From assembly GCF_027497255.1 (NCBI RefSeq), contig NZ_CP114903.1:5642001-5706000 (forward strand): 64,000 nt of DNA. Reading direction: 5' to 3'. The position numbers and the translations under genes were made by a program. This stretch comes from Micromonospora sp. WMMD882 (GTDB taxonomy: Bacteria > Actinomycetota > Actinomycetes > Mycobacteriales > Micromonosporaceae). Below the pieces are notes generated by a model. The model saw only the letters and a program-made list of their open reading frames with translations, was not told the origin of the DNA and made no database searches. Shown piece by piece: positions 1 to 64,000 of the stretch (its first letter is position 1; every line of letters starts with the position of its first letter).

Positions 1-1
1 C

Positions 2-424
2 GACGGAGTGGGCGCGCTGCTGCTCGCGGCGCCGGTGCTGATCGGCATGGCGGCCGGCTGGCTGCTGGCCCGCCGGCTGCTCCGGTCGACCGGCGACGAC
101 CGGACGCCGCCCGGCTGGGGGCCGCTGCTCGGCGCGGCGACGCTCGCCGGCCCGGTGGTCGGGCTGCTGCTCGGCGCGGCGGCGGCGGCCTCCGGGGGGC
201 CGCTCGGCGGTGGTCGCCTCGCCGACCTGGGGCCGGCCGCCTGGCAGGTGGCCGCCGTGGCCGCCGCGGTCGTCGCGGTCGGCGCGCTGATGGGGGCCGC
301 CGCCACCCGCGCCTTCACCCGCCCGGACCGCCCCGCCCGCCCCACGTCGTCCCCGTCCGCGCGGCCACCGACCGAGGCCGACGCCCGTCCGCCCGCCCGC
401 CGGGCCAGACCGGTCACCGACTGA
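2..424 (+). CDS. DUF6350-type membrane protein, C-terminal part (truncated by window edge)
   Basis: The reading frame is already open at the left edge, so only the last 140 or so residues are present. The visible part has at least three hydrophobic segments (around LLLAAPVLIGMAAGWLLA, a GAATLAGPVVGLLLGAAAAA stretch, and VAAVAAAVVAVGALMGAAA), followed by a Pro/Arg/Ser-rich hydrophilic tail. An integral membrane protein of the DUF6350 family commonly sits immediately upstream of purN in actinobacteria, and that position is the main reason for the family call. The GTG at position 8 is unlikely to be the real start. A hairpin at 512-543 separates it from the convergent gene. Confidence 0.6.
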   Translation, partial: DGVGALLLAAPVLIGMAAGWLLARRLLRSTGDDRTPPGWGPLLGAATLAGPVVGLLLGAAAAASGGPLGGGRLADLGPAAWQVAAVAAAVVAVGALMGAAATRAFTRPDRPARPTSSPSARPPTEADARPPARRARPVTD

Positions 425-511
425 GGCCGACCGTCATCTCTTCGATCGTCCCCGGCCACCGACCGGTCCCGGCCGGCGTGCGGGACGGGTGACCGACCGG
501 CGGGTACGGCG

Positions 512-543
512 ACGGGGCGCCCGGCAGGCTCCGGACGCCCCGT
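512..543. terminator. Bidirectional hairpin between convergent genes
   Basis: Perfect 8-nt arms ACGGGGCG (512-519) and CGCCCCGT (536-543) enclose a 16-nt loop. It lies between the stop of the DUF6350-type gene (+) and the stop of the DUF4190-type gene (-), so it can serve both. There is no U-tract, as is usual in actinomycetes. Confidence 0.5.
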
Positions 544-559
544 GCGACGTGCGCCCCCG

Positions 560-1171
560 TCAGGGCAGGTTCAGCGAATCCAGGTTGAGCGCCGCCCCGA
601 CCACCACGTTGACCAGCCCGAGGACGATGCCGACCGCGCCGGTGACCAGGCCGGTGGTGGCCTGACTGCGGTTGTTGGCCAGCCCCTGGGCGGCCTTCTT
701 CTGGCCCAGCACGCCGAGCACCACGCCGGCGATGCCGAGCACGATGCCGAGGGCCGCGCAGCAGATCGCGAACACGATCGAGGTGATGCCGACGATCATG
801 GCGGCCAGGCCGAGCGTGTTGTTCTGCGGCGCCGGCCCCGGACCGTACCCGCCGGCCGGGTAGCCCGGCGCCGCGCCGTACGGCTGCTGCGGCTGCTGCC
901 CGTACGGATCGGAGTACTGCTGCCCGTACGGCTGACCCGAGGTGGGCTGCTGCCCGTACGGGTCGTGCGGCTGCTGCCCGTACGGCGTGCCCGAGGTGGG
1001 CTGCTGCCCGTACGGCTGACCCGAGGTGGGCTGTTGGCCGTACGGGTCGTGCGGCTGCTGGCCGTAGGGCGCCTGCGGCGGCTGGGCGTACGGGTCGGAG
1101 TACTGCGGCGAGGTCGGGTCCTGCGGCGGCTGCTGGCCGTACGGGTCCTGACCGGGGTTACCGGGCTGCAT
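560..1171 (-). CDS. DUF4190-like membrane protein with PYGQQP-repeat N-terminus
   Basis: This 203-residue protein has two parts. Residues 1-105 are a low-complexity Pro/Gln/Tyr/Gly tail built from variants of DPYGQQP and [10 protein letters not shown]. Residues 112-200 contain two hydrophobic hairpins separated by a short charged loop ([19 protein letters not shown]), the layout of DUF4190 membrane proteins. The GxxxG-rich helices ([30 protein letters not shown]) suggest close helix packing. The ATG at 1171 is preceded by AGGGAG, a good ribosome binding site. The next gene upstream on the same strand begins with the same MQPG(Y/N)P motif, so the two are probably related in N-terminal design. 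The function is unknown. Confidence 0.7.
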
Positions 1172-1202
1172 GTGAACTCCCTTTATTGGGGCTGAGGACG
1201 AC

Positions 1203-1493
1203 TCAGACGGTCGTGTCGGCGCTCATGATCGACCCGAGACCGCCCAGCAGGCAGCAGACGAGCGAGATGGCGTACCAGACGAGACCGACGATGAGGGCCC
1301 ACTTCGACCACTTCTTGCTCTCCGCGGCCGCCGCCTGCGCCCCGGCGTAGTCACCCTGCTGGAGCAGCGGGTTGACCTTCGAGGCGTTGATCAGGGCGGG
1401 GATGGCCAGCGGCCAGAACAGGAAGATCGCGACGATCGACATGGTCATGTTGTTGTCGACCTGGGGCGGCTGGGAAGGGTATCCGGGCTGCAT
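1203..1493 (-). CDS. Small CD225/dispanin-like membrane protein
   Basis: A 96-residue protein: a short Pro/Gln head ([15 protein letters not shown]), a first membrane segment ([20 protein letters not shown]), a loop with the AS-KVN and L-x-x-G-D-Y-x-G-A motifs typical of the CD225/interferon-induced transmembrane superfamily, then a second membrane segment ([23 protein letters not shown]). Bacterial CD225 proteins are small two-pass membrane proteins of unknown role. The start chosen is the ATG at 1493, which gives the usual family length. A much longer open frame continues upstream, but it is antisense to purN/purH and not plausible. The gene lies 31 bp upstream of the DUF4190-like gene on the same strand and may be co-transcribed with it. 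Confidence 0.8.
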
Positions 1494-1688
1494 CGAGTAT
1501 GACTCCTTGTTCGGGTGACCGGACCGGTTGCGTGACGTGCGGGGAAGCCACCGGCACGGGTCGAGGTTCGAGCGTCGGCAGAGTACCTGTTCGGTGCGAC
1601 TTCTGCTGGCGCTGACCTGCGGTCGTCCCACGGTCGGGGCCGACCGGCCCGGATGCCGGCCAGCGGAAGGGCCGCACGGGTTGCCCGA

Positions 1689-1694
1689 TAGGGT
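1689..1694 (+). promoter_or_regulatory. -10 element of a probable leaderless promoter for purN
   Basis: TAGGGT ends 6 nt before the GTG start at 1701, and no Shine-Dalgarno sequence lies between. That spacing places the transcription start at or next to the G of GTG, as in actinobacterial leaderless mRNAs. Confidence 0.55.
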
Positions 1695-1700
1695 GACCGG

Positions 1701-3890
1701 GTGACCGAGCCCGCGTCCGTCGCCCGCATCGTCGTCCTCGTCTCCGGCTCCGGCAGCAACCTCCAGGCGTTGCTCGACGCCGCCGCCGACCCGGCGTACG
1801 GCGCCCGGGTGGTCGCGGTGGGCGCGGACCGGGACGGCATCGCCGGCCTGGACCGGGCCGCCGCCGCCGGCGTGCCCACCTTCGTGGAGCGGCTGAAGGA
1901 CCACCCGACCCGCGAGGAGTGGGACGCCGCGCTCGCCGCCCGGGTCGCCGCGCACCGCCCCGACCTGGTGGTCTCCGCCGGTTTCCTGAAGCTCGTCGGC
2001 GCGCGTTTCCTGGCCGCGTTCGGCGACCGCTACCTCAACACCCACAACACCCTGCTGCCGGCCTTCCCGGGCATCCACGGCCCCCGCGACGCCCTCGCGT
2101 ACGGCGTGCGGATCACCGGGGCCACGCTGTTCTTCGTGGACGCGGGCACCGACACCGGGCCGATCGTGGCCCAGGTCGCGGTGCCGGTCCGGCCCGACGA
2201 CGACGAGGAGACGCTCACCGAGCGGATCAAGGTCGCCGAGCGGCGGCAGCTCGTCGAGCAGGTCGGCCGCCTGGTCCGCGAAGGTTGGACGATCACCGGA
2301 AGAAAGGTCACCATCGGAGTGAACACCCCCGAGGACGGGCGTCGGCCGATCCGGCGGGCGCTGGTCAGCGTCTACGACAAGACCGGGCTGGCGGAGCTGG
2401 CCCAGGCCCTGCACGCCGCCGGGGTCGAGATCGTGTCGACCGGCAGCACCGCGGCGACGATCGCGGCGACCGGCGTTCCGGTGACCGCCGTCGAGACGGT
2501 GACCGGTTTCCCGGAGATCCTCGACGGCCGGGTGAAGACCCTGCACCCGTCGATCCACGGCGGCCTGCTGGCCGATCTGCGCAAGGAGTCGCACGTCGAC
2601 CAGCTCGCCGCGCACGGCATCACCGGCGTCGACCTGCTGGTCTCCAACCTGTACCCGTTCCAGGCCACCGTGGCCTCCGGCGCGGGCCTGGACGAGTGCG
2701 TCGAGCAGATCGACATCGGCGGTCCGGCGATGGTCCGCGCCGCCGCGAAGAACCACGCCTCGGTGGCCGTGGTGACCGACGTGTCGGCGTACCCGCTGGT
2801 GCGCGCCGCCCTCGACGGCGGCGGCTTCACGCTGGCGCAGCGTCGCGCGCTCGCCGCCCGCGCGTTCGCCGACATCGCCGAGTACGACGTGGCCGTGGCG
2901 AACTGGTGCGCCACCCGGCTCGCCCCCGAAGGCGAGGAGTGGCCCGCCTTCACCGGGCTGGGGCTGCGCGCCCAGCGGGCGCTGCGCTACGGCGAGAACC
3001 CGCACCAGCGGGCCGCCCTCTACACCGACCCGGACGCCCCGGCCGGGCTGGCGCAGGCCGAGCAGTTGCACGGCAAGGAGATGTCCTACAACAACTACGT
3101 CGACGCGGACGCCGCCTGGCGGGCCGCGAACGACTTCGCCGACCGGCCGGCCGTGGCGATCATCAAGCACGCCAACCCGTGCGGCATCGCGGTCGGCACG
3201 GACGTGGCCGACGCCCACCGCAAGGCGCACGCCTGTGACCCGGTGTCCGCGTACGGCGGCGTGATCGCGGTCAACCGGCCGGTCACCGTCGAGCTGGCCG
3301 GGCAGGTCGCGGAGATCTTCACCGAGGTGCTGGTGGCGCCCGAGTTCGAGGCCGGCGCGGTCGAGGTGCTCCGGGCGAAGAAGAACCTGCGCCTGCTGCG
3401 CGCCCCGGCCTGGGCCCCGCCGCCGGCCGAGTGGCGGCAGGTCGGTGGCGGCGTGCTGGTGCAGCTCGCCGACCGGGTGGACGCCGACGGCGACGACCCG
3501 GCCGCCTGGCGGCTGGTGTCGGGCGACCCGGCCGACGACGACCTGCTGCGCGAGCTGGCGTTCGCCTGGCGGGCGGTCCGCTCGGTGAAGAGCAACGCGA
3601 TCCTGCTCGCCGCCGACGGCGCGACCGTCGGGGTCGGCATGGGCCAGGTCAACCGGGTCGACTCGGCGCACCTCGCGGTGAGCCGGGCCGGCGCGGACCG
3701 GGCCAAGGGCGCGGTCGCCGCCTCCGACGCGTTCTTCCCGTTCGCCGACGGGCTCAGGGTGCTCGTCGACGCCGGGGTCCGCGCGGTGGTCCAGCCGGGC
3801 GGCTCGATCCGCGACGACGAGGTGATCGCCGCCGCCGCCGAGGCCGGCGTCACCATGTACCTCACCGGTACCCGGCACTTCTTCCACTGA
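1701..3890 (+). CDS. purN-purH: PurN-PurH in one open frame: GAR transformylase plus AICAR transformylase/IMP cyclohydrolase
   Basis: Residues 1-206 are phosphoribosylglycinamide formyltransferase (PurN): [13 protein letters not shown] phosphate-binding start, the N-x-x-x-L-L-P-F-P-G-I-H-G catalytic stretch ([15 protein letters not shown]) and the D-x-G-T-D-T-G-P-I motif. Residues 207-729 are PurH (523 residues, normal family length): an N-terminal IMP cyclohydrolase domain ([21 protein letters not shown]) and a C-terminal AICAR transformylase domain ([16 protein letters not shown], and the terminal G-T-R-H-F-x-H). They catalyse the third, ninth and tenth steps of de novo purine synthesis. 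In most relatives purN ends where purH begins. Here no stop separates them, but a GTG at 2319 preceded by GAAAGG at the domain boundary could still start PurH separately. The result is a natural fusion, read-through, or an internal second start. Confidence 0.93.
2302..2321 (+). promoter_or_regulatory. Possible internal ribosome binding site and GTG start for PurH
   Basis: GAAAGG followed about 10 nt later by GTG at 2319 lies exactly at the PurN/PurH boundary, in the same frame as PurN. Initiation here would give a 523-residue PurH of ordinary size. Whether it is used cannot be seen from sequence. Confidence 0.4.
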
Positions 3891-3900
3891 GCGTGCCGAT

Positions 3901-3951
3901 ACCACCGGCTCCCTCCGGCAGCCACCTGTCGCCGTCGGAGGGAGCCGTGGT
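3901..3951 (+). terminator. Terminator-like hairpin after purH
   Basis: Long arms ACCACCGGCTCCCTCCG (3901-3917) and CGGAGGGAGCCGTGGT (3936-3951) pair with one bulged base around an 18-nt loop, starting 10 nt after the purH stop. Confidence 0.6.
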
Positions 3952-4075
3952 CGTTATGCGTGGAGTATCGGCGGCATGGACGTACGGTGACGCGGTGGTT
4001 AGGCTCTGATCTGTCGTCCGACCACTCCGGTCGGGAGCCGCGTACGCCGACGGTCCACAGTGGACAGGAGCCGAG

Positions 4076-4366
4076 ATGATGATCAGCCGATCGAGGGTCG
4101 CCCGGACCGCCGCCGGCCTGGCGGCGGTGGCCGCCACCCTCCTGGTGTCGCCGGGTCCGGCGCAGGCGTTCTCCTCTCCGGCGCCCCGCTGGGACCCGAT
4201 CTATTCCGAGGGGCCGTTCGGGAGCCAGGAGGAGTGCCTCCGGATCAGGGACGAGTTCCGGGCGATCGGCTACGTCACCGGCAAGTGCGGATACCGTGAC
4301 CTCTCCGGCACCGTCAACGACGGGTGGTACTTCAACCACGCCGGCACGCCGCCCCGCCCTGAGTGA
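4076..4366 (+). CDS. Small secreted protein with Sec signal peptide
   Basis: A 96-residue product with a typical signal peptide: a basic start (MMISRSRVARTA), a hydrophobic core (AGLAAVAATLLVSPG) and an AQA cleavage site near residue 31. The predicted mature part is about 65 residues with two cysteines (EECLRIRDEF and GKCGYRD) that could form a disulfide, plus several aromatic residues. I recognise no family beyond small secreted actinobacterial proteins. The start could be either of two adjacent ATG codons (4076 or 4079), and a GGAG precedes them. A TTAGGCT -10-like element lies about 75 bp upstream. Confidence 0.65.
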   Translation: MMISRSRVARTAAGLAAVAATLLVSPGPAQAFSSPAPRWDPIYSEGPFGSQEECLRIRDEFRAIGYVTGKCGYRDLSGTVNDGWYFNHAGTPPRPE

Positions 4367-4440
4367 TCCCTGACCAGCGACGCCCCGCGCTCCCGTGTCC
4401 CGTGCCCACGTCGGCGGGAGGGCGGGGCCGGGCGGCACGG

Positions 4441-6039
4441 CTAGCGCAGGGCCTCGACGGTGAGCAGGTCGACCCGGTCGAACAGGTCCATCTCCACGTT
4501 GCGCACCCTCGTGGAGTGGCCGAAGACGTTCTGCCCGTGCCGCAGCGGGATCACCGGCAGGTCCCGGGCCAGCAGGTCCTCCGCCTGCTGGTACTTCCGG
4601 ATCGCCGCCTCCTCGGTGGCCGCCCGCGCCCCCTCGGCCAGTAGCCGGTCGAACTGCGGGTTGGCGTACCCGTAGTAGTTGGCCGAGCCGGTGCTGCTGT
4701 AGAGCGGCCCGAGGTAGTTCTCCATCGACGGGTGGTCCATCACCCAGCCCATCCGGAACAGCCCGACCGGCTCCCGCCGTTCCACCGCGGTCAGCAGGTC
4801 GGTGAAGCGGGGCACCGCGCTGCCCACGCACTCCACCCCCAGGTTCGACCGGAGCTGTCCGCAGGTCGCCTCGATCCACGCCTGGTGTCCGCCGTCGTTG
4901 TTGTACGACAACTCGATCCGCGCCGGCCCGCCGGCCTCCTCGTACAGCTTGCGGGCCTGCGCCGGGTCGTGCTCGCCGGCGGACCGGATGGTGTCCTCCC
5001 GGTAGCCGGCGACCACCGGCGACACGAACGAGCGGGCCGGCGGCTCGGACCCGTGGAACACCGAGTCGCTGATCGCCTCCCGGTCGATCGCCATCGAGAT
5101 GGCCCGCCGGACCCGGGGGTCGGCGAACTCCTTCTCGAACGTGGGGAAGGCCAACAACTCCAGCGACGAGGCGGGGCTCTGCCGGAACCGGTCGCCCAGC
5201 TCCGCGCCGGCGGTGGCGAGCCGGTCGGTCGGGATGGTCTTGATCACGTCCAGGTTGTCCGAGAGGACGTCCTCGTAGGCCGCGCCGGGCTGCTGGTAGA
5301 TCCGGAAGTCCACGCCGGCCACCCGGGGCTGCTGCCCGGGGAACGCGTCGTACCGCTCCACGGTGATGCTGGCGTCGTGCTGCCAGACCCCGCGCATCCG
5401 GAACGGGCCCTGACCGATCGGCGCCTGCCCGTACCCCTCGTCGAGCACGCCGGGGGCGGTGAACGCCGCCGCCGGCAGCGGGTAGAAGGCGGTGTAGCCG
5501 AGCATGCTCCGGAAATCCGCGTACGGCTCGGCGAGCGTGACGGTGAAGGTCAGCTCGTCGACCCGGGCCAGCCCGCGCAGCTCCCGGGCCTTCGGCCGCT
5601 CGCCCTGCAACTCGGGGTAGCCGAGGATCTTCTCGAAGAAGTAGCTGCTGTTCTGCTCGTTCGGCCCGTACGCCCCGTAGTTCCACGCGTCGAGGTAACT
5701 GTCGGCGGTGACCGGCTCGCCGTCGTGGAAGGTGTAACCGGGCTTCAGCCGTACCGTCCAGACCCGGTTGTCGGTCGAGGTGACCGACTCGGCCGCCTCC
5801 TCGTACGGCTTGTTCTGCCCGTCGTAGTCGACAAGCGGGCTGAACAGCGCGCTGAGCACCTGCGACCCGCTGGTCTCGACGGTGTTCGTCGGCACCAGGT
5901 GCTGCGGCTCGGCGATCTCGATCCGTACCGTGCCGTCCGGGTCGCGTTCCCGGGCTGTTTCCCGGCTGCCGCAGGCGGCCAGCCCCAGGGTCAACGCGAG
6001 CGGCACGACGGTCAGGGCGGCGAGCCCTCGAAGCTGCAT
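4441..6039 (-). CDS. Family 5 (oligopeptide-type) ABC transporter substrate-binding lipoprotein
   Basis: A 532-residue lipoprotein. The signal peptide ends in the lipobox LGLAAC, giving a lipid-anchored Cys near residue 23. The mature part carries hallmarks of the DppA/OppA family (SBP_bac_5): VWTVRLKPGYTFHDGEPVTADSY near residue 95, later VRRAISMAIDREAI and NYLGPLYSS. It would bind peptides or similar solutes outside the membrane and deliver them to a permease. No permease or ATPase genes flank it, so it is an orphan binding protein here. The ATG at 6039 has a strong GGAGGAG ribosome site. A TAGGTT-like -10 lies upstream near 6167-6172 on this strand. Confidence 0.88.
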   Translation of the reverse strand: MQLRGLAALTVVPLALTLGLAACGSRETARERDPDGTVRIEIAEPQHLVPTNTVETSGSQVLSALFSPLVDYDGQNKPYEEAAESVTSTDNRVWTVRLKPGYTFHDGEPVTADSYLDAWNYGAYGPNEQNSSYFFEKILGYPELQGERPKARELRGLARVDELTFTVTLAEPYADFRSMLGYTAFYPLPAAAFTAPGVLDEGYGQAPIGQGPFRMRGVWQHDASITVERYDAFPGQQPRVAGVDFRIYQQPGAAYEDVLSDNLDVIKTIPTDRLATAGAELGDRFRQSPASSLELLAFPTFEKEFADPRVRRAISMAIDREAISDSVFHGSEPPARSFVSPVVAGYREDTIRSAGEHDPAQARKLYEEAGGPARIELSYNNDGGHQAWIEATCGQLRSNLGVECVGSAVPRFTDLLTAVERREPVGLFRMGWVMDHPSMENYLGPLYSSTGSANYYGYANPQFDRLLAEGARAATEEAAIRKYQQAEDLLARDLPVIPLRHGQNVFGHSTRVRNVEMDLFDRVDLLTVEALR

Positions 6040-6313
6040 GGCTCCTCCTCGTCCTCCGGCCCGGGTTCGTGGACGGGCGCGGTGGTTCCCGCCCTGGTCC
6101 GCTCGACGTGGGCGGACGTGGGCGGCGGTCTGACGCCGCGTCTGGTGGACGCGCGCGCCTGGGGGAACCTAGGCCATCCCACCTGCGAAAGTGACGGAGG
6201 GTGAACAATCCCACGTTCCGATGCGCCCGCGTCCGCGCAGGTCAGGCGGGACACGCCGGCCGGCGCGGCCGGGTCGGCGCAACGGCGGGTGCCGGGCGTG
6301 AGACGATCGGGGC

Positions 6314-7171
6314 GTGACGGCGACGATCCTGGACGGCAAGGCGACCGCGGCGGAGATCAAGGACGAGCTGCGGGTACGGGTCAAGGCACTGGCGGAGCGG
6401 GGCATCACCCCCGGGCTGGGCACCGTCCTGGTCGGGGCGGACCCGGGCTCCCAGGCGTACGTCAACGGCAAGCACCGCGACTGCGCCGAGGTGGGCATCG
6501 CCTCGCTGCGGCGGGAGCTGCCCGCCGACGCCAGCCAGGAGCAGGTCGACGCGGTGCTGGCCGAGCTGAACGCCGACCCGGCCTGCCACGGCTACATCGT
6601 CCAGCTTCCGTTGCCGGGCCACCTGGACACCCAGCGGGTGCTGGAGCTGATCGACCCGGACAAGGACGCCGACGGTCTGCACCCGGTCAACCTCGGTCGG
6701 CTGGTGCTCGGCTACGACGGGCCGCTGCCCTGCACCCCGCGCGGCATCGTCGAGCTGCTGCGCCGGCACGAGGTGCCGCTGCGCGGCGCGAACGTCGCCG
6801 TGGTCGGCCGCGGCAACACGGTCGGTCGGCCGCTCGGTCTGCTGCTGACCCGGCGCAGTGAGAACGCCACCGTCACCCTCTGCCACACCGGCACCCTCGA
6901 CCTGACCGCGCACACCCGGGCCGCCGACGTGGTGATCGTGGCCGCCGGGGTGCCCGGCCTGCTCACCGCCGACATGGTCCGGCCCGGGGCCACCGTGGTC
7001 GACGTGGGCATCACCCGGGTGATCGGCACGGACGGCAAGGGCCGCTACACCGGCGACGTCGACCCGGAGGTCGCCGAGGTGGCCGGCAAGCTGGTCCCGA
7101 TGCCCGGCGGGGTGGGCCCGATGACCCGCGCCATGCTGCTGACCAACGTGGTCGAGCGGGCCGAAGGCTGA
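6314..7171 (+). CDS. folD: Methylenetetrahydrofolate dehydrogenase / methenyltetrahydrofolate cyclohydrolase FolD
   Basis: A 285-residue bifunctional folate enzyme that interconverts 5,10-methylene-, 5,10-methenyl- and 10-formyl-THF, supplying formyl groups to PurN and PurH encoded just upstream. Family motifs: [10 protein letters not shown] with the catalytic Lys near residue 55, [20 protein letters not shown], the nucleotide-binding [13 protein letters not shown] near 160, and the terminal [14 protein letters not shown]. The length is typical. The start is the GTG at 6314, with a GACGAT -10-like hexamer ending 6 nt upstream (6302-6307), consistent with leaderless translation. Confidence 0.97.
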
Positions 7172-7293
7172 CCTCCGGCCCGGTTCGCGCGGTCGGTGCC
7201 TACTGCGTCATATGCCTCCGCCCCTGCCCTGCCCGGTGTCACGATGACTGATACGGTCCGGAAAACCGACTGGTAGCAGGGAGTGGGACGACC

Positions 7294-8244
7294 ATGGGTA
7301 AGAAGGTCACTGTCGTCGGGGCCGGCTTCTACGGCTCCACCACCGCGCAGCGCCTGGCCGAGTACGACGTCTTCGACACCGTCGTGATCACCGACATCGT
7401 CGAGGGCAAACCCGCGGGTCTCGCCCTCGACCTGAACCAGTCCCGGGCGATCGAGGGCTTCGAGACGAAGGTCGTCGGCGTCTCCACCGGCCCGAACGGC
7501 GAGGGTTACGAGGCCATCGAGGGCTCGGACGTCGTGGTGATCACCGCCGGTCTGCCCCGCAAGCCGGGCATGAGCCGGATGGACCTGCTGGAGACCAACG
7601 CCAAGATCGTCCGGCAGGTTTCGGAGAACGTCGCCAAGTTCGCGCCGAACGCCGTGGTCATCGTGGTGTCCAACCCGCTGGACGAGATGACCGCGCTGGC
7701 TCAGATCGCCACCCAGTTCCCGCGCAACCGGGTGCTCGGCCAGGCCGGCATGCTCGACACCGCCCGGTTCTCCAACTTCGTCGCCGAGGCGCTCGGCGTG
7801 CCGGTGCGGTCGGTGAAGACCCTCACCCTGGGCTCGCACGGCGACACCATGGTGCCGGTCCCGTCGCGCAGCACCGTCGACGGCAAGCCGCTGCGGGACG
7901 TGCTGCCGGCCGAGCAGATCGAGGAGCTGGTGGTCAAGACCCGCAACGGCGGGGCCGAGGTGGTCGCCCTGCTCAAGACGGGTTCGGCGTACTACGCGCC
8001 GTCGGCCGCCGCCGCCCGGATGGCCAAGGCCGTCGCGGAGGACTCCGGCGAGGTCATGCCGGTCTGCGCCTGGGTCGACGGCGAGTACGGCATCTCCGGC
8101 GTCTACCTGGGCGTGGAGGCCGCGCTGGGCGCCGACGGCGTCAAGCGGGTCGTCGAGACCGACCTGGACGCCGACGAGCTGGCCAGCCTCAAGGAGGCCG
8201 CCGAAGCCGTCCGCGCCAAGCAGTCCGACGTAGCCTCCATGTAA
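7294..8244 (+). CDS. mdh: Malate dehydrogenase (LDH-like type)
   Basis: A 316-residue NAD-dependent malate dehydrogenase that oxidises malate to oxaloacetate in the TCA cycle. Features: Rossmann GAGFYGSTTAQRLAE at the N-terminus, D-I-V-E-G-K-P-A-G-L-A-L-D-L-N-Q after strand 2, the substrate-binding RKPGMSRMDLL near residue 88, VSNPLD, and the catalytic histidine in GSHGDTMVP near 183. The RKPGMSR loop indicates malate rather than lactate specificity. The ATG at 7294 follows a GGGAG ribosome site, and a GATACGGT sequence about 45 bp upstream is a possible -10. With icd directly downstream this is a TCA-cycle pair. Confidence 0.96.
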   Translation: MGKKVTVVGAGFYGSTTAQRLAEYDVFDTVVITDIVEGKPAGLALDLNQSRAIEGFETKVVGVSTGPNGEGYEAIEGSDVVVITAGLPRKPGMSRMDLLETNAKIVRQVSENVAKFAPNAVVIVVSNPLDEMTALAQIATQFPRNRVLGQAGMLDTARFSNFVAEALGVPVRSVKTLTLGSHGDTMVPVPSRSTVDGKPLRDVLPAEQIEELVVKTRNGGAEVVALLKTGSAYYAPSAAAARMAKAVAEDSGEVMPVCAWVDGEYGISGVYLGVEAALGADGVKRVVETDLDADELASLKEAAEAVRAKQSDVASM

Positions 8245-8272
8245 CCCCCACCCCACCCCCTCACCTCGTCGG

Positions 8273-8324
8273 TCCAGGGCAGATCGTCGTTAGTTGATCT
8301 CCAGCGACGACGATCTGCCCTGGA
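8273..8324. terminator. Strong inverted repeat between mdh and icd
   Basis: Perfect 18-nt arms TCCAGGGCAGATCGTCGT (8273-8290) and its complement (8307-8324) enclose a 16-nt loop containing TTGATC. It begins 29 bp after the mdh stop and probably ends mdh transcription. The sequence is AT-richer than its surroundings and looks like a dispersed intergenic element rather than a simple GC hairpin. A C/G-only tract follows at 8330-8375. Confidence 0.6.
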
Positions 8325-8436
8325 TCGTGTCAGGGAGGGGCGGGGAGGGGGACGGGGGGTGGGGAGGGTGGGTGGGTGGAGATTGCCGTACGCTCGTACT
8401 GCTTGAGCACGTGTCCCCTGAGAGGAGCGCCGGCCG

Positions 8437-9654
8437 ATGGCGAAGATCAAGGTGAACAACCCGGTCGTGGAACTCGACGGCGACGAGATGACGCGGATCA
8501 TCTGGAAGCAGATCCGAGAGCAGCTGATCCTGCCCTACCTCGACGTCGACCTGCACTACTACGACCTGTCGATCCAGTACCGCGACGAGACCGACGACCA
8601 GGTGACCGTCGACGCCGCCAACGCCATCAAGGAGCACGGCGTCGGTGTCAAGTGCGCCACCATCACCCCCGACGAGGCCCGCGTCGAGGAGTTCGGCCTG
8701 AAGAAGATGTGGCGGTCGCCGAACGGCACCATCCGCAACATCCTCGGCGGCGTCGTCTTCCGCGAGCCGATCATCATGTCCAACGTGCCGCGGTTGGTCC
8801 CCGGCTGGACCAAGCCGATCATCATCGGCCGGCACGCCCACGGTGACCAGTACAAGGCCACCGACTTCGTCGTTCCCGGCCCGGGCACGGTGACCATCAC
8901 CTACACCCCGTCCGACGGCGGCGCCCCGGTCGAGATGGAGGTCGCCAACTTCCCCGGCGGCGGCATCGCGATGGGCATGTACAACTTCGACGAGTCGATC
9001 CGGGACTTCGCCCGGGCCTCGTTCCGGTACGGCCTGGACCGCAACTACCCGGTCTACATGTCGACCAAGAACACCATCCTCAAGGCGTACGACGGCCGGT
9101 TCAAGGACATCTTCGCCGAGGTCTTCGAGAACGAGTTCAAGGCCGAGTTCGACGCCGCCGGCCTCACCTACGAGCACCGGCTGATCGACGACATGGTCGC
9201 CGCCGCGCTCAAGTGGGAGGGCGGGTACGTCTGGGCCTGCAAGAACTACGACGGTGACGTGCAGTCCGACACCGTCGCGCAGGGCTTCGGCTCGCTCGGC
9301 CTGATGACCTCGGTCCTGCTGTCGCCCGACGGCCGCACCGTCGAGGCCGAGGCCGCCCACGGCACCGTCACCCGGCACTACCGGCAGTGGCAGAAGGGCG
9401 AGAAGACCTCCACCAACCCGATCGCCTCGATCTACGCCTGGACCCGGGGCCTCGCCCACCGGGGCAAGCTGGACGACACCCCGGCGGTCACCGAGTTCGC
9501 CAACACCCTGGAGCAGGTCATCGTCGACACCGTCGAGGGCGGCCAGATGACCAAGGACCTCGCGCTGCTCATCGGGCGGGACGCCCCCTGGCTGACCACC
9601 GACGAGTTCATGAACACCCTGGACGAGAACCTGGCCCGCCGCCTCGCCGCCTGA
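8437..9654 (+). CDS. icd: NADP-dependent isocitrate dehydrogenase
   Basis: A 405-residue enzyme of the homodimeric eukaryotic-like IDH type. It decarboxylates isocitrate to 2-oxoglutarate with NADP in the TCA cycle. Motifs: [14 protein letters not shown] near residue 8, [15 protein letters not shown] with the substrate Ser/Asn near 92, the [12 protein letters not shown] segment, [12 protein letters not shown](Y)[14 protein letters not shown] with the metal-binding aspartates near 250-275, and [11 protein letters not shown] near the C-terminus. The length is typical. A GAGGAG ribosome site lies 9 nt before the ATG. It is separated from mdh by the long hairpin at 8273-8324, so it is probably transcribed on its own. 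Confidence 0.97.
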
Positions 9655-9690
9655 GGCGGCAGGAAGAGTCCCTGCCCGGACGCCGTGACC

Positions 9691-9718
9691 CGGCCTGGCG
9701 TGACGACACGCCAGGCCG
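9691..9718 (+). terminator. Terminator hairpin after icd
   Basis: Perfect 12-nt arms CGGCCTGGCGTG and CACGCCAGGCCG around the tetraloop ACGA, 37 nt after the icd stop. Confidence 0.65.
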
Positions 9719-9814
9719 GTCGCGTCACCTGGGCCCGGCGCGCCCCGTTGACCTGTTCGGACGCGACGCCAGTCGCGCCAAGCGCCCTGTCCGCTTCGAG
9801 AGCCGGGGTCCGTG

Positions 9815-9920
9815 CCGGCCCAGGTGGCCGGGACCCCGGCCACCGCCGTACCGGCCCAGGTGGCCGGGAACCCGGCCACCGCCTTACCGGCCCAGGTGTC
9901 AGGGCACGGCCACCGCCGTA
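9815..9920. repeat. Three tandem copies of a 36-bp repeat reaching into the galT 3' end
   Basis: Two 36-bp copies (9815-9850 and 9851-9886, starting CCGGCCCAGGTGGCCGGGA) are followed by a third, slightly shorter copy from 9887. That third copy contains the galT stop codon (9899-9901) and its last codons. The gap between icd and galT holds nothing else apart from the icd terminator. Confidence 0.75.
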
Positions 9921-11023
9921 CCGGCGGCGTCGACCGTCCCCGCCGGCCCGGCGGCGGCGCGGAGCAGGGCGGCGGCGCGCTCCGGGGCGACGTCGTTGAT
10001 GAAGACGCCCATCCCCGACTCCGAGCCGGCCAGGTACTTCAGCTTGTCCACCGCCCGCCGGATGCTGAACACCTGAAGGTGCAGGTACCCCAGCTCGCGG
10101 TCGACGCGTACCGGCGCCTGGTGCCAGGCGGCGATGTACGGCATCGGCATGTCGAAGAGCGCGTCGAACCGGCGCAGCACGTCCAGGTAGAGCGGGCCGA
10201 AGGCGTCCCGTTCCGGGCCGGTCAGCGCCGGCAGGTCGAGCACCGGCCGGTGCGGGGCCAGGTGCACCTCGAACGGCCAGCGCGCCGCCGCCGGCACGTA
10301 CGCCGTCCAGTGCTCGTTGGCCGCGACCACCCGCTCCCCGGCGGCCCGCTCAGCGGCCAGCACGTCCGCGTAGAGGTTGCCGCCGGTCCGCTCGGCGTGC
10401 CGGCGGGCGGCGGCCAGCATCGCCCGGGTCCGGGGGGTGACGAACGGGTACCCGTAGACCTGACCGTGCGGGTGGTGCAGCGTGACCCCGATCTCCACGC
10501 CCCGGTTCTCGAAGCAGAACACCTGCTCCACGTCGGGCAGCTCGTACATGGCGGCGGTGCGGTCGGCGAGCGCGTCGAGGACGGTCCGGACCCGGCGTGG
10601 TGGCAGGCTGGCGAACGAGGCGTGGTGGTCGTCGGTGAAACAGACCACCTCGCACCGTCCGGCGCCGGGCCGGATCTCGGTGAACGGGGTGACCGCCGTC
10701 GGCTCGTCGACGATCCGTTGGCTCAGCGCCGGGAAACGGTTCTCGAAGACGGCGACGTCGTAACTGCCCGCCGGGATCTCACTGGGCCGACCCTCCCGGG
10801 AGGGGCAGAGCGGGCACTGGTCGGCGGGCGGGAGGAAGGTCCGGGTCTGCCGGTGTACGGCCACCGTCACCCACTCGTCCAGCAGCGGGTCGTAGCGGAG
10901 CTGGGACGCGGGCGGGGGTGGCGGCAGGTCCCGCCGGTCCGGCTCGTCCCGTACCGCGTCGTCCCGCTCGTCGAAATAGATCAGCTCGCGTCCGTCGGCC
11001 AGGGTGGTGACCGTACGTCTCAT
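9899..11023 (-). CDS. galT: Galactose-1-phosphate uridylyltransferase
   Basis: A 374-residue Leloir-pathway enzyme that exchanges UDP between UDP-glucose and galactose-1-phosphate. Seen: an N-terminal Zn-site segment with CPLCPSREGRPSEIP near residue 95, F-E-N-R-F-P-A-L, FENRGVEIGVTLHHPHGQVYG containing the active-site H-P-H triad near 205 (the catalytic His of HPHGQ), and late WPFEVHLAPHRPV with Zn ligands. The length is normal. The start ATG overlaps the stop of the upstream DeoR-type regulator by 4 nt, so the two are co-translated. The last residues are encoded by a copy of the 36-bp tandem repeat, so the C-terminus may have been altered by repeat expansion. Confidence 0.94.
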   Translation of the reverse strand: MRRTVTTLADGRELIYFDERDDAVRDEPDRRDLPPPPPASQLRYDPLLDEWVTVAVHRQTRTFLPPADQCPLCPSREGRPSEIPAGSYDVAVFENRFPALSQRIVDEPTAVTPFTEIRPGAGRCEVVCFTDDHHASFASLPPRRVRTVLDALADRTAAMYELPDVEQVFCFENRGVEIGVTLHHPHGQVYGYPFVTPRTRAMLAAARRHAERTGGNLYADVLAAERAAGERVVAANEHWTAYVPAAARWPFEVHLAPHRPVLDLPALTGPERDAFGPLYLDVLRRFDALFDMPMPYIAAWHQAPVRVDRELGYLHLQVFSIRRAVDKLKYLAGSESGMGVFINDVAPERAAALLRAAAGPAGTVDAAGTAVAVP

Positions 11024-11844
11024 GTCGCTGTCCCTTCTGTCGCCGTCGCGCCCGTCGCGCGGCCTCCCGCCGACCGCGTCACGACGATCAGCTCCTCCAC
11101 CTGCTCCGCCAGCGTCCGCTGGCCCTCGTCGGGTAGCCGGTCGTCGACCACCACCACGTCGGCGCTGCCCAGCTCACCGATCGAGCAGAGGCCGACCAGC
11201 CCCCACTTGGTGTGGTCGGCGAGCACCACCAGCCGGTCGGCGGCGGCGACCAACGCCCGGTTGGTTTCCGCCTCCATCAGGTTGGGCGTGGTGAACCCGG
11301 CCCGTTCGCTGATCCCGTGCACGCCGAGGAACAGCAGGTCCAGGTGCAGCGAGCCGATGGCGGCCACGGCGAGCGGGCCGACCAGGGCGTCGGACGGGGT
11401 ACGGATCCCGCCGGTCAGGATGACGGTCTGGTCCGACCGGTCGGCGCCGTGGAACACCTCGGCCACCCGCAACGAGTTGGTCACCACGGTCAGCCCCGGC
11501 ACGCCGACCAGCCGGCGGGCCAGCTCGGCGGTGGTGGTGCCGGCGGACAGCGCGACCGCCGAGCCGGGGCGGACCAGCCGGGCGGCGTGGGCGGCGATGG
11601 CCGCCTTCTCGGGGAGCTGCCGGACGGACTTCGCGTCGAAGCCGGGCTCGTCGGCCGACGACGGATCGGTCACCGTCGCTCCGCCGTGCACCTTGGCCAG
11701 TCGGCCCTGGGCGTGCAGGGTGTCCAGGTCACGCCGGATGGTCATGTCGGAGACCCCGAACTCGGCGGCCAGTTCGGTGACCCGTACGCCGCCGGTCGCC
11801 CGGACCCGTTCCAGGATGACCGCCTGTCGCTGCCGCGCCAGCAT
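11020..11844 (-). CDS. DeoR/GlpR-family transcriptional regulator
   Basis: A 274-residue sugar-type repressor. The N-terminal helix-turn-helix (MLARQRQAVILERV, TELAAEFGVSDMTIRRDLDTL) is the classic DeoR signature. The C-terminal DeoRC effector domain includes SAGTTTAELARRL and LTGG near the sugar-phosphate pocket. It overlaps galT by 4 nt and probably controls it in response to a galactose-pathway sugar phosphate (inference). The start chosen is the ATG at 11844 because GGAGG lies 7 nt upstream. The open frame extends 17 codons further without a ribosome site. An AT-richer stretch at 11884-11908 (around AACGTGTTCCAACAAAGACG) is the likely promoter/operator. Confidence 0.9.
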   Translation of the reverse strand: MLARQRQAVILERVRATGGVRVTELAAEFGVSDMTIRRDLDTLHAQGRLAKVHGGATVTDPSSADEPGFDAKSVRQLPEKAAIAAHAARLVRPGSAVALSAGTTTAELARRLVGVPGLTVVTNSLRVAEVFHGADRSDQTVILTGGIRTPSDALVGPLAVAAIGSLHLDLLFLGVHGISERAGFTTPNLMEAETNRALVAAADRLVVLADHTKWGLVGLCSIGELGSADVVVVDDRLPDEGQRTLAEQVEELIVVTRSAGGRATGATATEGTAT

Positions 11845-11939
11845 CGCCGACCTCCGCTCCGCACCACTCCGACGCTCTCGAACGTGTTCCAACAAAGACG
11901 AACACTAGCGCGTACGGCACGCAACCCGGAAGGCACGCC

Positions 11940-12080
11940 TCCGCGCGCGGCTTCCCGCGCGGCTTCCCGCGCGGCTTCGCGGAAACAGGGGTGTCCCGGC
12001 CGGAGCATGCCCCGATTTCAGGCAAACGGCAGGCCCGCCCGCCCGGGCGAGGGGCGGGCGGGGTGAGGGGCGGGCGGGGT
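11940..12080. repeat. Short GC-rich tandem repeats between deoR-type gene and APS kinase gene
   Basis: GCGCGGCTTCCC-like units are repeated three times at about 11943-11980, and GGGGCGGGCGGGGTGAG units twice at about 12050-12085. I see no gene here. The region probably separates the end of the cysC-like gene from the upstream operon promoter. Confidence 0.5.
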
Positions 12081-12129
12081 GAGGCGCGGGACCGAGGGGC
12101 GGGTCCGGAAAGAGAGGAGGGAGAGAGGC

Positions 12130-13659
12130 TCAGGCGGGTTGGAGACGGGGTTCCACCCAGCCGGTCTCGGTCAGCAGGCGCAGCACCTGCTGCACCCCCT
12201 CCTCGATCGACATGGTCGACGTGTCGAGCACCAGGTCGGCGTCGTCCGGCGCCTCGTACGGGTCGTCGATCCCGGTCATCCCGGTGAGCAGCCCGGCCCG
12301 CGCCCGTGCGTACAGGCCCTTGCGGTCGCGCTGTTCGCACACCTCCAGCGGGGTGGCCACGTGCACCAGCACGAACCCGGCGCCGGCCGACTCGGCCATC
12401 TCCCGGGCGGTCGCCCGGGCCTGCGCGTACGGGGCGATCGGGCAGCAGATCGCCAGCCCCCGGTGTCTGGCGATCTCGGCGGCCACCCAGCCGATCCGCC
12501 GTACGTTGAGATCACGGTCGGCGCGGCTGAACGTCAGGCCGGCGGAGAGCTCCCGGCGCACCACGTCCCCGTCGAGCAGGGTGATCGTCCGGTCCCCGGC
12601 CTCCCGGAGCGCGTCGGCCAGCCCGGAGGCGATCGTCGACTTGCCCGACCCGGAGAGCCCGGTCAGGAAGACCACCAGCCCGCGGTGCCGGCGTGGGGGA
12701 CGGGCCCGGGTCAGCTCCTTCGCCACGGCCGGCGGGGTGTGCCACTCGGGCAGCGGGAAGCCCCGGTCCAGGTGGTCGTCGATCTCCTCCTGGCGCAGCG
12801 GCAGCTTGCGGTTGCGCGGCGGGATGTCGTCCCGCCACCGCCACTGCCCGTCCCGGTTGTCGTAGGCCAGCTCCCGGGGGACCACCACCCGCAGCCCCGC
12901 CCCGGAGAGGGTCTCGCTGGTGGAGAGGAGATGGGTCACCCCGTACGCGGCGGAGACCCGGGCCCGCAGCACCGCGTCGCTGATCTCGTCGTGCCGCCGG
13001 GCCAGCGGAACGGTCACCACGGTCACCGGCGGCATCCGGTCCCGGGCGGCGAAGATCGTCCGGACCAGGGCCTCGGGTGGCAGCCCGCCGGTGGCTTCCT
13101 CGCTCACCGGGATCATCACCAGCAGGTGCGCGCCGAGCGTCCGGGAGGTGTGCGCGATCTGGGCGAGCTGCGGCCGGTGCAGCGGCCGGTCGGCGATCAC
13201 CCCGAGCACCCGGCCCGGTGGCAGCAGCGCCCTGACCTCCTCCGGGGTGCGGCGCAGCCGTCGGAACGGGGCGTGCCCGCCGTCTCCGAGCCGGTGCACC
13301 GGGCCGCCCAGCCCGGCGGCGCCGTCCCGGCCCGGCCAGACGTCCTGCACGTCGAGCGCGGCCAGCGGGGCCCCCTCGCCGTCGGTGAGCACCAGCACCC
13401 GCGCCGCCGGGTCGTCCGGGCGCAGCCCCTCGGCCACCGCCGCCGGCACCTGGAGGGTCACCGGCACCGGCCAGGACGTCCCGTCGGCGAGCCGGCCGCG
13501 CCGGCTGAGCGAGGTCAGGTCGGCCCGGGTCATGAAGCCGGTCAACGGCGCGTACGCGCCGCTGAGCAGCAACTCCAGGTCGGCCAGCTCGGCCGGACGT
13601 GGTGTGTGCACCGGCGCGTCCCGGAGCACGTCGTCGGGCAGCACCCAGCCGTTGCTCAT
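12130..13659 (-). CDS. cysC: Adenylyl-sulfate kinase with ATP-sulfurylase-like N-terminal domain
   Basis: A 509-residue two-domain protein. The C-terminal 190 residues are APS kinase, which phosphorylates APS to PAPS: Walker A GLSGSGKST, L-D-G-D-V-V-R-R-E-L-S, FSRADRDLNVRRIG, and the KGLYARARAG lid segment. The N-terminal 310 residues resemble the PUA-like and catalytic domains of ATP sulfurylase (LLLSGAYAPLTGFM near residue 35). The sulfurylase signature that normally reads roughly R-N-P-x-H-R-x-H appears as IADRPLHRPQL: the first His is kept, the second is missing, and the Q-x-R-N part is gone. That domain may not be active. The start is the ATG at 13659 with a GGGGGG ribosome site. The frame extends 9 codons further upstream. 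Confidence 0.9.
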   Translation of the reverse strand: MSNGWVLPDDVLRDAPVHTPRPAELADLELLLSGAYAPLTGFMTRADLTSLSRRGRLADGTSWPVPVTLQVPAAVAEGLRPDDPAARVLVLTDGEGAPLAALDVQDVWPGRDGAAGLGGPVHRLGDGGHAPFRRLRRTPEEVRALLPPGRVLGVIADRPLHRPQLAQIAHTSRTLGAHLLVMIPVSEEATGGLPPEALVRTIFAARDRMPPVTVVTVPLARRHDEISDAVLRARVSAAYGVTHLLSTSETLSGAGLRVVVPRELAYDNRDGQWRWRDDIPPRNRKLPLRQEEIDDHLDRGFPLPEWHTPPAVAKELTRARPPRRHRGLVVFLTGLSGSGKSTIASGLADALREAGDRTITLLDGDVVRRELSAGLTFSRADRDLNVRRIGWVAAEIARHRGLAICCPIAPYAQARATAREMAESAGAGFVLVHVATPLEVCEQRDRKGLYARARAGLLTGMTGIDDPYEAPDDADLVLDTSTMSIEEGVQQVLRLLTETGWVEPRLQPA

Positions 13660-13745
13660 CACACCCCCCACTCGCTGACGGCTCACAGTTTCGCAGCCGA
13701 CCGGCGATCGGTCGAGAGCGCCACCCTACGATCGTGGCCGATTGC

Positions 13746-14339
13746 TCACCCGACGGCGTCCAGCGGGGCCGCGCCGAACGAGACGGAGAACCGCTTGCAC
13801 CAGACGGAGACGCTGGTCAGGTCGGTCAGGTCGACGTCCGGGGGGATCAGGTACGACTGGTCGCCCCGGTTCCCCTTCAACCGGCCCAGCTCCACCCATC
13901 GGCCGTCGTCGAATACGCGCCAGCCGGCCACGCCGGTCTTCACCGGCTGGTCGGTCAACCACACCCGCAGATCCGGTCCGTTCGAGGTGTCCAGGTCGAC
14001 CAGCTCGAGCCGGTGCGTCCCGTCGGGCAGCCGGACGATCCGGGCCGTACCCGAGGTGGCGTGCTCGTGGGTGACGAAGCTTCCCTGCCGTACCAGCGTG
14101 GGGGTGGCCGGGGCGGCGGACGGTGATCCGGCCGGCGACGGTCCGGCCGACGGCGATCCGGCCGGCGGTGGCCCGGCGGGCGGCGGCGTGGTGGTGTCGA
14201 CGGCGGACAGCGGCTCGGCGACCTCGGTGTCGGTGACCAGCTTCCACGGCTGGAACCAGTACAGGCCGAACGCGGCGCCGGCGGCGAGCAGGACGACGGC
14301 GACCCAGGTCACCGGGGAACGCGACAGACGGGCGATCAT
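13746..14339 (-). CDS. Membrane-anchored DM13-domain protein
   Basis: A 197-residue protein: an N-terminal membrane anchor (VTWVAVVLLAAGAAFGLYWF, residues 10-30), a Pro/Ser/Ala/Gly linker made of repeated SPSAGPSPAG-like units (residues 50-80), then a DM13 domain (GSFVTHEHATSGTARIV, LRVWLTD, YLIPPDVDLTDLTSVSVWCKRFSVSFG). The DM13 domain carries a conserved Cys (in SVWCKRF) and is proposed to act in redox chemistry at the cell surface. The protein probably faces outward. The start ATG at 14339 has CAGACT ending 7 nt upstream and no ribosome site, so it may be leaderless. It is divergent from the ABC operon at 14485. Confidence 0.85.
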   Translation of the reverse strand: MIARLSRSPVTWVAVVLLAAGAAFGLYWFQPWKLVTDTEVAEPLSAVDTTTPPPAGPPPAGSPSAGPSPAGSPSAAPATPTLVRQGSFVTHEHATSGTARIVRLPDGTHRLELVDLDTSNGPDLRVWLTDQPVKTGVAGWRVFDDGRWVELGRLKGNRGDQSYLIPPDVDLTDLTSVSVWCKRFSVSFGAAPLDAVG

Positions 14340-14471
14340 GAGTCGAAGTCTGCTCGACCGGTCGCCGCGCCGGCAGGGGTTCCGGCGTTACGAAAGCCTT
14401 ACCGCCCCCTAGTGGCTCGGGCCGGCCGAGATCGGGGGCGTGCCCGATGTCGCGCTGGTGCGTCCGCTTTC

Positions 14472-14477
14472 TAGGCT
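14472..14477 (+). promoter_or_regulatory. -10 element of leaderless promoter for the ABC operon
   Basis: TAGGCT ends 7 nt before the GTG at 14485. No Shine-Dalgarno sequence is present. Confidence 0.55.
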
Positions 14478-14484
14478 GGTCGGC

Positions 14485-15399
14485 GTGACACTGCTCGCGA
14501 CCGAGTCGCTGACCAAGACCTACGGTGGACGGGTCACCGCGTTGGCCGACCTGACCGTCACCGTCGAACCGGGAGTCGTCGGGCTGGTCGGGGCCAACGG
14601 CGCCGGCAAGTCCACTCTCATCAAGATCCTGCTGGGGCTGCTCGCCCCGACCAGCGGCCAGGTCCGGGTGCTCGGCCTCGACCCGACCGACGACCCGGAG
14701 GCGGTCCGCGCCCGGGTCGGCTACATGCCGGAACACGACGCCCTGCCGCCCGACCTCTCCGCCGCCGAGCTGGTCACCCACCTCGGCCGGATCAGTGGAC
14801 TGCCGCGCACCGTCGCCCGGGAACGGGCCTCCGAGGCGCTGCGGCACGTCGGCCTCTACGAGGAACGGTACCGGCCGGTCGGCGGCTACTCCACCGGCAT
14901 GAAACAGCGGGTCAAGCTGGCCCAGGCGTTGGTGCACGACCCCGACCTGCTGCTGCTGGACGAGCCGACCAACGGGCTCGACCCGGCCGGCCGGGACGCC
15001 ATGCTCACGCTGATCCACCGGATCGGCACCGAGTTCGGCATCTCCGTGGTGGTCTGCTCGCACCTGCTCGGCGAGGTCGAGCGGATCTGCGACACCCTGG
15101 TCGCCATCGACGGCGGGCGGCTGCTGCGCGCCGACCGGATCTCCGCGATGACCTCCGCCACCGACCTGCTCGCCGTCGAGGTCAGCGAGGGCACGGAGGA
15201 GCTGGCCGCCCGGCTCGCCGCGCTCCACCTGACGGTCGGGCGGGACGGCCGGATGCTGCTGGTGCCGCTCGCCGACGAGGGCACGTACGACCTGATCCTC
15301 GGCGTCGTCGCCGAGCTGGACCTGCCCCTGCACCGGCTCGACCAGCGCCGGCACCGGGTGGCCGAACTCTTCGCACCGAGGGAGCCGAGCAATGCCTGA
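14485..15399 (+). CDS. ABC transporter ATP-binding protein (ABC-2 type exporter)
   Basis: A 304-residue ATPase: Walker A GANGAGKST near residue 40, Q-loop around YMPEHDALPPDLSAAE, signature YSTGMKQRVKLAQAL, Walker B LLLLDEPTNGLDP, switch H in CSHLLGEVE. It is of the type that pairs with ABC-2 permeases for drug or lipid export. The start is taken as the GTG at 14485, where the conserved domain begins, with a TAGGCT -10 just upstream. The frame is open 15 codons further. First gene of a four-gene operon (ATPase, permease, ATPase, permease). It overlaps the following permease by 8 nt. Confidence 0.9.
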   Translation: MTLLATESLTKTYGGRVTALADLTVTVEPGVVGLVGANGAGKSTLIKILLGLLAPTSGQVRVLGLDPTDDPEAVRARVGYMPEHDALPPDLSAAELVTHLGRISGLPRTVARERASEALRHVGLYEERYRPVGGYSTGMKQRVKLAQALVHDPDLLLLDEPTNGLDPAGRDAMLTLIHRIGTEFGISVVVCSHLLGEVERICDTLVAIDGGRLLRADRISAMTSATDLLAVEVSEGTEELAARLAALHLTVGRDGRMLLVPLADEGTYDLILGVVAELDLPLHRLDQRRHRVAELFAPREPSNA

Positions 15400-16323
15400 C
15401 CCGACCCGCCGCGTGGCGGCGGCCCCCACCGGCCGGGTGGCGGCGGCCCCCACGGGTGTCATCCACGACATCGGCTACCAGCGGTACACCGGGCCGCGAC
15501 TCGGCCGGTGGCACGTCTTCGGCGCGCTCTACAGCCACGGTCTGCGGACCGCCTTCGGGCTCGGCCGCAGCGCCAAGGCCAAGATATTCCCCTGGATGAT
15601 CGTGGCGATCGTGGTCGTGGTCGCCGCCGGGCTGGCCGCGGTACGCACCCAGATCGGCCAGCCCGTGCTGACGTACGCGCAGTTCGCCGACTCGATGAGC
15701 TGGCTGGTGATCTTCTTCGTCGCGGTGGCCGCGCCCGAGCTGGTCTCCCGCGACCTGCGCAGCGGGGTGCTACCGCTGTACTTCTCCCGGCCGCTGCCCC
15801 GCGCCGACTACCCGCTGGCCAAGCTGGCCGCCCTGGTCACCGCGCTCTGGCTGCTGCTCGGCGCCCCGCAACTGGTGATGTTCGTCGGGGCCGCGTTCAC
15901 CACCGGCGACGGCCTGCGCGGCACCTGGGACGAGCTGCTCGACCTGCTCCCCGGACTGCTCTACGCCGGGCTGTGGGCGGTGGTGTTCGCCTCGATCGGG
16001 CTGCTGGTCGCCTCGCTCACCGGCAAGCGGGCGTTCGCCGCCGGTGGGGTCGTCGCGGTGTTCCTGATGACCACCCCGATCGTCGGCACGTTGTCGGTGA
16101 TGCCGTCGCAGACCCTCAACGAGCTCGCCCTGCTCGCCTCCCCGTCCACCATGGTCTCGGCGGCCGGCGGCTGGGCCCTCGGCGACCTGCTCACCGACGG
16201 TGACGGCGACAGTCTGGCCAACCAGATCGGCCGCTTCGGCCCGGTGTACCTGGTCGCCGTCGTCGCCGTGGTCGCCGGCGCGGTGGCGCTGCTGCTCGCC
16301 CGTTACCGGAAGGTGGCCTCCTG

Positions 16324-16324
<1 letters not shown>
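15392..16324 (+). CDS. ABC-2 type transporter permease
   Basis: A 310-residue integral membrane protein. The N-terminus contains two copies of a VAAAPTGR-like unit, then a conserved IHDIGYQRYTGPRLGR segment often seen in this permease family, then about six membrane spans (for example MIVAIVVVVAAGLAAV and LVTALWLLLGAPQLVMFVGAAF) and a final span ending in a short basic tail (ARYRKVAS). It would form the channel partner of the preceding ATPase. The ATG overlaps that gene's end by 8 nt and the stop overlaps the next gene by 1 nt, so translation is coupled. The substrate is unknown. Confidence 0.88.
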
Positions 16325-17235
<911 letters not shown>

Positions 17236-17236
17236 C

Positions 17237-17947
17237 ATGTCCACCGTCACCTGGATCACCGCCCGGGGCCTGTTCGGCCGCCGCCGGTTCCTGATGCTCG
17301 TCCCGCTGCCGGCCCTCCTGGTCGGGTTGGCGGTGCTCTCCCGGGCGCTCGGCGTCGCCCCCGACGCCTGGGGGCCGCCGGTGCTGGTCGGGCTCGGCCT
17401 GGCCGTGGTGCTGCCGGTGGTCGCCCTGATCGTCGGCACCGGCGTGCTCGGCGCGGAGATCGACGACGGCACGGTCGTGCACATCCTGACCAAGCCGCTG
17501 CCCCGCTGGCAGATCCTGCTGCCGAAGCTGGGCGTGGCGGCCGGGGTCAGCGCGGTCACCGTCGCCGTGCCGCTCTACGTCGCGGGCGTGCTGGCCCACT
17601 CGGTACGCCTCGGTCTGGCCCTCGCCCTGGCCTCGGCGATCGGCGCGCTGGCGTACTCGGCGTTGTTCGTGGCGCTCAGCCTGGTCACCCGCCGGCCGGT
17701 GCTGCTCGGCCTGGTCTACGTGCTGGTCTGGGAGGGGCTGCTGGGCAACTTCGTCAGCGGCACCAAGGTGCTCTCCATCCAGCAGTACGTGCTCGCGTTC
17801 GCCGACCGGATCGCCCCGACGTCGCTGCTGACCACCGACGTCTCGCTGACCGTGTCGGTGGTGATGACCGTCCTGGTGACCGTCGGATTCACCGTCCTGG
17901 CCGTCGACCGGCTGCGTTCCTTCTCGGTCGCCGGCGAGACGAGCTGA
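17237..17947 (+). CDS. ABC-2 type transporter permease (second permease of operon)
   Basis: A 236-residue membrane protein with six hydrophobic segments (for example FLMLVPLPALLVGLAVLS, VVLPVVALIVGTGVLGAEI, and a terminal VVMTVLVTVGFTVLAVDRL). The loop EIDDGTVVHILTKPLPRWQILL carries the amphipathic segment common in ABC-2 permeases. It is the last gene of the operon and is followed by the terminator at 17961-18003. With the second ATPase it could form a separate exporter, or all four subunits one complex. Confidence 0.87.
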   Translation: MSTVTWITARGLFGRRRFLMLVPLPALLVGLAVLSRALGVAPDAWGPPVLVGLGLAVVLPVVALIVGTGVLGAEIDDGTVVHILTKPLPRWQILLPKLGVAAGVSAVTVAVPLYVAGVLAHSVRLGLALALASAIGALAYSALFVALSLVTRRPVLLGLVYVLVWEGLLGNFVSGTKVLSIQQYVLAFADRIAPTSLLTTDVSLTVSVVMTVLVTVGFTVLAVDRLRSFSVAGETS

Positions 17948-17960
17948 CCCACGTCGGGTG

Positions 17961-18003
17961 ACGGGCCCGCCCCGACGTCCACGCGGCGTCGGGGCGGGCC
18001 CGT
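17961..18003. terminator. Bidirectional terminator between ABC operon and valS
   Basis: Perfect 17-nt arms ACGGGCCCGCCCCGACG (17961-17977) and its complement (17987-18003) around a 9-nt loop, placed between two convergent stop codons. Confidence 0.75.
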
Positions 18004-18009
18004 CCCTGC

Positions 18010-20574
18010 TCAGAACGCGCAGGCGACGACGAGCTCGGGAGTACGGTCGGGCAGCGGGTCGAGCCGGGCGATCCGGCCGGCGGCGCGGACGTCGTCGGCG
18101 ACCAGGGCGAGCTGGTCGAGGACGGCGGCCGGGCCGAGCGCCTCCGCCAGCGGCACCTCGGCCCGCATCGACAGTTTCCGCTCGGACTTGGCCCGACGCA
18201 CCTGACCGAGGGCGTCACCGGCCAGCCGCAGCAGCGCCGGATCGCCGTCGCCCCGGATCGCCCGGTCCACCTCGTACGTGGTGGGCCACGGCGCGCGGTG
18301 CACCGATCCGTACCGCCACCACGACCAGACCTCCTCGGTCACGTACGGCAGCACCGGGGCGAACAGCCGCAACTGCGTCGACAGGGCGGTGGCCAGGGCG
18401 GCGCGGGCCGAGTCGGCGCCCGGCCCCTCCCCGTACGCGCGGTCCTTCACCAGCTCGATGTAGTCGTCGCAGAACCGCCAGAAGAACGCCTCGGCCGCCT
18501 GCAACGCCGCCGTGTGGTCGTACCCGTCGAAGGCGGACGTGGCGGTGGCGACCACGCCTGACAGCTCGGCGAGCATGGCGGTGTCCAGCGGGGTGGTCGC
18601 CGGGGCGCGCAGCGCGTCGGCGGCCCCCAGCCCGAGCGCGAACCTGGACGCGTTGAGCAGCTTGGTGGCCAGCCGCCGCCCGACCCGGATCTGGGCCGGG
18701 TCGAAGGCCAGGTCCATGCCGGGCCGCCCGCTGGCCGCCCAGTACCGCACCGCGTCCGAGCCGTGCTGCTCCAGCAACGCCATCGGGGTGACCACGTTCC
18801 CCTTGGACTTGGACATCTTCTTGCGGTCCGGGTCGAGGATCCAGCCGGACAGCACCACGTCCCGCCAGGGCAGCAGGCCGTGTTCCAGGTGGGCGCGGAC
18901 CACCGTGGAGAACAGCCAGGTCCGGATGATCTCCTGCCCCTGCGGGCGCAGGTCCATCGGGAAGACCCGGGCGAACAGGTCCGGGTCGGTCTCCCAGCCG
19001 CCGACGATCTGCGGGGTCAGCGACGACGTCGCCCAGGTGTCCAGGACGTCCGGGTCTGCGATGAAACCGCCCGGCTGGCCGCGTTGCGCCTCGTCGAAGC
19101 CGGGCGGCGGCTCACCGGACGGGTCGACCGGCAGCGCGGACCCGTCGGGTGTGAGAGGGTGGGAATGGTCCGGCTCGCCAACGTCGTCGAGCCGGTACCA
19201 GACCGGCACCGGCACGCCGAAGAACCGCTGCCGGCTGACCAGCCAGTCACCGGTGAGGCCGCCCACCCAGTGCTCGTAGCGGTGGCGCATGTGCCCCGGC
19301 GTCCAGGTCAGCTCCCCGCCCCGGGCCAGCAGCTCCGCCCGCAGGTCGGCGTCCCGGCCGCCGTTGCGCAGGTACCACTGCCGGGTCGAGACGATCTCCA
19401 GCGGCCGGTCGCCGCGCTCGTAGAACTTCACCGGGTGGGTGATCGGGCGGGGCTCGCCGACCAGCTCACCGGCGTCGGCCAGCAACCCGACCAGGGTCCG
19501 TCGGGCGGCGGCCACGGTCTGCCCGGCCAGCGCCGCGTAGGGCGCCGCCGGCACCCCGGCCGGCGGCTCGGGCAGCAGCCGACCGTCCCGACCGATCACC
19601 ACCCGGGTGTCCAGCTGAAGCTCCCGCCACCAGGTCACGTCGGTCAGGTCACCGAACGTGCAGACCATCGCGACCCCGGTGCCCTTCGCCGGGTCCGCCA
19701 GCGGATGCGCGCGCACCGGCACCTCCACCCCGAACACCGGGGTACGCGCGGACGTGCCGACCAGGTCCGCGTACCGCTCGTCGTCGGGGTGGCAGACCAG
19801 CGCCACGCAGGCCGGCAGCAGCTCCGGCCGGGTGGTGTCGACAAGCGCCTCCCGGCCGTCCGGCCCGGTGAACCGCAGCCGGTGGTACGCGCCGGGCCGC
19901 TCCCGGTCCTCCAGCTCCGCCTGGGCCACCGCGGTGGCGAAGCCCACGTCCCACAGCGTCGGCGCCTCCGCCTGGTACGCCTCACCGCGTGCCAGGTTCC
20001 GCAGGAACGCCCGCTGTGAGACGGCCCGCGCCGCCGGCCCGATCGTCGTGTACGTCAGGGACCAGTCCACCGACAACCCGAGCCGCCGCCACAGCGCCTC
20101 GAAGACCTGCTCGTCGTCGGCGGTCAACCGCTCGCACAACTCGACGAAGTTGCGCCGGGAGACCGGGGTCGGGTCCCTCCGGGCGGCGTCGTCCACCGGG
20201 GCGGGCGGCGGGGTCCACGCCGGGTCGTACGGCAGCGACGGGTCGCAGCGCACCCCGTACACGTTCTGCGCCCGACGCTCGGTGGGCAGCCCGTTGTCGT
20301 CCCAGCCCATCGGGTAGAAGACCGTCCTGCCGCGCATCCGCTGGAACCGGGCCACCGTGTCGGTGTGCGTGTACGAGAAGACGTGCCCCATGTGCAGCTC
20401 GCCGGATACGGTCGGCGGCGGGGTGTCGATCGCGTACACGTTCGCGCGCTCCTTCGAGCGGTCGAACGCGTACGTGCCCTCCTCCTGCCAGCGGCGCGCC
20501 CAGGTCTCCTCGATGCCGTCCAGGGTGGGACGCTCGGGGACTCCGGCGCGGGCCGTCCTCGCCGTGTCGGTCAT
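18010..20574 (-). CDS. valS: Valine--tRNA ligase
   Basis: An 854-residue class I aminoacyl-tRNA synthetase that charges tRNA-Val and edits mischarged Thr. Motifs: PPPTVSGELHMGHVFSYTHTD (HIGH box as HMGH) near residue 45, GWDDNGLPTERR, an editing CP1 domain with VDTTRPELLPACVALVCHPDD, and KKMSKSKGNVV (KMSKS) near 570. The shorter type, without a long C-terminal coiled-coil arm, is common in actinobacteria. The start chosen is the ATG at 20574. A TACCAT -10 (20581-20586 on this strand) ends 6 nt upstream, so the mRNA is probably leaderless. The frame is open 22 codons further. Confidence 0.95.
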   Translation of the reverse strand: MTDTARTARAGVPERPTLDGIEETWARRWQEEGTYAFDRSKERANVYAIDTPPPTVSGELHMGHVFSYTHTDTVARFQRMRGRTVFYPMGWDDNGLPTERRAQNVYGVRCDPSLPYDPAWTPPPAPVDDAARRDPTPVSRRNFVELCERLTADDEQVFEALWRRLGLSVDWSLTYTTIGPAARAVSQRAFLRNLARGEAYQAEAPTLWDVGFATAVAQAELEDRERPGAYHRLRFTGPDGREALVDTTRPELLPACVALVCHPDDERYADLVGTSARTPVFGVEVPVRAHPLADPAKGTGVAMVCTFGDLTDVTWWRELQLDTRVVIGRDGRLLPEPPAGVPAAPYAALAGQTVAAARRTLVGLLADAGELVGEPRPITHPVKFYERGDRPLEIVSTRQWYLRNGGRDADLRAELLARGGELTWTPGHMRHRYEHWVGGLTGDWLVSRQRFFGVPVPVWYRLDDVGEPDHSHPLTPDGSALPVDPSGEPPPGFDEAQRGQPGGFIADPDVLDTWATSSLTPQIVGGWETDPDLFARVFPMDLRPQGQEIIRTWLFSTVVRAHLEHGLLPWRDVVLSGWILDPDRKKMSKSKGNVVTPMALLEQHGSDAVRYWAASGRPGMDLAFDPAQIRVGRRLATKLLNASRFALGLGAADALRAPATTPLDTAMLAELSGVVATATSAFDGYDHTAALQAAEAFFWRFCDDYIELVKDRAYGEGPGADSARAALATALSTQLRLFAPVLPYVTEEVWSWWRYGSVHRAPWPTTYEVDRAIRGDGDPALLRLAGDALGQVRRAKSERKLSMRAEVPLAEALGPAAVLDQLALVADDVRAAGRIARLDPLPDRTPELVVACAF

Positions 20575-20780
20575 CGCACGATGGTAGGGCGACCTCGCGG
20601 GTCCCGCCCGGGGTATTCGCCGCGCCTGCCGGACGGTCACGGGTGCGTGACCGTGGGTGTGTCGTGCCCCCTGATCCTGCTCCGGTCGCCTGTACGGGCC
20701 CGCTCCCGTCGGTTGTGGACGGACGCCTCCCTCGCCCCGTCGGAGCGCTCGGCCGGCCGGGCGAGGGATGCGCTGTTCGG

Positions 20781-21033
20781 AGACTGTCGAGCTGCCCCAG
20801 ATATGGGGCAGGCACCCCCGACCACCGCCACCGCCCCCGGCGACGGCGACGGGTGGCGCCGGTCCGGTGGTGGTGATCTTGTGATGCTGGTCTGGGTGGC
20901 GCCCTCGGCTGTCGGGTCTGTTCTCGGCGCGCCTGGCGAACGCCGCCGCGTCGTGCGCGGTCGCCCGGGCGACGTGCGATCAGGCCGGGGCGTCGCCGCC
21001 GGCTGCCCCGGATCTGGGGCAGCTCGACAGTCT
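20781..21033. repeat. 31-bp inverted repeats, each containing a palindrome, in a 655-bp gene-free region
   Basis: The segment 20781-20811 (AGACTGTCGAG, then CTGCCCCAGATATGGGGCAG) is found again inverted at 21003-21033 with two differences. Each arm contains a 20-bp palindrome, CTGCCCC-N6-GGGGCAG. The same palindrome recurs at 55796-55815. The whole 20575-21229 stretch contains no convincing gene: open frames are short of conserved motifs and overlap on both strands. The internal 190 bp between the arms have no recognisable product either. Confidence 0.65.
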
Positions 21034-21057
21034 CCATCCACCTAATCGTCTCTGCTC

Positions 21058-21100
21058 GGGCCCTCGGCCTCCGAGCACCGGGCCCTCGGCCTCCGAGCAC
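21058..21100. repeat. Two tandem copies of a 22-bp repeat
   Basis: GGGCCCTCGGCCTCCGAGCAC occurs at 21058-21078 and again at 21080-21100. It is followed by further CCCGGCC-rich imperfect copies up to about 21150, downstream of the ABC exporter gene that ends at 21230. Confidence 0.6.
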
Positions 21101-21229
21101 CCGGCCCGCATGCCCGGCCCGAACGCCCGGCCTCCGGCCCCGGACGCCCCGCGTCCGGCGTCGTGAACCGGGGTCGGCGGCAGCAGCGAACGAGAGCACG
21201 TCCGGGGGGCTGGGCGGGTCGGTCCGGGC

Positions 21230-23143
21230 TCAGGCCAGGGAGTCGCGCCACTGGCGGTGCAGGGCGGCGTACCGGCCGTCGCCGTCGACCAGCTCGGCCG
21301 GTGAGCCGTCCTCGACGACCCGGCCCCGGTCCAGCACCAGCACCCGGTCGGCGATCCGCACCGTGGACAGCCGGTGCGCGATCACCAGCGCGGTGCGGTC
21401 CCGCAGGATCGTGTCGAGCGCGTGCTGCACCACCCGCTCGGTCGGCACGTCCAGACAGGAGGTCGCCTCGTCGAGGATCAGCACCCTCGGGTCGGCCAGG
21501 AACGCGCGGGTGAACGCGACAAGCTGCCGTTGCCCGGCGGAGAGCCGGCCGCCCCGACGGCGCACCTGGGTGGCGTACCCGTCGGGAAGCGCCGCGATGA
21601 AGTCGTGCGCGCCTACCGCGCGGGCCGCCGCCGTGACGGCCCCGTCGTCGGCGTCCGGGCGGCCGAACCGGATGTTCTCCGCCACCGTGCCGGTGAACAG
21701 GTGGTTCTCCTGGGTGACCAGCACCACCGCCCGGCGCAGGTCGGCGTCGGCGAGATCCCGCAGGTCGATCCCGTCCAGGGTGACCCGCCCGGCGTCCGGG
21801 TCGTGGAAGCGGGCGAGCAGCTTGGCGATCGTCGACTTGCCCGCGCCGGTCGCCCCGACCAGGGCGACGGTCTGCCCGGCCGGCACGTCCAGCTCAAGGT
21901 CGGTGAGGATCGGCGGGCCGGTACGGTAGCCGAACCCGACCCTCCGGAACCGGACCGCGCCGGTCGGGCCGCCCGCAGGCAGGGGCCGGGGACGTTCCGG
22001 CTCGGGCACCTCCGGTCGCTCGTCGAGGACCCCGGCCAGTTTCTCCAGGCCGGCCGTGGCGGACTGCAACGAGTTGTAGAACTGGCTCAACTCCTGCATC
22101 GGCTCGAAGAAGCGCCGCAGGTAGAGCAGGAACGCGGCGAGCACGCCGAGGTCCATCCGGCCGCCGAGCACCCGCCAACCGCCGTACGTCAGCACGACCG
22201 CCACGGTGACGTTGCCGACCAGCTTGATGCCGGGGGAGTAGACCGCGATCAATTGGAACGCCCGCACGCTGGACCGTCGGTAGTCGTCGTTCACCGCCTC
22301 GAAGATCTGCTGGTTGCGCCCCTCCCGGCGGTACGCCTGCACGGCCCGGATGCCGCGCAGCGACTCCACGAAGTGGACGATGACCAGGGCGACCGCCTCG
22401 CGGGTGCGCCGGTACGCGGCGGCCGAGGCGTGGGCGAACCAGCGGGACAGCCAGATCAGCACCGGGAAGGCGAGCAGCGTCACGGCGGCCAACGGCAGAT
22501 CCAGCCAGAGCAGCACCCCGGCCACCGACAGGATCGACAGGGCGGCCAGGACCAGGTTGTCGACGCCGCCGTCGAGCAGCTCGGCGATCGAGTCGAGGTC
22601 GCTGGTCAGTCGGGACACCATCCGACCCGAGGTGTACCGCTCGTGGAAGGCGACGGACAGCCGCAGGAAGTGCCCGTACACCCGTTGCCGCAGGTCGAGC
22701 AGGACGGCCTGGCCGATCCGCGTGGAGAGGGTGAGGAAACCGCGCTTGGTCGCGTACTCGATCAGGGTTGCCGTGGCGAACGCGCCGGCGACGGCGACGA
22801 GCGGGCCGGCGTCCCCGGCCCGCAGCGGCCCGATCGCGTGGTCGATGCCGTACATGACCAGGTACGGGCCGACCAGCCCGGCGGCGTTCTGGGTCAGCAG
22901 CAGCCCGACGGCCACGGCGAGCCGACGCCGGTGCGGGCGCAGCAGGTCGGCCAGCAGCGCCCGGCTGCGCGCCCGGAGCCGCGCCACCGCGGCCGGGCTG
23001 TCCTCCTCCGCCCGGCTGCGGTCGGCGTCCGGATCGGTGGCGACGCCCTGCCAGCGTCCCACGTCGACCCGTCGCCCCGGGGCGGCCCGTCCGGCGCCGG
23101 TCGCCCGCTGGTCGCCTGTCCCGCCGACCGCGGCCCCGGTCAC
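21230..23143 (-). CDS. ABC exporter half-transporter (permease-ATPase fusion), canonical ATP site
   Basis: A 637-residue half-transporter. Residues 1-60 are a Gly/Arg/Ala-rich tail. A six-span membrane domain follows (LLTQNAAGLVGPYLVMYGIDHAI through LDLPLAAVTLLAFPVLIWLS). The ATPase domain then has Walker A VGATGAGKST, signature LSAGQRQLVAFTRAF, Walker B VLILDEATSCLD with the catalytic Glu, and H-loop IAHRLSTV. The GTG start at 23143 overlaps the stop of the upstream half-transporter (GTGA), so the two are translated together and probably form a heterodimer that exports a hydrophobic drug or lipid. An in-frame opening runs far upstream, but that part is antisense or out-of-frame copy of the partner gene. 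Confidence 0.88.
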   Translation of the reverse strand: MTGAAVGGTGDQRATGAGRAAPGRRVDVGRWQGVATDPDADRSRAEEDSPAAVARLRARSRALLADLLRPHRRRLAVAVGLLLTQNAAGLVGPYLVMYGIDHAIGPLRAGDAGPLVAVAGAFATATLIEYATKRGFLTLSTRIGQAVLLDLRQRVYGHFLRLSVAFHERYTSGRMVSRLTSDLDSIAELLDGGVDNLVLAALSILSVAGVLLWLDLPLAAVTLLAFPVLIWLSRWFAHASAAAYRRTREAVALVIVHFVESLRGIRAVQAYRREGRNQQIFEAVNDDYRRSSVRAFQLIAVYSPGIKLVGNVTVAVVLTYGGWRVLGGRMDLGVLAAFLLYLRRFFEPMQELSQFYNSLQSATAGLEKLAGVLDERPEVPEPERPRPLPAGGPTGAVRFRRVGFGYRTGPPILTDLELDVPAGQTVALVGATGAGKSTIAKLLARFHDPDAGRVTLDGIDLRDLADADLRRAVVLVTQENHLFTGTVAENIRFGRPDADDGAVTAAARAVGAHDFIAALPDGYATQVRRRGGRLSAGQRQLVAFTRAFLADPRVLILDEATSCLDVPTERVVQHALDTILRDRTALVIAHRLSTVRIADRVLVLDRGRVVEDGSPAELVDGDGRYAALHRQWRDSLA

Positions 23144-25038
23144 CCGCGGGTCGCCGGTTCCGTGCGTTCCGGCCCCGCCGCCAGCCCGACCAGCCCGGCG
23201 CCGGGCGACCCGGCCGTCGCCGGCCCCTGGTCGACCGGACCGGCGTCGGGTGGCCCGGCCGTCGACGGCTGCCGGTCGTCCGGGCAGAGCAGGAGCCGGT
23301 ACGCCGGCTCGGTGGCGAGCAGCTCCGAATGGGTGCCGACGGCGGTGACGCGTCCCCGGTCGAGCAGGGCGACCCGGTCGGCGAGGGCCACACTGGACGG
23401 GCGGTGCGCCACGATCAGCGCGGTGGTGCCCCGCAGCACCTGACGCAACGCCCGCTCCACCAGGGCTTCCGTGTGCACGTCCAACGCGGACAGCGGATCG
23501 TCGAGCACCAGCACGGCCGGCCGGCCGAGCACCGCCCGGGCCAGGGCGAGCCGCTGCCGCTGCCCGCCGGAGAGCGACAGCCCCTGCTCGCCGACCCGGG
23601 TGGCGAGCCCCCACGGCAGCTCGTACACGAAATCGGCCTGGGCCAGCGCGAGCGCCGCGGCCACCTCGTCCTCCCCGGCGTCCGGGTGGCCCAGGGTGAG
23701 GTTCTCCCACACCGACATGGAGAACAGCGTCGGCTCCTCGAAGGCCACCCCGACGAGTCGACGCAGCGTGGCCAGGCGCAGGTCCCGCACGTCGTGCCCG
23801 TCCAGGGTGATCCGGCCGGAGCCGACCTCGTGCAGCCGGGGGACCAGCGACAGCAGCGTGCTCTTGCCCGAGCCGGTCGCGCCGACCAGAGCGAGCGTCT
23901 CGCCCGGCTCGACGGTCAGCTCGACGTCCCGCAGCACCGGCGTGCCGCCGCCCGGGTAGCCGAAACCGACCCGCTCGAAGCGCAGCCGGCCACGGGCGGA
24001 GCCCCGGCTCAACGTCACCGCGTGCGGCCGGTCGGTGATCGCCGGGGAAGTGTCCAGCACCTCCTGGATCCGGTCCGCGGCGGTGGCCGCCTCCTGACCG
24101 TTGGCGATGATCCAACCCAGCGAGTTCACCGGCCAGATCAGCATCAGTTGCAGGGTGACGAAGGCGACCAGCTCACCGATGGTGAGGGCGCCCCGGGCGG
24201 CGGCGGCCACCCCGGCCACCAGCACCACCCCGAGGGTCAGGTTCGGCACCAGGTCGAACGACGCCGAGGTACGGGCCAGCAGCCGGCCCTTGCCGACGGC
24301 GGTGTCGTGCAGCGCCCGCGCGCCGACGCCGAACCGCTCGGCCAGCTCCGGCCCCCGGCCGAACGCCCGGGTGGTGCGGATGCCCTGCGCGGACTCCTCG
24401 ACCAGCGTGGTCACGTCGCCCTGCTGCTCCCGCATCCGCCGGGCGGCGGCGTGGTAGGCGCGGGCGAACCGCCGACTGATCAGGAACAGCGGCGCCGCGC
24501 TGGCCGCGACCAGCAGCCCCAGCGGCGGGTGCAGCCGCACCAGCAGCGCCACCACCGCCAGGTAGGTGGCCAGGTTGAGGATCAGGAACAGCAGCCCGAA
24601 CGACAGGAACCGGCGGATCATCGACAGGTCACCGGTGGCCCGCGCGATGAGCTGCCCGGACTGCCACCGGTCGTGGAAGCTGGCCGGCAGTCGTTGCAGG
24701 TGGGCGTAGAGGTCGGCGCGGATGGCGGCCTCCATGCCGACCGACGAGGAGGTCTGCGTCCACCGTCGTACGAAGATCAGCACGGCCTCCACCAGGCCGA
24801 GCAGCAGCGCCAACCCGCCGAGCTGGAGCAACCCGACCGGATCCCGCCGGGCCACCGGCCCGTCCACCACCTGCTGCACCACAAGCGGTACGGCCAGCCC
24901 GGCCGCGGTGGCCGTCAGCGCGGCGGCCAGCAGCCAGCCGAACTCGGCGGCGTGCGGGCGCAGGTAGCGGCGCAACCGCCACAGGTTGCGCAGCGTGCTC
25001 CCCCTGGTGGCCGGAGCGCTGACCCGGTCCGCCGCCAC
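23140..25038 (-). CDS. ABC exporter half-transporter with degenerate Walker B
   Basis: A 632-residue half-transporter: six membrane spans (FGWLLAAALTATAAGLAVPLVVQQVV to GVVLVAGVAAAARGALTIGELV) followed by an ATPase with Walker A VGATGSGKST, signature LSGGQRQRLALARA, Walker B VLVLDDPLSALD and H-loop VAHRPSSV. The catalytic Glu after Walker B is Asp here (DDPLSALD), a hallmark of the degenerate ATP site in heterodimeric exporters such as TM287/288. The partner encoded downstream keeps the Glu. The start is a GTG at 25038 with no clear ribosome site. A TACGGT sequence about 9 nt upstream could be a leaderless -10. The last 50 residues are Gly/Pro/Ala-rich. Confidence 0.88.
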   Translation of the reverse strand: MAADRVSAPATRGSTLRNLWRLRRYLRPHAAEFGWLLAAALTATAAGLAVPLVVQQVVDGPVARRDPVGLLQLGGLALLLGLVEAVLIFVRRWTQTSSSVGMEAAIRADLYAHLQRLPASFHDRWQSGQLIARATGDLSMIRRFLSFGLLFLILNLATYLAVVALLVRLHPPLGLLVAASAAPLFLISRRFARAYHAAARRMREQQGDVTTLVEESAQGIRTTRAFGRGPELAERFGVGARALHDTAVGKGRLLARTSASFDLVPNLTLGVVLVAGVAAAARGALTIGELVAFVTLQLMLIWPVNSLGWIIANGQEAATAADRIQEVLDTSPAITDRPHAVTLSRGSARGRLRFERVGFGYPGGGTPVLRDVELTVEPGETLALVGATGSGKSTLLSLVPRLHEVGSGRITLDGHDVRDLRLATLRRLVGVAFEEPTLFSMSVWENLTLGHPDAGEDEVAAALALAQADFVYELPWGLATRVGEQGLSLSGGQRQRLALARAVLGRPAVLVLDDPLSALDVHTEALVERALRQVLRGTTALIVAHRPSSVALADRVALLDRGRVTAVGTHSELLATEPAYRLLLCPDDRQPSTAGPPDAGPVDQGPATAGSPGAGLVGLAAGPERTEPATRG

Positions 25039-25075
25039 CCCCCGACCGTATCGGTAAACGTCGCTTTCATGTCGG

Positions 25076-25582
25076 TCAACTTGTCGTCAACCGCCGTTCG
25101 TGACCGAGAAGCCACTTTTTCACGTCCAGCCCCCACCGGTAGCCGCCCAGGCTCCCGTCCGTGCGCAGCACCCGGTGACAGGGGACGAAGAGGGCGGCGG
25201 CGTTGCGCGCGCAGGCCGCCGCCGCGGCCCGGACCGCAGCCGGCCGACCGGCCAGCGCGGCGTACCCGGTGTACGTCACCGGCTCACCGGGCTTGACGTC
25301 CCGCAGCACCTGCCAGGCGTGCGCCAGGAACACCCCGCCGGTGTGCTGCCGGACCGGAACCTCGTCGACGGCGGTCAGCTCACCGTCGAGGTAGGCGCGC
25401 ACCGAGGCGGTCACCCCGCCCAGCTCGGCGCGTCCGCGCAGCGGGCCGCGCAGGGTCGGGTGGGTCAGGGCCAGCAACGCCGGGGCGTCGGTGGTGAAGC
25501 CGGCGGCCCGGACCGCGCCGTCCGGGTCGACCAGGACCGTGAACGGGCCGGCGGGCGTGTCCACGGTGGCGCTGTCGATCAT
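25076..25582 (-). CDS. ogt: Methylated-DNA--[protein]-cysteine S-methyltransferase
   Basis: A 168-residue O6-alkylguanine-DNA alkyltransferase, a single-turnover repair protein that takes the alkyl group onto its own cysteine. The active site is in VPCHRVLRTDGSLGGYRWG near residue 135. The helix-turn-helix segment around AHAWQVLRDVKPGEPVTYTGYAALAGRP and the following Asn hinge region fit the family. The start is given as the ATG at 25582, with AGGA 8 nt upstream. A GTG at 25600, overlapping the stop of the upstream glycosylase gene (GTGA), would add 6 residues and is the alternative. The two repair genes are clearly one operon. Confidence 0.93.
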   Translation of the reverse strand: MIDSATVDTPAGPFTVLVDPDGAVRAAGFTTDAPALLALTHPTLRGPLRGRAELGGVTASVRAYLDGELTAVDEVPVRQHTGGVFLAHAWQVLRDVKPGEPVTYTGYAALAGRPAAVRAAAAACARNAAALFVPCHRVLRTDGSLGGYRWGLDVKKWLLGHERRLTTS

Positions 25583-25596
25583 GGTGGTCGTCCTGT

Positions 25597-27117
25597 TCAC
25601 GTTGCTGCTCTCCAGAGTCGGATCACCGCGTACGAGCGCCAGGGGCGCCACCGTCCGGCGTACGCGTCGAGGGTTCCGGGGTCGTCGGGCAGGCCGAGGG
25701 CGCGCGCCCCCCGGCGGACGGCGAGGTCGGTGGGGAGGAAGACGTCCGGGTCGCCGAGGCCGCGCATGGCCACGTAGCCGGCGGTCCACGCGCCGACGCC
25801 GGGCAGCGCGAGCAGGCCCCGGCGGGCCTGCTCCCGGTCCCCGCCCGGCGCGAGGTCCAGCGTGCCGTCGACGACCGCCCGGGCCAGCGCCCGGACCGTC
25901 TCCCGTCGCCCCGCCGGCATCCCGAATCCCGCGTCCGGCACCCGCAGCACCTCCTCCGCCCCCGGAAACCCCCGCAACCCCACCCCCGCCCGCACCCCCG
26001 CTTGATCAAGAGCTTTTCGCGCCGGAACGGACTCCGCCGGCGCCCGTTCCTCTTGATCGACTCCGGCGGACGGGTGGGCGACGGGGAGGTGGGCGAGGAG
26101 ACGGGTGAGGGTGGCGCGGGCGGTGGCCACCGAGACCTGCTGGCCGACGACGGCGCGGACGGCCGCCTCGAAGCCGTCCACCGTCCGGGGGAGCCGGACG
26201 CCGGGCTCGGCGGTGGGTGCGGGCGGGAGGGTCGCGTCGATGGCGACCGGGTCGGCGTCCAGGTCCAGCAGGCGGCGGCACCTGGCCACCGCGGGGGCCA
26301 GATCCCGCAGGTCCGTCAGGCGCAGCGTGGCCGCGACGTGCCCGGCCGCCGGGGCCAACGCCACCTCGGCGGGACCGTGCGGCAGGGACAACCCCCGGTG
26401 GTACGTGCCGTCGTGTACCGCCTCCACGCCGGGCAGCGCCCGCCGGGCCAGGAACTCCAGCAGGGACGCGGCGTGCAACGGCGGCCGGTACGCCAGCCGT
26501 ACCGTGATGGCGCCGGGGCCGACGGCGGGCGGGTCCGCGCCCCGGGCGGCGCCCGGCTCCGACGGGGCGCGCAGCTCCGACGGGGCGCGACCGAACACCT
26601 CCCGTACCGTGTCGTTGAACTGCCGGACGCTGCCGAAGCCGGCGGCGAACGCGATCTCGGCCAGTCCCAGCCCGGTCGTCTCGATCAGGACGCGGGCGGT
26701 CTGCGCCCGCTGCGCGCGGGCCAGGGCCAGCGGGCCGGCGCCCAGCTCGGCGGACAACATCCGGTGCAGGTGCCGTTGCGTGTAACCGAGCCGGGCGGCG
26801 AGTCCGGGCACCCCGTCCCGGTCCACCACCCCGTCGGCGATCAGGCGCATCGCCCGGCCCACCACGTCGGCCCGGACGTCCCACTCGGGCGAGCCGGGCG
26901 CGGCGTCCGGCCGGCACCGGCGGCAGGCCCGCAGACCGGCCCGCTGGGCGGCCGCGGCGGACGGAAAGAACCGGACGTTGCGCCGTCTCGGCGTGACCGC
27001 CGGGCAGGACGGCCGGCAGTAGATCCCGGTCGAGGTCACGCCCGTGTAGAACCAGCCGTCGAACCGCTGGTCACGGCTGTCGACCGCCCGGTAGCACCGC
27101 TCGAACTCCAACTCCAC
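25597..27117 (-). CDS. alkA: Ada-like / AlkA DNA-3-methyladenine glycosylase fusion
   Basis: A 506-residue fusion. Residues 1-75 are an Ada-type zinc domain with the methyl-acceptor Cys (GIYCRPSCPA and CRRCRPDAAP). Residues 80-180 are an AraC-type helix-turn-helix pair (RLGYTQRHLHRML, IAFAAGFGSVRQFNDTVRE). Residues 200-500 are the AlkA glycosylase domain with HhH motif (LLALPGVGAWTAGYVAMRGLGDPDVFLP, catalytic Asp in TDLAVRRG). It senses methyl-phosphotriesters, activates the repair operon and removes alkylated bases. The start is the GTG at 27117, with CAGGAT ending 6 nt upstream (leaderless). An extra loop between about residues 352 and 374 is encoded by a palindromic repeat element (see 26002-26060). 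Confidence 0.92.
   Translation of the reverse strand: MELEFERCYRAVDSRDQRFDGWFYTGVTSTGIYCRPSCPAVTPRRRNVRFFPSAAAAQRAGLRACRRCRPDAAPGSPEWDVRADVVGRAMRLIADGVVDRDGVPGLAARLGYTQRHLHRMLSAELGAGPLALARAQRAQTARVLIETTGLGLAEIAFAAGFGSVRQFNDTVREVFGRAPSELRAPSEPGAARGADPPAVGPGAITVRLAYRPPLHAASLLEFLARRALPGVEAVHDGTYHRGLSLPHGPAEVALAPAAGHVAATLRLTDLRDLAPAVARCRRLLDLDADPVAIDATLPPAPTAEPGVRLPRTVDGFEAAVRAVVGQQVSVATARATLTRLLAHLPVAHPSAGVDQEERAPAESVPARKALDQAGVRAGVGLRGFPGAEEVLRVPDAGFGMPAGRRETVRALARAVVDGTLDLAPGGDREQARRGLLALPGVGAWTAGYVAMRGLGDPDVFLPTDLAVRRGARALGLPDDPGTLDAYAGRWRPWRSYAVIRLWRAAT
26002..26060. repeat. Palindromic TTGATC element inside the alkA reading frame
   Basis: Imperfect terminal inverted repeats TTGATCAAGAG (26002-26012) and CTCTTGATCGA (26050-26060) enclose an inner pair GGAACGG/CCGTTCC. 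The same end sequences occur between genes at 53261-53274 (AAGCTCTTGATCAA) and 56326-56337 (TTGATCGACTCC). Inside alkA the element keeps the frame open and encodes a loop around VDQEERAPAESVPARKALDQ. Confidence 0.65.
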
Positions 27118-27256
27118 GCCACGATCCTGCCCCCTCGCCCGCGCCTCCGGCTCGCGGAAATCGGACCTCGCCCTGCGGTCGGGCCCGCCCCGGCCGGCGG
27201 AAGTTGTCGGAGGGGGCGGGTACCGTCCCGGGGCTGATCGACGAAGGAGTACGTCC

Positions 27257-27892
27257 ATGGGGAGCGTGGCCGGGCCGGAGCGGGTGGGGGCGTGGTCCGT
27301 CCCCGCCGAGCCGGATCGGGTGGTGGCGCCGGATCGGGCGGTGGCGCCGGATCGGGCGGTGGTGCAGGGTTTCTACGACCGGATGCGGGCGGTCGCGCCG
27401 GCCGCCGTCGGGGCGATCGAACGGGACCGCGCCGCCGGGCCGGGCCGGGAGTTCGGGGCGACCGCCTGCGGCCGGCTGGTCCGGTCGCTGGACGCCGCCG
27501 GGGTGCGGGCGCTGGGCATGTGGGCCCACCACTGGTGCCTGCGCTTCTACGACGACGACACCCGCCCCGGTCGCCGCCTGGTACGCGAGATCGCCGGCCG
27601 GCGCGGGCTCGGCTGGACGCCCGACGAGGTGCGCTGGATGCTCGGCGAGTCGTACGCGGCCCCGCCCGCCGCCGACGACCGGTTCGCCCTGCCGCTGGCC
27701 GCCGCCACCGAGCTGCCCCCCGCCGAGCGGGCCGCCGTCGAGCGGGCTGCCGTCGAGCGGGCTGCCGTCGAGCGGGCTGCCGTCGAGCGGGCTGCCGTCG
27801 AGCGGGCTGCCGTCGAGCGGGCCGCCGTCGAGCGGGCCGCCGTCGGTCGGGTGGGGCACGGCCAGCGCCGACCGGCCGGTACGGCAGGATGA
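27257..27892 (+). CDS. Unknown protein with C-terminal ERAAV pentapeptide repeats
   Basis: A 211-residue protein I do not recognise. The N-terminus repeats APDRAV. The middle (residues 40-140) looks globular, with conserved-looking GMWAHHWCLRFYDDDTRPGRRLV and W-T-P-D-E-V-R-W-M-L. The C-terminus consists of about eight copies of ERAAV, encoded by a 15-bp tandem repeat, which would form a long Ala/Glu helix. The ATG at 27257 has AAGGAG upstream. It is divergent from alkA, sharing a 139-bp promoter region, and lies 28 bp before the peptidase E-like gene, so those two may be co-transcribed. Confidence 0.6.
   Translation: MGSVAGPERVGAWSVPAEPDRVVAPDRAVAPDRAVVQGFYDRMRAVAPAAVGAIERDRAAGPGREFGATACGRLVRSLDAAGVRALGMWAHHWCLRFYDDDTRPGRRLVREIAGRRGLGWTPDEVRWMLGESYAAPPAADDRFALPLAAATELPPAERAAVERAAVERAAVERAAVERAAVERAAVERAAVERAAVGRVGHGQRRPAGTAG
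27726..27846 (+). repeat. 15-bp tandem repeat, eight copies, coding ERAAV
   Basis: The unit GTCGAGCGGGCTGCC (with GCC/GCT third-position variants) is repeated head to tail about eight times, in frame within the 27257-27892 gene. Copy number is likely to vary between strains. Confidence 0.8.
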
Positions 27893-27920
27893 TCAGGGAA
27901 CCGAGCGGAGGGAAGGCGCC

Positions 27921-28655
27921 ATGCCCGCCAGCGAACCCACCATCCTCGCCACCAGCATCGGCTTCTTCAGCCGCCGCCGTGGCCCCTGGGACTGGCGTCC
28001 CGGCCCGGTCTTCGACCTCGCCGCCGAGCTGGCCGGGGCCGGGCCGGAGCCGAGGATCTGCTTCCTCGGTCAGGCCGAGGGAGACCAGCCGACCACGCTG
28101 ACCGCCCTGTACGGGGCGTTCGCCGGCACCCGGTTCCGGCTGTCCCACCTCAACCTGTTCCCGATGCCGAACGTCGAGGACGTCCGCGCCCACCTGCTCG
28201 CCCAGGACGTGATCTGGGTGGGTGGCGGCAGCGTCGCCAACCTGGTGGCCGTCTGGCGGGCGCACGGGCTGGACGAGATCCTGCGCGAGTGCTGGGAGGC
28301 CGGCGTGGTGCTGGGCGGGGTGTCCGCCGGCTCGCTCTGCTGGCACGTCGGCGGTGCCACCGACAGCTTCGGCCCGACGCTGCGCCCCTTCACGGCCGGG
28401 CTGGGCTTCCTCCCGTACGGCAACGGGGTGCACTACAACAGCGAGGAGCAGCGTCGGCCGCTGATCCACGAGCTGGTCGGCGAGGGCGCCATCCCGACGG
28501 CGCACTGCACCGACGACGGGGTGGGCCTGGTCTACCGGGGCGCCACCCTGGTCGAGGCGGTCGCCGACCGGGACGACGTGTCCGCGTACGAGGTGCGGCG
28601 GGCCGAGGACGGCACGGTCGTCGAGACCCCGATCACCCCCCGCCGCCTCCCCTGA
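27921..28655 (+). CDS. Peptidase E-like (family S51) serine hydrolase
   Basis: A 244-residue protein of the S51 / class I glutamine amidotransferase-like fold. The nucleophile elbow is GGVSAGSLCWHVGG near residue 138, preceded by IWVGGGSVANLVAVW, the typical glycine-rich oxyanion segment. Later HCTDDGVGLVYRGA supplies the likely catalytic His. Peptidase E hydrolyses Asp-X dipeptides; related proteins degrade cyanophycin, and the exact substrate here is uncertain. It is cytoplasmic, with no signal peptide. The start is the ATG at 27921 with GGAGGGAAGG upstream. Confidence 0.8.
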   Translation: MPASEPTILATSIGFFSRRRGPWDWRPGPVFDLAAELAGAGPEPRICFLGQAEGDQPTTLTALYGAFAGTRFRLSHLNLFPMPNVEDVRAHLLAQDVIWVGGGSVANLVAVWRAHGLDEILRECWEAGVVLGGVSAGSLCWHVGGATDSFGPTLRPFTAGLGFLPYGNGVHYNSEEQRRPLIHELVGEGAIPTAHCTDDGVGLVYRGATLVEAVADRDDVSAYEVRRAEDGTVVETPITPRRLP

Positions 28656-28656
28656 C

Positions 28657-28885
28657 CCACCCCCCACCCCACCCCATCCCACCCCATCCCGTCCCATCCC
28701 GTCCCACCCCGCGCCGTCCCGTCCCGCCATGATCCACTCCGTTTCGGCGAAGTGGCGGTGTCCCCGCCCGTCGACGCACCCGTTTCCGCGATACGGCGTC
28801 GGGCACGGCGGTCCGGGCGGGCACGGCGGTCCGGGCGGGCACGGCGGGTGGGGCGGGCACGGCGGGTGGGGCGGGTCGGGCGGGC
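28657..28885. repeat. C-rich and G-rich simple repeats between the peptidase gene and ychF
   Basis: CCCATCCCA-like C-tracts run from 28657 to 28725. GATCCACTCCGTTTCGGCGA at 28731-28750 resembles a sequence at about 56383-56399 (inverse). A G-rich stretch from 28795 to 28885 repeats GGCGGTCCGGGCGGGCAC and GGCGGGTGGGGCGGGCAC, two copies each. I see no gene. Short G-runs could form G-quadruplexes on this strand just ahead of the ychF promoter. Confidence 0.6.
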
Positions 28886-28935
28886 CGAGGGCCGGGGGCG
28901 GTCCGCCCGGCGGGGTGCGGGCGGGGGCAGCGGCG

Positions 28936-28941
28936 TAAGCT
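28936..28941 (+). promoter_or_regulatory. -10 element of a probable leaderless promoter for ychF
   Basis: TAAGCT lies 8 nt before the GTG at 28950, with no ribosome binding site between. Confidence 0.5.
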
Positions 28942-28949
28942 GGCTCGTC

Positions 28950-30035
<1,086 letters not shown>

Positions 30036-30190
30036 GGCTCGCTGCCCGGCGACCGCGCTGTGGCACTACCGTCGGCTGCGCGACGTGTTCAGGTAGGCGA
30101 CGTCGTAGCTTCCGGTGTGGACGTCGGCGGCGTTCCCGCGCGCTGTATGGTGACGCGGCTGTTGTCGTACCACACGGGGGTTTCCTTACC

Positions 30191-31072
30191 ATGCGCCGAC
30201 ACGCCGGGCTCACCACGAGCGCCATCCTTCTCGCGGCCGGGTTCGCCGCCGCCACACCTGCCGCCGCGGCGGCCCCGACACCGTCACCTACCGACTCGGC
30301 GCGGCTCGCCGCCGGCACCGAGGACCGCCCGCCGGTCGACGGCCGCCGAGGCTACCGGGTCGGGCAGGGCGCGGACGTGCCCGCGCTGATGGCTGTCACG
30401 AACAAGAGCGACACGCCGGTGGACGGGCTGGTCGTCCACGTCCGGATCCTCAACGACCTCGACTTCACGAAGACGTACGAGAACTGCTGGTACGCCGTGG
30501 ACAGCAACCAGGAGTCGGCCTGGTGCGAGTTCGACGTCACGCTCGCCCCCGGCGCGAGCCTGGCCGCGACCGGTGTCGGCATCGCCACCAGGGCGGACGC
30601 CCGGCCGGAGAACATTTCCTCGATCGTCCACCACTGGCGCAGCAAGGAGTTCGTCGACCGGCTCGGCGGCGTCCAGAAGCGGGCCGACGACTGGGCCACG
30701 GAGGGTCGCGCGGTGCGGGGCACGGGCGGGACGCTGACCCTGACCACCCCGTCGGGGCCGCTGGTCGGGCTGGAGCCGCCGAACCCGATCGGCTTCGTCG
30801 GCGTCGTCCTCGTCCTGCCGGCCACCCCGACGCCCACCCCGACCGCGACGCCGACGGCCACCCCGACGCCGACGGCGACCCCGACCGCCGCGCCCACCGT
30901 CAGCCCGGCCCCGCCCGGCGCGCCGGCTGACGATGACGGCGGCCAGGGCGGCGGGCTGCCGGTGACCGGCGCGCAGACCGTGGCCGTGGCCGGCGTCGGC
31001 GGCGTGCTGCTGCTGCTCGGCGGAGGCGGCTACCTGCTCGCCCGCCGCCGCCGGACCCGGTTCGTCGCGTAG
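30191..31072 (+). CDS. LPXTG-anchored surface protein with Thr-Pro stalk
   Basis: A 293-residue exported protein. Signal peptide (residues 1-28, ending ATPAAAA); an ectodomain (about 45-200) that looks like a beta-sandwich, with two cysteines (NCWYAVD, AWCEFDV); a stalk rich in PTPTATPT; then LPVTG, a hydrophobic span (TVAVAGVGGVLLLLGGGGYLLA) and an RRRRTR tail. That is the complete sortase sorting signal, so it is probably covalently linked to peptidoglycan. The ectodomain resembles DUF11-like or COG1361-type stalk proteins only in general. No sortase gene is present in the window. The ATG at 30191 lies after a weak ribosome site. Confidence 0.85.
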   Translation: MRRHAGLTTSAILLAAGFAAATPAAAAAPTPSPTDSARLAAGTEDRPPVDGRRGYRVGQGADVPALMAVTNKSDTPVDGLVVHVRILNDLDFTKTYENCWYAVDSNQESAWCEFDVTLAPGASLAATGVGIATRADARPENISSIVHHWRSKEFVDRLGGVQKRADDWATEGRAVRGTGGTLTLTTPSGPLVGLEPPNPIGFVGVVLVLPATPTPTPTATPTATPTPTATPTAAPTVSPAPPGAPADDDGGQGGGLPVTGAQTVAVAGVGGVLLLLGGGGYLLARRRRTRFVA

Positions 31073-31136
31073 GCCCGCCCGACCAGCTGACCGGCCGGCG
31101 AGCGGGTCACCCCGAACAGCCACTTCGAACAGTCGC

Positions 31137-31171
31137 CCCCAGCAGTCGCCCCGACCGGACGACTGCTGGGG
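31137..31171 (+). terminator. Terminator hairpin after the LPXTG protein gene
   Basis: Perfect 12-nt arms CCCCAGCAGTCG (31137-31148) and CGACTGCTGGGG (31160-31171) with an 11-nt loop, 65 nt after the stop. Confidence 0.7.
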
Positions 31172-31292
31172 CGTGCGGCGTAGGGCAGGGGAAGGCCGGC
31201 CGCTGATCGTGTTACGCGCCGTGTCGGCGCGCTGGTGAGCGCCCGTTCTCACTTTCGGTGACCGCCGGCCGGGTGAAGAGAGACCATCGCGT

Positions 31293-31419
31293 CCCTTTGC
31301 TCTGCACCCATCACCGCGCCATGCGCCACGAGCAGGGAATTGTGCTTCTCGCCCGAGGGCTGGAACGGAGCGTTGGTCACCATGAGTGCCTGGCGCGTTC
31401 GTGGGTGCAGAGCAAAGGG
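31293..31419. repeat. 127-bp element bounded by perfect 18-bp inverted repeats
   Basis: CCCTTTGCTCTGCACCCA (31293-31310) is repeated exactly as its complement at 31402-31419. The interior (91 bp) has no convincing gene. It resembles a small non-autonomous palindromic element rather than a terminator because the arms are far apart. It occupies most of the 545-bp gene-free stretch between the LPXTG gene and the methyltransferase gene. I see nothing else in that stretch besides the terminator at 31137-31171. Confidence 0.65.
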
Positions 31420-31617
31420 TGCGAAGAATGTCTGCTCGTCGGCCCTGCGAACACGAAGCGTGAGATGAGTATGGGCTGATGGAATCGACCAGTATGAGTT
31501 CAGCGACGGTCGGGGTCGTCGAGGACATGCCCAGGCGGGGCGTGCCCAGGCGGGGTTCGGGTCGGGTCTGGGGGCGGGGCCGGAACGCCGGGTGTGGCGT
31601 GGCCCTTCCGGGCGGGG

Positions 31618-33804
31618 CTACCCGTGGTGGTCGGGCAGGCCGAGGGCGCCCTCGGTGAGGCCGTCGCCGATGTCGCGGGCCAGGGCGGCCCCGGTCGTCG
31701 CGGCCTGCTCCAGGACGTGGCGGAACTCGACGAGCTGGCGGAACGCCTCGCCGTACGCCTGCTGCTGGCGCAGCGGCAGGACGGGGATGCTCAGCCGCCG
31801 GATGTCGATGCGCAGGGCGCCGGTCGCGCTGCTGGACGCCCGCCCGGCGATGCGCAGGTTGTCGGTGCGGGAGAGGACACCGGCGACGAACCACGGGTCG
31901 AAACGGGCCGGGTCGACGCGGATCAACTGCACGCCGGGCCCGAGTTCCGCGCCTACCTGTTCGGGCGTGGCCACCCGGGCGTTGATCCGGCGGCCGACGA
32001 GCGGCACCAGGATGTCGCCGGCGCGTACCCGTGGCGCCGGCTCGTCGTCGGCGGCGCGGGTCGTCGAGCCGGTGGCCGGGCCGCCGGAGACGACGTCGGC
32101 GGTGGTCAGCACGGCGGCCCCGGCGGTGGTCGACGCGGTGGCTCCGGTGGTCGACCCGGTGGCCCCGGTGGTGGTCGACAGGGTTGCTCCGGTGGTGGCG
32201 TCACCGGTTCGGCCGCGGGAGGGGGCCCGGGTGACGGTGACGCTGCCGGACCGGATCAGGTCGGTGACGTCGGCCTGGGGGGCTTCCCGTAGCGGGGTGT
32301 GCGGGGTGTCGCGCACCGCCGGCAGACTGCGGCGGACCCGCGCGACGAGCTGGTCGAAGTCGTCGATCCGGGCGATGATCTCGGCCGGGTCACCGGCAAA
32401 CGCGCCGGCCTGCGGCAGGTGTCGTTGCGGCGTGAGGTCGACCTGGTCGTCCAGCAGGTCGATGGCGGGCACGGTGCGGTGGACGCCGGGCAGCTCGGTG
32501 TAGCGGGCCGAACGGTAGGCGCTCCACGCCGCCTCGACGGTCTCGACGGGAGAGCAGCCCTCCGGCGCGGCCGTCGTGTCCACCATGAGCAGCTCACCGG
32601 CGTGCGGCTGGCGTGAGCCCGGCTGGGTGAGGACCCAGATGTGCAGCCCGACGCCGACCGGGGGCATCAGACCGGCGGGCAGGGCGACGACCGCGCGGAG
32701 CGCGCCGTGCCGGATCAGCTCCGCGCGGATCCGCCGCCCGGCGGGACGCGACGCGGCGGCCGGGGGCATGAGCACCACGGCGGTGCCGTCGGCGGAGAGG
32801 TGCGCCAGGGCGTGCTGCACCCAGGCGAGCTCGGGTTCGGTACGGGGCGGCAGACCGTACGCCCAGCGGGGATCGTAGGCGAGGCGGTCGTGCCCCCAGT
32901 CGTGGATGCCGAACGGGAAGTTCGCCACGACCACCTCGGCCCGCAGCTCGGGCAGCGCGTCGGCGAGCAGGCTGTCACCGATGTGCACCACGGGGGCCGG
33001 TGGCTGGTGCCCGGACCGTCGGGCCCGCAGGTGCACGAACCACAGCCGTAGCAACGTGATCACCGCGTACTGCGGGTTGATCTCCTGGGCGTGGCAACTG
33101 GTCGGCGCGCCGGCGCGCAGGGCCCGGTCGGCGGCCATCCGCAGGATGGAGCCGGTGCCGCTGGTGAAGTCGAAGGTGCGGGGGCCGGTGCCGGCCAGGG
33201 TCAGCATCACCTCGGCGACGACGTCCGGGGTGCCGGCCAGGCCGGACATCGAGTGCGCCGAGGTCGCGTACTGGTTGTGCAGGTGCTCGAAGGCGGACTC
33301 GGCGCCCTGCTCCGAGCCGAGCTGGTCGACGGCGCGCAGCAGCGCGTCGAGGGACGCCGTCCACTGCCCCGGCACCAGGTCGGCGATCAGCCCGGCCAGG
33401 CCCGGGTCGAGGTCGCGCAGGTGGCCGACGAGCTGGTCCGGCGTGGGCAGCCCGTCGCCGGCCGCGTCGCCGGCCGCGTTCCCCTGGTCGGCGCGGACCA
33501 GCAGGAGCGCGCCGGCCACGCCGAGCACGTCGCTGATCTGCGCCGCCGGCTGGTGGCTCTCGATGTGTCGCCAGGCCCACCGGGCGGCGTCCGCGTGCTG
33601 CGTCCGGCCGTGGCGGCGCAGCCACTGCTCGACCTCGTGCGCGTCGAAGGACGGGCTGGTGGGGCTGCCGCCGACGGGCGCGGGGAAGTCGGCGTACCGG
33701 CGACGCCAGTTGCTGACCGCCGCCCGGCCGACGTTGGCCAGCCGGGCGATGCCGCTGGCGGTCAGGGTGGCCTCGCTCGGGGCGATGCTCGGCTCGCTGC
33801 TCAC
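31618..33804 (-). CDS. Orphan N6-adenine DNA methyltransferase with HTH N-terminus and specificity-like C-terminus
   Basis: A 728-residue type I-like modification protein. Residues 10-70 are a winged helix-turn-helix-like start (TASGIARLANVGRAAVSNWRRR). Residues 180-430 form the methyltransferase core: motif I as TFDFTSGTGSIL, motif IV as VVANFPFG (NPPF replaced by NFPF). Residues 530-590 are a Thr/Ala/Gly/Ser linker with TTGAT repeats. Residues 600-725 look like half of a HsdS target-recognition domain (ISIPVLPLRQQQAYGEAFRQL-type coiled end). No restriction subunit (HsdR) is encoded in the window, so it could be a solitary regulator-type methylase or part of an unlinked defence system. It starts at a GTG. 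It is divergent from the tiny gene at 33898. Confidence 0.8.
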   Translation of the reverse strand: MSSEPSIAPSEATLTASGIARLANVGRAAVSNWRRRYADFPAPVGGSPTSPSFDAHEVEQWLRRHGRTQHADAARWAWRHIESHQPAAQISDVLGVAGALLLVRADQGNAAGDAAGDGLPTPDQLVGHLRDLDPGLAGLIADLVPGQWTASLDALLRAVDQLGSEQGAESAFEHLHNQYATSAHSMSGLAGTPDVVAEVMLTLAGTGPRTFDFTSGTGSILRMAADRALRAGAPTSCHAQEINPQYAVITLLRLWFVHLRARRSGHQPPAPVVHIGDSLLADALPELRAEVVVANFPFGIHDWGHDRLAYDPRWAYGLPPRTEPELAWVQHALAHLSADGTAVVLMPPAAASRPAGRRIRAELIRHGALRAVVALPAGLMPPVGVGLHIWVLTQPGSRQPHAGELLMVDTTAAPEGCSPVETVEAAWSAYRSARYTELPGVHRTVPAIDLLDDQVDLTPQRHLPQAGAFAGDPAEIIARIDDFDQLVARVRRSLPAVRDTPHTPLREAPQADVTDLIRSGSVTVTRAPSRGRTGDATTGATLSTTTGATGSTTGATASTTAGAAVLTTADVVSGGPATGSTTRAADDEPAPRVRAGDILVPLVGRRINARVATPEQVGAELGPGVQLIRVDPARFDPWFVAGVLSRTDNLRIAGRASSSATGALRIDIRRLSIPVLPLRQQQAYGEAFRQLVEFRHVLEQAATTGAALARDIGDGLTEGALGLPDHHG

Positions 33805-33897
33805 CCGTGAACGCTACCACAAAGTGTGGAGTTGTGTACACGATTCACAGCGGCTATCTTCGTGGCTGATCGAGCCACCGGCCTGTTTGGAGGAACG

Positions 33898-34065
33898 ATG
33901 CCGCGTCGAGGGCGCAGCACCACCATCGGCAAGTTCGCCCAGTTCCACCAGGACCGTCGGGTCTCCGAGATCAGGATGCTCGGCGAGCTGCTGCGCAGCG
34001 AGCGACACCCGACGCCCGGCGATGGCGTGCCACCCCGACCGGGGGAGCGCCCGTCCGCCCGCTGA
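33898..34065 (+). CDS. Tiny basic protein divergent from the methyltransferase
   Basis: A 55-residue protein that begins MPRRGRSTTIGKFAQFHQDR, followed by a predicted helix (RRVSEIRMLGELLRSER) and a Pro/Gly/Arg tail. A strong GGAGGA ribosome site 5 nt before the ATG supports it as real. I recognise no family. It shares the AT-richer divergent promoter region (33805-33897, containing ACAAAGTGTGGAGTTGTGTACA) with the methyltransferase gene, so the two could be co-regulated. Confidence 0.6.
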   Translation: MPRRGRSTTIGKFAQFHQDRRVSEIRMLGELLRSERHPTPGDGVPPRPGERPSAR

Positions 34066-34111
34066 GCACGACCGTCCAACCCCGACGACCTGAGGAGGAC
34101 CATGAACACCC

Positions 34112-34801
34112 TTGCTCGTACCCGCGTCGCCCACCCGCGTTCCACCGGTCGGCTACGTCTGGCACGGCGCCCGGCGGTACCGCGGCGGCTCCGCCGCCGG
34201 TCCACCCGCCCAGGCGTACGCGCGAGTGCGCCTTGACCCCGTCGTCGGCGCGGCCATCGCCGAGGCGTACCAGGCCGCGCCGGTCCGTGACGAGCGGGCC
34301 GGGCCCGCGTACGCGGCGTTCCGCCGGGAGACGGCGCGGCAGTACCACTTCCTGGTGGGCCGGACGGAATTCGGCGGCCTCGGCGTGACCGTGCGGTTCG
34401 TCGACGCCGACCCGTACCCGGACGTCACGTCGATGGTCGACGACGTGCGGCGGCGTCGGCTGCTGAAGGTCTGGGCGAGCGCCGCCACCGGCAACCCGCA
34501 CCCGTACCTCAGCGACCCGGAGAACGACATGTTCCGGGCCGTCCACGACGTGTTCGGGCACGCGGCGACCGGCTGCGGCTTCGACCGGCACGGCGAGGAG
34601 GCGGCCTGGCTGAAACACCGCACCATGTACTCGCCGCTGGCCGTCCGGGCGCTGACCACCGAGACCCGCGGGCAGAACTGCGCCCAGATCTTCCACTACG
34701 GAGGTGGACGGTTCCCGCCCCAGAAGGCGGCGCTGCTGCCCGCGTCGTTCAGTCACCCACGTCCGGCGCGTACCGGGGGACCTGCGACGGCTCCGCGCTG
34801 A
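34112..34801 (+). CDS. Protein with HDVFGH metal-site-like motif; start probably frameshifted
   Basis: A protein of about 230 residues, apparently cytoplasmic. The conserved core is LSDPENDMFRAVHDVFGHAATG (residues 131-152), then GEEAAWLKH and ALTTETRGQN. H-D-x-x-G-H with a later Glu resembles the iron site of aromatic amino acid hydroxylases (H-E-x-x-G-H plus Glu about 40 residues on); here a Glu lies 34 residues after the second His. Similar sequences are, as I recall, found in actinophages. The coordinates given start at TTG 34112. A much better ribosome site (GAGGAGG, 34092-34098) precedes an ATG at 34102 in a different frame. Removing one C at 34108-34111 would join that ATG to the gene. 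Its end overlaps the convergent kinase gene by 53 bp. Confidence 0.6.
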   Translation: MLVPASPTRVPPVGYVWHGARRYRGGSAAGPPAQAYARVRLDPVVGAAIAEAYQAAPVRDERAGPAYAAFRRETARQYHFLVGRTEFGGLGVTVRFVDADPYPDVTSMVDDVRRRRLLKVWASAATGNPHPYLSDPENDMFRAVHDVFGHAATGCGFDRHGEEAAWLKHRTMYSPLAVRALTTETRGQNCAQIFHYGGGRFPPQKAALLPASFSHPRPARTGGPATAPR

Positions 34802-36047
34802 ACCGGGCGATCTCCCGACGTAGCTGCCGTACCGTCGGGTGGCCGGGGCCCACCGCCCGCTCCCAGTCGCCCAGGGCGCTCTGGAACAGGCGCAACGCCC
34901 GGGCGTGCTCGCCCAACGCGGCGTGCGCGCGAGCGACGTTCAGCCGGAACCCGAACGCCTTCGGATCACCCTCGCCGTACCGCTGGACGCGGTCCTCGGC
35001 GAGCCGACGCCACTGCCGGGCGGCGGCCCGGTACTCGCCGGCGGCGTGCGACCGCGCCGCGTGGGCGGCGGTCGGCTCCCCGGCCGGCTCGGGCGGCTCG
35101 ACGGTCGGCGGCGTGGGGCGGGTCCGCAGCGGCGCCCGCCCCACGATCGCGGCCCAGGCCCGGACCGGGGTGACGGCGTCGGTGAGCACGCCGGGGATCG
35201 GCGGCAGGTCCTCGGCGAGCGGGGCCAGCGCGGCGTAGACGTCGGCGGCGCTGGCCGGCCGTTCCCGTGGCTCCGTCGCCAGTAGCGCGTGCACCAGGTC
35301 GTCCAGCCCGGCGGGGGTGTCCGGCCGGGAGTCGCCGGGGCGCGGCGGTGGGCCGTCCAACTGGCGGCGCACCGTGGTCAGGGTGGTCGCGCCGTCGAAC
35401 GGCGGACGGCCGGTGAGCAGGTCGAAGAGCGTCGCGCCGAGCCCGTACAGGTCGGTGCGGTGGTCCGTCGGCCCGCCGACGATCTGCTCGGGCGCCATGT
35501 AGCCCACCGTGCCGAGGGCCTGCCCGGTCCGGGTGATCCGCGAGTAGCGGTCGTCGTCCCGCACCACCGCCAGCCCGAAGTCGAGCACCTTGACCGCGCC
35601 GTGCCGGTCCAGCATGACGTTGGCCGGCTTGATGTCCCGGTGGACCAGGCCGAGCTCCCGCGCGGCGAGCAGCACGGCGCTGATCTGCGCCCCGATGGCG
35701 GCGACCCAGCCGAACGGGATCGGCCCCTGCTCCGCGACCAGGTCGGCGAGCGTGATCCCGTCGATCCGCTCCAGGACGACGTAGGGGCGGCCGTCGTGGC
35801 TGTCGAGGTCGTACACGGCCGGCACGCCCGGGTGCTCCAGCCGGACGGTCAACAGCGCCTCGCGCCGGAACCGGCGCAGCAGGTCGGCGTCCATCCGGGC
35901 GGAATCGACGACCTTGACGATGACCTGGCGGTCGAGGAGGACGTCCCGGGCCGGCCAGACCTCGCCCATGCCCTTGTGCGCCAAGGGGTACCGGCCCAGT
36001 GTGTACCGGTTCTTCAGGTTCGTGCCGGGCCCCACGTGGCCCAGCAT
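34749..36047 (-). CDS. Serine/threonine protein kinase with C-terminal tetratricopeptide-like region
   Basis: A 432-residue soluble Hanks-type kinase. Residues 10-270 form the kinase domain: a glycine loop region (LGRYPLAHKGMGEVW), catalytic Lys in VIVKVVD, HRDIKPANVMLD catalytic loop near 133, DFGLA, the APE motif as MAPEQ near 180, and DLYGLGATLFDLLTGRPPF. No membrane span follows, unlike PknB. Residues 330-430 have TPR-like helices (ARSHAAGEYRAAARQWRRL, ARAHAALGEHARALRLFQSAL). The start is put at the ATG 36047. The frame opens 24 codons further to a TTG near a likely promoter. It is divergent from the helicase-CRISPR operon, so it might be a regulator linked to it (inference only). Confidence 0.85.
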   Translation of the reverse strand: MLGHVGPGTNLKNRYTLGRYPLAHKGMGEVWPARDVLLDRQVIVKVVDSARMDADLLRRFRREALLTVRLEHPGVPAVYDLDSHDGRPYVVLERIDGITLADLVAEQGPIPFGWVAAIGAQISAVLLAARELGLVHRDIKPANVMLDRHGAVKVLDFGLAVVRDDDRYSRITRTGQALGTVGYMAPEQIVGGPTDHRTDLYGLGATLFDLLTGRPPFDGATTLTTVRRQLDGPPPRPGDSRPDTPAGLDDLVHALLATEPRERPASAADVYAALAPLAEDLPPIPGVLTDAVTPVRAWAAIVGRAPLRTRPTPPTVEPPEPAGEPTAAHAARSHAAGEYRAAARQWRRLAEDRVQRYGEGDPKAFGFRLNVARAHAALGEHARALRLFQSALGDWERAVGPGHPTVRQLRREIARFSAEPSQVPRYAPDVGD

Positions 36048-36218
36048 AACCGTCGATCGGGCGGTCGGGGTGGCCGGCTGCCCGTCCGGGCCGGACGGTA
36101 TGGTGAACGTTCGACACAAAGATCAAGTTGCAAACAGAGTTCACAAGCTGATTCAATGCGGGTCGGCTTCGTTCACCGCCCTGGCGCACCGCCAGGCGTC
36201 AGGCGACAGGGGACTGGT
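36048..36218. promoter_or_regulatory. AT-richer divergent promoter region between kinase and helicase-cas operon
   Basis: Positions 36110-36165 are clearly AT-richer than the surroundings (CACAAAGATCAAGTTGCAAA and TTCACAAGCTGATTCAATGC). CATACC-like and TTGAAC-like hexamers occur on both strands. Expression of both the kinase and the cas operon must start here, because every cas gene downstream overlaps or abuts the previous one. Confidence 0.5.
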
Positions 36219-38321
36219 ATGGCCGAGTTGGCCCTGGGTCGGGACTTCCTCCCCGCCTACGCCCGGCTGCAACGCCGGGTGCAGCAGGCCGTCGTCGCGG
36301 CCATCAGCAAGTTCGCCGAGCACACCCACGCCGGCCTGCGTCTGGAGAAGCTGACCGGGGCGCGTGACCCCAACATCCGCACCATCCGGATCGACCGCTT
36401 CTACCGTGGAGTGGTGCTCGCCCTCGGCGAGGAGAAGTACGCGCTGCTCGACGTCCGGCCGCACGACGACGCCATCGCCTTCGCGGTGAGCCGCCGGTTC
36501 ACCGTCAACCAGGTGCTCGGCGTGCTGGAGATGCGCGACCAGGAGGCGATCGAGGAGTTCGCGCGCGCCGAGCCGGCGGCCCCGCCGAGCGGCGGCCTGT
36601 TCGACCACGTCACGAACGCCGACTTCGTCCGACTGGGCGTGGACGCGGACCTGGTCCCGTTGCTGCGCGTCATCGCCACCGACAAGCAGTTGGAGAGCCT
36701 CATCGGCCGGCTGCCGGACGCGCAGCTCGACATCCTGCTCGACCTGTCCGCCGGGATGCCCGTGGCCGAGGTCTGGGCGGAGCGGGCCGACCGGATCGTG
36801 TCCGGCGTGGACCCCGACGACCTGGTGGCCGCCGCCCGCCGTACGCCCGACCGGATCGCCTTCGTCGACGGTCCGGTGGAGCTCGCCGCCATCCTCGCCC
36901 ACCCGTTCGACGTGTGGCGCACCTTCCTGCACCCGAACCAGCGGGACATCGCCTACCGCGAGACCTACAGCGGCCCCGCGCTGGTGACCGGCAGCGCCGG
37001 CACCGGAAAGACGGTGACCGGCCTGCACCGCGCGGTGTTCCTCGCCAACCGGCTGCCGGACGGCGAGAAGGTCCTGCTGACCACCTTCACCCGCGCCCTC
37101 GCCGAGGCCCTCGCCCGGCAGCTCCACCGGCTCGCCGACGACCCGGCGGTCCGGGCCCGCATCGACGTGATCAGCGTCGACCGGCTGGCCTACGAGATCG
37201 TCGCCCGGGACGGCGGGAAGGTGTCGATCGCCGAGAACGAGCTCCTCGACCAGCTCTGGCAGGACGCCGCGCGGACCGCCCCCACCTTCGTCAACCGCGC
37301 CGGCCAGGTCACCACGCTCAGCCCCACCTTCCTGCGGCACGAGTTCGAGCAGGTGGTGCTGGCGCAACGGTTGACCACGGCGGAGGCGTACCGGGACGCG
37401 CCCCGCCGGGGCCGGGGCACCTCCCTGCGCGCGGCCCAACGCGCCCAGGTATGGGCCGCGATCGACACCGTGGCGCGGGAGCTGACCCGGCGACGCCTGC
37501 GCACCCACACCCAGCTCGCCGACGACGCGGCGGCCATCCTGCGCCGCTCGCCCGCCCGGTACCGGCACGTCGTCGTCGACGAGGGGCAGGATCTGCACCC
37601 GGCGCAGTGGCGGCTGCTGCGCGCGCTCGTCGCCCCCGGACCGAACGACATGTTCCTGCTGGCCGACCCGTACCAGCGCATCTACGACAACCAGGTCTCC
37701 CTGGCCCAGCTCGGCATCGAGGTCCGGGGCCGGACCCGCCGGCTCACCGTCAACTACCGGACCACCCACGAGATCCTGGACCTGTCGGTCAAGGTCCTCG
37801 GCGGCGACCCGGCGCTCGGGCTGGACGGGCAGGACGACACGCTGCGCGGCTACCGCTCGGTCACCCGGGGCGGCCCGCCGGAGCTCACCGCCGCCGGCAG
37901 CCGGGACGACGAGTTCGAGGCGCTGATCGAACGGGTCGGCACCTGGCTGGAGCAGGGCGTGGAGCCGCACGCCATCGGCGTCGCCGTCCGCACCGGGCAA
38001 CTCGTCAGGACCGTCAGCCGGATCCTGGTCGAGGCCCACATCGACGTCGCCGACGACCGGCGCGGCGTCGACGGGGTGCGGGTGGCGACCATGCACCGGA
38101 TGAAGGGACTGGAGTTCCAGTGCCTGGCGGTCGTCGGGCTGGACGCGGGCGTGCTGCCGGCCCCCCACGCGCTCACCTCGGCCGCCGAGGACCCGCACGC
38201 CCACCGGCAGGACCTCCAGCGGGAACGCTGCCTGCTCTTCGTCGCCCTGACCCGGGCCCGCGACGTGCTCTACCTGTCCCACAGCGGCACGCCCAGCCCG
38301 CTGCTGCCGGTGACCCGGTGA
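36219..38321 (+). CDS. UvrD/Rep-like helicase with RelE-like N-terminal domain, first gene of the cas operon
   Basis: A 700-residue protein. Residues 1-115 (LALGRDFLPAYARLQRRVQQ, LEKLTGARDPNIRTIRIDR, YRGVVLALGEEKYALLDVRP) look like a RelE/ParE-type toxin fold, an arrangement I know from actinobacterial UvrD-like proteins. Residues 235-700 are a superfamily 1 helicase: Walker A VTGSAGTGKT near 258, V-V-V-D-E-G-Q-D motif II near 450, VNYRTTHEI, and HRMKGLEFQCLAVVGLD (motif V) near 625, ending in LLFVALTRARDVLYLS motif VI. The ATG at 36219 has AGGGGAC upstream. Its stop overlaps the cas3 start by 4 nt, so helicase and Cas3 are translated together. This is not a standard cas gene. Confidence 0.85.
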   Translation: MAELALGRDFLPAYARLQRRVQQAVVAAISKFAEHTHAGLRLEKLTGARDPNIRTIRIDRFYRGVVLALGEEKYALLDVRPHDDAIAFAVSRRFTVNQVLGVLEMRDQEAIEEFARAEPAAPPSGGLFDHVTNADFVRLGVDADLVPLLRVIATDKQLESLIGRLPDAQLDILLDLSAGMPVAEVWAERADRIVSGVDPDDLVAAARRTPDRIAFVDGPVELAAILAHPFDVWRTFLHPNQRDIAYRETYSGPALVTGSAGTGKTVTGLHRAVFLANRLPDGEKVLLTTFTRALAEALARQLHRLADDPAVRARIDVISVDRLAYEIVARDGGKVSIAENELLDQLWQDAARTAPTFVNRAGQVTTLSPTFLRHEFEQVVLAQRLTTAEAYRDAPRRGRGTSLRAAQRAQVWAAIDTVARELTRRRLRTHTQLADDAAAILRRSPARYRHVVVDEGQDLHPAQWRLLRALVAPGPNDMFLLADPYQRIYDNQVSLAQLGIEVRGRTRRLTVNYRTTHEILDLSVKVLGGDPALGLDGQDDTLRGYRSVTRGGPPELTAAGSRDDEFEALIERVGTWLEQGVEPHAIGVAVRTGQLVRTVSRILVEAHIDVADDRRGVDGVRVATMHRMKGLEFQCLAVVGLDAGVLPAPHALTSAAEDPHAHRQDLQRERCLLFVALTRARDVLYLSHSGTPSPLLPVTR

Positions 38322-41161
38322 CCGCCCGCGCCGTCCCCGACGGCCCCCGCCTCGGCGACGCCGCCCGCTCGGTGTGGGGCAAGACCGACCGCAAGGGGAC
38401 CTCGCCGGTCGGCTGGCTGCCGCTGTGGCGGCACCTGGCCGACGCCGCCGACGTGGCCGGTCAACTGTGGGACCACTGGCTCAGCCCGGCGGTCCGCCGA
38501 CGGATCGCCGACGAGCTGCCCGGCGGCGACCGGGACGCCCGTACCCTGGCGGTCTGGCTGGCCGGCGTGCACGACGTCGGCAAGGCCACCCCGGCCTTCG
38601 CCTGCCAGGCGTACGCGTTGGCGGAGCGGATGCGTGACCACGGGCTCGGCTACCACCGGGACCTCATCCGCGCCGACCGCCGCCACGCCCCGCACGCCAC
38701 CGCCGGGCACCTCGTGCTCGCGGACTGGCTGGACGAGCAGGACTGGACCGACCCGCACCCGTACGCGGTGGTCGTCGGCGGCCACCACGGGACGCCGCCG
38801 ACCGACGAGGGCCTGCGGGCGGCGCGGCTCCGTCCACACCTGCTCGGCGACCCGGCCTGGCGGGCGGCGCAGCGGGAGCTGCTGACCTGGATGACCGAGC
38901 GTTCCGGCGCGGCGGACCGCCTCGTCGACTGGCGGGACGTCCCGTTGTCGCAGCCGGCGCAGGCCGCCCTCACCGGCCTGGTCATCGTCGCCGACTGGAT
39001 CGCCAGCAACGAGGAACTGTTCCCGTACCTGCTGGACGGCACGGACGCCGGTCGGCTGAGCTTCGGCTGGGAGACGCTCGACCTGCCCACGCCCTGGCAG
39101 CCCACCGCGTCGACGCCCGGCGTGGACGAGCTGTTCGCGGCCCGTTTCGCGCTGCCCGACGGGGCGACCCCGCGTCCGGTCCAGCGGACGGCCGCCGAGC
39201 TGGCCACCACCATGCCCACCCCCGGCATGATCATCATCGAGGCGGCGATGGGGGAGGGCAAGACCGAGGCGGCCCTGGCGGCGGTGGAGATCCTGGCCCG
39301 GCGGACCGGGGCGGCCGGCTGCTACCTGGCCCTGCCCACCCGGGCCACCAGCGACGCCATGTTCGGCCGGATGCTGTCCTGGCTCCGCCGACTGCCCGAC
39401 GCGCAGAGCGGTCGGGGTGGCCGCGACGTCCGGCTGGCCCACGGCAAGGCGGCGCTCAACCCCGAGTACGACCGACTCCGGACGACCATGCTGCCCAGCG
39501 GCATCGCCCAGGACGCCGGCGGCACGGACGTCGGCGTGCACCGCTGGCTCGCCGGCCCCAAACGCACCCTGCTCTCCAGCTTCGTCGTGGGCACCATCGA
39601 CCAGCTCCTCTTCGCGGCGCTGCGCGGCAGACACCTCGTGCTGCGGCACCTCGGCCTGGCCGGCAAGGTCGTCGTCATCGACGAGGCGCACGCCTACGAC
39701 GTCTACATGGGATGCTTCCTGGACCGGGCGCTGGAGTGGCTCGGCGCGTACGGCGTGCCCGTGGTCGTCCTGTCGGCGACCCTGCCGGCGGGCCGGCGGG
39801 CCGAGCTGATGGCGGCGTACGACACCGGTCGGCTCGGGCCGCTGCCCAAGCCCACCTGGCGCGACCGGGGCAGACCGCGCGTCGACCCGTACGCGGCGCT
39901 CCGCGCCGACCTGCGGTACCCCCTGGTCACCGTCTCCACGCCCGGGCGGGGGGCGACGGCCGTCGACTGCGCCGACTCCGGCCGGGGCGTCGAGGTCCAG
40001 GTGCGGCGGCTGCCCGACGACCTGCCGGTGCTGGTCGAGGCGCTCCGGGGCCAGTTGGCGGACGGCGGCTGCGCCCTCGTGGTCCGTAACACCGTGGCCC
40101 GGGTCCAGGAGACCGCCGCCGCGCTGCGGGCGGCCCTCGGGCCGGACGTTCCCGTTTCGGTGGCGCACTCCCGCTTCCTGGCCGTCGACCGGGCCACGAA
40201 GGACCGCTGGCTGCGTGACACCTTCGGGCCGCCGGGCGGCGCGACCCGCCCGGCCCGGCACGTGGTGGTGGCCAGCCAGGTCGCCGAGCAGTCCCTGGAC
40301 ATCGACTTCGACCTGCTCGTCACCGACCTCGCCCCGGTCGACCTGGTGCTGCAACGCGTCGGCCGACTGCACCGGCACCCGCGCGCCGACCGTCCGGCCC
40401 GGCTGGCCGCCCCGATCTGCTGGATCACCGGCGCGGACTGGGCCACCGAGCCACCCGAGCCGGTCGCCGGATCCCGTCGCGTCTACCAGCCGGCCGCCCT
40501 GCTGCGCAGCGCCGCGGTGCTGCTGCCGCACCTCGACGGCACGCCGCTGCGGCTGCCGGCGGACATCGCCCCGCTCACCCAGGCCGCCTACGGCGACACG
40601 CCCGTCGGCCCGCCGTCCTGGCAGCCGACGCTTACCGAGGCGGAGGCGAAGCAGCGTGACGAGATGGTCACCAAGGAGCTGAAGGCCGACGGCTTCCGCC
40701 TGGCCGGCGTCGCCGAGCCCGGCACGCCGCTGATCGGCTGGCTCTCCGGTGGCGTCGGCGACGCGGACGAGCGGGTGGCGAAGGGCCACGTCCGCGACAC
40801 CGACGCCGACTCCTTCGAGGTCCTGCTACTGGTACGCGCCGACGCCGGCCTCGTCGTCCCCCCATGGATCGACGGCGGCGGGACGCCCGTACGCACCGAC
40901 AGCGTGCCGCCCTGGCCGCTGCCCCGGCTGATCGCGCGCTGCGCCCTGCCCCTGCCCCGGGCGATGACCTCGGCGGACGTGGTCGACGAGGTGATCGCCG
41001 AACTGGAACGGCGCACTGACCTCAGTGCCTGGCAGGGCAGCCCGTGGTTGGCCGGCGAGCTCCTGCTCGACGTCGATTCGGACGGCACGGCCACCGTCGC
41101 CGGATTCGACCTGCGCTACGACCCGACCGAAGGTCTGCGCGTCACCCGCGCCACGACCTGA
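38318..41161 (+). CDS. cas3: CRISPR-associated helicase/nuclease Cas3 (type I-E)
   Basis: A 947-residue effector nuclease-helicase recruited by Cascade to degrade target DNA. An N-terminal HD nuclease domain with AGVHDVGKATPAF near residue 85 and GGHHGTPP near 150; then a DExD/H helicase with Walker A AAMGEGKTEAAL near 310, IDEAHAYD near 455, LSATLPAGRR, and motif VI around LVLQRVGRLHRHPR near 675; then a C-terminal domain. The length fits I-E Cas3. It starts with a GTG overlapping the helicase stop (GTGA). A 48-bp gap containing two CCTTCGAG copies separates it from cas8e. Confidence 0.96.
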   Translation: MTARAVPDGPRLGDAARSVWGKTDRKGTSPVGWLPLWRHLADAADVAGQLWDHWLSPAVRRRIADELPGGDRDARTLAVWLAGVHDVGKATPAFACQAYALAERMRDHGLGYHRDLIRADRRHAPHATAGHLVLADWLDEQDWTDPHPYAVVVGGHHGTPPTDEGLRAARLRPHLLGDPAWRAAQRELLTWMTERSGAADRLVDWRDVPLSQPAQAALTGLVIVADWIASNEELFPYLLDGTDAGRLSFGWETLDLPTPWQPTASTPGVDELFAARFALPDGATPRPVQRTAAELATTMPTPGMIIIEAAMGEGKTEAALAAVEILARRTGAAGCYLALPTRATSDAMFGRMLSWLRRLPDAQSGRGGRDVRLAHGKAALNPEYDRLRTTMLPSGIAQDAGGTDVGVHRWLAGPKRTLLSSFVVGTIDQLLFAALRGRHLVLRHLGLAGKVVVIDEAHAYDVYMGCFLDRALEWLGAYGVPVVVLSATLPAGRRAELMAAYDTGRLGPLPKPTWRDRGRPRVDPYAALRADLRYPLVTVSTPGRGATAVDCADSGRGVEVQVRRLPDDLPVLVEALRGQLADGGCALVVRNTVARVQETAAALRAALGPDVPVSVAHSRFLAVDRATKDRWLRDTFGPPGGATRPARHVVVASQVAEQSLDIDFDLLVTDLAPVDLVLQRVGRLHRHPRADRPARLAAPICWITGADWATEPPEPVAGSRRVYQPAALLRSAAVLLPHLDGTPLRLPADIAPLTQAAYGDTPVGPPSWQPTLTEAEAKQRDEMVTKELKADGFRLAGVAEPGTPLIGWLSGGVGDADERVAKGHVRDTDADSFEVLLLVRADAGLVVPPWIDGGGTPVRTDSVPPWPLPRLIARCALPLPRAMTSADVVDEVIAELERRTDLSAWQGSPWLAGELLLDVDSDGTATVAGFDLRYDPTEGLRVTRATT

Positions 41162-41209
41162 CCATCCTTCGAGCCGACCACCCTTCGAGTCACCTGAGGA
41201 GGTGACGCC

Positions 41210-42886
41210 ATGACCGGAGCACCGCGCCGGACCGGCTTCTCGCTTGTCGACGAGGCGTGGATCCCGGTGTTGGACACTGCGGGCCAGCGGCGCGACGTGT
41301 CGCTGCTCGGCCTCTTCGAGCAGGCCGGCGAGGTACGCGTGATCGCCGCTGAGCTGCCCACGCAGACCTTCGCGATCCTGCGGCTCGCCCTGGCCGTCCT
41401 GCACCGGGTCACCGGCGGGCCGCCCGGCGAAGCCGCCTGGCGGGGCATGTGGCGGCACCGGCAACTGCCGACCGCCGACGTCGCCGACTACCTCGGGGAG
41501 TTCCGGGACCGCTTCGACCTGTTCCACCCGGAGCGCCCGTTCTACCAGGTCGCCGACCTGCGGGCCGGCAAGGACAACACGTACGGGCTGGAACGGATCA
41601 TCGCCGACGTGCCGAACGGTCTGCCGTTCCTGACCACCCGTGCCGGGCCGGGGATGGAGTCGGTCACCCCGGCCGAGGCGGCCCGCTGGCTGGTGCACTG
41701 CCAGGCGTACGACCCGTCCGGCATCAAGACCGGCGCGGTCGGCGACCCCCGGGTCAAGGGCGGCAAGGGCTACCCGATCGGCGTCGCGTCGCTCGGGTCG
41801 CTGGGCGGCGTGCACCTCGAAGGCGCGACCCTGCTGGAGACCCTGCTGCTCAACCTGGCGCCGGTCGCGCCCGGCTGGCAGCAGGCCGACGAGCGGGACC
41901 TGCCGGTCTGGGAACGCGCGCCGCAGACCGCCGCCGAGGAGGCCGACGCCACCCGTGGCCCGTACGGGGTGCTGGGCCTCTACACCTGGCAGTCCCGCCG
42001 GATCCGGCTCTTCGGTGACGTCGGCGGCGTCACCGGGGCGATGATCTCCAACGGTGACCGGATCGAGTGGCAGGACCGGCACCTGCTGGAGCCGATGAGC
42101 GTCTGGGGACGCAGCGGCCCCCGGGAGCAGAAAGAGAAACGTACCCCGATCTACCTGCCCCGGCCGCACGACCACAGCCGGGCGTTGTGGCGGGGGTTGC
42201 AGACCCTGCTGCCGTCGCCGCCGTCCGGCGGGGACGCGCCGCAGCGGCTGTCGCCGATGGTGGTGCGGTGGCTGGCCCGGTTGACCGTGACCGGGGTGGT
42301 CGGCGCGGACTTCCAGGTCCGTACCCGGGCCACCAGCGTCACCTACGGCACCCAGCAGGCGGTCGTGGCCGAGGTGTTCGGCGACGCGCTCACCATGAAC
42401 GTGTTGCTGCTGGTCGACGACTCGGCGCTGCGTACCACGGCGGTGGACGCCACCGCCGACGCGGAGGACGCGGTGAAGGTGCTGCGCCGGCTCGCCGACA
42501 ACCTGGCCCGCGCCGCCGGTGACCGGGCCACCGACGTCGGTGAGGCCGACCGGGCGGCCGAACGCGCGTACGCCCTGCTGGACCGGCTCTTTCGGGACTG
42601 GCTGGCCCGGCTCGGTCCGGGCAGCGACCCGGTGGCCGAACGCGCGACCTGGCAGCGGAACGTCAACGAGGTGGTCCGTCGGCTCGGCGCGGACCTGGTC
42701 CGGGAGGCGGGGCCGGCGGCCTGGGTCGGCCGGGCCGGCAGGGACCGCGCCGGCCGGGAGGCGCACTACTCCAGCTCGCAGGCGGAAGCGTGGTTCCGCG
42801 CCGGCCTGGCCAGGGCGCTGCCGATGGCAGTCGACCGGGAGCCGGACACCGGTTCACCACAGCAGAGGCAGGAGGCAACAGCATGA
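41210..42886 (+). CDS. cas8e: Type I-E Cascade large subunit Cse1/CasA (Cas8e)
   Basis: A 558-residue Cascade subunit that recognises the PAM and recruits Cas3. N-terminal FSLVDEAWIPVLDTAGQRRDVSLLGLFEQA is typical of Cse1, as are FHPERPFYQV and YPIGVASLGSLGGVHLEGATLLETLLLNL. The C-terminal region is a helical bundle. The length is slightly above the E. coli protein (502). The ribosome site GAGGAGGTGAC before the ATG is the strongest of the operon. Its stop overlaps cse2 by 4 nt (ATGA). Confidence 0.95.
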   Translation: MTGAPRRTGFSLVDEAWIPVLDTAGQRRDVSLLGLFEQAGEVRVIAAELPTQTFAILRLALAVLHRVTGGPPGEAAWRGMWRHRQLPTADVADYLGEFRDRFDLFHPERPFYQVADLRAGKDNTYGLERIIADVPNGLPFLTTRAGPGMESVTPAEAARWLVHCQAYDPSGIKTGAVGDPRVKGGKGYPIGVASLGSLGGVHLEGATLLETLLLNLAPVAPGWQQADERDLPVWERAPQTAAEEADATRGPYGVLGLYTWQSRRIRLFGDVGGVTGAMISNGDRIEWQDRHLLEPMSVWGRSGPREQKEKRTPIYLPRPHDHSRALWRGLQTLLPSPPSGGDAPQRLSPMVVRWLARLTVTGVVGADFQVRTRATSVTYGTQQAVVAEVFGDALTMNVLLLVDDSALRTTAVDATADAEDAVKVLRRLADNLARAAGDRATDVGEADRAAERAYALLDRLFRDWLARLGPGSDPVAERATWQRNVNEVVRRLGADLVREAGPAAWVGRAGRDRAGREAHYSSSQAEAWFRAGLARALPMAVDREPDTGSPQQRQEATA

Positions 42887-43593
42887 CCATGGTGGACACC
42901 GGGCCGCCGGAGCGGGTCGACCTCGACCAGCCGCCCGGCCCGACCCGCAGACCGTGGCGGCGGCGTCGCACGGACCTCGGCGACCACGTCGCCCGGACGG
43001 TCGGCGGGCTCCAGGCGCGGGCGCTGCGCACCGTGCCGGTGCCCGAGGCGGTCAGCGCGCTGGCCCGGCTCCGGCGCGGGATCGGCCGGACCCCGGGCTT
43101 CGACTTCACCCTGGAGTCGTATCTCCAGGTACCGCCGGACCTGCTCGGCCGGCTGCCGGACGACGACACCGAGGCGGCGGACACCGAGTACGCCACCCAC
43201 GACGCGGTGACCCTGTACGCGCTGCACCAGCAGTCCCGCCGTGAGCGGATGCACATGGACGGGCGCGGGCTGGGGCTGGCCCTGGCCGAGCTGGTCCGCC
43301 GGACCGCCGGCCCGGACGGGGTACGGCGGCGCTTCGCCGCGCTGGGCACCGCCAGCAGCTACCCCGAGAGCGTCCACCACCTGCGCAGCCTGATCACCAT
43401 GCTGCGCGAACACCAGATCCCACTCGACTACGGCCTGCTCGCCGACGACCTGTGGACCCTGCGCCGGCCGCCGCGTCCCGGCCAGCCGGACGGCCGGTCG
43501 AAGGTCCAGGGCATCTGGGGTCGTGAGTTCTTCCGCAGCCGGCCCGGCCCGGCCGCCGCTGACACTGACCTTCCCGAGGAGGACCCGTCATGA
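42883..43593 (+). CDS. cse2: Type I-E Cascade small subunit Cse2/CasB
   Basis: A 236-residue helical protein that forms the Cascade small-subunit dimer contacting displaced DNA. The N-terminus (40 residues) is Pro/Arg-rich. Recognisable Cse2 segments are ARLRRGIGRTPG, a conserved basic motif, and the later YGLLADDLWTLRRP. The ATG at 42883 overlaps the cas8e stop (ATGA), with AGGAGG upstream. Its own stop overlaps the cas7e start by 4 nt. Confidence 0.92.
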   Translation: MTMVDTGPPERVDLDQPPGPTRRPWRRRRTDLGDHVARTVGGLQARALRTVPVPEAVSALARLRRGIGRTPGFDFTLESYLQVPPDLLGRLPDDDTEAADTEYATHDAVTLYALHQQSRRERMHMDGRGLGLALAELVRRTAGPDGVRRRFAALGTASSYPESVHHLRSLITMLREHQIPLDYGLLADDLWTLRRPPRPGQPDGRSKVQGIWGREFFRSRPGPAAADTDLPEEDPS

Positions 43594-44714
43594 GCCGTAC
43601 CATCATCGACGTCCACGCGTTGCAGACCGTGCCGCCGAGCAACCTCAACCGCGACGACACCGGCTCGCCGAAGACCGCCGTCTACGGCGGCGTACGTCGG
43701 GCGCGGGTCTCCAGCCAGGCGTGGAAGCGGGCGATCCGGCTGGCCTTCGCCGGTCTGCTCGACCGGTCCCAGCTCGGCGAGCGGACCAAGCGGGTCGGCG
43801 AGTCGCTGGCCGCCCGGATCAGGGCGCTCGACCCGGACGTGACCGGGGAGGAGGCGTCGGCGCTGGCCGCCGAGGTCTTCGTCGCCGGTGGGCTGGCCAA
43901 ACTCGACAAGAAGAAGGGCGAGCTGAAGGACGTCGAGTCCGGCTACCTGCTGTTCCTCAGCCACCGCCAGTCGGACAATCTCGCCGCCGCCGCGCTGGAG
44001 GCGTCCCGGGCCGGCGTCGCCCTCGACAGGGGCCGGTTCAAGGAGCTGGTCAACAGCGAGCACTCGGTCGACATCGCGATGTTCGGCCGGATGGTCGCCG
44101 ACCTGTCCGACATCAACGTCGACGCCGCCTGCCAGGTGTCCCACGCGATAAGCGTGCACGCCGTGGACAACGAGTTCGACTACTTCACCGCCGTGGACGA
44201 CCGCAAGGCGGACGCCGCCGAGACCGGCGCCGGCATGATCGGCACCGTCGAGTTCAACTCGTCCACGCTGTACCGGTACGCGACGGTCGACGTGGACGCG
44301 CTGCACCGTACCCTCGGCGACGCCGCCGCGACCCGGGCCGCCGTCGAGGCGTTCCTCACCGCGTTCGCCCGCAGCATGCCGACCGGCAAGCAGAACACCT
44401 TCGCGCACCGTACGCTGCCCGACGCGGTGCTGGTCCGGGTGCGCGACAGCCAGCCGATCAACCTGGTCGGCGCGTTCGAGACGCCCATCCGCGAGACGCA
44501 CGCCGCCGGCCGGATCGAGCTGGCCGCCGAAGCCCTGGCCAAGCACACCCGGGCGGTCGAGAGCGCCTACGGTGAGCGGCCGGTCGGCGCCTGGGTCACC
44601 CAGGTCGGGGAGCAGACCGCCGTGCTCGCCGACCTCGGCAAGGCTGTCACCCTCAGCGAGCTGGTCACCGGAGTGGGGGAGCAGGTCGCCGTCGCCCTCG
44701 GACAGCCCGCATGA
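43590..44714 (+). CDS. cas7e: Type I-E Cascade backbone subunit Cas7e/CasC (Cse4)
   Basis: A 374-residue backbone subunit, present in six copies along crRNA in I-E Cascade. It carries the hallmark start IDVHALQTVPPSNLNRDDTGSPKTA and GGVRRARVSSQAWKRAIR, then IAMFGRMVADLSDINVDAACQVSHAISVHAV, a segment strongly conserved in Cas7e. The ATG overlaps the cse2 stop and the end overlaps the cas5e start, both by 4 nt. Confidence 0.96.
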   Translation: MSRTIIDVHALQTVPPSNLNRDDTGSPKTAVYGGVRRARVSSQAWKRAIRLAFAGLLDRSQLGERTKRVGESLAARIRALDPDVTGEEASALAAEVFVAGGLAKLDKKKGELKDVESGYLLFLSHRQSDNLAAAALEASRAGVALDRGRFKELVNSEHSVDIAMFGRMVADLSDINVDAACQVSHAISVHAVDNEFDYFTAVDDRKADAAETGAGMIGTVEFNSSTLYRYATVDVDALHRTLGDAAATRAAVEAFLTAFARSMPTGKQNTFAHRTLPDAVLVRVRDSQPINLVGAFETPIRETHAAGRIELAAEALAKHTRAVESAYGERPVGAWVTQVGEQTAVLADLGKAVTLSELVTGVGEQVAVALGQPA

Positions 44715-45412
44715 GCGTGCTGCTGCTGAAACTGGCCGGTCCGCTCCAGTCCTGGGGCTCGTCCAGCCGGTTCGCCCGCCGGGGCACCGAGCCCGCGCCC
44801 ACCAAGAGCGGGGTGATCGGCCTGCTCGCCGCAGCCAAGGGCATCCGCCGCGCCGAGCCGCTCACCGAGCTGCTCGGTCTGGAGTTCGGGGTCCGCATCG
44901 ACCAGCCCGGCCAGGTCCTGCGGGACTTCCAGACCGCCCGGCCCCTCGACGGCCGGTCCAGCGCCCCGCTGACGTACCGCTTCTACCTCTCCGACGCGGT
45001 GTTCCTGGCCGCCGTCGGTGGCGAGGCGGAGCTGCTGTACGGCCTCGCGGAGGCGTTGGACCGGCCGCGGTTCCCGCTCTACCTCGGGCGTCGGTCGTGC
45101 CCGCCGGTCGGCCCGGTCAGCCTCGGCGTGCACGACGGGACCCTCGACGGCGCGCTCACCGACTGGCCGTGGCTGGCCGCCGAGTGGCACCGCCGCAAGG
45201 CGGCCCGCACCGTCCGGCTGGAGATCGTCCGGGACGCCCGGCCGGGCGAGCCGGTGCACGAGACCGTGCCCGACGAGCCGGTGAGCTTCGACCCGGCGCA
45301 CCGGCAGCACACCTGGCGGTCGGTGCTGCGGCGGCACGTCGACGTCACCAACGACCTCGCGGAGCGGGCCGGGGTCGTGGACCACGACCCGTTGAGCCTG
45401 CTGGGAGGCTGA
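44711..45412 (+). CDS. cas5e: Type I-E Cascade subunit Cas5e/CasD
   Basis: A 233-residue RAMP protein that caps the 5' handle of the crRNA. The start LLLKLAGPLQSWGSSSRFARR and the following PTKSGVIGLLAAAKGI are diagnostic of Cas5e. PLYLGRRSCPPVGPVSLGV follows near residue 120. The ATG overlaps the cas7e stop by 4 nt, and cas6e begins 2 nt after its stop. Confidence 0.95.
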   Translation: MSVLLLKLAGPLQSWGSSSRFARRGTEPAPTKSGVIGLLAAAKGIRRAEPLTELLGLEFGVRIDQPGQVLRDFQTARPLDGRSSAPLTYRFYLSDAVFLAAVGGEAELLYGLAEALDRPRFPLYLGRRSCPPVGPVSLGVHDGTLDGALTDWPWLAAEWHRRKAARTVRLEIVRDARPGEPVHETVPDEPVSFDPAHRQHTWRSVLRRHVDVTNDLAERAGVVDHDPLSLLGG

Positions 45413-45414
45413 GC

Positions 45415-46092
45415 ATGTTCCTCACCCGATTCCCGATCAACCCGGCCCGCCGGGCCGCGCGCAAGCTGCTCTCCTCGCCGCACGCCATGCACGCGGCCGT
45501 CCGGGCCGCCTTCCCCGCCGTCGAGGACTACGAAACCGCCGACGCCCGTACGCTGTGGCGGCTCGACGCCCCGGCCGCGCACACCGTCCACCTGTACGTC
45601 GTCAGCCCCGGCCGCCCCGACCTCACCCACCTGGTCGAGCAGGCCGGTTGGCCGACCAGCGCGGAGAGCTGGGTGACCCGCGACTACGGCGGCCTGCTCG
45701 ACTCCCTGGCCGCCGGCCAGCGCTGGGCGTTCCGGCTGACCGCGAACCCCGCCCACAGCGGACGCAAGACCGCCGACGCCAAGGAGACCCAACGTTTCGG
45801 CCACCTGCGCGAGCCGGAGCAGGTCGGATGGCTGGTCAGCCGGGCCGCCCGCAACGGGTTCGCCCTGGCCGAGCAGCAGGACGGCCAGCCCAACCTGCGG
45901 CTGCGCCGACGGCAGACGCAGTCCTTCAAGCGGGGGATGGGCACGGTCACCCTCACCACGGCCACCTACGACGGCATCCTCACCGTCACCGACGCGGACG
46001 CCTTCCGGCGGGCGCTGACCGGCGGCATCGGCCACGCCAAGGCGTACGGCTGCGGTCTGCTCACGCTGGCTCCCGCGCAGACGGCGACGTGA
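45415..46092 (+). CDS. cas6e: CRISPR RNA endonuclease Cas6e/CasE
   Basis: A 225-residue ribonuclease that cuts the repeat hairpin of pre-crRNA and stays bound to it. N-terminal MFLTRFPINPARRAARKLLSSPHAMHAAV includes the conserved His positions (the catalytic His lies in the SPHAMHA stretch). The C-terminal glycine-rich loop is GGIGHAKAYGCGLLTLAP. Length and motifs are standard. It starts at the ATG 2 nt after cas5e. A longer open frame upstream is only a shadow of cas5e. Confidence 0.95.
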   Translation: MFLTRFPINPARRAARKLLSSPHAMHAAVRAAFPAVEDYETADARTLWRLDAPAAHTVHLYVVSPGRPDLTHLVEQAGWPTSAESWVTRDYGGLLDSLAAGQRWAFRLTANPAHSGRKTADAKETQRFGHLREPEQVGWLVSRAARNGFALAEQQDGQPNLRLRRRQTQSFKRGMGTVTLTTATYDGILTVTDADAFRRALTGGIGHAKAYGCGLLTLAPAQTAT

Positions 46093-47060
46093 GGATCCCC
46101 GGTGTTCCGCCGGCCGAGCTGGCGGAGCTCAACCGCGCGCAGGACCGGCTCAGCTTCGTCTACCTGGAACGCTGCGTCATCCACCGGGACGCCAACGCGA
46201 TCACCGCCACCGACGAGAAGGGCGTCGTCCACATCCCGGCGGCGACCCTCGGGGTGCTCATGCTCGGGCCGGGCACCAGCGTCACCCAGCAGGCGATGAT
46301 GCTGCTCGCCGACAACGGGGCCACCGCCGTCTGGGTCGGTGAGCAGGGCGTCCGGTACTACGCGCACGGCCGTACGCTCGCCCGGTCGAGCCGGCTGATC
46401 GTCGCCCAGGCCGCCGCCGTGTCGCACCGGGACCGCCGGCTCGACGTGGCACGGGCGATGTACCGGATGCGCTTCCCCGACGAGGCGGACACCCGCGCCC
46501 TGACCATGCAACAGTTGCGTGGCCGGGAGGGGGCGCGGGTGCGCCGCTGCTACCGCGAGCACGCCGAACGCACCGGCATCGGCTGGCAGAACCGGACGTA
46601 CGACCCGGAGGACTTCGACAGCGGCGACCCGGTGAACCAGGCGTTGTCCGCCGCGCACGCCTGTTTGTACGGCATCGTGCACGCGGTCATCGTCGCCCTC
46701 GGCGCGTCACCCGCGCTGGGCTTCGTGCACACCGGGAACGAGAGATCCTTCGTGTACGACATAGCCGACCTCTACAAGGCCGAGGTCACCATTCCGGTCG
46801 CGTTCGACGTGGCCGCCAGCGGGTCGACCGACATCGGTTCCGACACCCGCCGGGCGGTACGCGACCGGGCGCACGACGGCGCGATCCTGCACCGCTGCGT
46901 ACGCGACATCCGGGCCCTGCTGCTCCAGCCCGGCGCGGCCGGGCCGATCGACGAGGCGTGGCTCGACGAGGACGCCGGCGACGACACCCTACGGCTCTGG
47001 GACGACGACGGCGCCGAGCTGGCCAGCGGCCGGAACTACGCCGGCGAGGTCGACTTCTGA
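46089..47060 (+). CDS. cas1e: CRISPR integrase Cas1 (type I-E)
   Basis: A 323-residue metal-dependent integrase that, with Cas2, inserts new spacers. Metal-site residues can be placed: Glu in RGREGARVRR, His in GFVHTGNERSF, and Asp in YDIADLYKAE. The N-terminal beta domain (RLSFVYLERCVIHRDANAI) and TWVGEQG-like loop region are typical. The C-terminus is rich in Asp. It starts with a GTG overlapping the cas6e stop (GTGA) and ends overlapping cas2 by 1 nt. Confidence 0.96.
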   Translation: MRIPGVPPAELAELNRAQDRLSFVYLERCVIHRDANAITATDEKGVVHIPAATLGVLMLGPGTSVTQQAMMLLADNGATAVWVGEQGVRYYAHGRTLARSSRLIVAQAAAVSHRDRRLDVARAMYRMRFPDEADTRALTMQQLRGREGARVRRCYREHAERTGIGWQNRTYDPEDFDSGDPVNQALSAAHACLYGIVHAVIVALGASPALGFVHTGNERSFVYDIADLYKAEVTIPVAFDVAASGSTDIGSDTRRAVRDRAHDGAILHRCVRDIRALLLQPGAAGPIDEAWLDEDAGDDTLRLWDDDGAELASGRNYAGEVDF

Positions 47061-47470
47061 TGACGGTCATCATCCTCACCGCCTGCCCCGAAGGGCTGCG
47101 CGGGCACCTGACCCAGTGGCTGCTGGAGATCTCCGCCGGGGTGTACGTCGGACACGTCAACAGCCGGATCCGGAAACGGCTCTGGCTCAAGGTCGTGGAG
47201 ATGGCCGGACCGGGCCGGGCGCTGCTGGTCCACCAGCAGCCGGGGGAGCAGCGACTCTCCTTCGAGGTGCACGACCACCACTGGAAACCGGTCGACCTCG
47301 ACGGCGTCACCCTGATCCGCCGCCCCACGGACCGGCGGGTCTTCAACCCCGCGCTGCCCAAGGGATGGAGCAAGGCCGCCAAGCGTCGCCGCTTCGGGCG
47401 GCGGCCCTCAACACCGCCCGGCCAGCCGCCCGAACTTCCGAATCAAAGTGAAGGAAAAACCATGAGTTGA
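47060..47470 (+). CDS. cas2e: CRISPR-associated Cas2e with C-terminal extension
   Basis: A 136-residue adaptation protein of the CRISPR-Cas2/CasE-type family: start MTVIILTACPEGLRGHLTQWL, then VYVGHVNSRIRKRLWLKV. E. coli Cas2 has 94 residues. The extra 30-40 residues here are basic and low in complexity (KGWSKAAKRRRFGRRPSTPP, then GQPPELPNQSEGKTMS). The last 15 codons are AT-richer than the rest and end only 25 bp before the first CRISPR repeat, so part of the CRISPR leader must lie inside the cas2 coding end. Confidence 0.94.
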   Translation: MTVIILTACPEGLRGHLTQWLLEISAGVYVGHVNSRIRKRLWLKVVEMAGPGRALLVHQQPGEQRLSFEVHDHHWKPVDLDGVTLIRRPTDRRVFNPALPKGWSKAAKRRRFGRRPSTPPGQPPELPNQSEGKTMS

Positions 47471-47495
47471 TCTTCAACCCCGCAGGTCAAGAAGT
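47430..47495 (+). promoter_or_regulatory. Probable CRISPR leader overlapping the cas2 3' end
   Basis: Only 25 bp lie between the cas2 stop and repeat 1, but the sequence from about 47430 (CCGAATCAAAGTGAAGGAAA onward) is A-rich, unlike its surroundings. It ends with GCAGGTCAAGAAGT directly against the first repeat, which is like the leader-anchoring end of actinobacterial I-E arrays. The degenerate repeat at the far end supports this side as the leader end. Confidence 0.5.
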
Positions 47496-48739
47496 CTGCT
47501 CCCCGCGCACGCGGGGATGATCCTTCGGCGTACCGGGTACCGGAATGCCGAACCCGCTGCTCCCCGCGCACGCGGGGATGATCCTGGGCGTCTCTGGTGA
47601 CAGCTACCGTCGCTTCACTGCTCCCCGCGCACGCGGGGATTATCCCAGTCGGGTGCGTCTCAAGAAACCCTCCGGAGGCTGCTCCCCGCGCACGCGGGGA
47701 TGATCCCGCGCACCGGGTCGCCATCATCGAGCAGGGCAACTGCTCCCCGCGCACGCGGGGATGATCCCTGATCAACACGGTCAGGGCGACCCGGGTCGGC
47801 CTGCTCCCCGCGCACGCGGGGATGATCCGCTAATCCCGTGGGAGCGCTATTTCGCGCCGCACTGCTCCCCGCGCACGCGGGGATGATCCTTGGTGGAATT
47901 CGAGTCGAAGGGGCAGAAGCGCCTGCTCCCCGCGCACGCGGGGATGATCCTGACCGCGTGCGTCGGTGACAGCTTCGCCGGCGCTGCTCCCCGCGCACGC
48001 GGGGATGATCCCGCCACCCCACCGGCGGGGAGCCCGACGCCGCCCTGCTCCCCGCGCACGCGGGGATGATCCCGGCTTCGGGAGCATCCCGAGGACGGAC
48101 GTCACCTGCTCCCCGCGCACGCGGGGATGATCCGGCCGCGCGCGCTATGACCGGCATCCCCGCGGCCTGCTCCCCGCGCACGCGGGGATGATCCGTGTCA
48201 GCACCCGCCACAACCCACCATTCGACTGCTCCCCGCGCACGCGGGGATGATCCGGTGCAGGGCGACCTGTACCACGGCCGAATCCCCTGCTCCCCGCGCA
48301 CGCGGGGATGATCCGCCTCACGACCGCCACCGCGCCGCCCACGCCCGCTGCTCCCCGCGCACGCGGGGATGATCCGTGTCAGCACCCGCCACAACCCACC
48401 ATTCGACTGCTCCCCGCGCACGCGGGGATGATCCGGTGCAGGGCGACCTGTACCACGGCCGAATCCCCTGCTCCCCGCGCACGCGGGGATGATCCGCCTC
48501 ACGACCGCCACCGCGCCGCCCACGCCCGCTGCTCCCCGCGCACGCGGGGATGATCCCGTGGCGTTCGTCGAGGACTTGTCCGCGCCCTCCTGCTCCCCGC
48601 GCACGCGGGGATTATCCGTGGCTCCGCCCGGCCGAGCCGGCACCGAAGCCCTGCTCCCCGCGCGGGCGGGGATGATCCCGCCAGCCGGGGCATGCCGGGC
48701 GGCACGGTGATCTGCTCCCCGCGCACGCGGGGATGATCC
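47496..48739 (+). CRISPR. Type I-E CRISPR array: 21 repeats, 20 spacers, plus a degenerate final repeat
   Basis: The 28-bp repeat begins CTGCTCCCCGCG and ends GGGGATGATCC, with a CCCCGCG/CGCGGGG palindrome that gives the Cas6e hairpin. Full repeats start at 47496, 47557, 47618, 47679, 47740, 47801, 47862, 47923, 47984, 48045, 48106, 48167, 48226, 48287, 48348, 48407, 48468, 48529, 48590, 48651 and 48712. Spacers are 33 bp (period 61), except two copies of a 31-bp spacer (after 48167 and 48348). Repeats at 47618 and 48590 have GATTATCC in place of GATGATCC, and the one at 48651 has CGCGGGCGGGG. A decayed repeat follows at 48772. The orientation (+) matches the canonical I-E repeat and cas gene direction. 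The block 48167-48347 is duplicated as 48348-48528. Confidence 0.97.
48167..48528 (+). repeat. Tandem duplication of a three-unit block inside the CRISPR array
   Basis: Three spacers in order (at 48195-48225, 48254-48286 and 48315-48347) recur unchanged at 48376-48406, 48435-48467 and 48496-48528. The 181-bp block is therefore present twice in tandem. Confidence 0.95.
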
Positions 48740-48826
48740 CTCACCGGGCCGGTAAGGCCGGAGCGCTCCCGCTGCTCCTCGCGTACGTCTGCTCTCTGGG
48801 TTGATCTGTATTGGATTCGAGGTGGA

Positions 48827-49306
48827 CTATCTGGGGCCTTCGGCGGATTGCCGCTCGACGTCGGGTGCCTGTTCGATGGCTTCCTCGATTTTGTCGAGAT
48901 AGTCGAACCACCACTCTCCCTCGGGTTTCTGTCGTGAGGAGAGCAAGCTGCCCGCGACCACGAACGCGAGGATGACCGACACGTTCGGCGGAAGCGCCGA
49001 CTCCAGTGGTACGCCGTCGAGGATCGCCAGGAGGAAAGCGCGGTACTCATCCTCGGTGAAGGGTAGCGAGTCTTCCATGTGGGCGAGTTCTTCAGCCAGA
49101 TCGTCAAGATCGCTGTTGGCTGGTCTGCCCTCGAAGGCTTCGAGAAGGACGAACAGGGAGACGGCTACGAGGAGCTCCAGGGAAGCGGTTCTTGTCTGCT
49201 CGTCAGGGAAGTCGCGTAATGCCTTCTCGAATTCGCCCTTCCGGCGTTTCACCACGAGGTGTAGCGTCTCTCGCACTCGTTGTTCGACTCTGTCGTCAAT
49301 CCTCAC
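48827..49306 (-). CDS. Unknown protein C' (second copy of cassette protein C)
   Basis: A 159-residue protein, mostly helical, of unknown function. It starts MRIDDRVEQRVRETLHLVVKRRKGEFEKAL and contains a conserved LELLVAVSLFVLLEAF hydrophobic stretch near residue 45, NVSVILAFVVAGSLLSS near 110, and EGEWWFDYLDKIEEAIE near the end. It is clearly homologous to the product of 49631-50077 (about 40-50 % identical by eye, same motif order). The start GTG at 49306 overlaps the end of the preceding gene by 11 nt, exactly as the first-copy C overlaps B. Base composition is lower in GC than the neighbouring chromosome. It lies tail to tail with the CRISPR array. Confidence 0.75.
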   Translation of the reverse strand: MRIDDRVEQRVRETLHLVVKRRKGEFEKALRDFPDEQTRTASLELLVAVSLFVLLEAFEGRPANSDLDDLAEELAHMEDSLPFTEDEYRAFLLAILDGVPLESALPPNVSVILAFVVAGSLLSSRQKPEGEWWFDYLDKIEEAIEQAPDVERQSAEGPR

Positions 49307-49634
49307 TGTCGCCCCCTTGGCTTCTTCTTTTCTCCCGTATCGCCTCGGTGGCGCCCCAAGTCGCGATTGCGCCCAGTGCTACGCCGCCGATTGTCTTCGG
49401 TATGATCGGTAAGAATTCGGTGAACGAGGCCCAAATGGTTGCGAGTGCCGAGCGGCCCGCCCTCGCCGTCCGAACAAGCGTTGGGTGCGGTTCTGGACTG
49501 GCTGCCCGGGTGGCCGACGAGATGTGCTGCCGCCGCCCGTGCTCAGTTTCCCAGGTTCTGGACCTGGGTGATCGTCTCCTTGATGCCCTGTTGGGCGGGG
49601 GCGAGCGCGTCGCTCCGCTGGGCCGCGTTGTCAT
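49296..49634 (-). CDS. Small membrane protein B' (second copy, N-terminus out of frame, probably decayed)
   Basis: The open frame codes for 112 residues. Only the last 50 or so (ATIWASFTEFLPIIPKTIGG, then VALGAIATWGATEAIREKRR) align with protein B from 50067-50387, including the P-x-x-P-K helix start and the charged tail. The first 60 residues are read from what should be the end of an A-type gene and the beginning of B' in another frame: the B-like start STGGSTSRRPPGQP is found in the frame that begins at 49546. A single indel between the two parts would restore a normal B. The ORF start is an ATG overlapping the stop of gene C (ATGA). It is either a fusion product or a pseudogene. Confidence 0.45.
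   Translation of the reverse strand: MTTRPSGATRSPPPNRASRRRSPRSRTWETEHGRRQHISSATRAASPEPHPTLVRTARAGRSALATIWASFTEFLPIIPKTIGGVALGAIATWGATEAIREKRRSQGGDSED
49543..49632 (-). pseudogene. Remnant A': C-terminal 29 codons of cassette gene A
   Basis: Read in the frame that ends with TGA at 49543-49545, this stretch gives A-P-A-Q-Q-G-I-K-E-T-I-T-Q-V-Q-N-L-G-N, which aligns with the end of protein A (GPAQQGIQETIAKVRALGN). The first 58 or so codons of A are missing. No start codon of its own is available. It marks where the second copy of the A-B-C cassette was cut. Confidence 0.7.
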
Positions 49635-50077
49635 CTTTTGGCCTCGATTGCGGCCTCGATGCTGTCCAGGTAGTCGAACCACCATTTGCCTTCTAATTGC
49701 GGCTTGGAGGACAGGAGATTCCCGGCAACGAGGAATGCCAGGATGAGGGCGTTGCTGAGGTGAGCCTGCTCCGCTGGCTGCCCGCGAGAGAGTGCAAGTC
49801 GCAGTAGAGATGCGATCTCTGTCTGCTCTGCCCGGGACCACTGCTCAGTTCTGGCAATCTTGTCGGCAAGTACTGCCACTTCGTTGGCGTCCGGCTTGTG
49901 TCCGAAAACGTCGACTGCGGCAATGGCGCAGACCTGAAGCAGTAGTTCGAGTGCGGCCAGGCGTGATTGCTGGTCTTGGAAGGATTGCAGAGCGGTGCCG
50001 AATTCGCCGGGATCCTGCTTCACGACCCAGTGCAAGGTGTCGCGGACTTGGTTCTCGATGTTGTCGTCAATTCTCAT
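49631..50077 (-). CDS. Unknown protein C (cassette gene C, first copy)
   Basis: A 148-residue protein with start MRIDDNIENQVRDTLHWVVK, a hydrophobic stretch LELLLQVCAIAAVDVFG near residue 45, SNALILAFLVAGNLLSS near 110, and EGKWWFDYLDSIEAAIE at the end. The two hydrophobic stretches are long enough to be buried or membrane-associated helices, but they are not classic membrane spans. The family is not recognised. The ATG at 50077 overlaps the end of gene B by 11 nt. The stop overlaps the start of the B' frame. It is homologous to 48827-49306. Confidence 0.75.
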   Translation of the reverse strand: MRIDDNIENQVRDTLHWVVKQDPGEFGTALQSFQDQQSRLAALELLLQVCAIAAVDVFGHKPDANEVAVLADKIARTEQWSRAEQTEIASLLRLALSRGQPAEQAHLSNALILAFLVAGNLLSSKPQLEGKWWFDYLDSIEAAIEAKR

Positions 50078-50387
50078 CGTTGCTTGCCCTCTTCTTGCTG
50101 TCTCTCCAGGTCATGAAGGAGCTGGAACTCGCTACCAAGCCCAGCAGCGTGGCGACGATTGCCTTCGGCAGTGGGGGTAGGTACTCGGCGATCGCTGCCC
50201 ACGCCGTGCCGGCGGCAGATCCGCCGAACGCAAGCACCTCCGGGCTGGCGGGCCGGATTCTCCGTCTCGGCGGCGGTGCCTGCCTTCTGCCCTGCGAGCG
50301 CGTGTCGTCGCGGTTCGCCTCGTTTGGTATGGCCGGTCGAAGAACAGCGGGTGGCCGGCTTGGTGTGCTGCCGCCACCCGTGCTCAA
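50067..50387 (-). CDS. Small membrane protein B (cassette gene B)
   Basis: A 106-residue protein with a Gly/Ser/Pro/Arg-rich N-terminus (STGGGSTPSRPP, and basic RRQAPPPRRRIRP) and one or two hydrophobic helices near the C-terminus (AGTAWAAIAEYLPPLPKAIV, ATLLGLVASSSSFMTW) followed by a charged end (RDSKKRASNDEN). It probably sits in the membrane with the basic tail inside. Its TTG start overlaps the stop of gene A by 4 nt (TTGA), so its translation is coupled to A. It has no recognised family. Confidence 0.65.
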   Translation of the reverse strand: MSTGGGSTPSRPPAVLRPAIPNEANRDDTRSQGRRQAPPPRRRIRPASPEVLAFGGSAAGTAWAAIAEYLPPLPKAIVATLLGLVASSSSFMTWRDSKKRASNDEN

Positions 50388-50647
50388 TTTCCCAGAGCAC
50401 GGACCTTGGCAATCGTTTCCTGGATGCCCTGCTGGGCTGGCCCGACGGAGCCGATCGCTTGGCCTATTTGCTCGCGGGCGGCGTCGATGGTGGCGATGAG
50501 CTTGTCGCTGGCTGCGCCGTCGAGGGCTCCCGCGACCAGGATCCGCGCATTCTCGGCGTTCTGCACGGCTGCGGTGACCTGGGCTTGGGCTTGCTGGAGA
50601 GACTGGCCTGCCTCGGACAGTCGAGCGATGATCTCGGCCGCGCTCAC
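50384..50647 (-). CDS. Coiled-coil protein A (cassette gene A), DUF6244-like
   Basis: An 87-residue all-helical protein: V-S-A-A-E-I-I-A-R-L-S then heptad-like AGQSLQQAQAQVTAAVQNAE and GPAQQGIQETIAKVRALGN. Its size and style recall DUF6244 proteins of actinomycetes and loosely WXG100-type proteins, but there is no W-x-G. The GTG start at 50647 has a near-perfect ribosome site (AGGAGGTGAC). It is the first gene of the cassette A-B-C. The 106-bp gap to the GntR gene may hold its promoter. The C-terminal 19 residues have a near-copy at 49543-49632. Confidence 0.7.
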   Translation of the reverse strand: MSAAEIIARLSEAGQSLQQAQAQVTAAVQNAENARILVAGALDGAASDKLIATIDAAREQIGQAIGSVGPAQQGIQETIAKVRALGN

Positions 50648-50753
50648 GTCACCTCCTGATCCGGAAGATCTACGCCCCGAAGCGGCGGACCGCGTTCGAC
50701 AGAGCGTTGACGCTACCGGATAAGGCACGCAGTGTCACCGAGCGATTACGTCG

Positions 50754-51170
50754 TCAATCGGATTCCGGATAGTGGAGCACCACTCGATCGGCTGCGTGCA
50801 TCTGCACCTTGCCGTCCGGGCCTTCAACGATCAGGACTGGAACGCCCTCATCAAGATCCATCTGGTGTCGCTCGCGACTGGATGGCATCCGGGCGGACAC
50901 CTTGCTTCCCGGCAGCAGCTTGATCTGCTCGCGCGGCAGGTCTTCCCGCACCCAAGAGCCGAGGCCCCTGCTCGTGCTGACGACCCCCTCGGCCCGAAGT
51001 AGTGAGATCGCCATGCGGACGGCGTCGCGGCCGATCCCGTACTCCTGGCTCAGTCGTGACTCGCTGGGTACGGCGGAGCCGGCCGGCAGGTCACCTGACT
51101 CGATCCGGTCGCGGAGCAGTTGGGCGAGCTGCACGTACACCGGCGTGTGCGACCGAGGGTTGATGGCCAT
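50754..51170 (-). CDS. GntR-family transcriptional regulator
   Basis: A 138-residue regulator. Residues 8-75 are the GntR winged helix (PVYVQLAQLLRDRIESGDLP, PSESRLSQEYGIGRDAVRMA, LRAEGVVSTSRGLGSWVRE). The C-terminal 60 residues are too short for a full UTRA or FCD effector domain, so ligand binding is uncertain. It lies directly upstream of, and on the same strand as, the A-B-C cassette, so it may control it. A 14-bp inverted repeat CTTGT-GGCA-ACAAG (51238-51251) next to a TCTAGA in its upstream region looks like an operator for it. Confidence 0.85.
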   Translation of the reverse strand: MAINPRSHTPVYVQLAQLLRDRIESGDLPAGSAVPSESRLSQEYGIGRDAVRMAISLLRAEGVVSTSRGLGSWVREDLPREQIKLLPGSKVSARMPSSRERHQMDLDEGVPVLIVEGPDGKVQMHAADRVVLHYPESD

Positions 51171-51237
51171 AGGGCAAGCCTCATCCCCCCGTGCCCAAAG
51201 CCAGATGTGGCCTTGTTGGAAACTGCCCCCTTGCAGG

Positions 51238-51257
51238 CTTGTGGCAACAAGTCTAGA
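51238..51257. promoter_or_regulatory. Candidate GntR operator upstream of the regulator gene
   Basis: CTTGTGGCAACAAG (5-bp arms CTTGT/ACAAG, 4-bp spacer) is immediately followed by TCTAGA, 68 bp upstream of the GntR start. GntR-type repressors bind short AT-containing inverted repeats like this, often in their own promoter. The 51171-51440 interval shows no gene. Confidence 0.4.
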
Positions 51258-51440
51258 GTCGGTCGTGATAGGCGACGGGGTGAACGCGAGAAGTCGTTCG
51301 TGTGCCTCTCACCTGCGCTGATGAGCCAGCCCTGGTGTCGTACCGCTGATGAGCTGCGACGGCAGGGCGGGGTGGTCCGCCCGTGCGCGGCGGGCGGGTG
51401 GACCACCCCTTCCAGATCCCCCCAGGAAGGCGGAAGCGGC

Positions 51441-51929
51441 ATGCGGCTCCTCTCCCGGCTGACCAGGCTCGCCCGGTCGACCCGGCCCATCCAACAGCGG
51501 GTGCCCGGTCACCGGCCGTCGGGCCAGCCGACCACCGGCCATCGGCCGCCGGGCCAGCCGACACCCGGTCACCGGCCGTCAGGCCACCCGGCTGCCAGCC
51601 GGCCGGTGACCGGCGGCGGCGTGTACCGGTCGGCGGCGTACCCGCCGTTGCGGCCCTGGCAGGTGCGGCGGCGACGGTTCCGCAGCGTCGGCCTGCTGCG
51701 GCGCGGCCTGGACCCGAACGACGTGCAGGACTTCCTGCGCCAGGTCGCCGACGACCTGAACAGCCTCTACGCGGAGCTGCACCAGAGCCGGGAGGAGACC
51801 GGCCGGGTCAAGGACGCGCTGCGCCGCTGGCAGTCCGAGTTCGCGCCGCGCGTCGACGACCACGCGTACCGGCCGTGCGCCGACGGGGAAGCGCGCCGCC
51901 CGCGCGCCAACCAGCGGGCGTACCGCTGA
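51441..51929 (+). CDS. DivIVA-domain-like protein with 10-residue repeats
   Basis: A 162-residue protein. Residues 20-55 hold three copies of a GHRPSGQPTT-like unit encoded by 30-bp repeats. Residues 68-135 match the DivIVA N-terminal pattern (RRRRFRSVGLLRRGLDPNDV, QDFLRQVADDLNSLYAELHQ, then a coiled coil through KDALRRWQSEF). DivIVA proteins recognise curved membrane at poles and septa. The protein is shorter than Wag31, so it is a DivIVA-like accessory protein. The ATG at 51441 follows GGAAGCGGC. The stop overlaps the next gene by 1 nt, and a third gene overlaps again, so the three form one translational unit. Confidence 0.75.
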   Translation: MRLLSRLTRLARSTRPIQQRVPGHRPSGQPTTGHRPPGQPTPGHRPSGHPAASRPVTGGGVYRSAAYPPLRPWQVRRRRFRSVGLLRRGLDPNDVQDFLRQVADDLNSLYAELHQSREETGRVKDALRRWQSEFAPRVDDHAYRPCADGEARRPRANQRAYR

Positions 51930-52180
51930 TGGCCGGGCGGTTCGTGATCCACCTGCCGGTGGCGGCCCGCGACCTGGCCGGCGCGGTCCGGTTGGCCCGG
52001 GTGGTGGCCCGCTGGGCGAGCGTGCTGTCGCAGCTCGACCCGGGCGAGACCACCGTGTCGTACGAGGACGAGCAGGACGTACGGCATCGGGTGTTCTGTG
52101 ACGCCCGACTGGCCGGCGGCCGGCGTTGCGTGCTGCGGGCCGGTCACGACGGGCCGTGCGCGCGGCGGCTGCCGCGATGA
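51929..52180 (+). CDS. Small unknown protein coupled to the DivIVA-like gene
   Basis: An 83-residue protein with start MAGRFVIHLPVAARDLAGAVRLARVVARW, a helical first half, and a second half with two cysteines (VFCDARLAGGRRCVLRAGHDGPCA has three) that could bind metal: C-x8-C-x8-C-type spacing with a His in GHDGPC. It is overlapped by its neighbours on both sides (TGATG and ATGA). The function is unknown. Confidence 0.6.
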   Translation: MAGRFVIHLPVAARDLAGAVRLARVVARWASVLSQLDPGETTVSYEDEQDVRHRVFCDARLAGGRRCVLRAGHDGPCARRLPR

Positions 52181-53253
52181 GCGGGCTGTCCGGCGGCTGG
52201 TCCACCGTCGTCGACTGCCCGACCTGCGCCGGGTTGACCTGCCTGGACGGTGTCCGCTGTCGAGACGTCGCCGGCAGTTCCGCCCAGGCGTGCGCCGGCT
52301 GCGGCGGGTACGGGAAGCGGCGGGCGCAGCTCGTGCTGACCGTGGCGAACCTCGACACCGGGGCGGTCGCCTCGCTGAACGTGGTGCCGGGCAGTGTGCC
52401 GCCCACCCCCACCCCGGACGGCGTCGGCTGGGAGCTGGCGCTCGCCCCGCTGGTCGCCGAGCTGGCCGACGCGGTCGGGGTGCCACCGCCACCGGCGCCG
52501 CCGACCGGCTCGACGGTGCCGCTGCCGTCCGACTTCACCCCGTACGTGACGCCCGAGCTGTCGCGGGCCCGGGTGGCGACGGCGATCGTCGGCCGGGCGT
52601 ACCCGGGTTGGTGGGTCCATCTGGGACGCGGCGTCCCCAGCCGCCCGGCGTCCGAGCCGGCGAACCGGTCCGTGCGCCGGACGGCGGCCGGGCGGCCCGG
52701 CGCACGGCTGGTGGGCGCGGCGGTGGCCCCGGAGACGCCGGCACTGGCCACGGTGATCCGCCTCGCGGTCGGTCTCGGCCTGGAGCTGGCGGTCGGCGTG
52801 CTCGACCAGCGGTACGACCCGGAGCACCCGTCGACCGCGCCGGGGCGGTGGTGGACAACGCGGATCGTGCCGCCGGGCACACCCGACGATCGGATCGGCC
52901 CGCCCGGCTGGCCGTCGGCCGAGGCGGCGCTCGCGTTCCAGTTGCGGTACCTGGACGACGCGGTAACCGCCGCCGTGCCGGCCGACCCGACGACGCCGGT
53001 CGGGGTGCCGCAGACCGCGCCACCGCTGCCGGACCTGACCGGGGGCGTCGACCCGGTCGCGGCGTGCGTGCGGCTCGCCGGGCGCTACCCGCAGCGGCCG
53101 GTGCTGGTCCGCTTCGATGCCGACGGCTGCCGCGTCCACCTGCGGAAACGGGACGGTTACCAGCCGCTCGCCCGGGGTGGCACGCTCGCCGCCGCGCTGG
53201 CCGCCCTCGGCCTACGCCCGCCCGGCACGGCCAACCGCGACCGGGAGGCGTGA
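52177..53253 (+). CDS. Unknown protein with N-terminal cysteine-rich (zinc-finger-like) region
   Basis: A 358-residue protein. The first 55 residues contain a DnaJ-type-like cysteine pattern: CPTCAGLTCLDGVRC and CAGCGGYGKRR. The rest has no recognised domain but shows beta-rich segments (LVLTVANLDTGAVASLNVVP) and Pro-rich linkers, and ends in a region with VLVRFDADGCRVHLRKRDGY. It starts at the ATG overlapping the preceding stop (ATGA). It is last of a three-gene overlapping unit with the DivIVA-like gene. Antisense open frames here are shadows. Confidence 0.65.
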   Translation: MSGLSGGWSTVVDCPTCAGLTCLDGVRCRDVAGSSAQACAGCGGYGKRRAQLVLTVANLDTGAVASLNVVPGSVPPTPTPDGVGWELALAPLVAELADAVGVPPPPAPPTGSTVPLPSDFTPYVTPELSRARVATAIVGRAYPGWWVHLGRGVPSRPASEPANRSVRRTAAGRPGARLVGAAVAPETPALATVIRLAVGLGLELAVGVLDQRYDPEHPSTAPGRWWTTRIVPPGTPDDRIGPPGWPSAEAALAFQLRYLDDAVTAAVPADPTTPVGVPQTAPPLPDLTGGVDPVAACVRLAGRYPQRPVLVRFDADGCRVHLRKRDGYQPLARGGTLAAALAALGLRPPGTANRDREA

Positions 53254-53260
53254 CGCTCGG

Positions 53261-53274
53261 AAGCTCTTGATCAA
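53261..53274. repeat. End sequence of the TTGATC palindromic element
   Basis: AAGCTCTTGATCAA is identical to the inverse of 26002-26015, one end of the element inside alkA. Here it sits in the 37-bp space between two convergent stop codons. Confidence 0.5.
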
Positions 53275-53290
53275 CAAGGTGGGGAGGAGG

Positions 53291-54073
53291 TCAGCGGCGG
53301 AGGGCGTCCTCGATGCCGGGTTCGCGGGGGCCGAGGTGGGCGGGGTCGCGGCCGGAGAGGACGTCCAGGGCGGCCTTCACGGCGGCCAGGTGCTCGCGGG
53401 TGGCGCTGATCCGCCAGGTACGGTCGTACGCCCTCGCCGTCTCGTCGCCGACGCCGTACGTCTCGACGCCGAGCTGCCGGCACACGGTCACCGCGCGGGG
53501 CACGTGGAACGCCTGGGTGACCACTGTCGCCCGGTCCACGCCGAAGATCCGCTTCGCGCGGGCGCACGAGTCGTACGTGTCGAAGCCGGCGTGGTCGAGG
53601 ACGACCTTGTCGGCCGGCACACCCCGGTCGACAAGCCAGCGGCGCATCGCCTCCGGCTCGTTGTAGTCGTGGTTCATGTTGTCGCCGGAGACCAGGATCG
53701 CGCCGACCTTGCCGGTTGTGAGCAGGGTACGGGCGATCTCCAGCCGGCCGGCGAGGAACGGCGACGGGGTGCCGTCCGGGTACACCTTCGTGCCGAGCAC
53801 CAGGGCCACCGGCGCCTCGGGCACCGTCGCCGCGGTGAAGACGCGGCCCTGCGCGCCGTCCCGGATCCACGCCACGCTGGCGACGGTGCCGGTCGTCAGC
53901 AGCGCCACCCCGACGAGGCCCGCCGCGACGGTCCACCGTAGCCAGCGCGGCACCGCCAGCACGGCCCGCCGCAGCCAGCCTGCCACCACCACCACCGCCC
54001 GAAGCCCTGCCGCCGCCCGAAGTCCTGCCCTCGCCCGAAGTCCTGCCGCCGCCCCACCGAGCCGTCCCCGCAT
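53291..54073 (-). CDS. YdcF/ElyC/SanA-family (DUF218) membrane protein
   Basis: A 260-residue protein. An N-terminal membrane anchor (WTVAAGLVGVALLTTGTVASVAW) follows a repeat-rich Ala/Gly/Arg head with three AGLRA units. The DUF218 domain begins with VALVLGTKVYPDGTPSPFLAGRL and includes VSGDNMNHDYNEPEAMRRWL and VVTQAFHVPRAVTVCRQLGVETYGV, the family's best-conserved part. SanA/ElyC proteins act in cell-envelope integrity. The start is put at the ATG 54073, with AATACT ending 7 nt upstream and no ribosome site (leaderless). The frame is open 13 codons further. Confidence 0.88.
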   Translation of the reverse strand: MRGRLGGAAAGLRARAGLRAAAGLRAVVVVAGWLRRAVLAVPRWLRWTVAAGLVGVALLTTGTVASVAWIRDGAQGRVFTAATVPEAPVALVLGTKVYPDGTPSPFLAGRLEIARTLLTTGKVGAILVSGDNMNHDYNEPEAMRRWLVDRGVPADKVVLDHAGFDTYDSCARAKRIFGVDRATVVTQAFHVPRAVTVCRQLGVETYGVGDETARAYDRTWRISATREHLAAVKAALDVLSGRDPAHLGPREPGIEDALRR

Positions 54074-54205
54074 GTCACCCAGTATTCCAGCGCCGGCGAC
54101 GGCCCTGATCATGGCCGGACGAGGGCCCGGCCGGCGGACGGGAACGCGATGAACGCTCCCACCCGCCGGCCGGACCGACCACGCCTGCGGCCTGCGGCTA
54201 CCCGT

Positions 54206-54994
54206 CTACGGCTTGCGGTAGACGGAGATGTGCGAGCGGCTGTCGGCGTCGAACGGCGACCGGTCCCAGTCGGCGTACCGCTCGGTGAGCCGGAGACCGG
54301 CCCGCTCGGCGAGCGCGTCGATCTGCTCCGGCCACAGGTAACGCATCGCGAACGGATGCAGGTGTACCCCGTCGGCGTCGAACCGGATCGTCTGCCGGAC
54401 GAACGTCTGCGCCGCCCGGTCGTACCGGTGCAGCCGGATGGTGGCCGAATCCTCGGTCACCTCCCGCATCTGCACCTGCTCGTCCCGGTCGAAGTCGGCC
54501 GGGTCCGGCACGAACGTCTCGATGACGAACGCCCCGCCCGGCGCGAGCACCCGGGCGACGTTGCGGAAGCAGTCCGCCTGCCGTTCCTCGCGTACCAGGT
54601 TGAACAGGGTGTTGAACACCAGGTACGCCAGCCGGTACGGGCCGGTCACCGGCACGTCCGCCATGTCGCCGATGGCGACCGGGATGCCATCGCCGCCCGG
54701 CTTGGCGTGCAGCTTCGCCACCATCTCCGGGGACGCCTCGACGCCCTCGACCGGGATGCCCCGCTCGGCGAGCGGCAGGGCCACCCGCCCGGTGCCGATG
54801 GCGAGCTCAAGAACTCCGCCGCCACCGGCCGGACCGTTGTCGCCGGCCGGGCTGGTTCCGCCCACCGGGTCGGGGCCGTCGACCAGGTCGGCGAGGAAGG
54901 CGACGGCCGGGGCCGGGTCAGGGTTACCGCCGGGGCCGTCGTAGGTGTCGGCCCAGAGCCGGCCGAACAGCCCGGGATCGTCGAAGATCGACAT
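54206..54994 (-). CDS. Class I SAM-dependent methyltransferase
   Basis: A 262-residue methyltransferase. SAM-binding motif I is VLELAIGTGRVALPLAERG near residue 62, followed by an acidic residue region GVEASPEMVAKL and post-I motifs up to APGGAFVIETFVPDP near 145. A Gly/Pro-rich insert (residues 44-58: GGTSPAGDNGPAGGGG) precedes motif I. The substrate is unknown; the family includes enzymes acting on small molecules. The ATG at 54994 has GGGAGGTCGCTG upstream. Confidence 0.85.
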   Translation of the reverse strand: MSIFDDPGLFGRLWADTYDGPGGNPDPAPAVAFLADLVDGPDPVGGTSPAGDNGPAGGGGVLELAIGTGRVALPLAERGIPVEGVEASPEMVAKLHAKPGGDGIPVAIGDMADVPVTGPYRLAYLVFNTLFNLVREERQADCFRNVARVLAPGGAFVIETFVPDPADFDRDEQVQMREVTEDSATIRLHRYDRAAQTFVRQTIRFDADGVHLHPFAMRYLWPEQIDALAERAGLRLTERYADWDRSPFDADSRSHISVYRKP

Positions 54995-55197
54995 CAGCGA
55001 CCTCCCGGGGTGGTGCGGTCAGTGGCGCGTGGCCGCGCCGGAACTACGGGAGCGTACGTACTCACGAAGCCTCGATTCCGTGGGTTGGCTGGTTCCTGCC
55101 GCTACGGACCTCGGCGTACGCCTCATGATCGGCTCCCTTCGCTCGACGACGCCCACCAGCCAACCGGCAGCCGCCCCGCCCGCGCAACCCATTTGTG

Positions 55198-55560
55198 TCA
55201 ACTGATGTAGTGCAGGATCACGTTGTGCACGTGGTGGGTCTTGTCCGAGCCCCGGAACTCCACCTCGTACGTGTGGGTGCCGACGTGGATCGCGATCGAC
55301 CCGGTGGAGAAGAACTGCCCGCCCCACGACTTGTTGCTGACCACACTCACGCTCGTGATCTTCGAGTACGGGATGCTGGTGATCGCGTACCGCTTGCCGA
55401 CGAAGGAGCGGTCCTGGATGATCACACGCCGGTCGGTGAGGCCGATGAATCCGGTGCCGGCGCCGATGGCGTCGTAGACGGCGATGATCTCCTCACCCTG
55501 GAGCAGGCCGCTCTGGATCTGGTTGTACTGCTCTTTCCGGTCGTACGTCGCGTTCGCCAT
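55198..55560 (-). CDS. Bacterial PH-domain protein
   Basis: A 120-residue soluble protein with the bacterial PH-like fold: IQSGLLQGEEIIAVYDAIGAGTGFIGLTDRRVI, then SIPYSKITSVSV and TYEVEFRGSDKTHHVHNVILHYI. The TDRRVI strand is characteristic. Its role is unknown. The start is the ATG at 55560; the frame is open far upstream through Arg-rich shadow sequence. A CTATCG-like -10 lies about 10 nt upstream, so it may be leaderless. It has visibly lower GC and more hydrophilic Asn/Lys codons than neighbours. Confidence 0.85.
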   Translation of the reverse strand: MANATYDRKEQYNQIQSGLLQGEEIIAVYDAIGAGTGFIGLTDRRVIIQDRSFVGKRYAITSIPYSKITSVSVVSNKSWGGQFFSTGSIAIHVGTHTYEVEFRGSDKTHHVHNVILHYIS

Positions 55561-55659
55561 GAATCCCACGATAGGTATGCCCTGCCACCCGTCGATGCCC
55601 CGAGGGCGCAGGGTGGGGGCGCGGCGTCCGGAGCGCCAACGGAAGCGCGTCGCTTCCGA

Positions 55660-55815
55660 GGCGCGCTGCTCAGGGGCGGTTCTCGGGGGCGGTTCTCGGG
55701 CGCGCCGTTTCCGGGACGCGTTGCTCAGGGGCGGTTCACGGGCGCGCCGCTTCCGGGACGCCTGCCCCGCCTGTTCCGGGACGCCTGCCCGCCCGCTGCC
55801 CCATATCTGGGGCAG
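55660..55815. repeat. Degenerate tandem repeats and a CTGCCCC palindrome in the gap 55561-56038
   Basis: GCTCAGGGGCGGTTC followed by GGGCGCGCCGTTTCCGGGACGC occurs at about 55667-55720 and again at about 55723-55764, with extra partial copies of TTCCGGGACGC. The palindrome CTGCCCCATATCTGGGGCAG (55796-55815) is the third copy in the window. No gene is seen in 55561-56038 except a promoter near 55994. Confidence 0.6.
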
Positions 55816-55993
55816 CTCCAAAGGGAACGGAGCGGAGTGCCCTGCCGGCTGGCCGCGCATCAGGACCGGGGATGGCGGGGCGGCGTTACGGCAGGCTGGG
55901 CCAGGCGCCCCCAGGGGCCGGGACGGTGGCGCGGCCCGAAATCCCTTTTCGCTGTTGCCGAGGTCGGGACGACTCAAGGGGCCGCGCGCGGCC

Positions 55994-55999
55994 TAGGCT
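55994..55999 (+). promoter_or_regulatory. -10 element upstream of the small membrane protein gene
   Basis: TAGGCT, with an AGGAGG ribosome site at 56023-56028 before the ATG at 56039. This indicates an ordinary leadered transcript of about 35 nt leader. Confidence 0.45.
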
Positions 56000-56038
56000 G
56001 TGGGACGGTCGGGCTACGGCGGCAGGAGGCACCGGCGG

Positions 56039-56329
56039 ATGGACATGCTCTGGACCGTCGCGGTGTGGGTGATCGCCGCGTTCGCCGCGCTGTGGACGTT
56101 GGCCGGTGGCGCCCTGCTGGTGGCGGGGGTGCTCCGGCGGGATCGGGCCGACCGGCGTCGGGGGTGGCTCTACCTGGGGGCCGGGCTGGGGCTGCTGCCG
56201 TTCGCCCTGATCATGTTGGCGGACGAGGTGGCCCTGCTCGTCCTGCCCGGGTTGGCGGTCTCGGCCGGCTGCAACTGGCTGCTCGGCCGGGACGCCAAGC
56301 GGCGGCGGGCGGCCGGGGCGGGCAGTTGA
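56039..56329 (+). CDS. Small two-to-three-pass membrane protein, unknown
   Basis: A 96-residue protein with hydrophobic segments LWTVAVWVIAAFAALWTLAGGALLVAGV, GWLYLGAGLGLLPFALIMLA and VALLVLPGLAVSAGCNWLLG, separated by a basic loop (RRDRADRRR) and ending in DAKRRRAAGAG. It is a typical small actinobacterial membrane protein, and no function is recognised. The ATG at 56039 is preceded by AGGAGG. It is convergent with the pterin dehydratase-like gene, with a repeat cluster between. Confidence 0.65.
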   Translation: MDMLWTVAVWVIAAFAALWTLAGGALLVAGVLRRDRADRRRGWLYLGAGLGLLPFALIMLADEVALLVLPGLAVSAGCNWLLGRDAKRRRAAGAGS

Positions 56330-56452
56330 TCGACTCCATGTCCCTGATAAGGGGCTGACCTGGTGAGGCGATGCCCCCGTATCGGCGAAACGGAGTCGAT
56401 CAAGGAGTGGCGTCGATCAGAGAGCGGAGTCGATCAAGGAGTGGCGTCGATC
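56326..56452. repeat. TTGATC/GAGTCGATCAA element cluster
   Basis: TTGATCGACTCC (56326-56337) faces GGAGTCGATCAAGGAGTGG (from 56392) and a further direct copy from 56426. The two 27-bp direct copies have a 34-bp period. They belong to the same family as the element inside alkA. The interior contains GTATCGGCGAAACGGAG, the inverse of a sequence at 28731-28750. Confidence 0.6.
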
Positions 56453-56460
56453 GGGACGGG

Positions 56461-56775
56461 TCAGGAGTCGGTGACGGCGCGGTAGGCGTCCTCGATGCGG
56501 GCGGCCAGCAGGACCTCGCCCTCACCGAGCGGCTCGTCGTCGCCCCGGTGCCCCAGCCGGATCTGGGTCCGGTCGGCGGAGCGGCTGATCTCGGGGCGCA
56601 GGCGCAGGGCATCCGCCACGACCTTGACCCGCTCGGTCAGGGCGGCGTGCTGCGAGTCGTCGATGACGAGCGTCCGCCGGATCTGCTCCCCCTCCCGCGT
56701 CCACTCGGAGAGCAGCGCGAGCGCGTCGCTCAGGTAGTCACGCTTGGTGGCTCGGCTGCGGAACAGCGCGCGCAT
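56461..56775 (-). CDS. 4a-hydroxytetrahydrobiopterin dehydratase-like protein lacking catalytic histidines
   Basis: A 104-residue protein whose C-terminal 70 residues have the pattern of pterin-4a-carbinolamine dehydratase (VKVVADALRLRPEISRSADR, IRLGHRGDDEPL, VLLAARIEDAYRAV). The active-site signature, which normally contains two adjacent histidines before a Pro, is here LRPEISRSADRTQIRLG with no histidine pair, so catalysis is doubtful. The start chosen is the ATG at 56775 with a GGGAGGTGC site; the frame is open 13 codons further. It may be a structural or regulatory relative. Confidence 0.6.
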   Translation of the reverse strand: MRALFRSRATKRDYLSDALALLSEWTREGEQIRRTLVIDDSQHAALTERVKVVADALRLRPEISRSADRTQIRLGHRGDDEPLGEGEVLLAARIEDAYRAVTDS

Positions 56776-56960
56776 CACCGCACCTCCCAGGCGTCGTTGC
56801 CGGCTTGTGGCCAAATCGTCGCCATCCCGTGTCCCTGTTGGTGTTCCCTAGTTTGTCCCCGGGCGGAGGGGAGTGTCCACGCCCACATTTACCTCTCTTC
56901 CTGGCCTAGCGGTCGACCGAGGTACCCAAACCGCCGACTGATCTGGCAGGCTGGTCAGCC

Positions 56961-57401
56961 GTGCGGACCGAACGTATTAGTGGCAGCGGGCAGACCGAGC
57001 GCCCAGCGCTGAAGGTCGTCGTGGGCGCGGCGATCATCGCCGGGGGCCGGGTGCTGGCCTGCGCCCGGTCCGCCCCGCCCGAAGTCGCCGGCCGGTGGGA
57101 GTTCCCCGGCGGCAAGGTCGAGCCGGGGGAGACCGAGACCGCAGCCCTGGTCCGCGAGTGCGCCGAGGAGCTCGCCGTACGTGTGGAGATCGGCGCGCGG
57201 GTCGGCCGGGACGTCCGGATGGCCCACGGCCGGTCGGTGCTGAAGGTGTACGCGGCCCGGCTGCTCGGCGGCGACCAGCCGCAGGCGCTGGAGCACGCCG
57301 ACCTGCGCTGGTTGACCGCGGACGAGCTCGACAGCGTCCCCTGGCTCCCCGCCGACGTCCCCATCGTCGCTGCCCTCCGCCCCCTCCTCGGCCAGCCCTG
57401 A
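56961..57401 (+). CDS. Nudix hydrolase, MutT-like
   Basis: A 146-residue Nudix protein: the Nudix box reads GGKVEPGETETAALVRECAEEL near residue 50, matching G-x5-E-x7-R-E-x2-E-E. WEFPGGK just before it and the later LRWLTADELDSVPWLPADV fit MutT (8-oxo-dGTP pyrophosphohydrolase) proteins. The start is the GTG at 56961. CAGGCT (56947-56952) lies 8 nt upstream, a possible leaderless -10. The first 15 residues are not conserved. Confidence 0.88.
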   Translation: MRTERISGSGQTERPALKVVVGAAIIAGGRVLACARSAPPEVAGRWEFPGGKVEPGETETAALVRECAEELAVRVEIGARVGRDVRMAHGRSVLKVYAARLLGGDQPQALEHADLRWLTADELDSVPWLPADVPIVAALRPLLGQP

Positions 57402-57519
57402 GCCTCGGGCCGGCAAGCCCTCTCCTCGACCGGACCTGACCCGCCGCAGGCCCGGTGCGCCCGTCCCCGGATCAGGATCGCGTGCCGACGGGCGGCTGCG
57501 CTGCCCGATCAGCGACAGA

Positions 57520-57555
57520 ACGGGGGCCGCGCGGCTGGCGCCGCACGACCCCCGT
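57520..57555. terminator. Hairpin between nudix gene and sdhB (convergent)
   Basis: Arms ACGGGGG (57520-57526) and CCCCCGT (57549-57555) with additional GC pairing (CCGCGCGGC/GCCGC) inside form a stable stem. It lies between two convergent stops. Confidence 0.55.
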
Positions 57556-57581
57556 CGTCACTCCGTCCGCCCTGCCCGTCG

Positions 57582-58634
57582 CTAGTGCTTCGGCTCGTCC
57601 TGCTCCGGGTGCGCGTAGTTCAGGTGCTCGGCCGGCAGCGGGAACGTCACGTCGTCACCGAACGGCGACGGCGCGGCGGCCCGGTCGAAGGTCAGCTCGC
57701 TCAGCGGCAGCCGGCCCCGCTCGTCGACCGCCGGGGCGGTCGGGTGCGGCACCTCACGGTTCCAGTTGAGGCCGCGCTGGGCCTGCGCCTCGGCGCCCTG
57801 GTCGTGCGAGCCACCGGCGTGCGAGTGCAGGCCGTGGTGCACGCCGACCTGCGGCTGCGCCACGTTCCGGGTGGACTCGTCCTGCCCCCGGCGGAAGATC
57901 TTGCTGCCAAGCCACACCAGGGGATCATACTTCCGGTCGACGACCCGTTCCTTCATCGGGATGATCCCGTTGTCGGTGATCTTGATGTGTTCGGGGCAGA
58001 CCTCGGTGCAGCACTTGGTGATGTTGCAGAACCCGAGACCCTGCTCGGCCTGCGCGTACTCCTTGCGGTCGCTCTTGGTGTCGAGCGGGTGCATGTCCAG
58101 CTCGGCGGCCCGGATGAAGTAGCGCGGGCCGGCGAAGGCCTGCTTGTTCTCGTCGTGGTCCCGGATCACGTGGCAGACCGTCTGGCACAGGAAGCACTCG
58201 ATGCACTTGCGGAACTCCTGCGAGCGTTCCACGTCGACCTGCTTCATCCGGTACTCGCCCGGGGCCAGGTCCTCCGGCGGCGCGAACGCCGGGGTCTCCC
58301 GCGCCTTCTCGTAGTTGAACGAGACGTCGGTGACCAGGTCCCGGATCACCGGGAAGGTCCGCAGCGGGGTGACCGTGACGGTCTCCGCCTCCTCGAAGGT
58401 CGACATCCGGGTCATGCAGCCCAGCCGCGGCTTGCCGTTGATCTCCATCGAGCAGGACCCGCACTTGCCGGCCTTGCAGTTCCACCGGCAGGCCAGGTCC
58501 GGGGCCTCGGTGGCCTGGAGCCGGTGGATGACGTCGAGGACGACCTCGCCCTCGTTCACCTCGACGGTGTAGTCCTGCAGGTCGCCGCCGTTCTCGTCGC
58601 CCCGCCAGATCCGGAATTGGCGCTTGCTGCCCAT
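57582..58634 (-). CDS. sdhB: Succinate dehydrogenase iron-sulfur subunit with His-rich C-terminal extension
   Basis: A 350-residue iron-sulfur subunit of complex II. A [2Fe-2S] domain with CKAGKCGSC near residue 55; then [4Fe-4S]/[3Fe-4S] ligands in CIECFLCQTVC, and CTEVCPEHIK near 225. SdhB is usually about 240-260 residues. The last 100 here are an extension with HHGLHSHAGGSH and Pro-rich sequence, which could bind metal. The ATG overlaps the sdhA stop by 1 nt (TAATG). It is transcribed from upstream of the cytochrome subunit gene. Confidence 0.95.
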   Translation of the reverse strand: MGSKRQFRIWRGDENGGDLQDYTVEVNEGEVVLDVIHRLQATEAPDLACRWNCKAGKCGSCSMEINGKPRLGCMTRMSTFEEAETVTVTPLRTFPVIRDLVTDVSFNYEKARETPAFAPPEDLAPGEYRMKQVDVERSQEFRKCIECFLCQTVCHVIRDHDENKQAFAGPRYFIRAAELDMHPLDTKSDRKEYAQAEQGLGFCNITKCCTEVCPEHIKITDNGIIPMKERVVDRKYDPLVWLGSKIFRRGQDESTRNVAQPQVGVHHGLHSHAGGSHDQGAEAQAQRGLNWNREVPHPTAPAVDERGRLPLSELTFDRAAAPSPFGDDVTFPLPAEHLNYAHPEQDEPKH

Positions 58635-60559
58635 TACTTGCCCGCCTCCTCGGCTTCGGCGTCGGCGACGAGGGCGTCGAAGTCGGCCAGCTCCTCGTCG
58701 GTCAGGTACTTCGCCAGCTCCGCCCGGTCGAACAGGCCGATCAGCTCGGCGCGCATCTTCGGCAGCGGCTTGTGCTCCAGCCGTACCGTGTCGCCGTCGA
58801 GCGAGCAGACCAGGTTCACCCGACGCCACTTCGGGTCCATCGTCGGGAAGTCCTCCCGGGTGTGGCCGCCGCGCGACTCCTGCCGCTCCAGCGCCGCCAT
58901 CGCGGTGCACTCCGACACGACGAGCATGTTGCGTAGGTCCAGCGCCAGGTGCCAGCCCGGGTTGTAGCGCCGGCCGCCGGACGCGCTGACCTTCGCCACC
59001 CGCTCCCGCAGCTCGGCCAGCCGGACCAGCGCGTCGGCCAGCTCACCCTCGCGCCGGATGATGCCGACCAGGTCGCCCATCACCGCCTGGAGGTCCTGCT
59101 GGAGCGCGTACGGGTTCTCGCCGGTGTCCCGCTGCAACGGGGCCAGGGCGGCGTCCACGGCGGCCTCGACCGCGCCCACCGGCACCTTCGGGCGCGCGGT
59201 GAGCTGATCGGCGTACGTGGCCGCGTGGCCGCCCGCCCGCTTGCCGAAGACCAGCAGGTCGGACAGCGAGTTGCCGCCGAGCCGGTTCGAGCCGTGCATG
59301 CCGCCGGACACCTCACCGGCGGCGAACAGCCCACGCACGTTGCCGTACGCGGCCCCGGAGTCCGGGTCCACCTCGACGCCGCCCATCACGTAGTGGCAGG
59401 TCGGGCCGACCTCCATCGGCTCCTTGGTGATGTCGACGTCGGCCAGCTCCTTGAACTGGTGGTACATCGACGGCAGGCGACGCCTGATCTCCTCCGCCGA
59501 CTTCCGGGAGGCGATGTCCAGGTAGACGCCGCCGGCCGGGGTGCCCCGGCCCGCCTTCACCTCGCTGTTGATCGCGCGGGCCACCTCGTCGCGGGGCAGC
59601 AGCTCCGGGGGACGCCGGTTGTTGTCCGGGTCGGAGTACCAGCGGTCCGCCTCCTCCTCGGTCTCCGCGTACTGCTTGCGGAACACGTCCGGCACGTAGT
59701 CGAACATGAACCGCTTGCCCTCGGAGTTCTTGAGGACGCCGCCGTCGCCCCGGACCGACTCGGTGACCAGGATGCCCTTCACCGAGGGCGGCCAGACCAT
59801 GCCGGTCGGGTGGAACTGGAGGAACTCCATGTTGATCAGCGTCGCCCCGGCGCGCAGCGCCAACGCGTGCCCGTCGCCGGTGTACTCCCACGAGTTCGAG
59901 GTGACCTTGTACGAGCGACCGACGCCGCCGGTGGCCAGCACCACGGCCGGCGCCTCGAACATGACGAACTCGCCGGACTCCCGGTAGTAGCCGAACGCCC
60001 CGGCGACCCGGTCCCCGTCCAGGACCAGCTCGGTGATCGTGGTCTCGGAGAACACCCGGATCCGGGCGTCGTAGCTGCCGAACTCCCGCTTGTCCTCCTG
60101 CTGGAGGGAGACGATCTTCTGCTGGAGGGTGCGGATCAGCTCCAGGCCGGTCCGGTCACCGACGTGCGCCAGCCGCGGGTACTCGTGGCCGCCGAAGTTC
60201 CGCTGCGAGATCTTGCCGTCCTTCGTCCGGTCGAAGAGCGCGCCGTACGTCTCCAGCTCCCAGATCCGCTGCGGCGACTCCTTCGCGTGCAGCTCGGCCA
60301 TCCGGAAGTTGTTCAGGAACTTGCCGCCGCGCATCGTGTCGCGGAAGTGCACCTGCCAGTTGTCCCGGCTGTTCACGTTCCCCATCGCGGCGGCGGCCCC
60401 GCCCTCGGCCATGACCGTGTGCGCCTTGCCGAACAGCGACTTGGAGATGATGGCGGTCTTCTTGCCGGCCAGCCGGGCCTCGATCGCCGCCCGCAGACCG
60501 GCGCCACCGGCCCCGATCACGACGACGTCGTAGTGGTGTCGTTCGATTCGCGTAGTCAT
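58634..60559 (-). CDS. sdhA: Succinate dehydrogenase flavoprotein subunit
   Basis: A 641-residue flavoprotein. FAD-binding GAGGAGLRAAIEA near residue 15; the covalent-FAD histidine in GKAHTVMAEGG near 47; substrate and base residues in HPTGM, PRDEVARAI and MHGSNRLGGNSLSDLLVFG near 410; a C-terminal domain with RGGHTREDFP. It oxidises succinate to fumarate and passes electrons to SdhB. The ATG at 60559 lies 13 nt after the cytochrome subunit stop. Confidence 0.97.
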   Translation of the reverse strand: MTTRIERHHYDVVVIGAGGAGLRAAIEARLAGKKTAIISKSLFGKAHTVMAEGGAAAAMGNVNSRDNWQVHFRDTMRGGKFLNNFRMAELHAKESPQRIWELETYGALFDRTKDGKISQRNFGGHEYPRLAHVGDRTGLELIRTLQQKIVSLQQEDKREFGSYDARIRVFSETTITELVLDGDRVAGAFGYYRESGEFVMFEAPAVVLATGGVGRSYKVTSNSWEYTGDGHALALRAGATLINMEFLQFHPTGMVWPPSVKGILVTESVRGDGGVLKNSEGKRFMFDYVPDVFRKQYAETEEEADRWYSDPDNNRRPPELLPRDEVARAINSEVKAGRGTPAGGVYLDIASRKSAEEIRRRLPSMYHQFKELADVDITKEPMEVGPTCHYVMGGVEVDPDSGAAYGNVRGLFAAGEVSGGMHGSNRLGGNSLSDLLVFGKRAGGHAATYADQLTARPKVPVGAVEAAVDAALAPLQRDTGENPYALQQDLQAVMGDLVGIIRREGELADALVRLAELRERVAKVSASGGRRYNPGWHLALDLRNMLVVSECTAMAALERQESRGGHTREDFPTMDPKWRRVNLVCSLDGDTVRLEHKPLPKMRAELIGLFDRAELAKYLTDEELADFDALVADAEAEEAGK

Positions 60560-60572
60560 CTGTGTGGGCCCT

Positions 60573-61379
60573 TTAGTTGATGAACCGCAGGTCGCTGAAC
60601 CAGCCGGCGGCCAGCGCCATCACGTAGAAGTCGGTGAACGCCAGCGTGCCGAGGGTGATCCAGGCGAGCTGCATGTGCCGCACGTTCAGCCACGAGACGC
60701 CCGTCCAGGCGCGGTAGCGGACCGGGTGCTTCGAGAAGTGCTTCAACCGGCCGCCGATGATGTGCCGGCAGGAGTGGCAGGAGATCGTGTACGCCCACAG
60801 CATGACCACGTTCACCAGCAGGATGATGTTGCCCAGCCCGAAGCCGAAGCCCTCCGGGGAGTGGAAGGCGAGGATCGCGTCCCAGGTGTTGATCAGCGAG
60901 ATGATCGCGGCGGCGTAGAAGAAGTAACGGTGCAGGTTCTGCCCGAGCAGCGGGAAGCGGGTCTCACCCGAGTACGTCTGGTGCCCGTCCGGGACGGCGC
61001 AGGCCGGCGGCGACAGCCAGAACGACCGGTAGTACGCCTTGCGGTAGTAGTAGCAGGTCAACCGGAACAGCAGCAGGAACGGCAGGGTCAGGGCCGCGTC
61101 CGGGATGATCCACCAGCCGGGCAGGAACTGCCCGAAGTGGGAAGCCTCCGGCAGACAGCGGTCCGTCACGCACGGCGAGTAGAACGGGGTCAGGTAGTGG
61201 TACTCGTCGACCCAGTACCACTTGTGCATGAAGACCCGCACCGTCGCGTAGGCGACCCACGCGCCGAGACCGACGACCGTGATCAGCGGTGCCAACCACC
61301 AGCGGTCCGTACGCAACGTCTTCGCCGCGATGGCGGCGCGCGCTCGCGCGCCCCGCGGCCTCGTTGCCGTTGAAGTCAT
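60573..61379 (-). CDS. sdhC: Succinate dehydrogenase membrane anchor (cytochrome b) subunit
   Basis: A 268-residue membrane protein, first gene of the sdh operon. It has about five hydrophobic segments (LAPLITVVGLGAWVAYATVR, WIIPDAALTLPFLLLFRLTC, YFFYAAAIISLINTWDAIL, LGNIILLVNVVMLWAYTI, LAWITLGTLAFTDFYVMALA) and several histidines suited to heme ligation (QNLHRYF, SCHSCRHII, NVRHMQ). The single fused anchor matches the actinobacterial Sdh type. The ATG at 61379 starts an N-terminal basic region (MTSTATRPRGARARAAIAAK). An upstream open stretch is a shadow. Confidence 0.9.
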   Translation of the reverse strand: MTSTATRPRGARARAAIAAKTLRTDRWWLAPLITVVGLGAWVAYATVRVFMHKWYWVDEYHYLTPFYSPCVTDRCLPEASHFGQFLPGWWIIPDAALTLPFLLLFRLTCYYYRKAYYRSFWLSPPACAVPDGHQTYSGETRFPLLGQNLHRYFFYAAAIISLINTWDAILAFHSPEGFGFGLGNIILLVNVVMLWAYTISCHSCRHIIGGRLKHFSKHPVRYRAWTGVSWLNVRHMQLAWITLGTLAFTDFYVMALAAGWFSDLRFIN

Positions 61380-61637
61380 TCCAGTTGTCTCCCTGACGGG
61401 GCCCTCGCGGGCACGGATCCTGTTCCGGCCGGGCACGCGGGTCGGCGCACCGCCCCCGCAGCCACGTCCCCTGCGCACTCCCACGGCCACGCCGGGGCGT
61501 ACCGACGCAGCTAAGTGACACACGTTACGCCGCTCGCTGTGAGCCGTTCGCGCAGGGAGTGTCGCGTGTGAGCTGCCCGATGGAAAGCCGGACCGCACCA
61601 ATCGACAACGGATGTTAAGAACCTCACCCCGCCCGGG

Positions 61638-63044
61638 TCAGCCGGAGGCGTTACCCGTGAAGTTCCACTCCGCCAGGCGCAGCGGGGGCGCGCTCCACCA
61701 GACGCCGTCGGCCCGGCCCGGCTGACGGACGGCCGCCCGCCCCACGCCGAGCACCCCGCCCGGCGCGAGCGCCCGCGGGTACGCCTGGGTGAAACGGAGG
61801 TTCCGAACCGCGCCGACCGGCGCCCCGTCCTCGATCAACCACACGCCGTTACGGGTCAGGCCGGTCACCGTCAGCGCCCTCGGATCGAGCACCCGGGTGT
61901 ACCAGAGATCACTGACCAGCAGCCCACGGCGTACCCCGGCCACCAGCGCGGCGGTGTCCGCGTCGACCACCGGCCCGACCGGCGTCCCCACCGGGGACGT
62001 CGCGTCGACCGGGGACGCCGGCGGCCCGCCCGGCAGCAGCCGGACCGTGGTCGGCAGCGGACCCACGGTGGCCGACGCCGGGCCGGCGTGCCCGGTCGAC
62101 GTGCCGCCCACCGCGGCGGCCGTCCGCCGGTCGTGCGTCACCGAGCTGGTCACCCCGGCCGACACCAGCGGCAACGCGCCGCGCGGGGTGCCCTCCACGT
62201 CGAACGGCAGCCCGGTGGCGGCCAACGGGTCGTCCACCAGGGTCACCGACGGGTCGAACTGCGGCACGCCCGGCCGCGCGAAGGACTTCCGTTCCGCGTA
62301 CGCCTTTCCGTTGAAGCCGTAGTAGGAGAAATTCGTGAGCAGGTCGGACACGGCGGCCGGCTCGAAGACCACCTCGTAACGCCCCGGCGGCAGCTCGACC
62401 GGGGCCGCGCCGGCCCGCGCCCTGGCCGCCGCCCGCGCCCCCAGGGCCGCGCCGTCCAGGTCGGCGAGCCGGTCCGCGGCGATCCGGGCCACCCCGTCCG
62501 CCCCACCGGTACGAGCGATGCCGTCCATGGCCGCGTCGACCGACCGCCCCCGGGCGGTGTGCCCGGCCGTGTTGACGAACGCCGCGACGTGGTGCGACGT
62601 GCGGCAGTAGCCGGCCGTCTCCAGCCCACCGGCGGCGTCCACGAACGCGCGCACCCGGGCGGCCCGGTCGGCCGGCTCGGCGTACGCGGTCGACTCGTCG
62701 ACGTCACCGACGGCGGGCGTCGCGGTCGGCAGGGTCAGCCCCGGCCAGCCCGGGTCGGGCGGGCCGAGCCGGGCCGCCAGCAACGTCCGCTCGACCAGCT
62801 CACGCAGGCCGTCCGGGCTGGTCAGGCTGCCGCTGCCGGTGGCCGTCCGGCCGTCGACGTGCACCCGCAGCCGGACCGTGACCTGCGACCCGGCGACGTT
62901 CTGGTGGATGAACGAGTTGGCGAACCGGGTCAACGACAGCTCCGCCCGGGTCACCGTCACCTCGGCCTGCGCCCCCGGCCCGGTCGACCTGCGGACCAGC
63001 TCCACCACCCGCCCGGCCAACTCCAACTCGTCGCTCACTCTCAC
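61638..63044 (-). CDS. tldE: TldD/PmbA family protein (TldE-like subunit)
   Basis: A 468-residue PmbA/TldE-type partner of the TldD metalloprotease. It has the family's N-terminal domain (VTVTRAELSLTRFANSFIHQN) and the C-terminal beta region (GTPRGALPLVSAGVTSSVTHDRR, LVSDLWYTRVLDPRALTVTG, LTRNGVWLIEDG). It lacks the HExxxH metal motif, as expected. The pair processes small peptides in other bacteria. It starts at the GTG 63044, which overlaps the stop of the last of four mini-ORFs in the tandem repeat upstream; GAAAGG lies 8 nt before it. Confidence 0.9.
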   Translation of the reverse strand: MRVSDELELAGRVVELVRRSTGPGAQAEVTVTRAELSLTRFANSFIHQNVAGSQVTVRLRVHVDGRTATGSGSLTSPDGLRELVERTLLAARLGPPDPGWPGLTLPTATPAVGDVDESTAYAEPADRAARVRAFVDAAGGLETAGYCRTSHHVAAFVNTAGHTARGRSVDAAMDGIARTGGADGVARIAADRLADLDGAALGARAAARARAGAAPVELPPGRYEVVFEPAAVSDLLTNFSYYGFNGKAYAERKSFARPGVPQFDPSVTLVDDPLAATGLPFDVEGTPRGALPLVSAGVTSSVTHDRRTAAAVGGTSTGHAGPASATVGPLPTTVRLLPGGPPASPVDATSPVGTPVGPVVDADTAALVAGVRRGLLVSDLWYTRVLDPRALTVTGLTRNGVWLIEDGAPVGAVRNLRFTQAYPRALAPGGVLGVGRAAVRQPGRADGVWWSAPPLRLAEWNFTGNASG

Positions 63045-63276
63045 GGTGTCGGCCTTTCGTTCGCGGCTGCGGGACTCCGCTGCGCTGCGTTCCTCGCTCT
63101 CACGCCGTCGGCCTTTCGTTCGCGGCTGCGGGACTCCGCTGCGCTGCGTTCCTCGCTCTCACGCCGTCGGCCTTTCGTTCGCGGCTGCGGGACTCCGCTG
63201 CGCTGCGTTCCTCGCTCTCACGCCGTCGGCCTTTCGTTCGCGGCTGCGGGACTCCGCTGCGCTGCGTTCCTCGCTC
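63041..63276 (-). repeat. Four 59-bp tandem repeats between tldD and tldE forming overlapping mini-ORFs
   Basis: Copies begin at 63041, 63100, 63159 and 63218; the first copy differs at a few bases. Read on the minus strand each copy gives a 20-codon frame (GTG start, TGA stop) that overlaps the next by GTGA: 63280-63218, 63221-63159, 63162-63100 and 63103-63041, ending at the tldE start 63044. Each copy carries a GAAAGG ribosome-site-like sequence just before the next GTG. Confidence 0.85.
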
Positions 63277-64000
63277 TCACGCCGTCACCCCCACCCGGAC
63301 GTTGCGGAAGCGGGCCGGGGCGGCCGGGTGACCGGTGTGCCCGATCTGGCCCGGCTGGCCCTTGCCGCAGTTCGGGGTGCCCCATGGCACGACCTCGGAG
63401 GAGAGCATGTCCATCGAGCGCCAGAACAGCGGCCCGATCCCGGTGTAGGTGGGGTTGCGCAGCATCCGGCCCCGCCGGCCGTTCCTGATCTCCCAGCCGA
63501 TCTCGCAGCCGAACTGGAAGTTGAGCCGTCTGTCGTCGATCGACCAGGACCGGTTGATGTCCATCAGCACCCCGTCGTCGGTGGCGGCGATGATCTCGTC
63601 CAGGGTGTGCGGGCCCGGCTCCAGGCCGACGTTCGTCATCCGCACCATCGGCAGCCGGGCCCAGCCGTCGGCCCGTACGCTGCCGCCGTGGTCGAGGCCG
63701 GCGACGGCGGCGGAGTCCCGCCCGGCGAGCACCCCCACCCAGCGCCCCTCGCGGACCGCGTCCCGGGCGACCGCGGGGGAGCCCTCGTCGTCGAAGCCGA
63801 AACTGCCGAGCGCGCCCGGGATGGTCGGGTCGATGGTGACGTTCATCAGCTCGGAGCCGTACCGCAGCGACCCGAGCTGGGCCAGGTCGAGCCAGGAGGT
63901 GCCGGCGAAGGCGGCCTCCCAGCCGAGGATGCGGTCCAGCTCGATGGCGTGCCCGACGGACTCGTGGATCTGCAACGCGAGCTGCTCGCCGCCGAGGATC
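63277..64000 (-). CDS. tldD: TldD-family metalloprotease, C-terminal part (truncated by window edge)
   Basis: The frame runs to the right edge; only the C-terminal 240 or so residues are present. The zinc motif HESVGH (H-E-x-x-x-H) lies in LQIHESVGHAIELDR, within the last codons visible. Further C-terminal family features are SELMNVTIDPTIPGALGSFGFDDEG and MTNVGLEPGPHTLDEIIA, and GCEIGWEIRNGRRGRMLRNPTYTG. The partner gene tldE follows after the repeat array. The stop codon TGA (63277-63279) overlaps the first mini-ORF start. Confidence 0.92.
   Translation of the reverse strand, partial: ILGGEQLALQIHESVGHAIELDRILGWEAAFAGTSWLDLAQLGSLRYGSELMNVTIDPTIPGALGSFGFDDEGSPAVARDAVREGRWVGVLAGRDSAAVAGLDHGGSVRADGWARLPMVRMTNVGLEPGPHTLDEIIAATDDGVLMDINRSWSIDDRRLNFQFGCEIGWEIRNGRRGRMLRNPTYTGIGPLFWRSMDMLSSEVVPWGTPNCGKGQPGQIGHTGHPAAPARFRNVRVGVTA

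Follow-up and report, generated by a model that had tools for sequence, protein, structure and literature searches.

Does the group of short, overlapping reading frames beside the type I-E CRISPR locus of Micromonospora sp. WMMD882 encode three separate proteins, and what might they do? A first-pass annotation had described a cassette of three genes (A, B and C) followed by a partial second copy (A', B' and C'). We analyzed the 64,000-nt stretch of DNA that contains the cassette (the window) together with related Micromonospora loci. The sequences suggest that A and B probably form a single gene, joined by a −1 ribosomal frameshift at the apparent overlap.

Layout and chromosomal setting

The reading frames of A, B, C and C' and the A' remnant were found where they had been annotated (Table 1), with overlaps of 4 nt between A and B and of 11 nt between B and C. 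The A–B overlap has the annotated length but is not a plain gene overlap: it consists of a slippery heptamer and a stop codon. The annotated setting was also confirmed. The GC content of the cassette is 0.60–0.65 compared with about 0.70–0.78 in most flanking 500-nt bins, a GntR-family regulator lies upstream, and relatives carry A, B and C in the same order. This recurring order argues that the cassette is more than a chance arrangement. A scan of genome contigs gave one relative only, and the window contained no Rfam match at gathering score.

Table 1. Features of the cassette and its surroundings (positions within the window).
Feature	Position	Strand	Basis
C', second allele of C (intact, 159 aa), presumably an orphan immunity gene	48827..49306	−	ORF, tree
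B', decayed tip	49296..49545	−	native frame closed at 49379, hydrophobic tail in a different frame
A', 3' end (29 codons) of a second DUF6244 gene	49543..49632	−	profile match, 34.9 bits
Heptamer of A', GGGAAAC, TGA still next to it	49546..49552	−	sequence
C, all-alpha, 148 aa, presumed immunity protein for B	49631..50077	−	AlphaFold pLDDT 90.6; B–C correlation 0.858
B, −1-frame extension, 106 codons, read as frameshift tip of A	50067..50387	−	codon-position pattern of relatives
Hairpin, presumed stimulator, starts 7 nt past the heptamer	50349..50379	−	MFE −23.5 kcal/mol, z −2.94
A, carrier of the DUF6244 family, 87 aa, starts with GTG	50384..50647	−	PF19757, E = 6.9e-19
Slippery heptamer G_GGA_AAT, directly 5' of the A stop (TGA, 50384–50386)	50387..50393	−	sequence
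GntR-family regulator, upstream of A	50754..51170	−	PF00392, E = 1.8e-14
DivIVA-domain gene, divergent, marks this second insertion site	51441..51929	+	TIGR03544, E = 4.3e-9

Loci L181, L189 and L182 share the order DivIVA–GntR–A–B–C, L182 having an additional A; L184 combines DivIVA–GntR with C only. Such a repeated chromosomal position counts against a mobile element. Other copies of the cassette adjoin a gene for an FtsK/SpoIIIE ATPase or restriction-modification genes, and the adjacency to CRISPR looks incidental.

A role in anti-phage defence or as cargo of a mobile element, as proposed initially, was not borne out and appears highly improbable. The type I-E locus next door, the low GC content and the restriction-modification genes beside several copies (L001, L044, L049 and L181 among others) would fit such a role. 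However, HsdR or HsdM was found in the fetched flanks of 9 out of 58 loci, the other 49 being without, and mobile genes occur beside the cassette in single cases only (in L118 the gene of a group II intron and in L186, judged by eye, a gene resembling transposases ahead of A). Neither PADLOC nor PHROG gave a strong match; the PADLOC matches to known defence models were weak (A to ZorA, E = 0.0089; A to DndD, E = 0.018; C' to a cyclase, E = 0.021).

The junction between A and B

The heptamer at the end of A has the X_XXY_YYZ form of a −1 frameshift site in the zero frame. It reads GGGAAAT in the window and GGGAAAC in most relatives. We counted 121 DUF6244 gene ends from related Micromonospora loci. 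Matches below 30 bits and those that stopped short of the final 8 columns of the profile were left out, which excludes the A' remnant and broken copies. GGGAAA is present in 78 of 78 ends with a tip in the −1 frame and in 22 of 43 ends without one, counts that are not independent because the sequences are related and were picked from match lists. By eye, remnants of the linker or of B can be recognized in about 15 of these 22 tipless ends and are missing from about 7. Where the heptamer is lacking (21 ends), all ends are tipless, and nearly all have another glycine codon. The final GGA codon in 100 out of 100 ends is a result of selection and is not used as evidence.

In general GGA accounts for 4.6% of glycine codons, and an in-frame G_GGA_AAY occurs 5 times in 216,377 codons (called genes of at least 150 aa). 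Among 800 called genes, 44 end in GGGAAAN plus a stop codon, all of them DUF6244 genes. One locus, L118, counts against the frameshift reading, with a full-length B but neither A nor an intact heptamer. L118 lies outside the junction set; it contributes one tipless class-1 end to the 121, and its A-less B is outside the 78.

According to PMC5009743, mammalian ribosomes find G_GGA_AAC shifty and an archaeal virus uses it, while E. coli is said to prefer a slip codon of the ..AAG type. The heptamers here end in AAC or AAT, and the host is Micromonospora.

The predicted hairpin starts within the range of about 5–9 nt downstream that is typical of frameshift signals. Its mean folding z-score is −1.94 for ends with a B tip (n = 31), −2.9 for CdiA_C tips (n = 30) and −2.58 for deaminase tips (n = 7), compared with −0.99 in 27 ends that have the heptamer but no full tip and −0.53 in 20 ends without the heptamer. 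Across relatives, 96.1% and 91.4% of the hairpin cells are paired, as opposed to at most 64.7% when the hairpin is slid along the alignment. Covariation is modest: the class 1 score was equalled in 53 of 500 shuffles and surpassed by a +3 slide, and for class 2 the two-sided pair count was equalled in 71 of 500 shuffles and a −3 slide scored equally (0.120 vs 0.122).

Coding and initiation in the −1 frame

B is composed of a Gly/Pro/Arg-rich linker and an Ala/Gly-rich, hydrophobic C-terminal part. Differences between relatives are distributed over the three codon positions of the −1 frame as 140/84/335 in B and 354/304/523 in the class-1 linkers, and this accumulation at third positions indicates coding in the −1 frame. 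At the overlap the conserved reading frame mostly has no standard start codon, as expected of a frameshifted gene; the window copy has a TTG there. Twelve of 72 full tips lack ATG, GTG and TTG anywhere in the open −1 frame 5' of the tip domain; the remaining 60 have some start codon there, at varying positions.

Alternatively, B could be made as a separate protein by termination and reinitiation at an overlapping CTG or TTG. Overlaps of 4 nt are common in coupled operons. The overlap codon of the 78 tipped ends is CTG in 65 cases and TTG in 3 (CTA in 8, ATG and CCA in 1 each), and TTG is a legal start, so that reinitiation is possible for the window copy. In 9 of the 78, however, the overlap codon is CTA or CCA, and these tips cannot initiate there. 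Eight of the 78 ends have TAG or TAA as the stop codon after the heptamer; 3 have a sense codon in its place, and their tips remain in the −1 frame. Moreover, it is not evident what the heptamer and the hairpin would contribute to reinitiation, and every end that lacks the heptamer is tipless. We consider reinitiation improbable and prefer the frameshift.

In the protein database the B profile matched 2 fragments and the C profile 148 sequences. The near-absence of B would be expected if gene callers overlook genes that lack a start codon.

Tips and their pairing with C

The 78 tips comprise 37 of the B type, 33 CdiA_C toxins and 8 DddA-like deaminases. Thus one carrier bears several unrelated C-terminal tips, as polymorphic toxins do. 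Pfam identified PF18451 in three sister tips (E = 2.9e-18 to 1.2e-17) and PF14428 in four (E = 3.3e-20 to 2e-16); the remaining tips were assigned by profiles built in this analysis. These toxin domains at sister loci point to competition between bacteria rather than to phage defence. B itself had no match to a known toxin, and Pfam gave none for the B of the window or for two other B members.

B and C diverge in step while A is more conserved. In 33 cassettes the mean identity is 0.754 for A, 0.456 for B and 0.47 for C, and the Mantel correlation is 0.858 for B–C (reached in 0 of 2000 permutations), 0.349 for A–B and 0.284 for A–C. Co-diversification of this kind is typical of tips and immunity genes of polymorphic toxins. 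C was found in 36 of 160 Micromonospora genomes. B and C sit behind A in the fetched loci with the exception of L001, where the contig breaks off ahead of A, L118, whose A has been destroyed beside the group II intron gene, L184 (C only) and L179 (a solitary C remnant). The first-pass annotation had suggested three products that work together. The arrangement behind A and the B–C correlation support that they belong together, but not that they are three independent products. It had also named homologues regularly found apart as evidence against cooperation. This applies in part: 30 of 60 loci have an A but neither B nor C (15 with A alone, 15 with A–D).

C matched no known immunity family at E < 0.1. 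For 72 C members, Imm6 was absent from the best 25 of 37 families; any match among the other 12 would concern a single member at an E of roughly 0.1 or higher. UniRef gives one C homologue (P0063) the name Imm6.

The carrier A

A exceeds the Pfam cut-off for DUF6244 (68.6 bits vs 31.6 required) and is predicted to form a two-helix hairpin (residues 3–41 and 45–86, AlphaFold pLDDT 93.8). The DUF6244 proteins among the database matches listed are mostly about 175 aa long, the length of the zero-frame product, longer fusions being outside the length range searched. In length (87 aa, near the roughly 100 aa of the family) and predicted fold A resembles the ESX/WXG100 substrates of type VII secretion, although this fold is common. 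The top Foldseek match was EsxA:EsxB of Thermomonospora curvata (TM 0.80/0.71, E = 0.13), but many unrelated hairpins fit A equally well. The WXG100 profile matched 1 of 37 members (E = 0.036), and the link of the A model to WXG100 is one of structural resemblance only. The host genome has matches to EccB and WXG100. For A, B, C, D and one deaminase tip, sequence searches of the PDB gave either nothing or insignificant matches. One DUF6244 homologue (P0217) is named EspC-like in UniRef.

It is conceivable, though we think unlikely, that the A–B fusion is not a toxin but a membrane-tethered form of A, which would act, with C as a third subunit, together with the neighbours it has at the ancestral locus, genes for an FtsK/SpoIIIE-like ATPase and a coiled-coil protein. 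Such an ATPase and/or coiled-coil gene is present in the fetched flank of 46 of 58 other loci, and A lies directly after these genes or behind a GntR module. Among solved structures the ATPase is matched best by 4nh0, 'Cell division FtsK/SpoIIIE', with EccC5 and YukB next. On the other hand, the searched stretches of the window, L181, L182, L184 and L189 contain no such ATPase gene, B and C are variable and missing from many A loci, and sister tips at the same position match toxin families. The hydrophobic part of B (mean best 19-aa hydropathy 1.57), which would provide the tether, is borderline for a membrane helix.

Proposed mechanism

Based on the heptamer, the hairpin, the conserved −1 reading frame, the absent start codons, the toxin domains of sister loci and the co-divergence of B and C, we propose the following reading. 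A–B is likely a small polymorphic toxin made by frameshifting, with C as its cognate immunity protein and A'–B'–C' as a displaced module with a decayed toxin. Most ribosomes would end at the stop codon of A and release the free DUF6244 carrier. The hairpin would pause a minority of them, and a −1 slip at GGGAAAT would yield the A–B fusion. In this fusion A, as the conserved, ESX/WXG100-like carrier, may direct export, and B would be the variable effector tip. The slippage itself, its rate and the export route are inferred from these features. C, translated from the overlapping reading frame, would be the cognate immunity protein; by analogy with known toxin systems, B is presumably toxic and C protective.

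Polymorphic toxins (Zhang et al. 2012, PMC3482391) have a conserved N-terminal carrier, a variable C-terminal tip, an adjacent gene that co-diverges with the tip, and tandem immunity-like alleles, all of which have counterparts here. In contrast to those toxins, the tip here would be joined by a −1 frameshift rather than encoded in one frame, and the carrier has only 87–175 aa. The words 'frameshift' and 'recoding' are absent from the first 300,000 of the 357,715 characters of that paper. The tail chaperone G-GT of phage lambda, as covered in PMC5009743, likewise has an X_XXY_YYZ heptamer, a hairpin 5–7 nt downstream, a stop directly after the slip site and a conserved −1 reading frame; the slip codon here is AAC or AAT and not the AAG favoured by E. 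coli.

Among bacterial genes, dnaX also combines a heptamer, a downstream hairpin, a stop and a conserved −1 reading frame in programmed −1 frameshifting. What sets our case apart from the G-GT/dnaX type is its presumed product, an effector fusion that belongs to a toxin family. Viruses, mobile elements and a few bacterial genes are known to use recoding; in the present case it seems to join toxins of three unrelated tip families to a carrier across a bacterial genus. Titles and abstract openings in the open-licence literature searched contained no report of frameshifting in polymorphic toxins or DUF6244, nor was such a toxin reported among the matches listed there for a GGGAAAC slippery site.

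We regard it as somewhat probable that this is a new class of polymorphic toxin, in which −1 frameshifting sets the ratio of empty to tipped carrier, the slip site and linker serve as the point of exchange for B, nuclease-like CdiA_C and DddA-like deaminase tips, and B–C is a new effector–immunity family whose startless B is nearly absent from protein databases. If so, translation would be a step at which a cell could keep the amount of a dangerous protein low, DUF6244 would gain a function, and it would be explained why gene finders miss such toxins. A slippery heptamer at a gene end with an open −1 frame would then be a rule for finding hidden toxins.

The second module

A and A' share a repeat of 109 nt (77%), and the hairpin behind the A' heptamer is weaker (about 49508–49538, z = −1.66). 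The reading frames of the annotated second copy exist and C' is intact, but a recent duplication is not supported: C and C' are 43% identical, and each groups with the C of other genomes on a long branch, C' with L099 (95/92). B', annotated with its start in another frame, is broken, since the frame set by the A' heptamer stops at 49379. The module is a different allele with a decayed A'B' part and an intact C', and it resembles an orphan immunity module. It would be an older tip–immunity module that was displaced, its toxin part decaying and its immunity gene being retained. Tandem divergent C alleles are found in the window and in L180.

Cassette genes and their occurrence

The window spans positions 5642001-5706000 of contig C1 in a Micromonospora-type genome (G000). 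The open reading frames named in the first-pass annotation are present where it had placed them. The carrier gene A is a member of the Pfam family DUF6244 (Pfam scan). For B and C, a search of Pfam and NCBIfam up to an E-value of 0.1 gave no match, and PADLOC and PHROGs returned none or weak ones only. C is present in 36 of 160 Micromonospora genomes and in no further genus across 397 genomes of the order (nine candidates scored per genome); its relatives from a database search, where the listing gives a name, are named Micromonospora and once Plantactinospora. DUF6244 occurs in 112 of the 121 Micromonospora genomes scanned; a set of 150 genomes of the order gave no instance outside this genus.

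We surveyed the layout of 60 loci (the window, L001 and 58 others). The proposed co-occurrence of A, B and C in this order is borne out in part: A-B-C-D (14 loci) and A-B-C (9) recur, but 30 of the 60 contain A without B or C (A 15, A-D 15). A-B occurs three times and other layouts singly. L118, counted as A-B-C-D, is in truth B-C-D without A. D, a further downstream gene, is absent from the window; it had no Pfam match (one member scanned) and no PDB match.

The A-B junction

In B-bearing relatives A mostly ends with CTG GGA AAC TGA, which places a slippery heptamer, G_GGA_AAC, directly 5' of the stop codon. B begins one base back from the A frame, CTG being its usual first codon. The window copy reads GGGAAAT, followed by TGA. 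GGGAAAC or GGGAAAT is found in 22 of 23 loci with full-length B; the exception, L118, which lies next to a group II intron gene, lacks A as well as the first bases of the heptamer. On comparative-genomic grounds, frameshifting at the A-B junction is very probable.

Among 800 called genes with a stop (fetched loci and window), 44 end with GGGAAAN, every one a DUF6244 gene. In-frame G_GGA_AAY occurs five times in 216,377 codons of longer genes. GGA makes up 4.6% of glycine codons, and 59 of 726 internal ones in 100 heptamer-bearing DUF6244 genes. Between related loci, substitutions are most frequent at third codon positions in the -1 frame (140/84/335 differences by codon position for B, 11 pairs; 354/304/523 for linkers, 44 pairs). 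A profile of B retrieved two fragments, versus 148 matches for C, from 5.77 billion proteins (best ~8,000 candidates scored for each).

Tips on DUF6244

Class-1 loci encode a ~175-residue protein with DUF6244 as its C-terminal half. The reading frame ends with GGGAAAC TGA in 29 of 30 loci, and the -1 frame continues without a stop across a Gly/Pro linker to a CdiA_C domain. Profile coverage of this domain is 70% or more in 25 of the 30; one tip is partial and none was found in four. Twenty additional loci, picked from weaker DUF6244 matches, comprise six full and one partial CdiA_C tip, eight DddA-like deaminases and five tipless ends. Pfam confirmed all three CdiA_C and all four DddA-like tips submitted to it.

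Altogether, 78 of 121 DUF6244 ends have tips (B, 33 full and 4 partial; CdiA_C, 31 and 2; deaminase, 8), the loci being a non-random, mutually related set taken from hit lists in which no two ends share identical 500-nt surroundings. All 78 contain the heptamer. Among the 43 tipless ends it is absent from 21 and present in 22, and by visual inspection ~15 of these 22 retain traces of a linker or of B. The overlap codon of the tipped ends is CTG in 65, CTA in 8, TTG in 3 and ATG and CCA in one each; in 75 of them a zero-frame stop immediately follows the heptamer. In 12 of the 72 full tips, the open -1 frame ahead of the tip domain contains neither ATG nor GTG nor TTG; the remaining 60 have start-type codons at varying positions. 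The DUF6244 end at L150 (see table) may be either a decayed copy or a naturally arisen fusion in a single frame.

Downstream hairpin

A hairpin starts 7 nt 3' of the heptamer. In the A-B type (class-2), 23 junctions with 21 distinct sequences give 207 cells, of which 96.1% are paired, slid versions giving 29.5–64.7%. Two-sided changes occur at 2 of 10 pairs, which 71 of 500 shuffles also reach, and in 8 cells versus a shuffled mean of 4.5 (5 of 500 shuffles). Covariation scores 0.122, a value reached by 2 of 500 shuffles, though sliding by -3 yields 0.120. In class-1, 29 junctions with 28 distinct sequences give 336 cells, of which 91.4% are paired (slid versions 22.6–49.7%), with two-sided changes at 2 of 12 pairs, in 3 cells (14 of 500 shuffles), and a covariation score matched by 53 of 500 shuffles. 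Mean fold z-values downstream of tipped ends are -1.94 for B, -2.9 for CdiA_C and -2.58 for deaminase tips (n = 31, 30 and 7). Ends without heptamer have a higher mean of -0.53 (n = 20; Mann-Whitney p = 9e-8), and heptamer-bearing ends without a full tip are intermediate (-0.99, n = 27).

Co-divergence of B and C

Polymorphic toxins are described, in PMC3482391, as a conserved carrier whose tip and neighbouring gene diverge together. The cassette has the same pattern, with A conserved and B and C co-diverging. Across 33 cassettes, pairwise identity averages 0.754 in A and 0.47 in C, and 0.456 in B when its final 55 residues are compared. The B-C distance correlation is 0.858 (reached by 0 of 2000 permutations) and 0.844 given A, compared with 0.349 for A-B (11 of 2000) and 0.284 for A-C (19). 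By analogy, B is rather likely a toxin tip with C as its immunity protein. Combined with frameshifting, this would constitute a novel form of polymorphic toxin system; no earlier report of frameshift-joined polymorphic toxins was found in the open-licence papers searched.

The window does contain a second copy, as first described, but the tandem is better read as two joined alleles than as a duplicated cassette, since in the tree C falls with L001 and L181 (99/96) and C' with L099 (95/92). Both sit on long branches, whose placement is less sure. In L180 an intact A-B-C-A-B-C tandem has its two C genes in separate clades. Decayed A' and B' with an intact C' look like an orphan immunity module.

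Genomic neighbourhoods

The CRISPR adjacency first noted is true of the window copy but was seen at no other copy, the other loci being judged by gene calls. A is preceded by an FtsK/SpoIIIE-like ATPase gene, a coiled-coil gene or both in 46 of 58 loci, and a GntR module frequently separates them from A. Solved structures matching the ATPase of L043 are 4nh0 (FtsK/SpoIIIE), EccC5 and YukB. Neighbours are variable and at times comprise restriction-modification genes: HsdR or HsdM at 9 of 58 loci, a type ISP enzyme at L181, and cytosine methylase plus GIY-YIG genes at L001. The window copy occupies a second site, in the order DivIVA-GntR-A-B-C, common to L181, L182 and L189. At this site L182 has an extra A and L184 has kept C alone.

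Features of the window and of related loci
Feature	Location	Description
Type I-E cas genes	window 38318-47470	cas3, cse1, cse2, cas7, cas5, cas6, cas1, cas2 (NCBIfam names)
Type I-E CRISPR array	window 48158-48519	181-nt tandem duplication, 98% identical, ~three repeat-spacer units
B-C with neighbours	L001:947-2924	followed by C-5 cytosine DNA methylase and GIY-YIG gene
ATPase and coiled-coil pair	L043:3599-6983	FtsK/SpoIIIE-like; before DUF6244, as in many relatives
D	L043:8656-9087	with relatives ~145 aa, conserved, downstream of A or A-B-C; 11 members aligned
Group II intron reverse transcriptase gene	L118:2731-5186	at expected A position; sequence upstream of B ends within heptamer
DUF6244 with CdiA_C tip	L150:1548-2306	DUF6244 stop lost, zero frame continues into tip
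Lone C remnant	L179:4804-5022	other place in the window's genome (G000 near 3,253,743)
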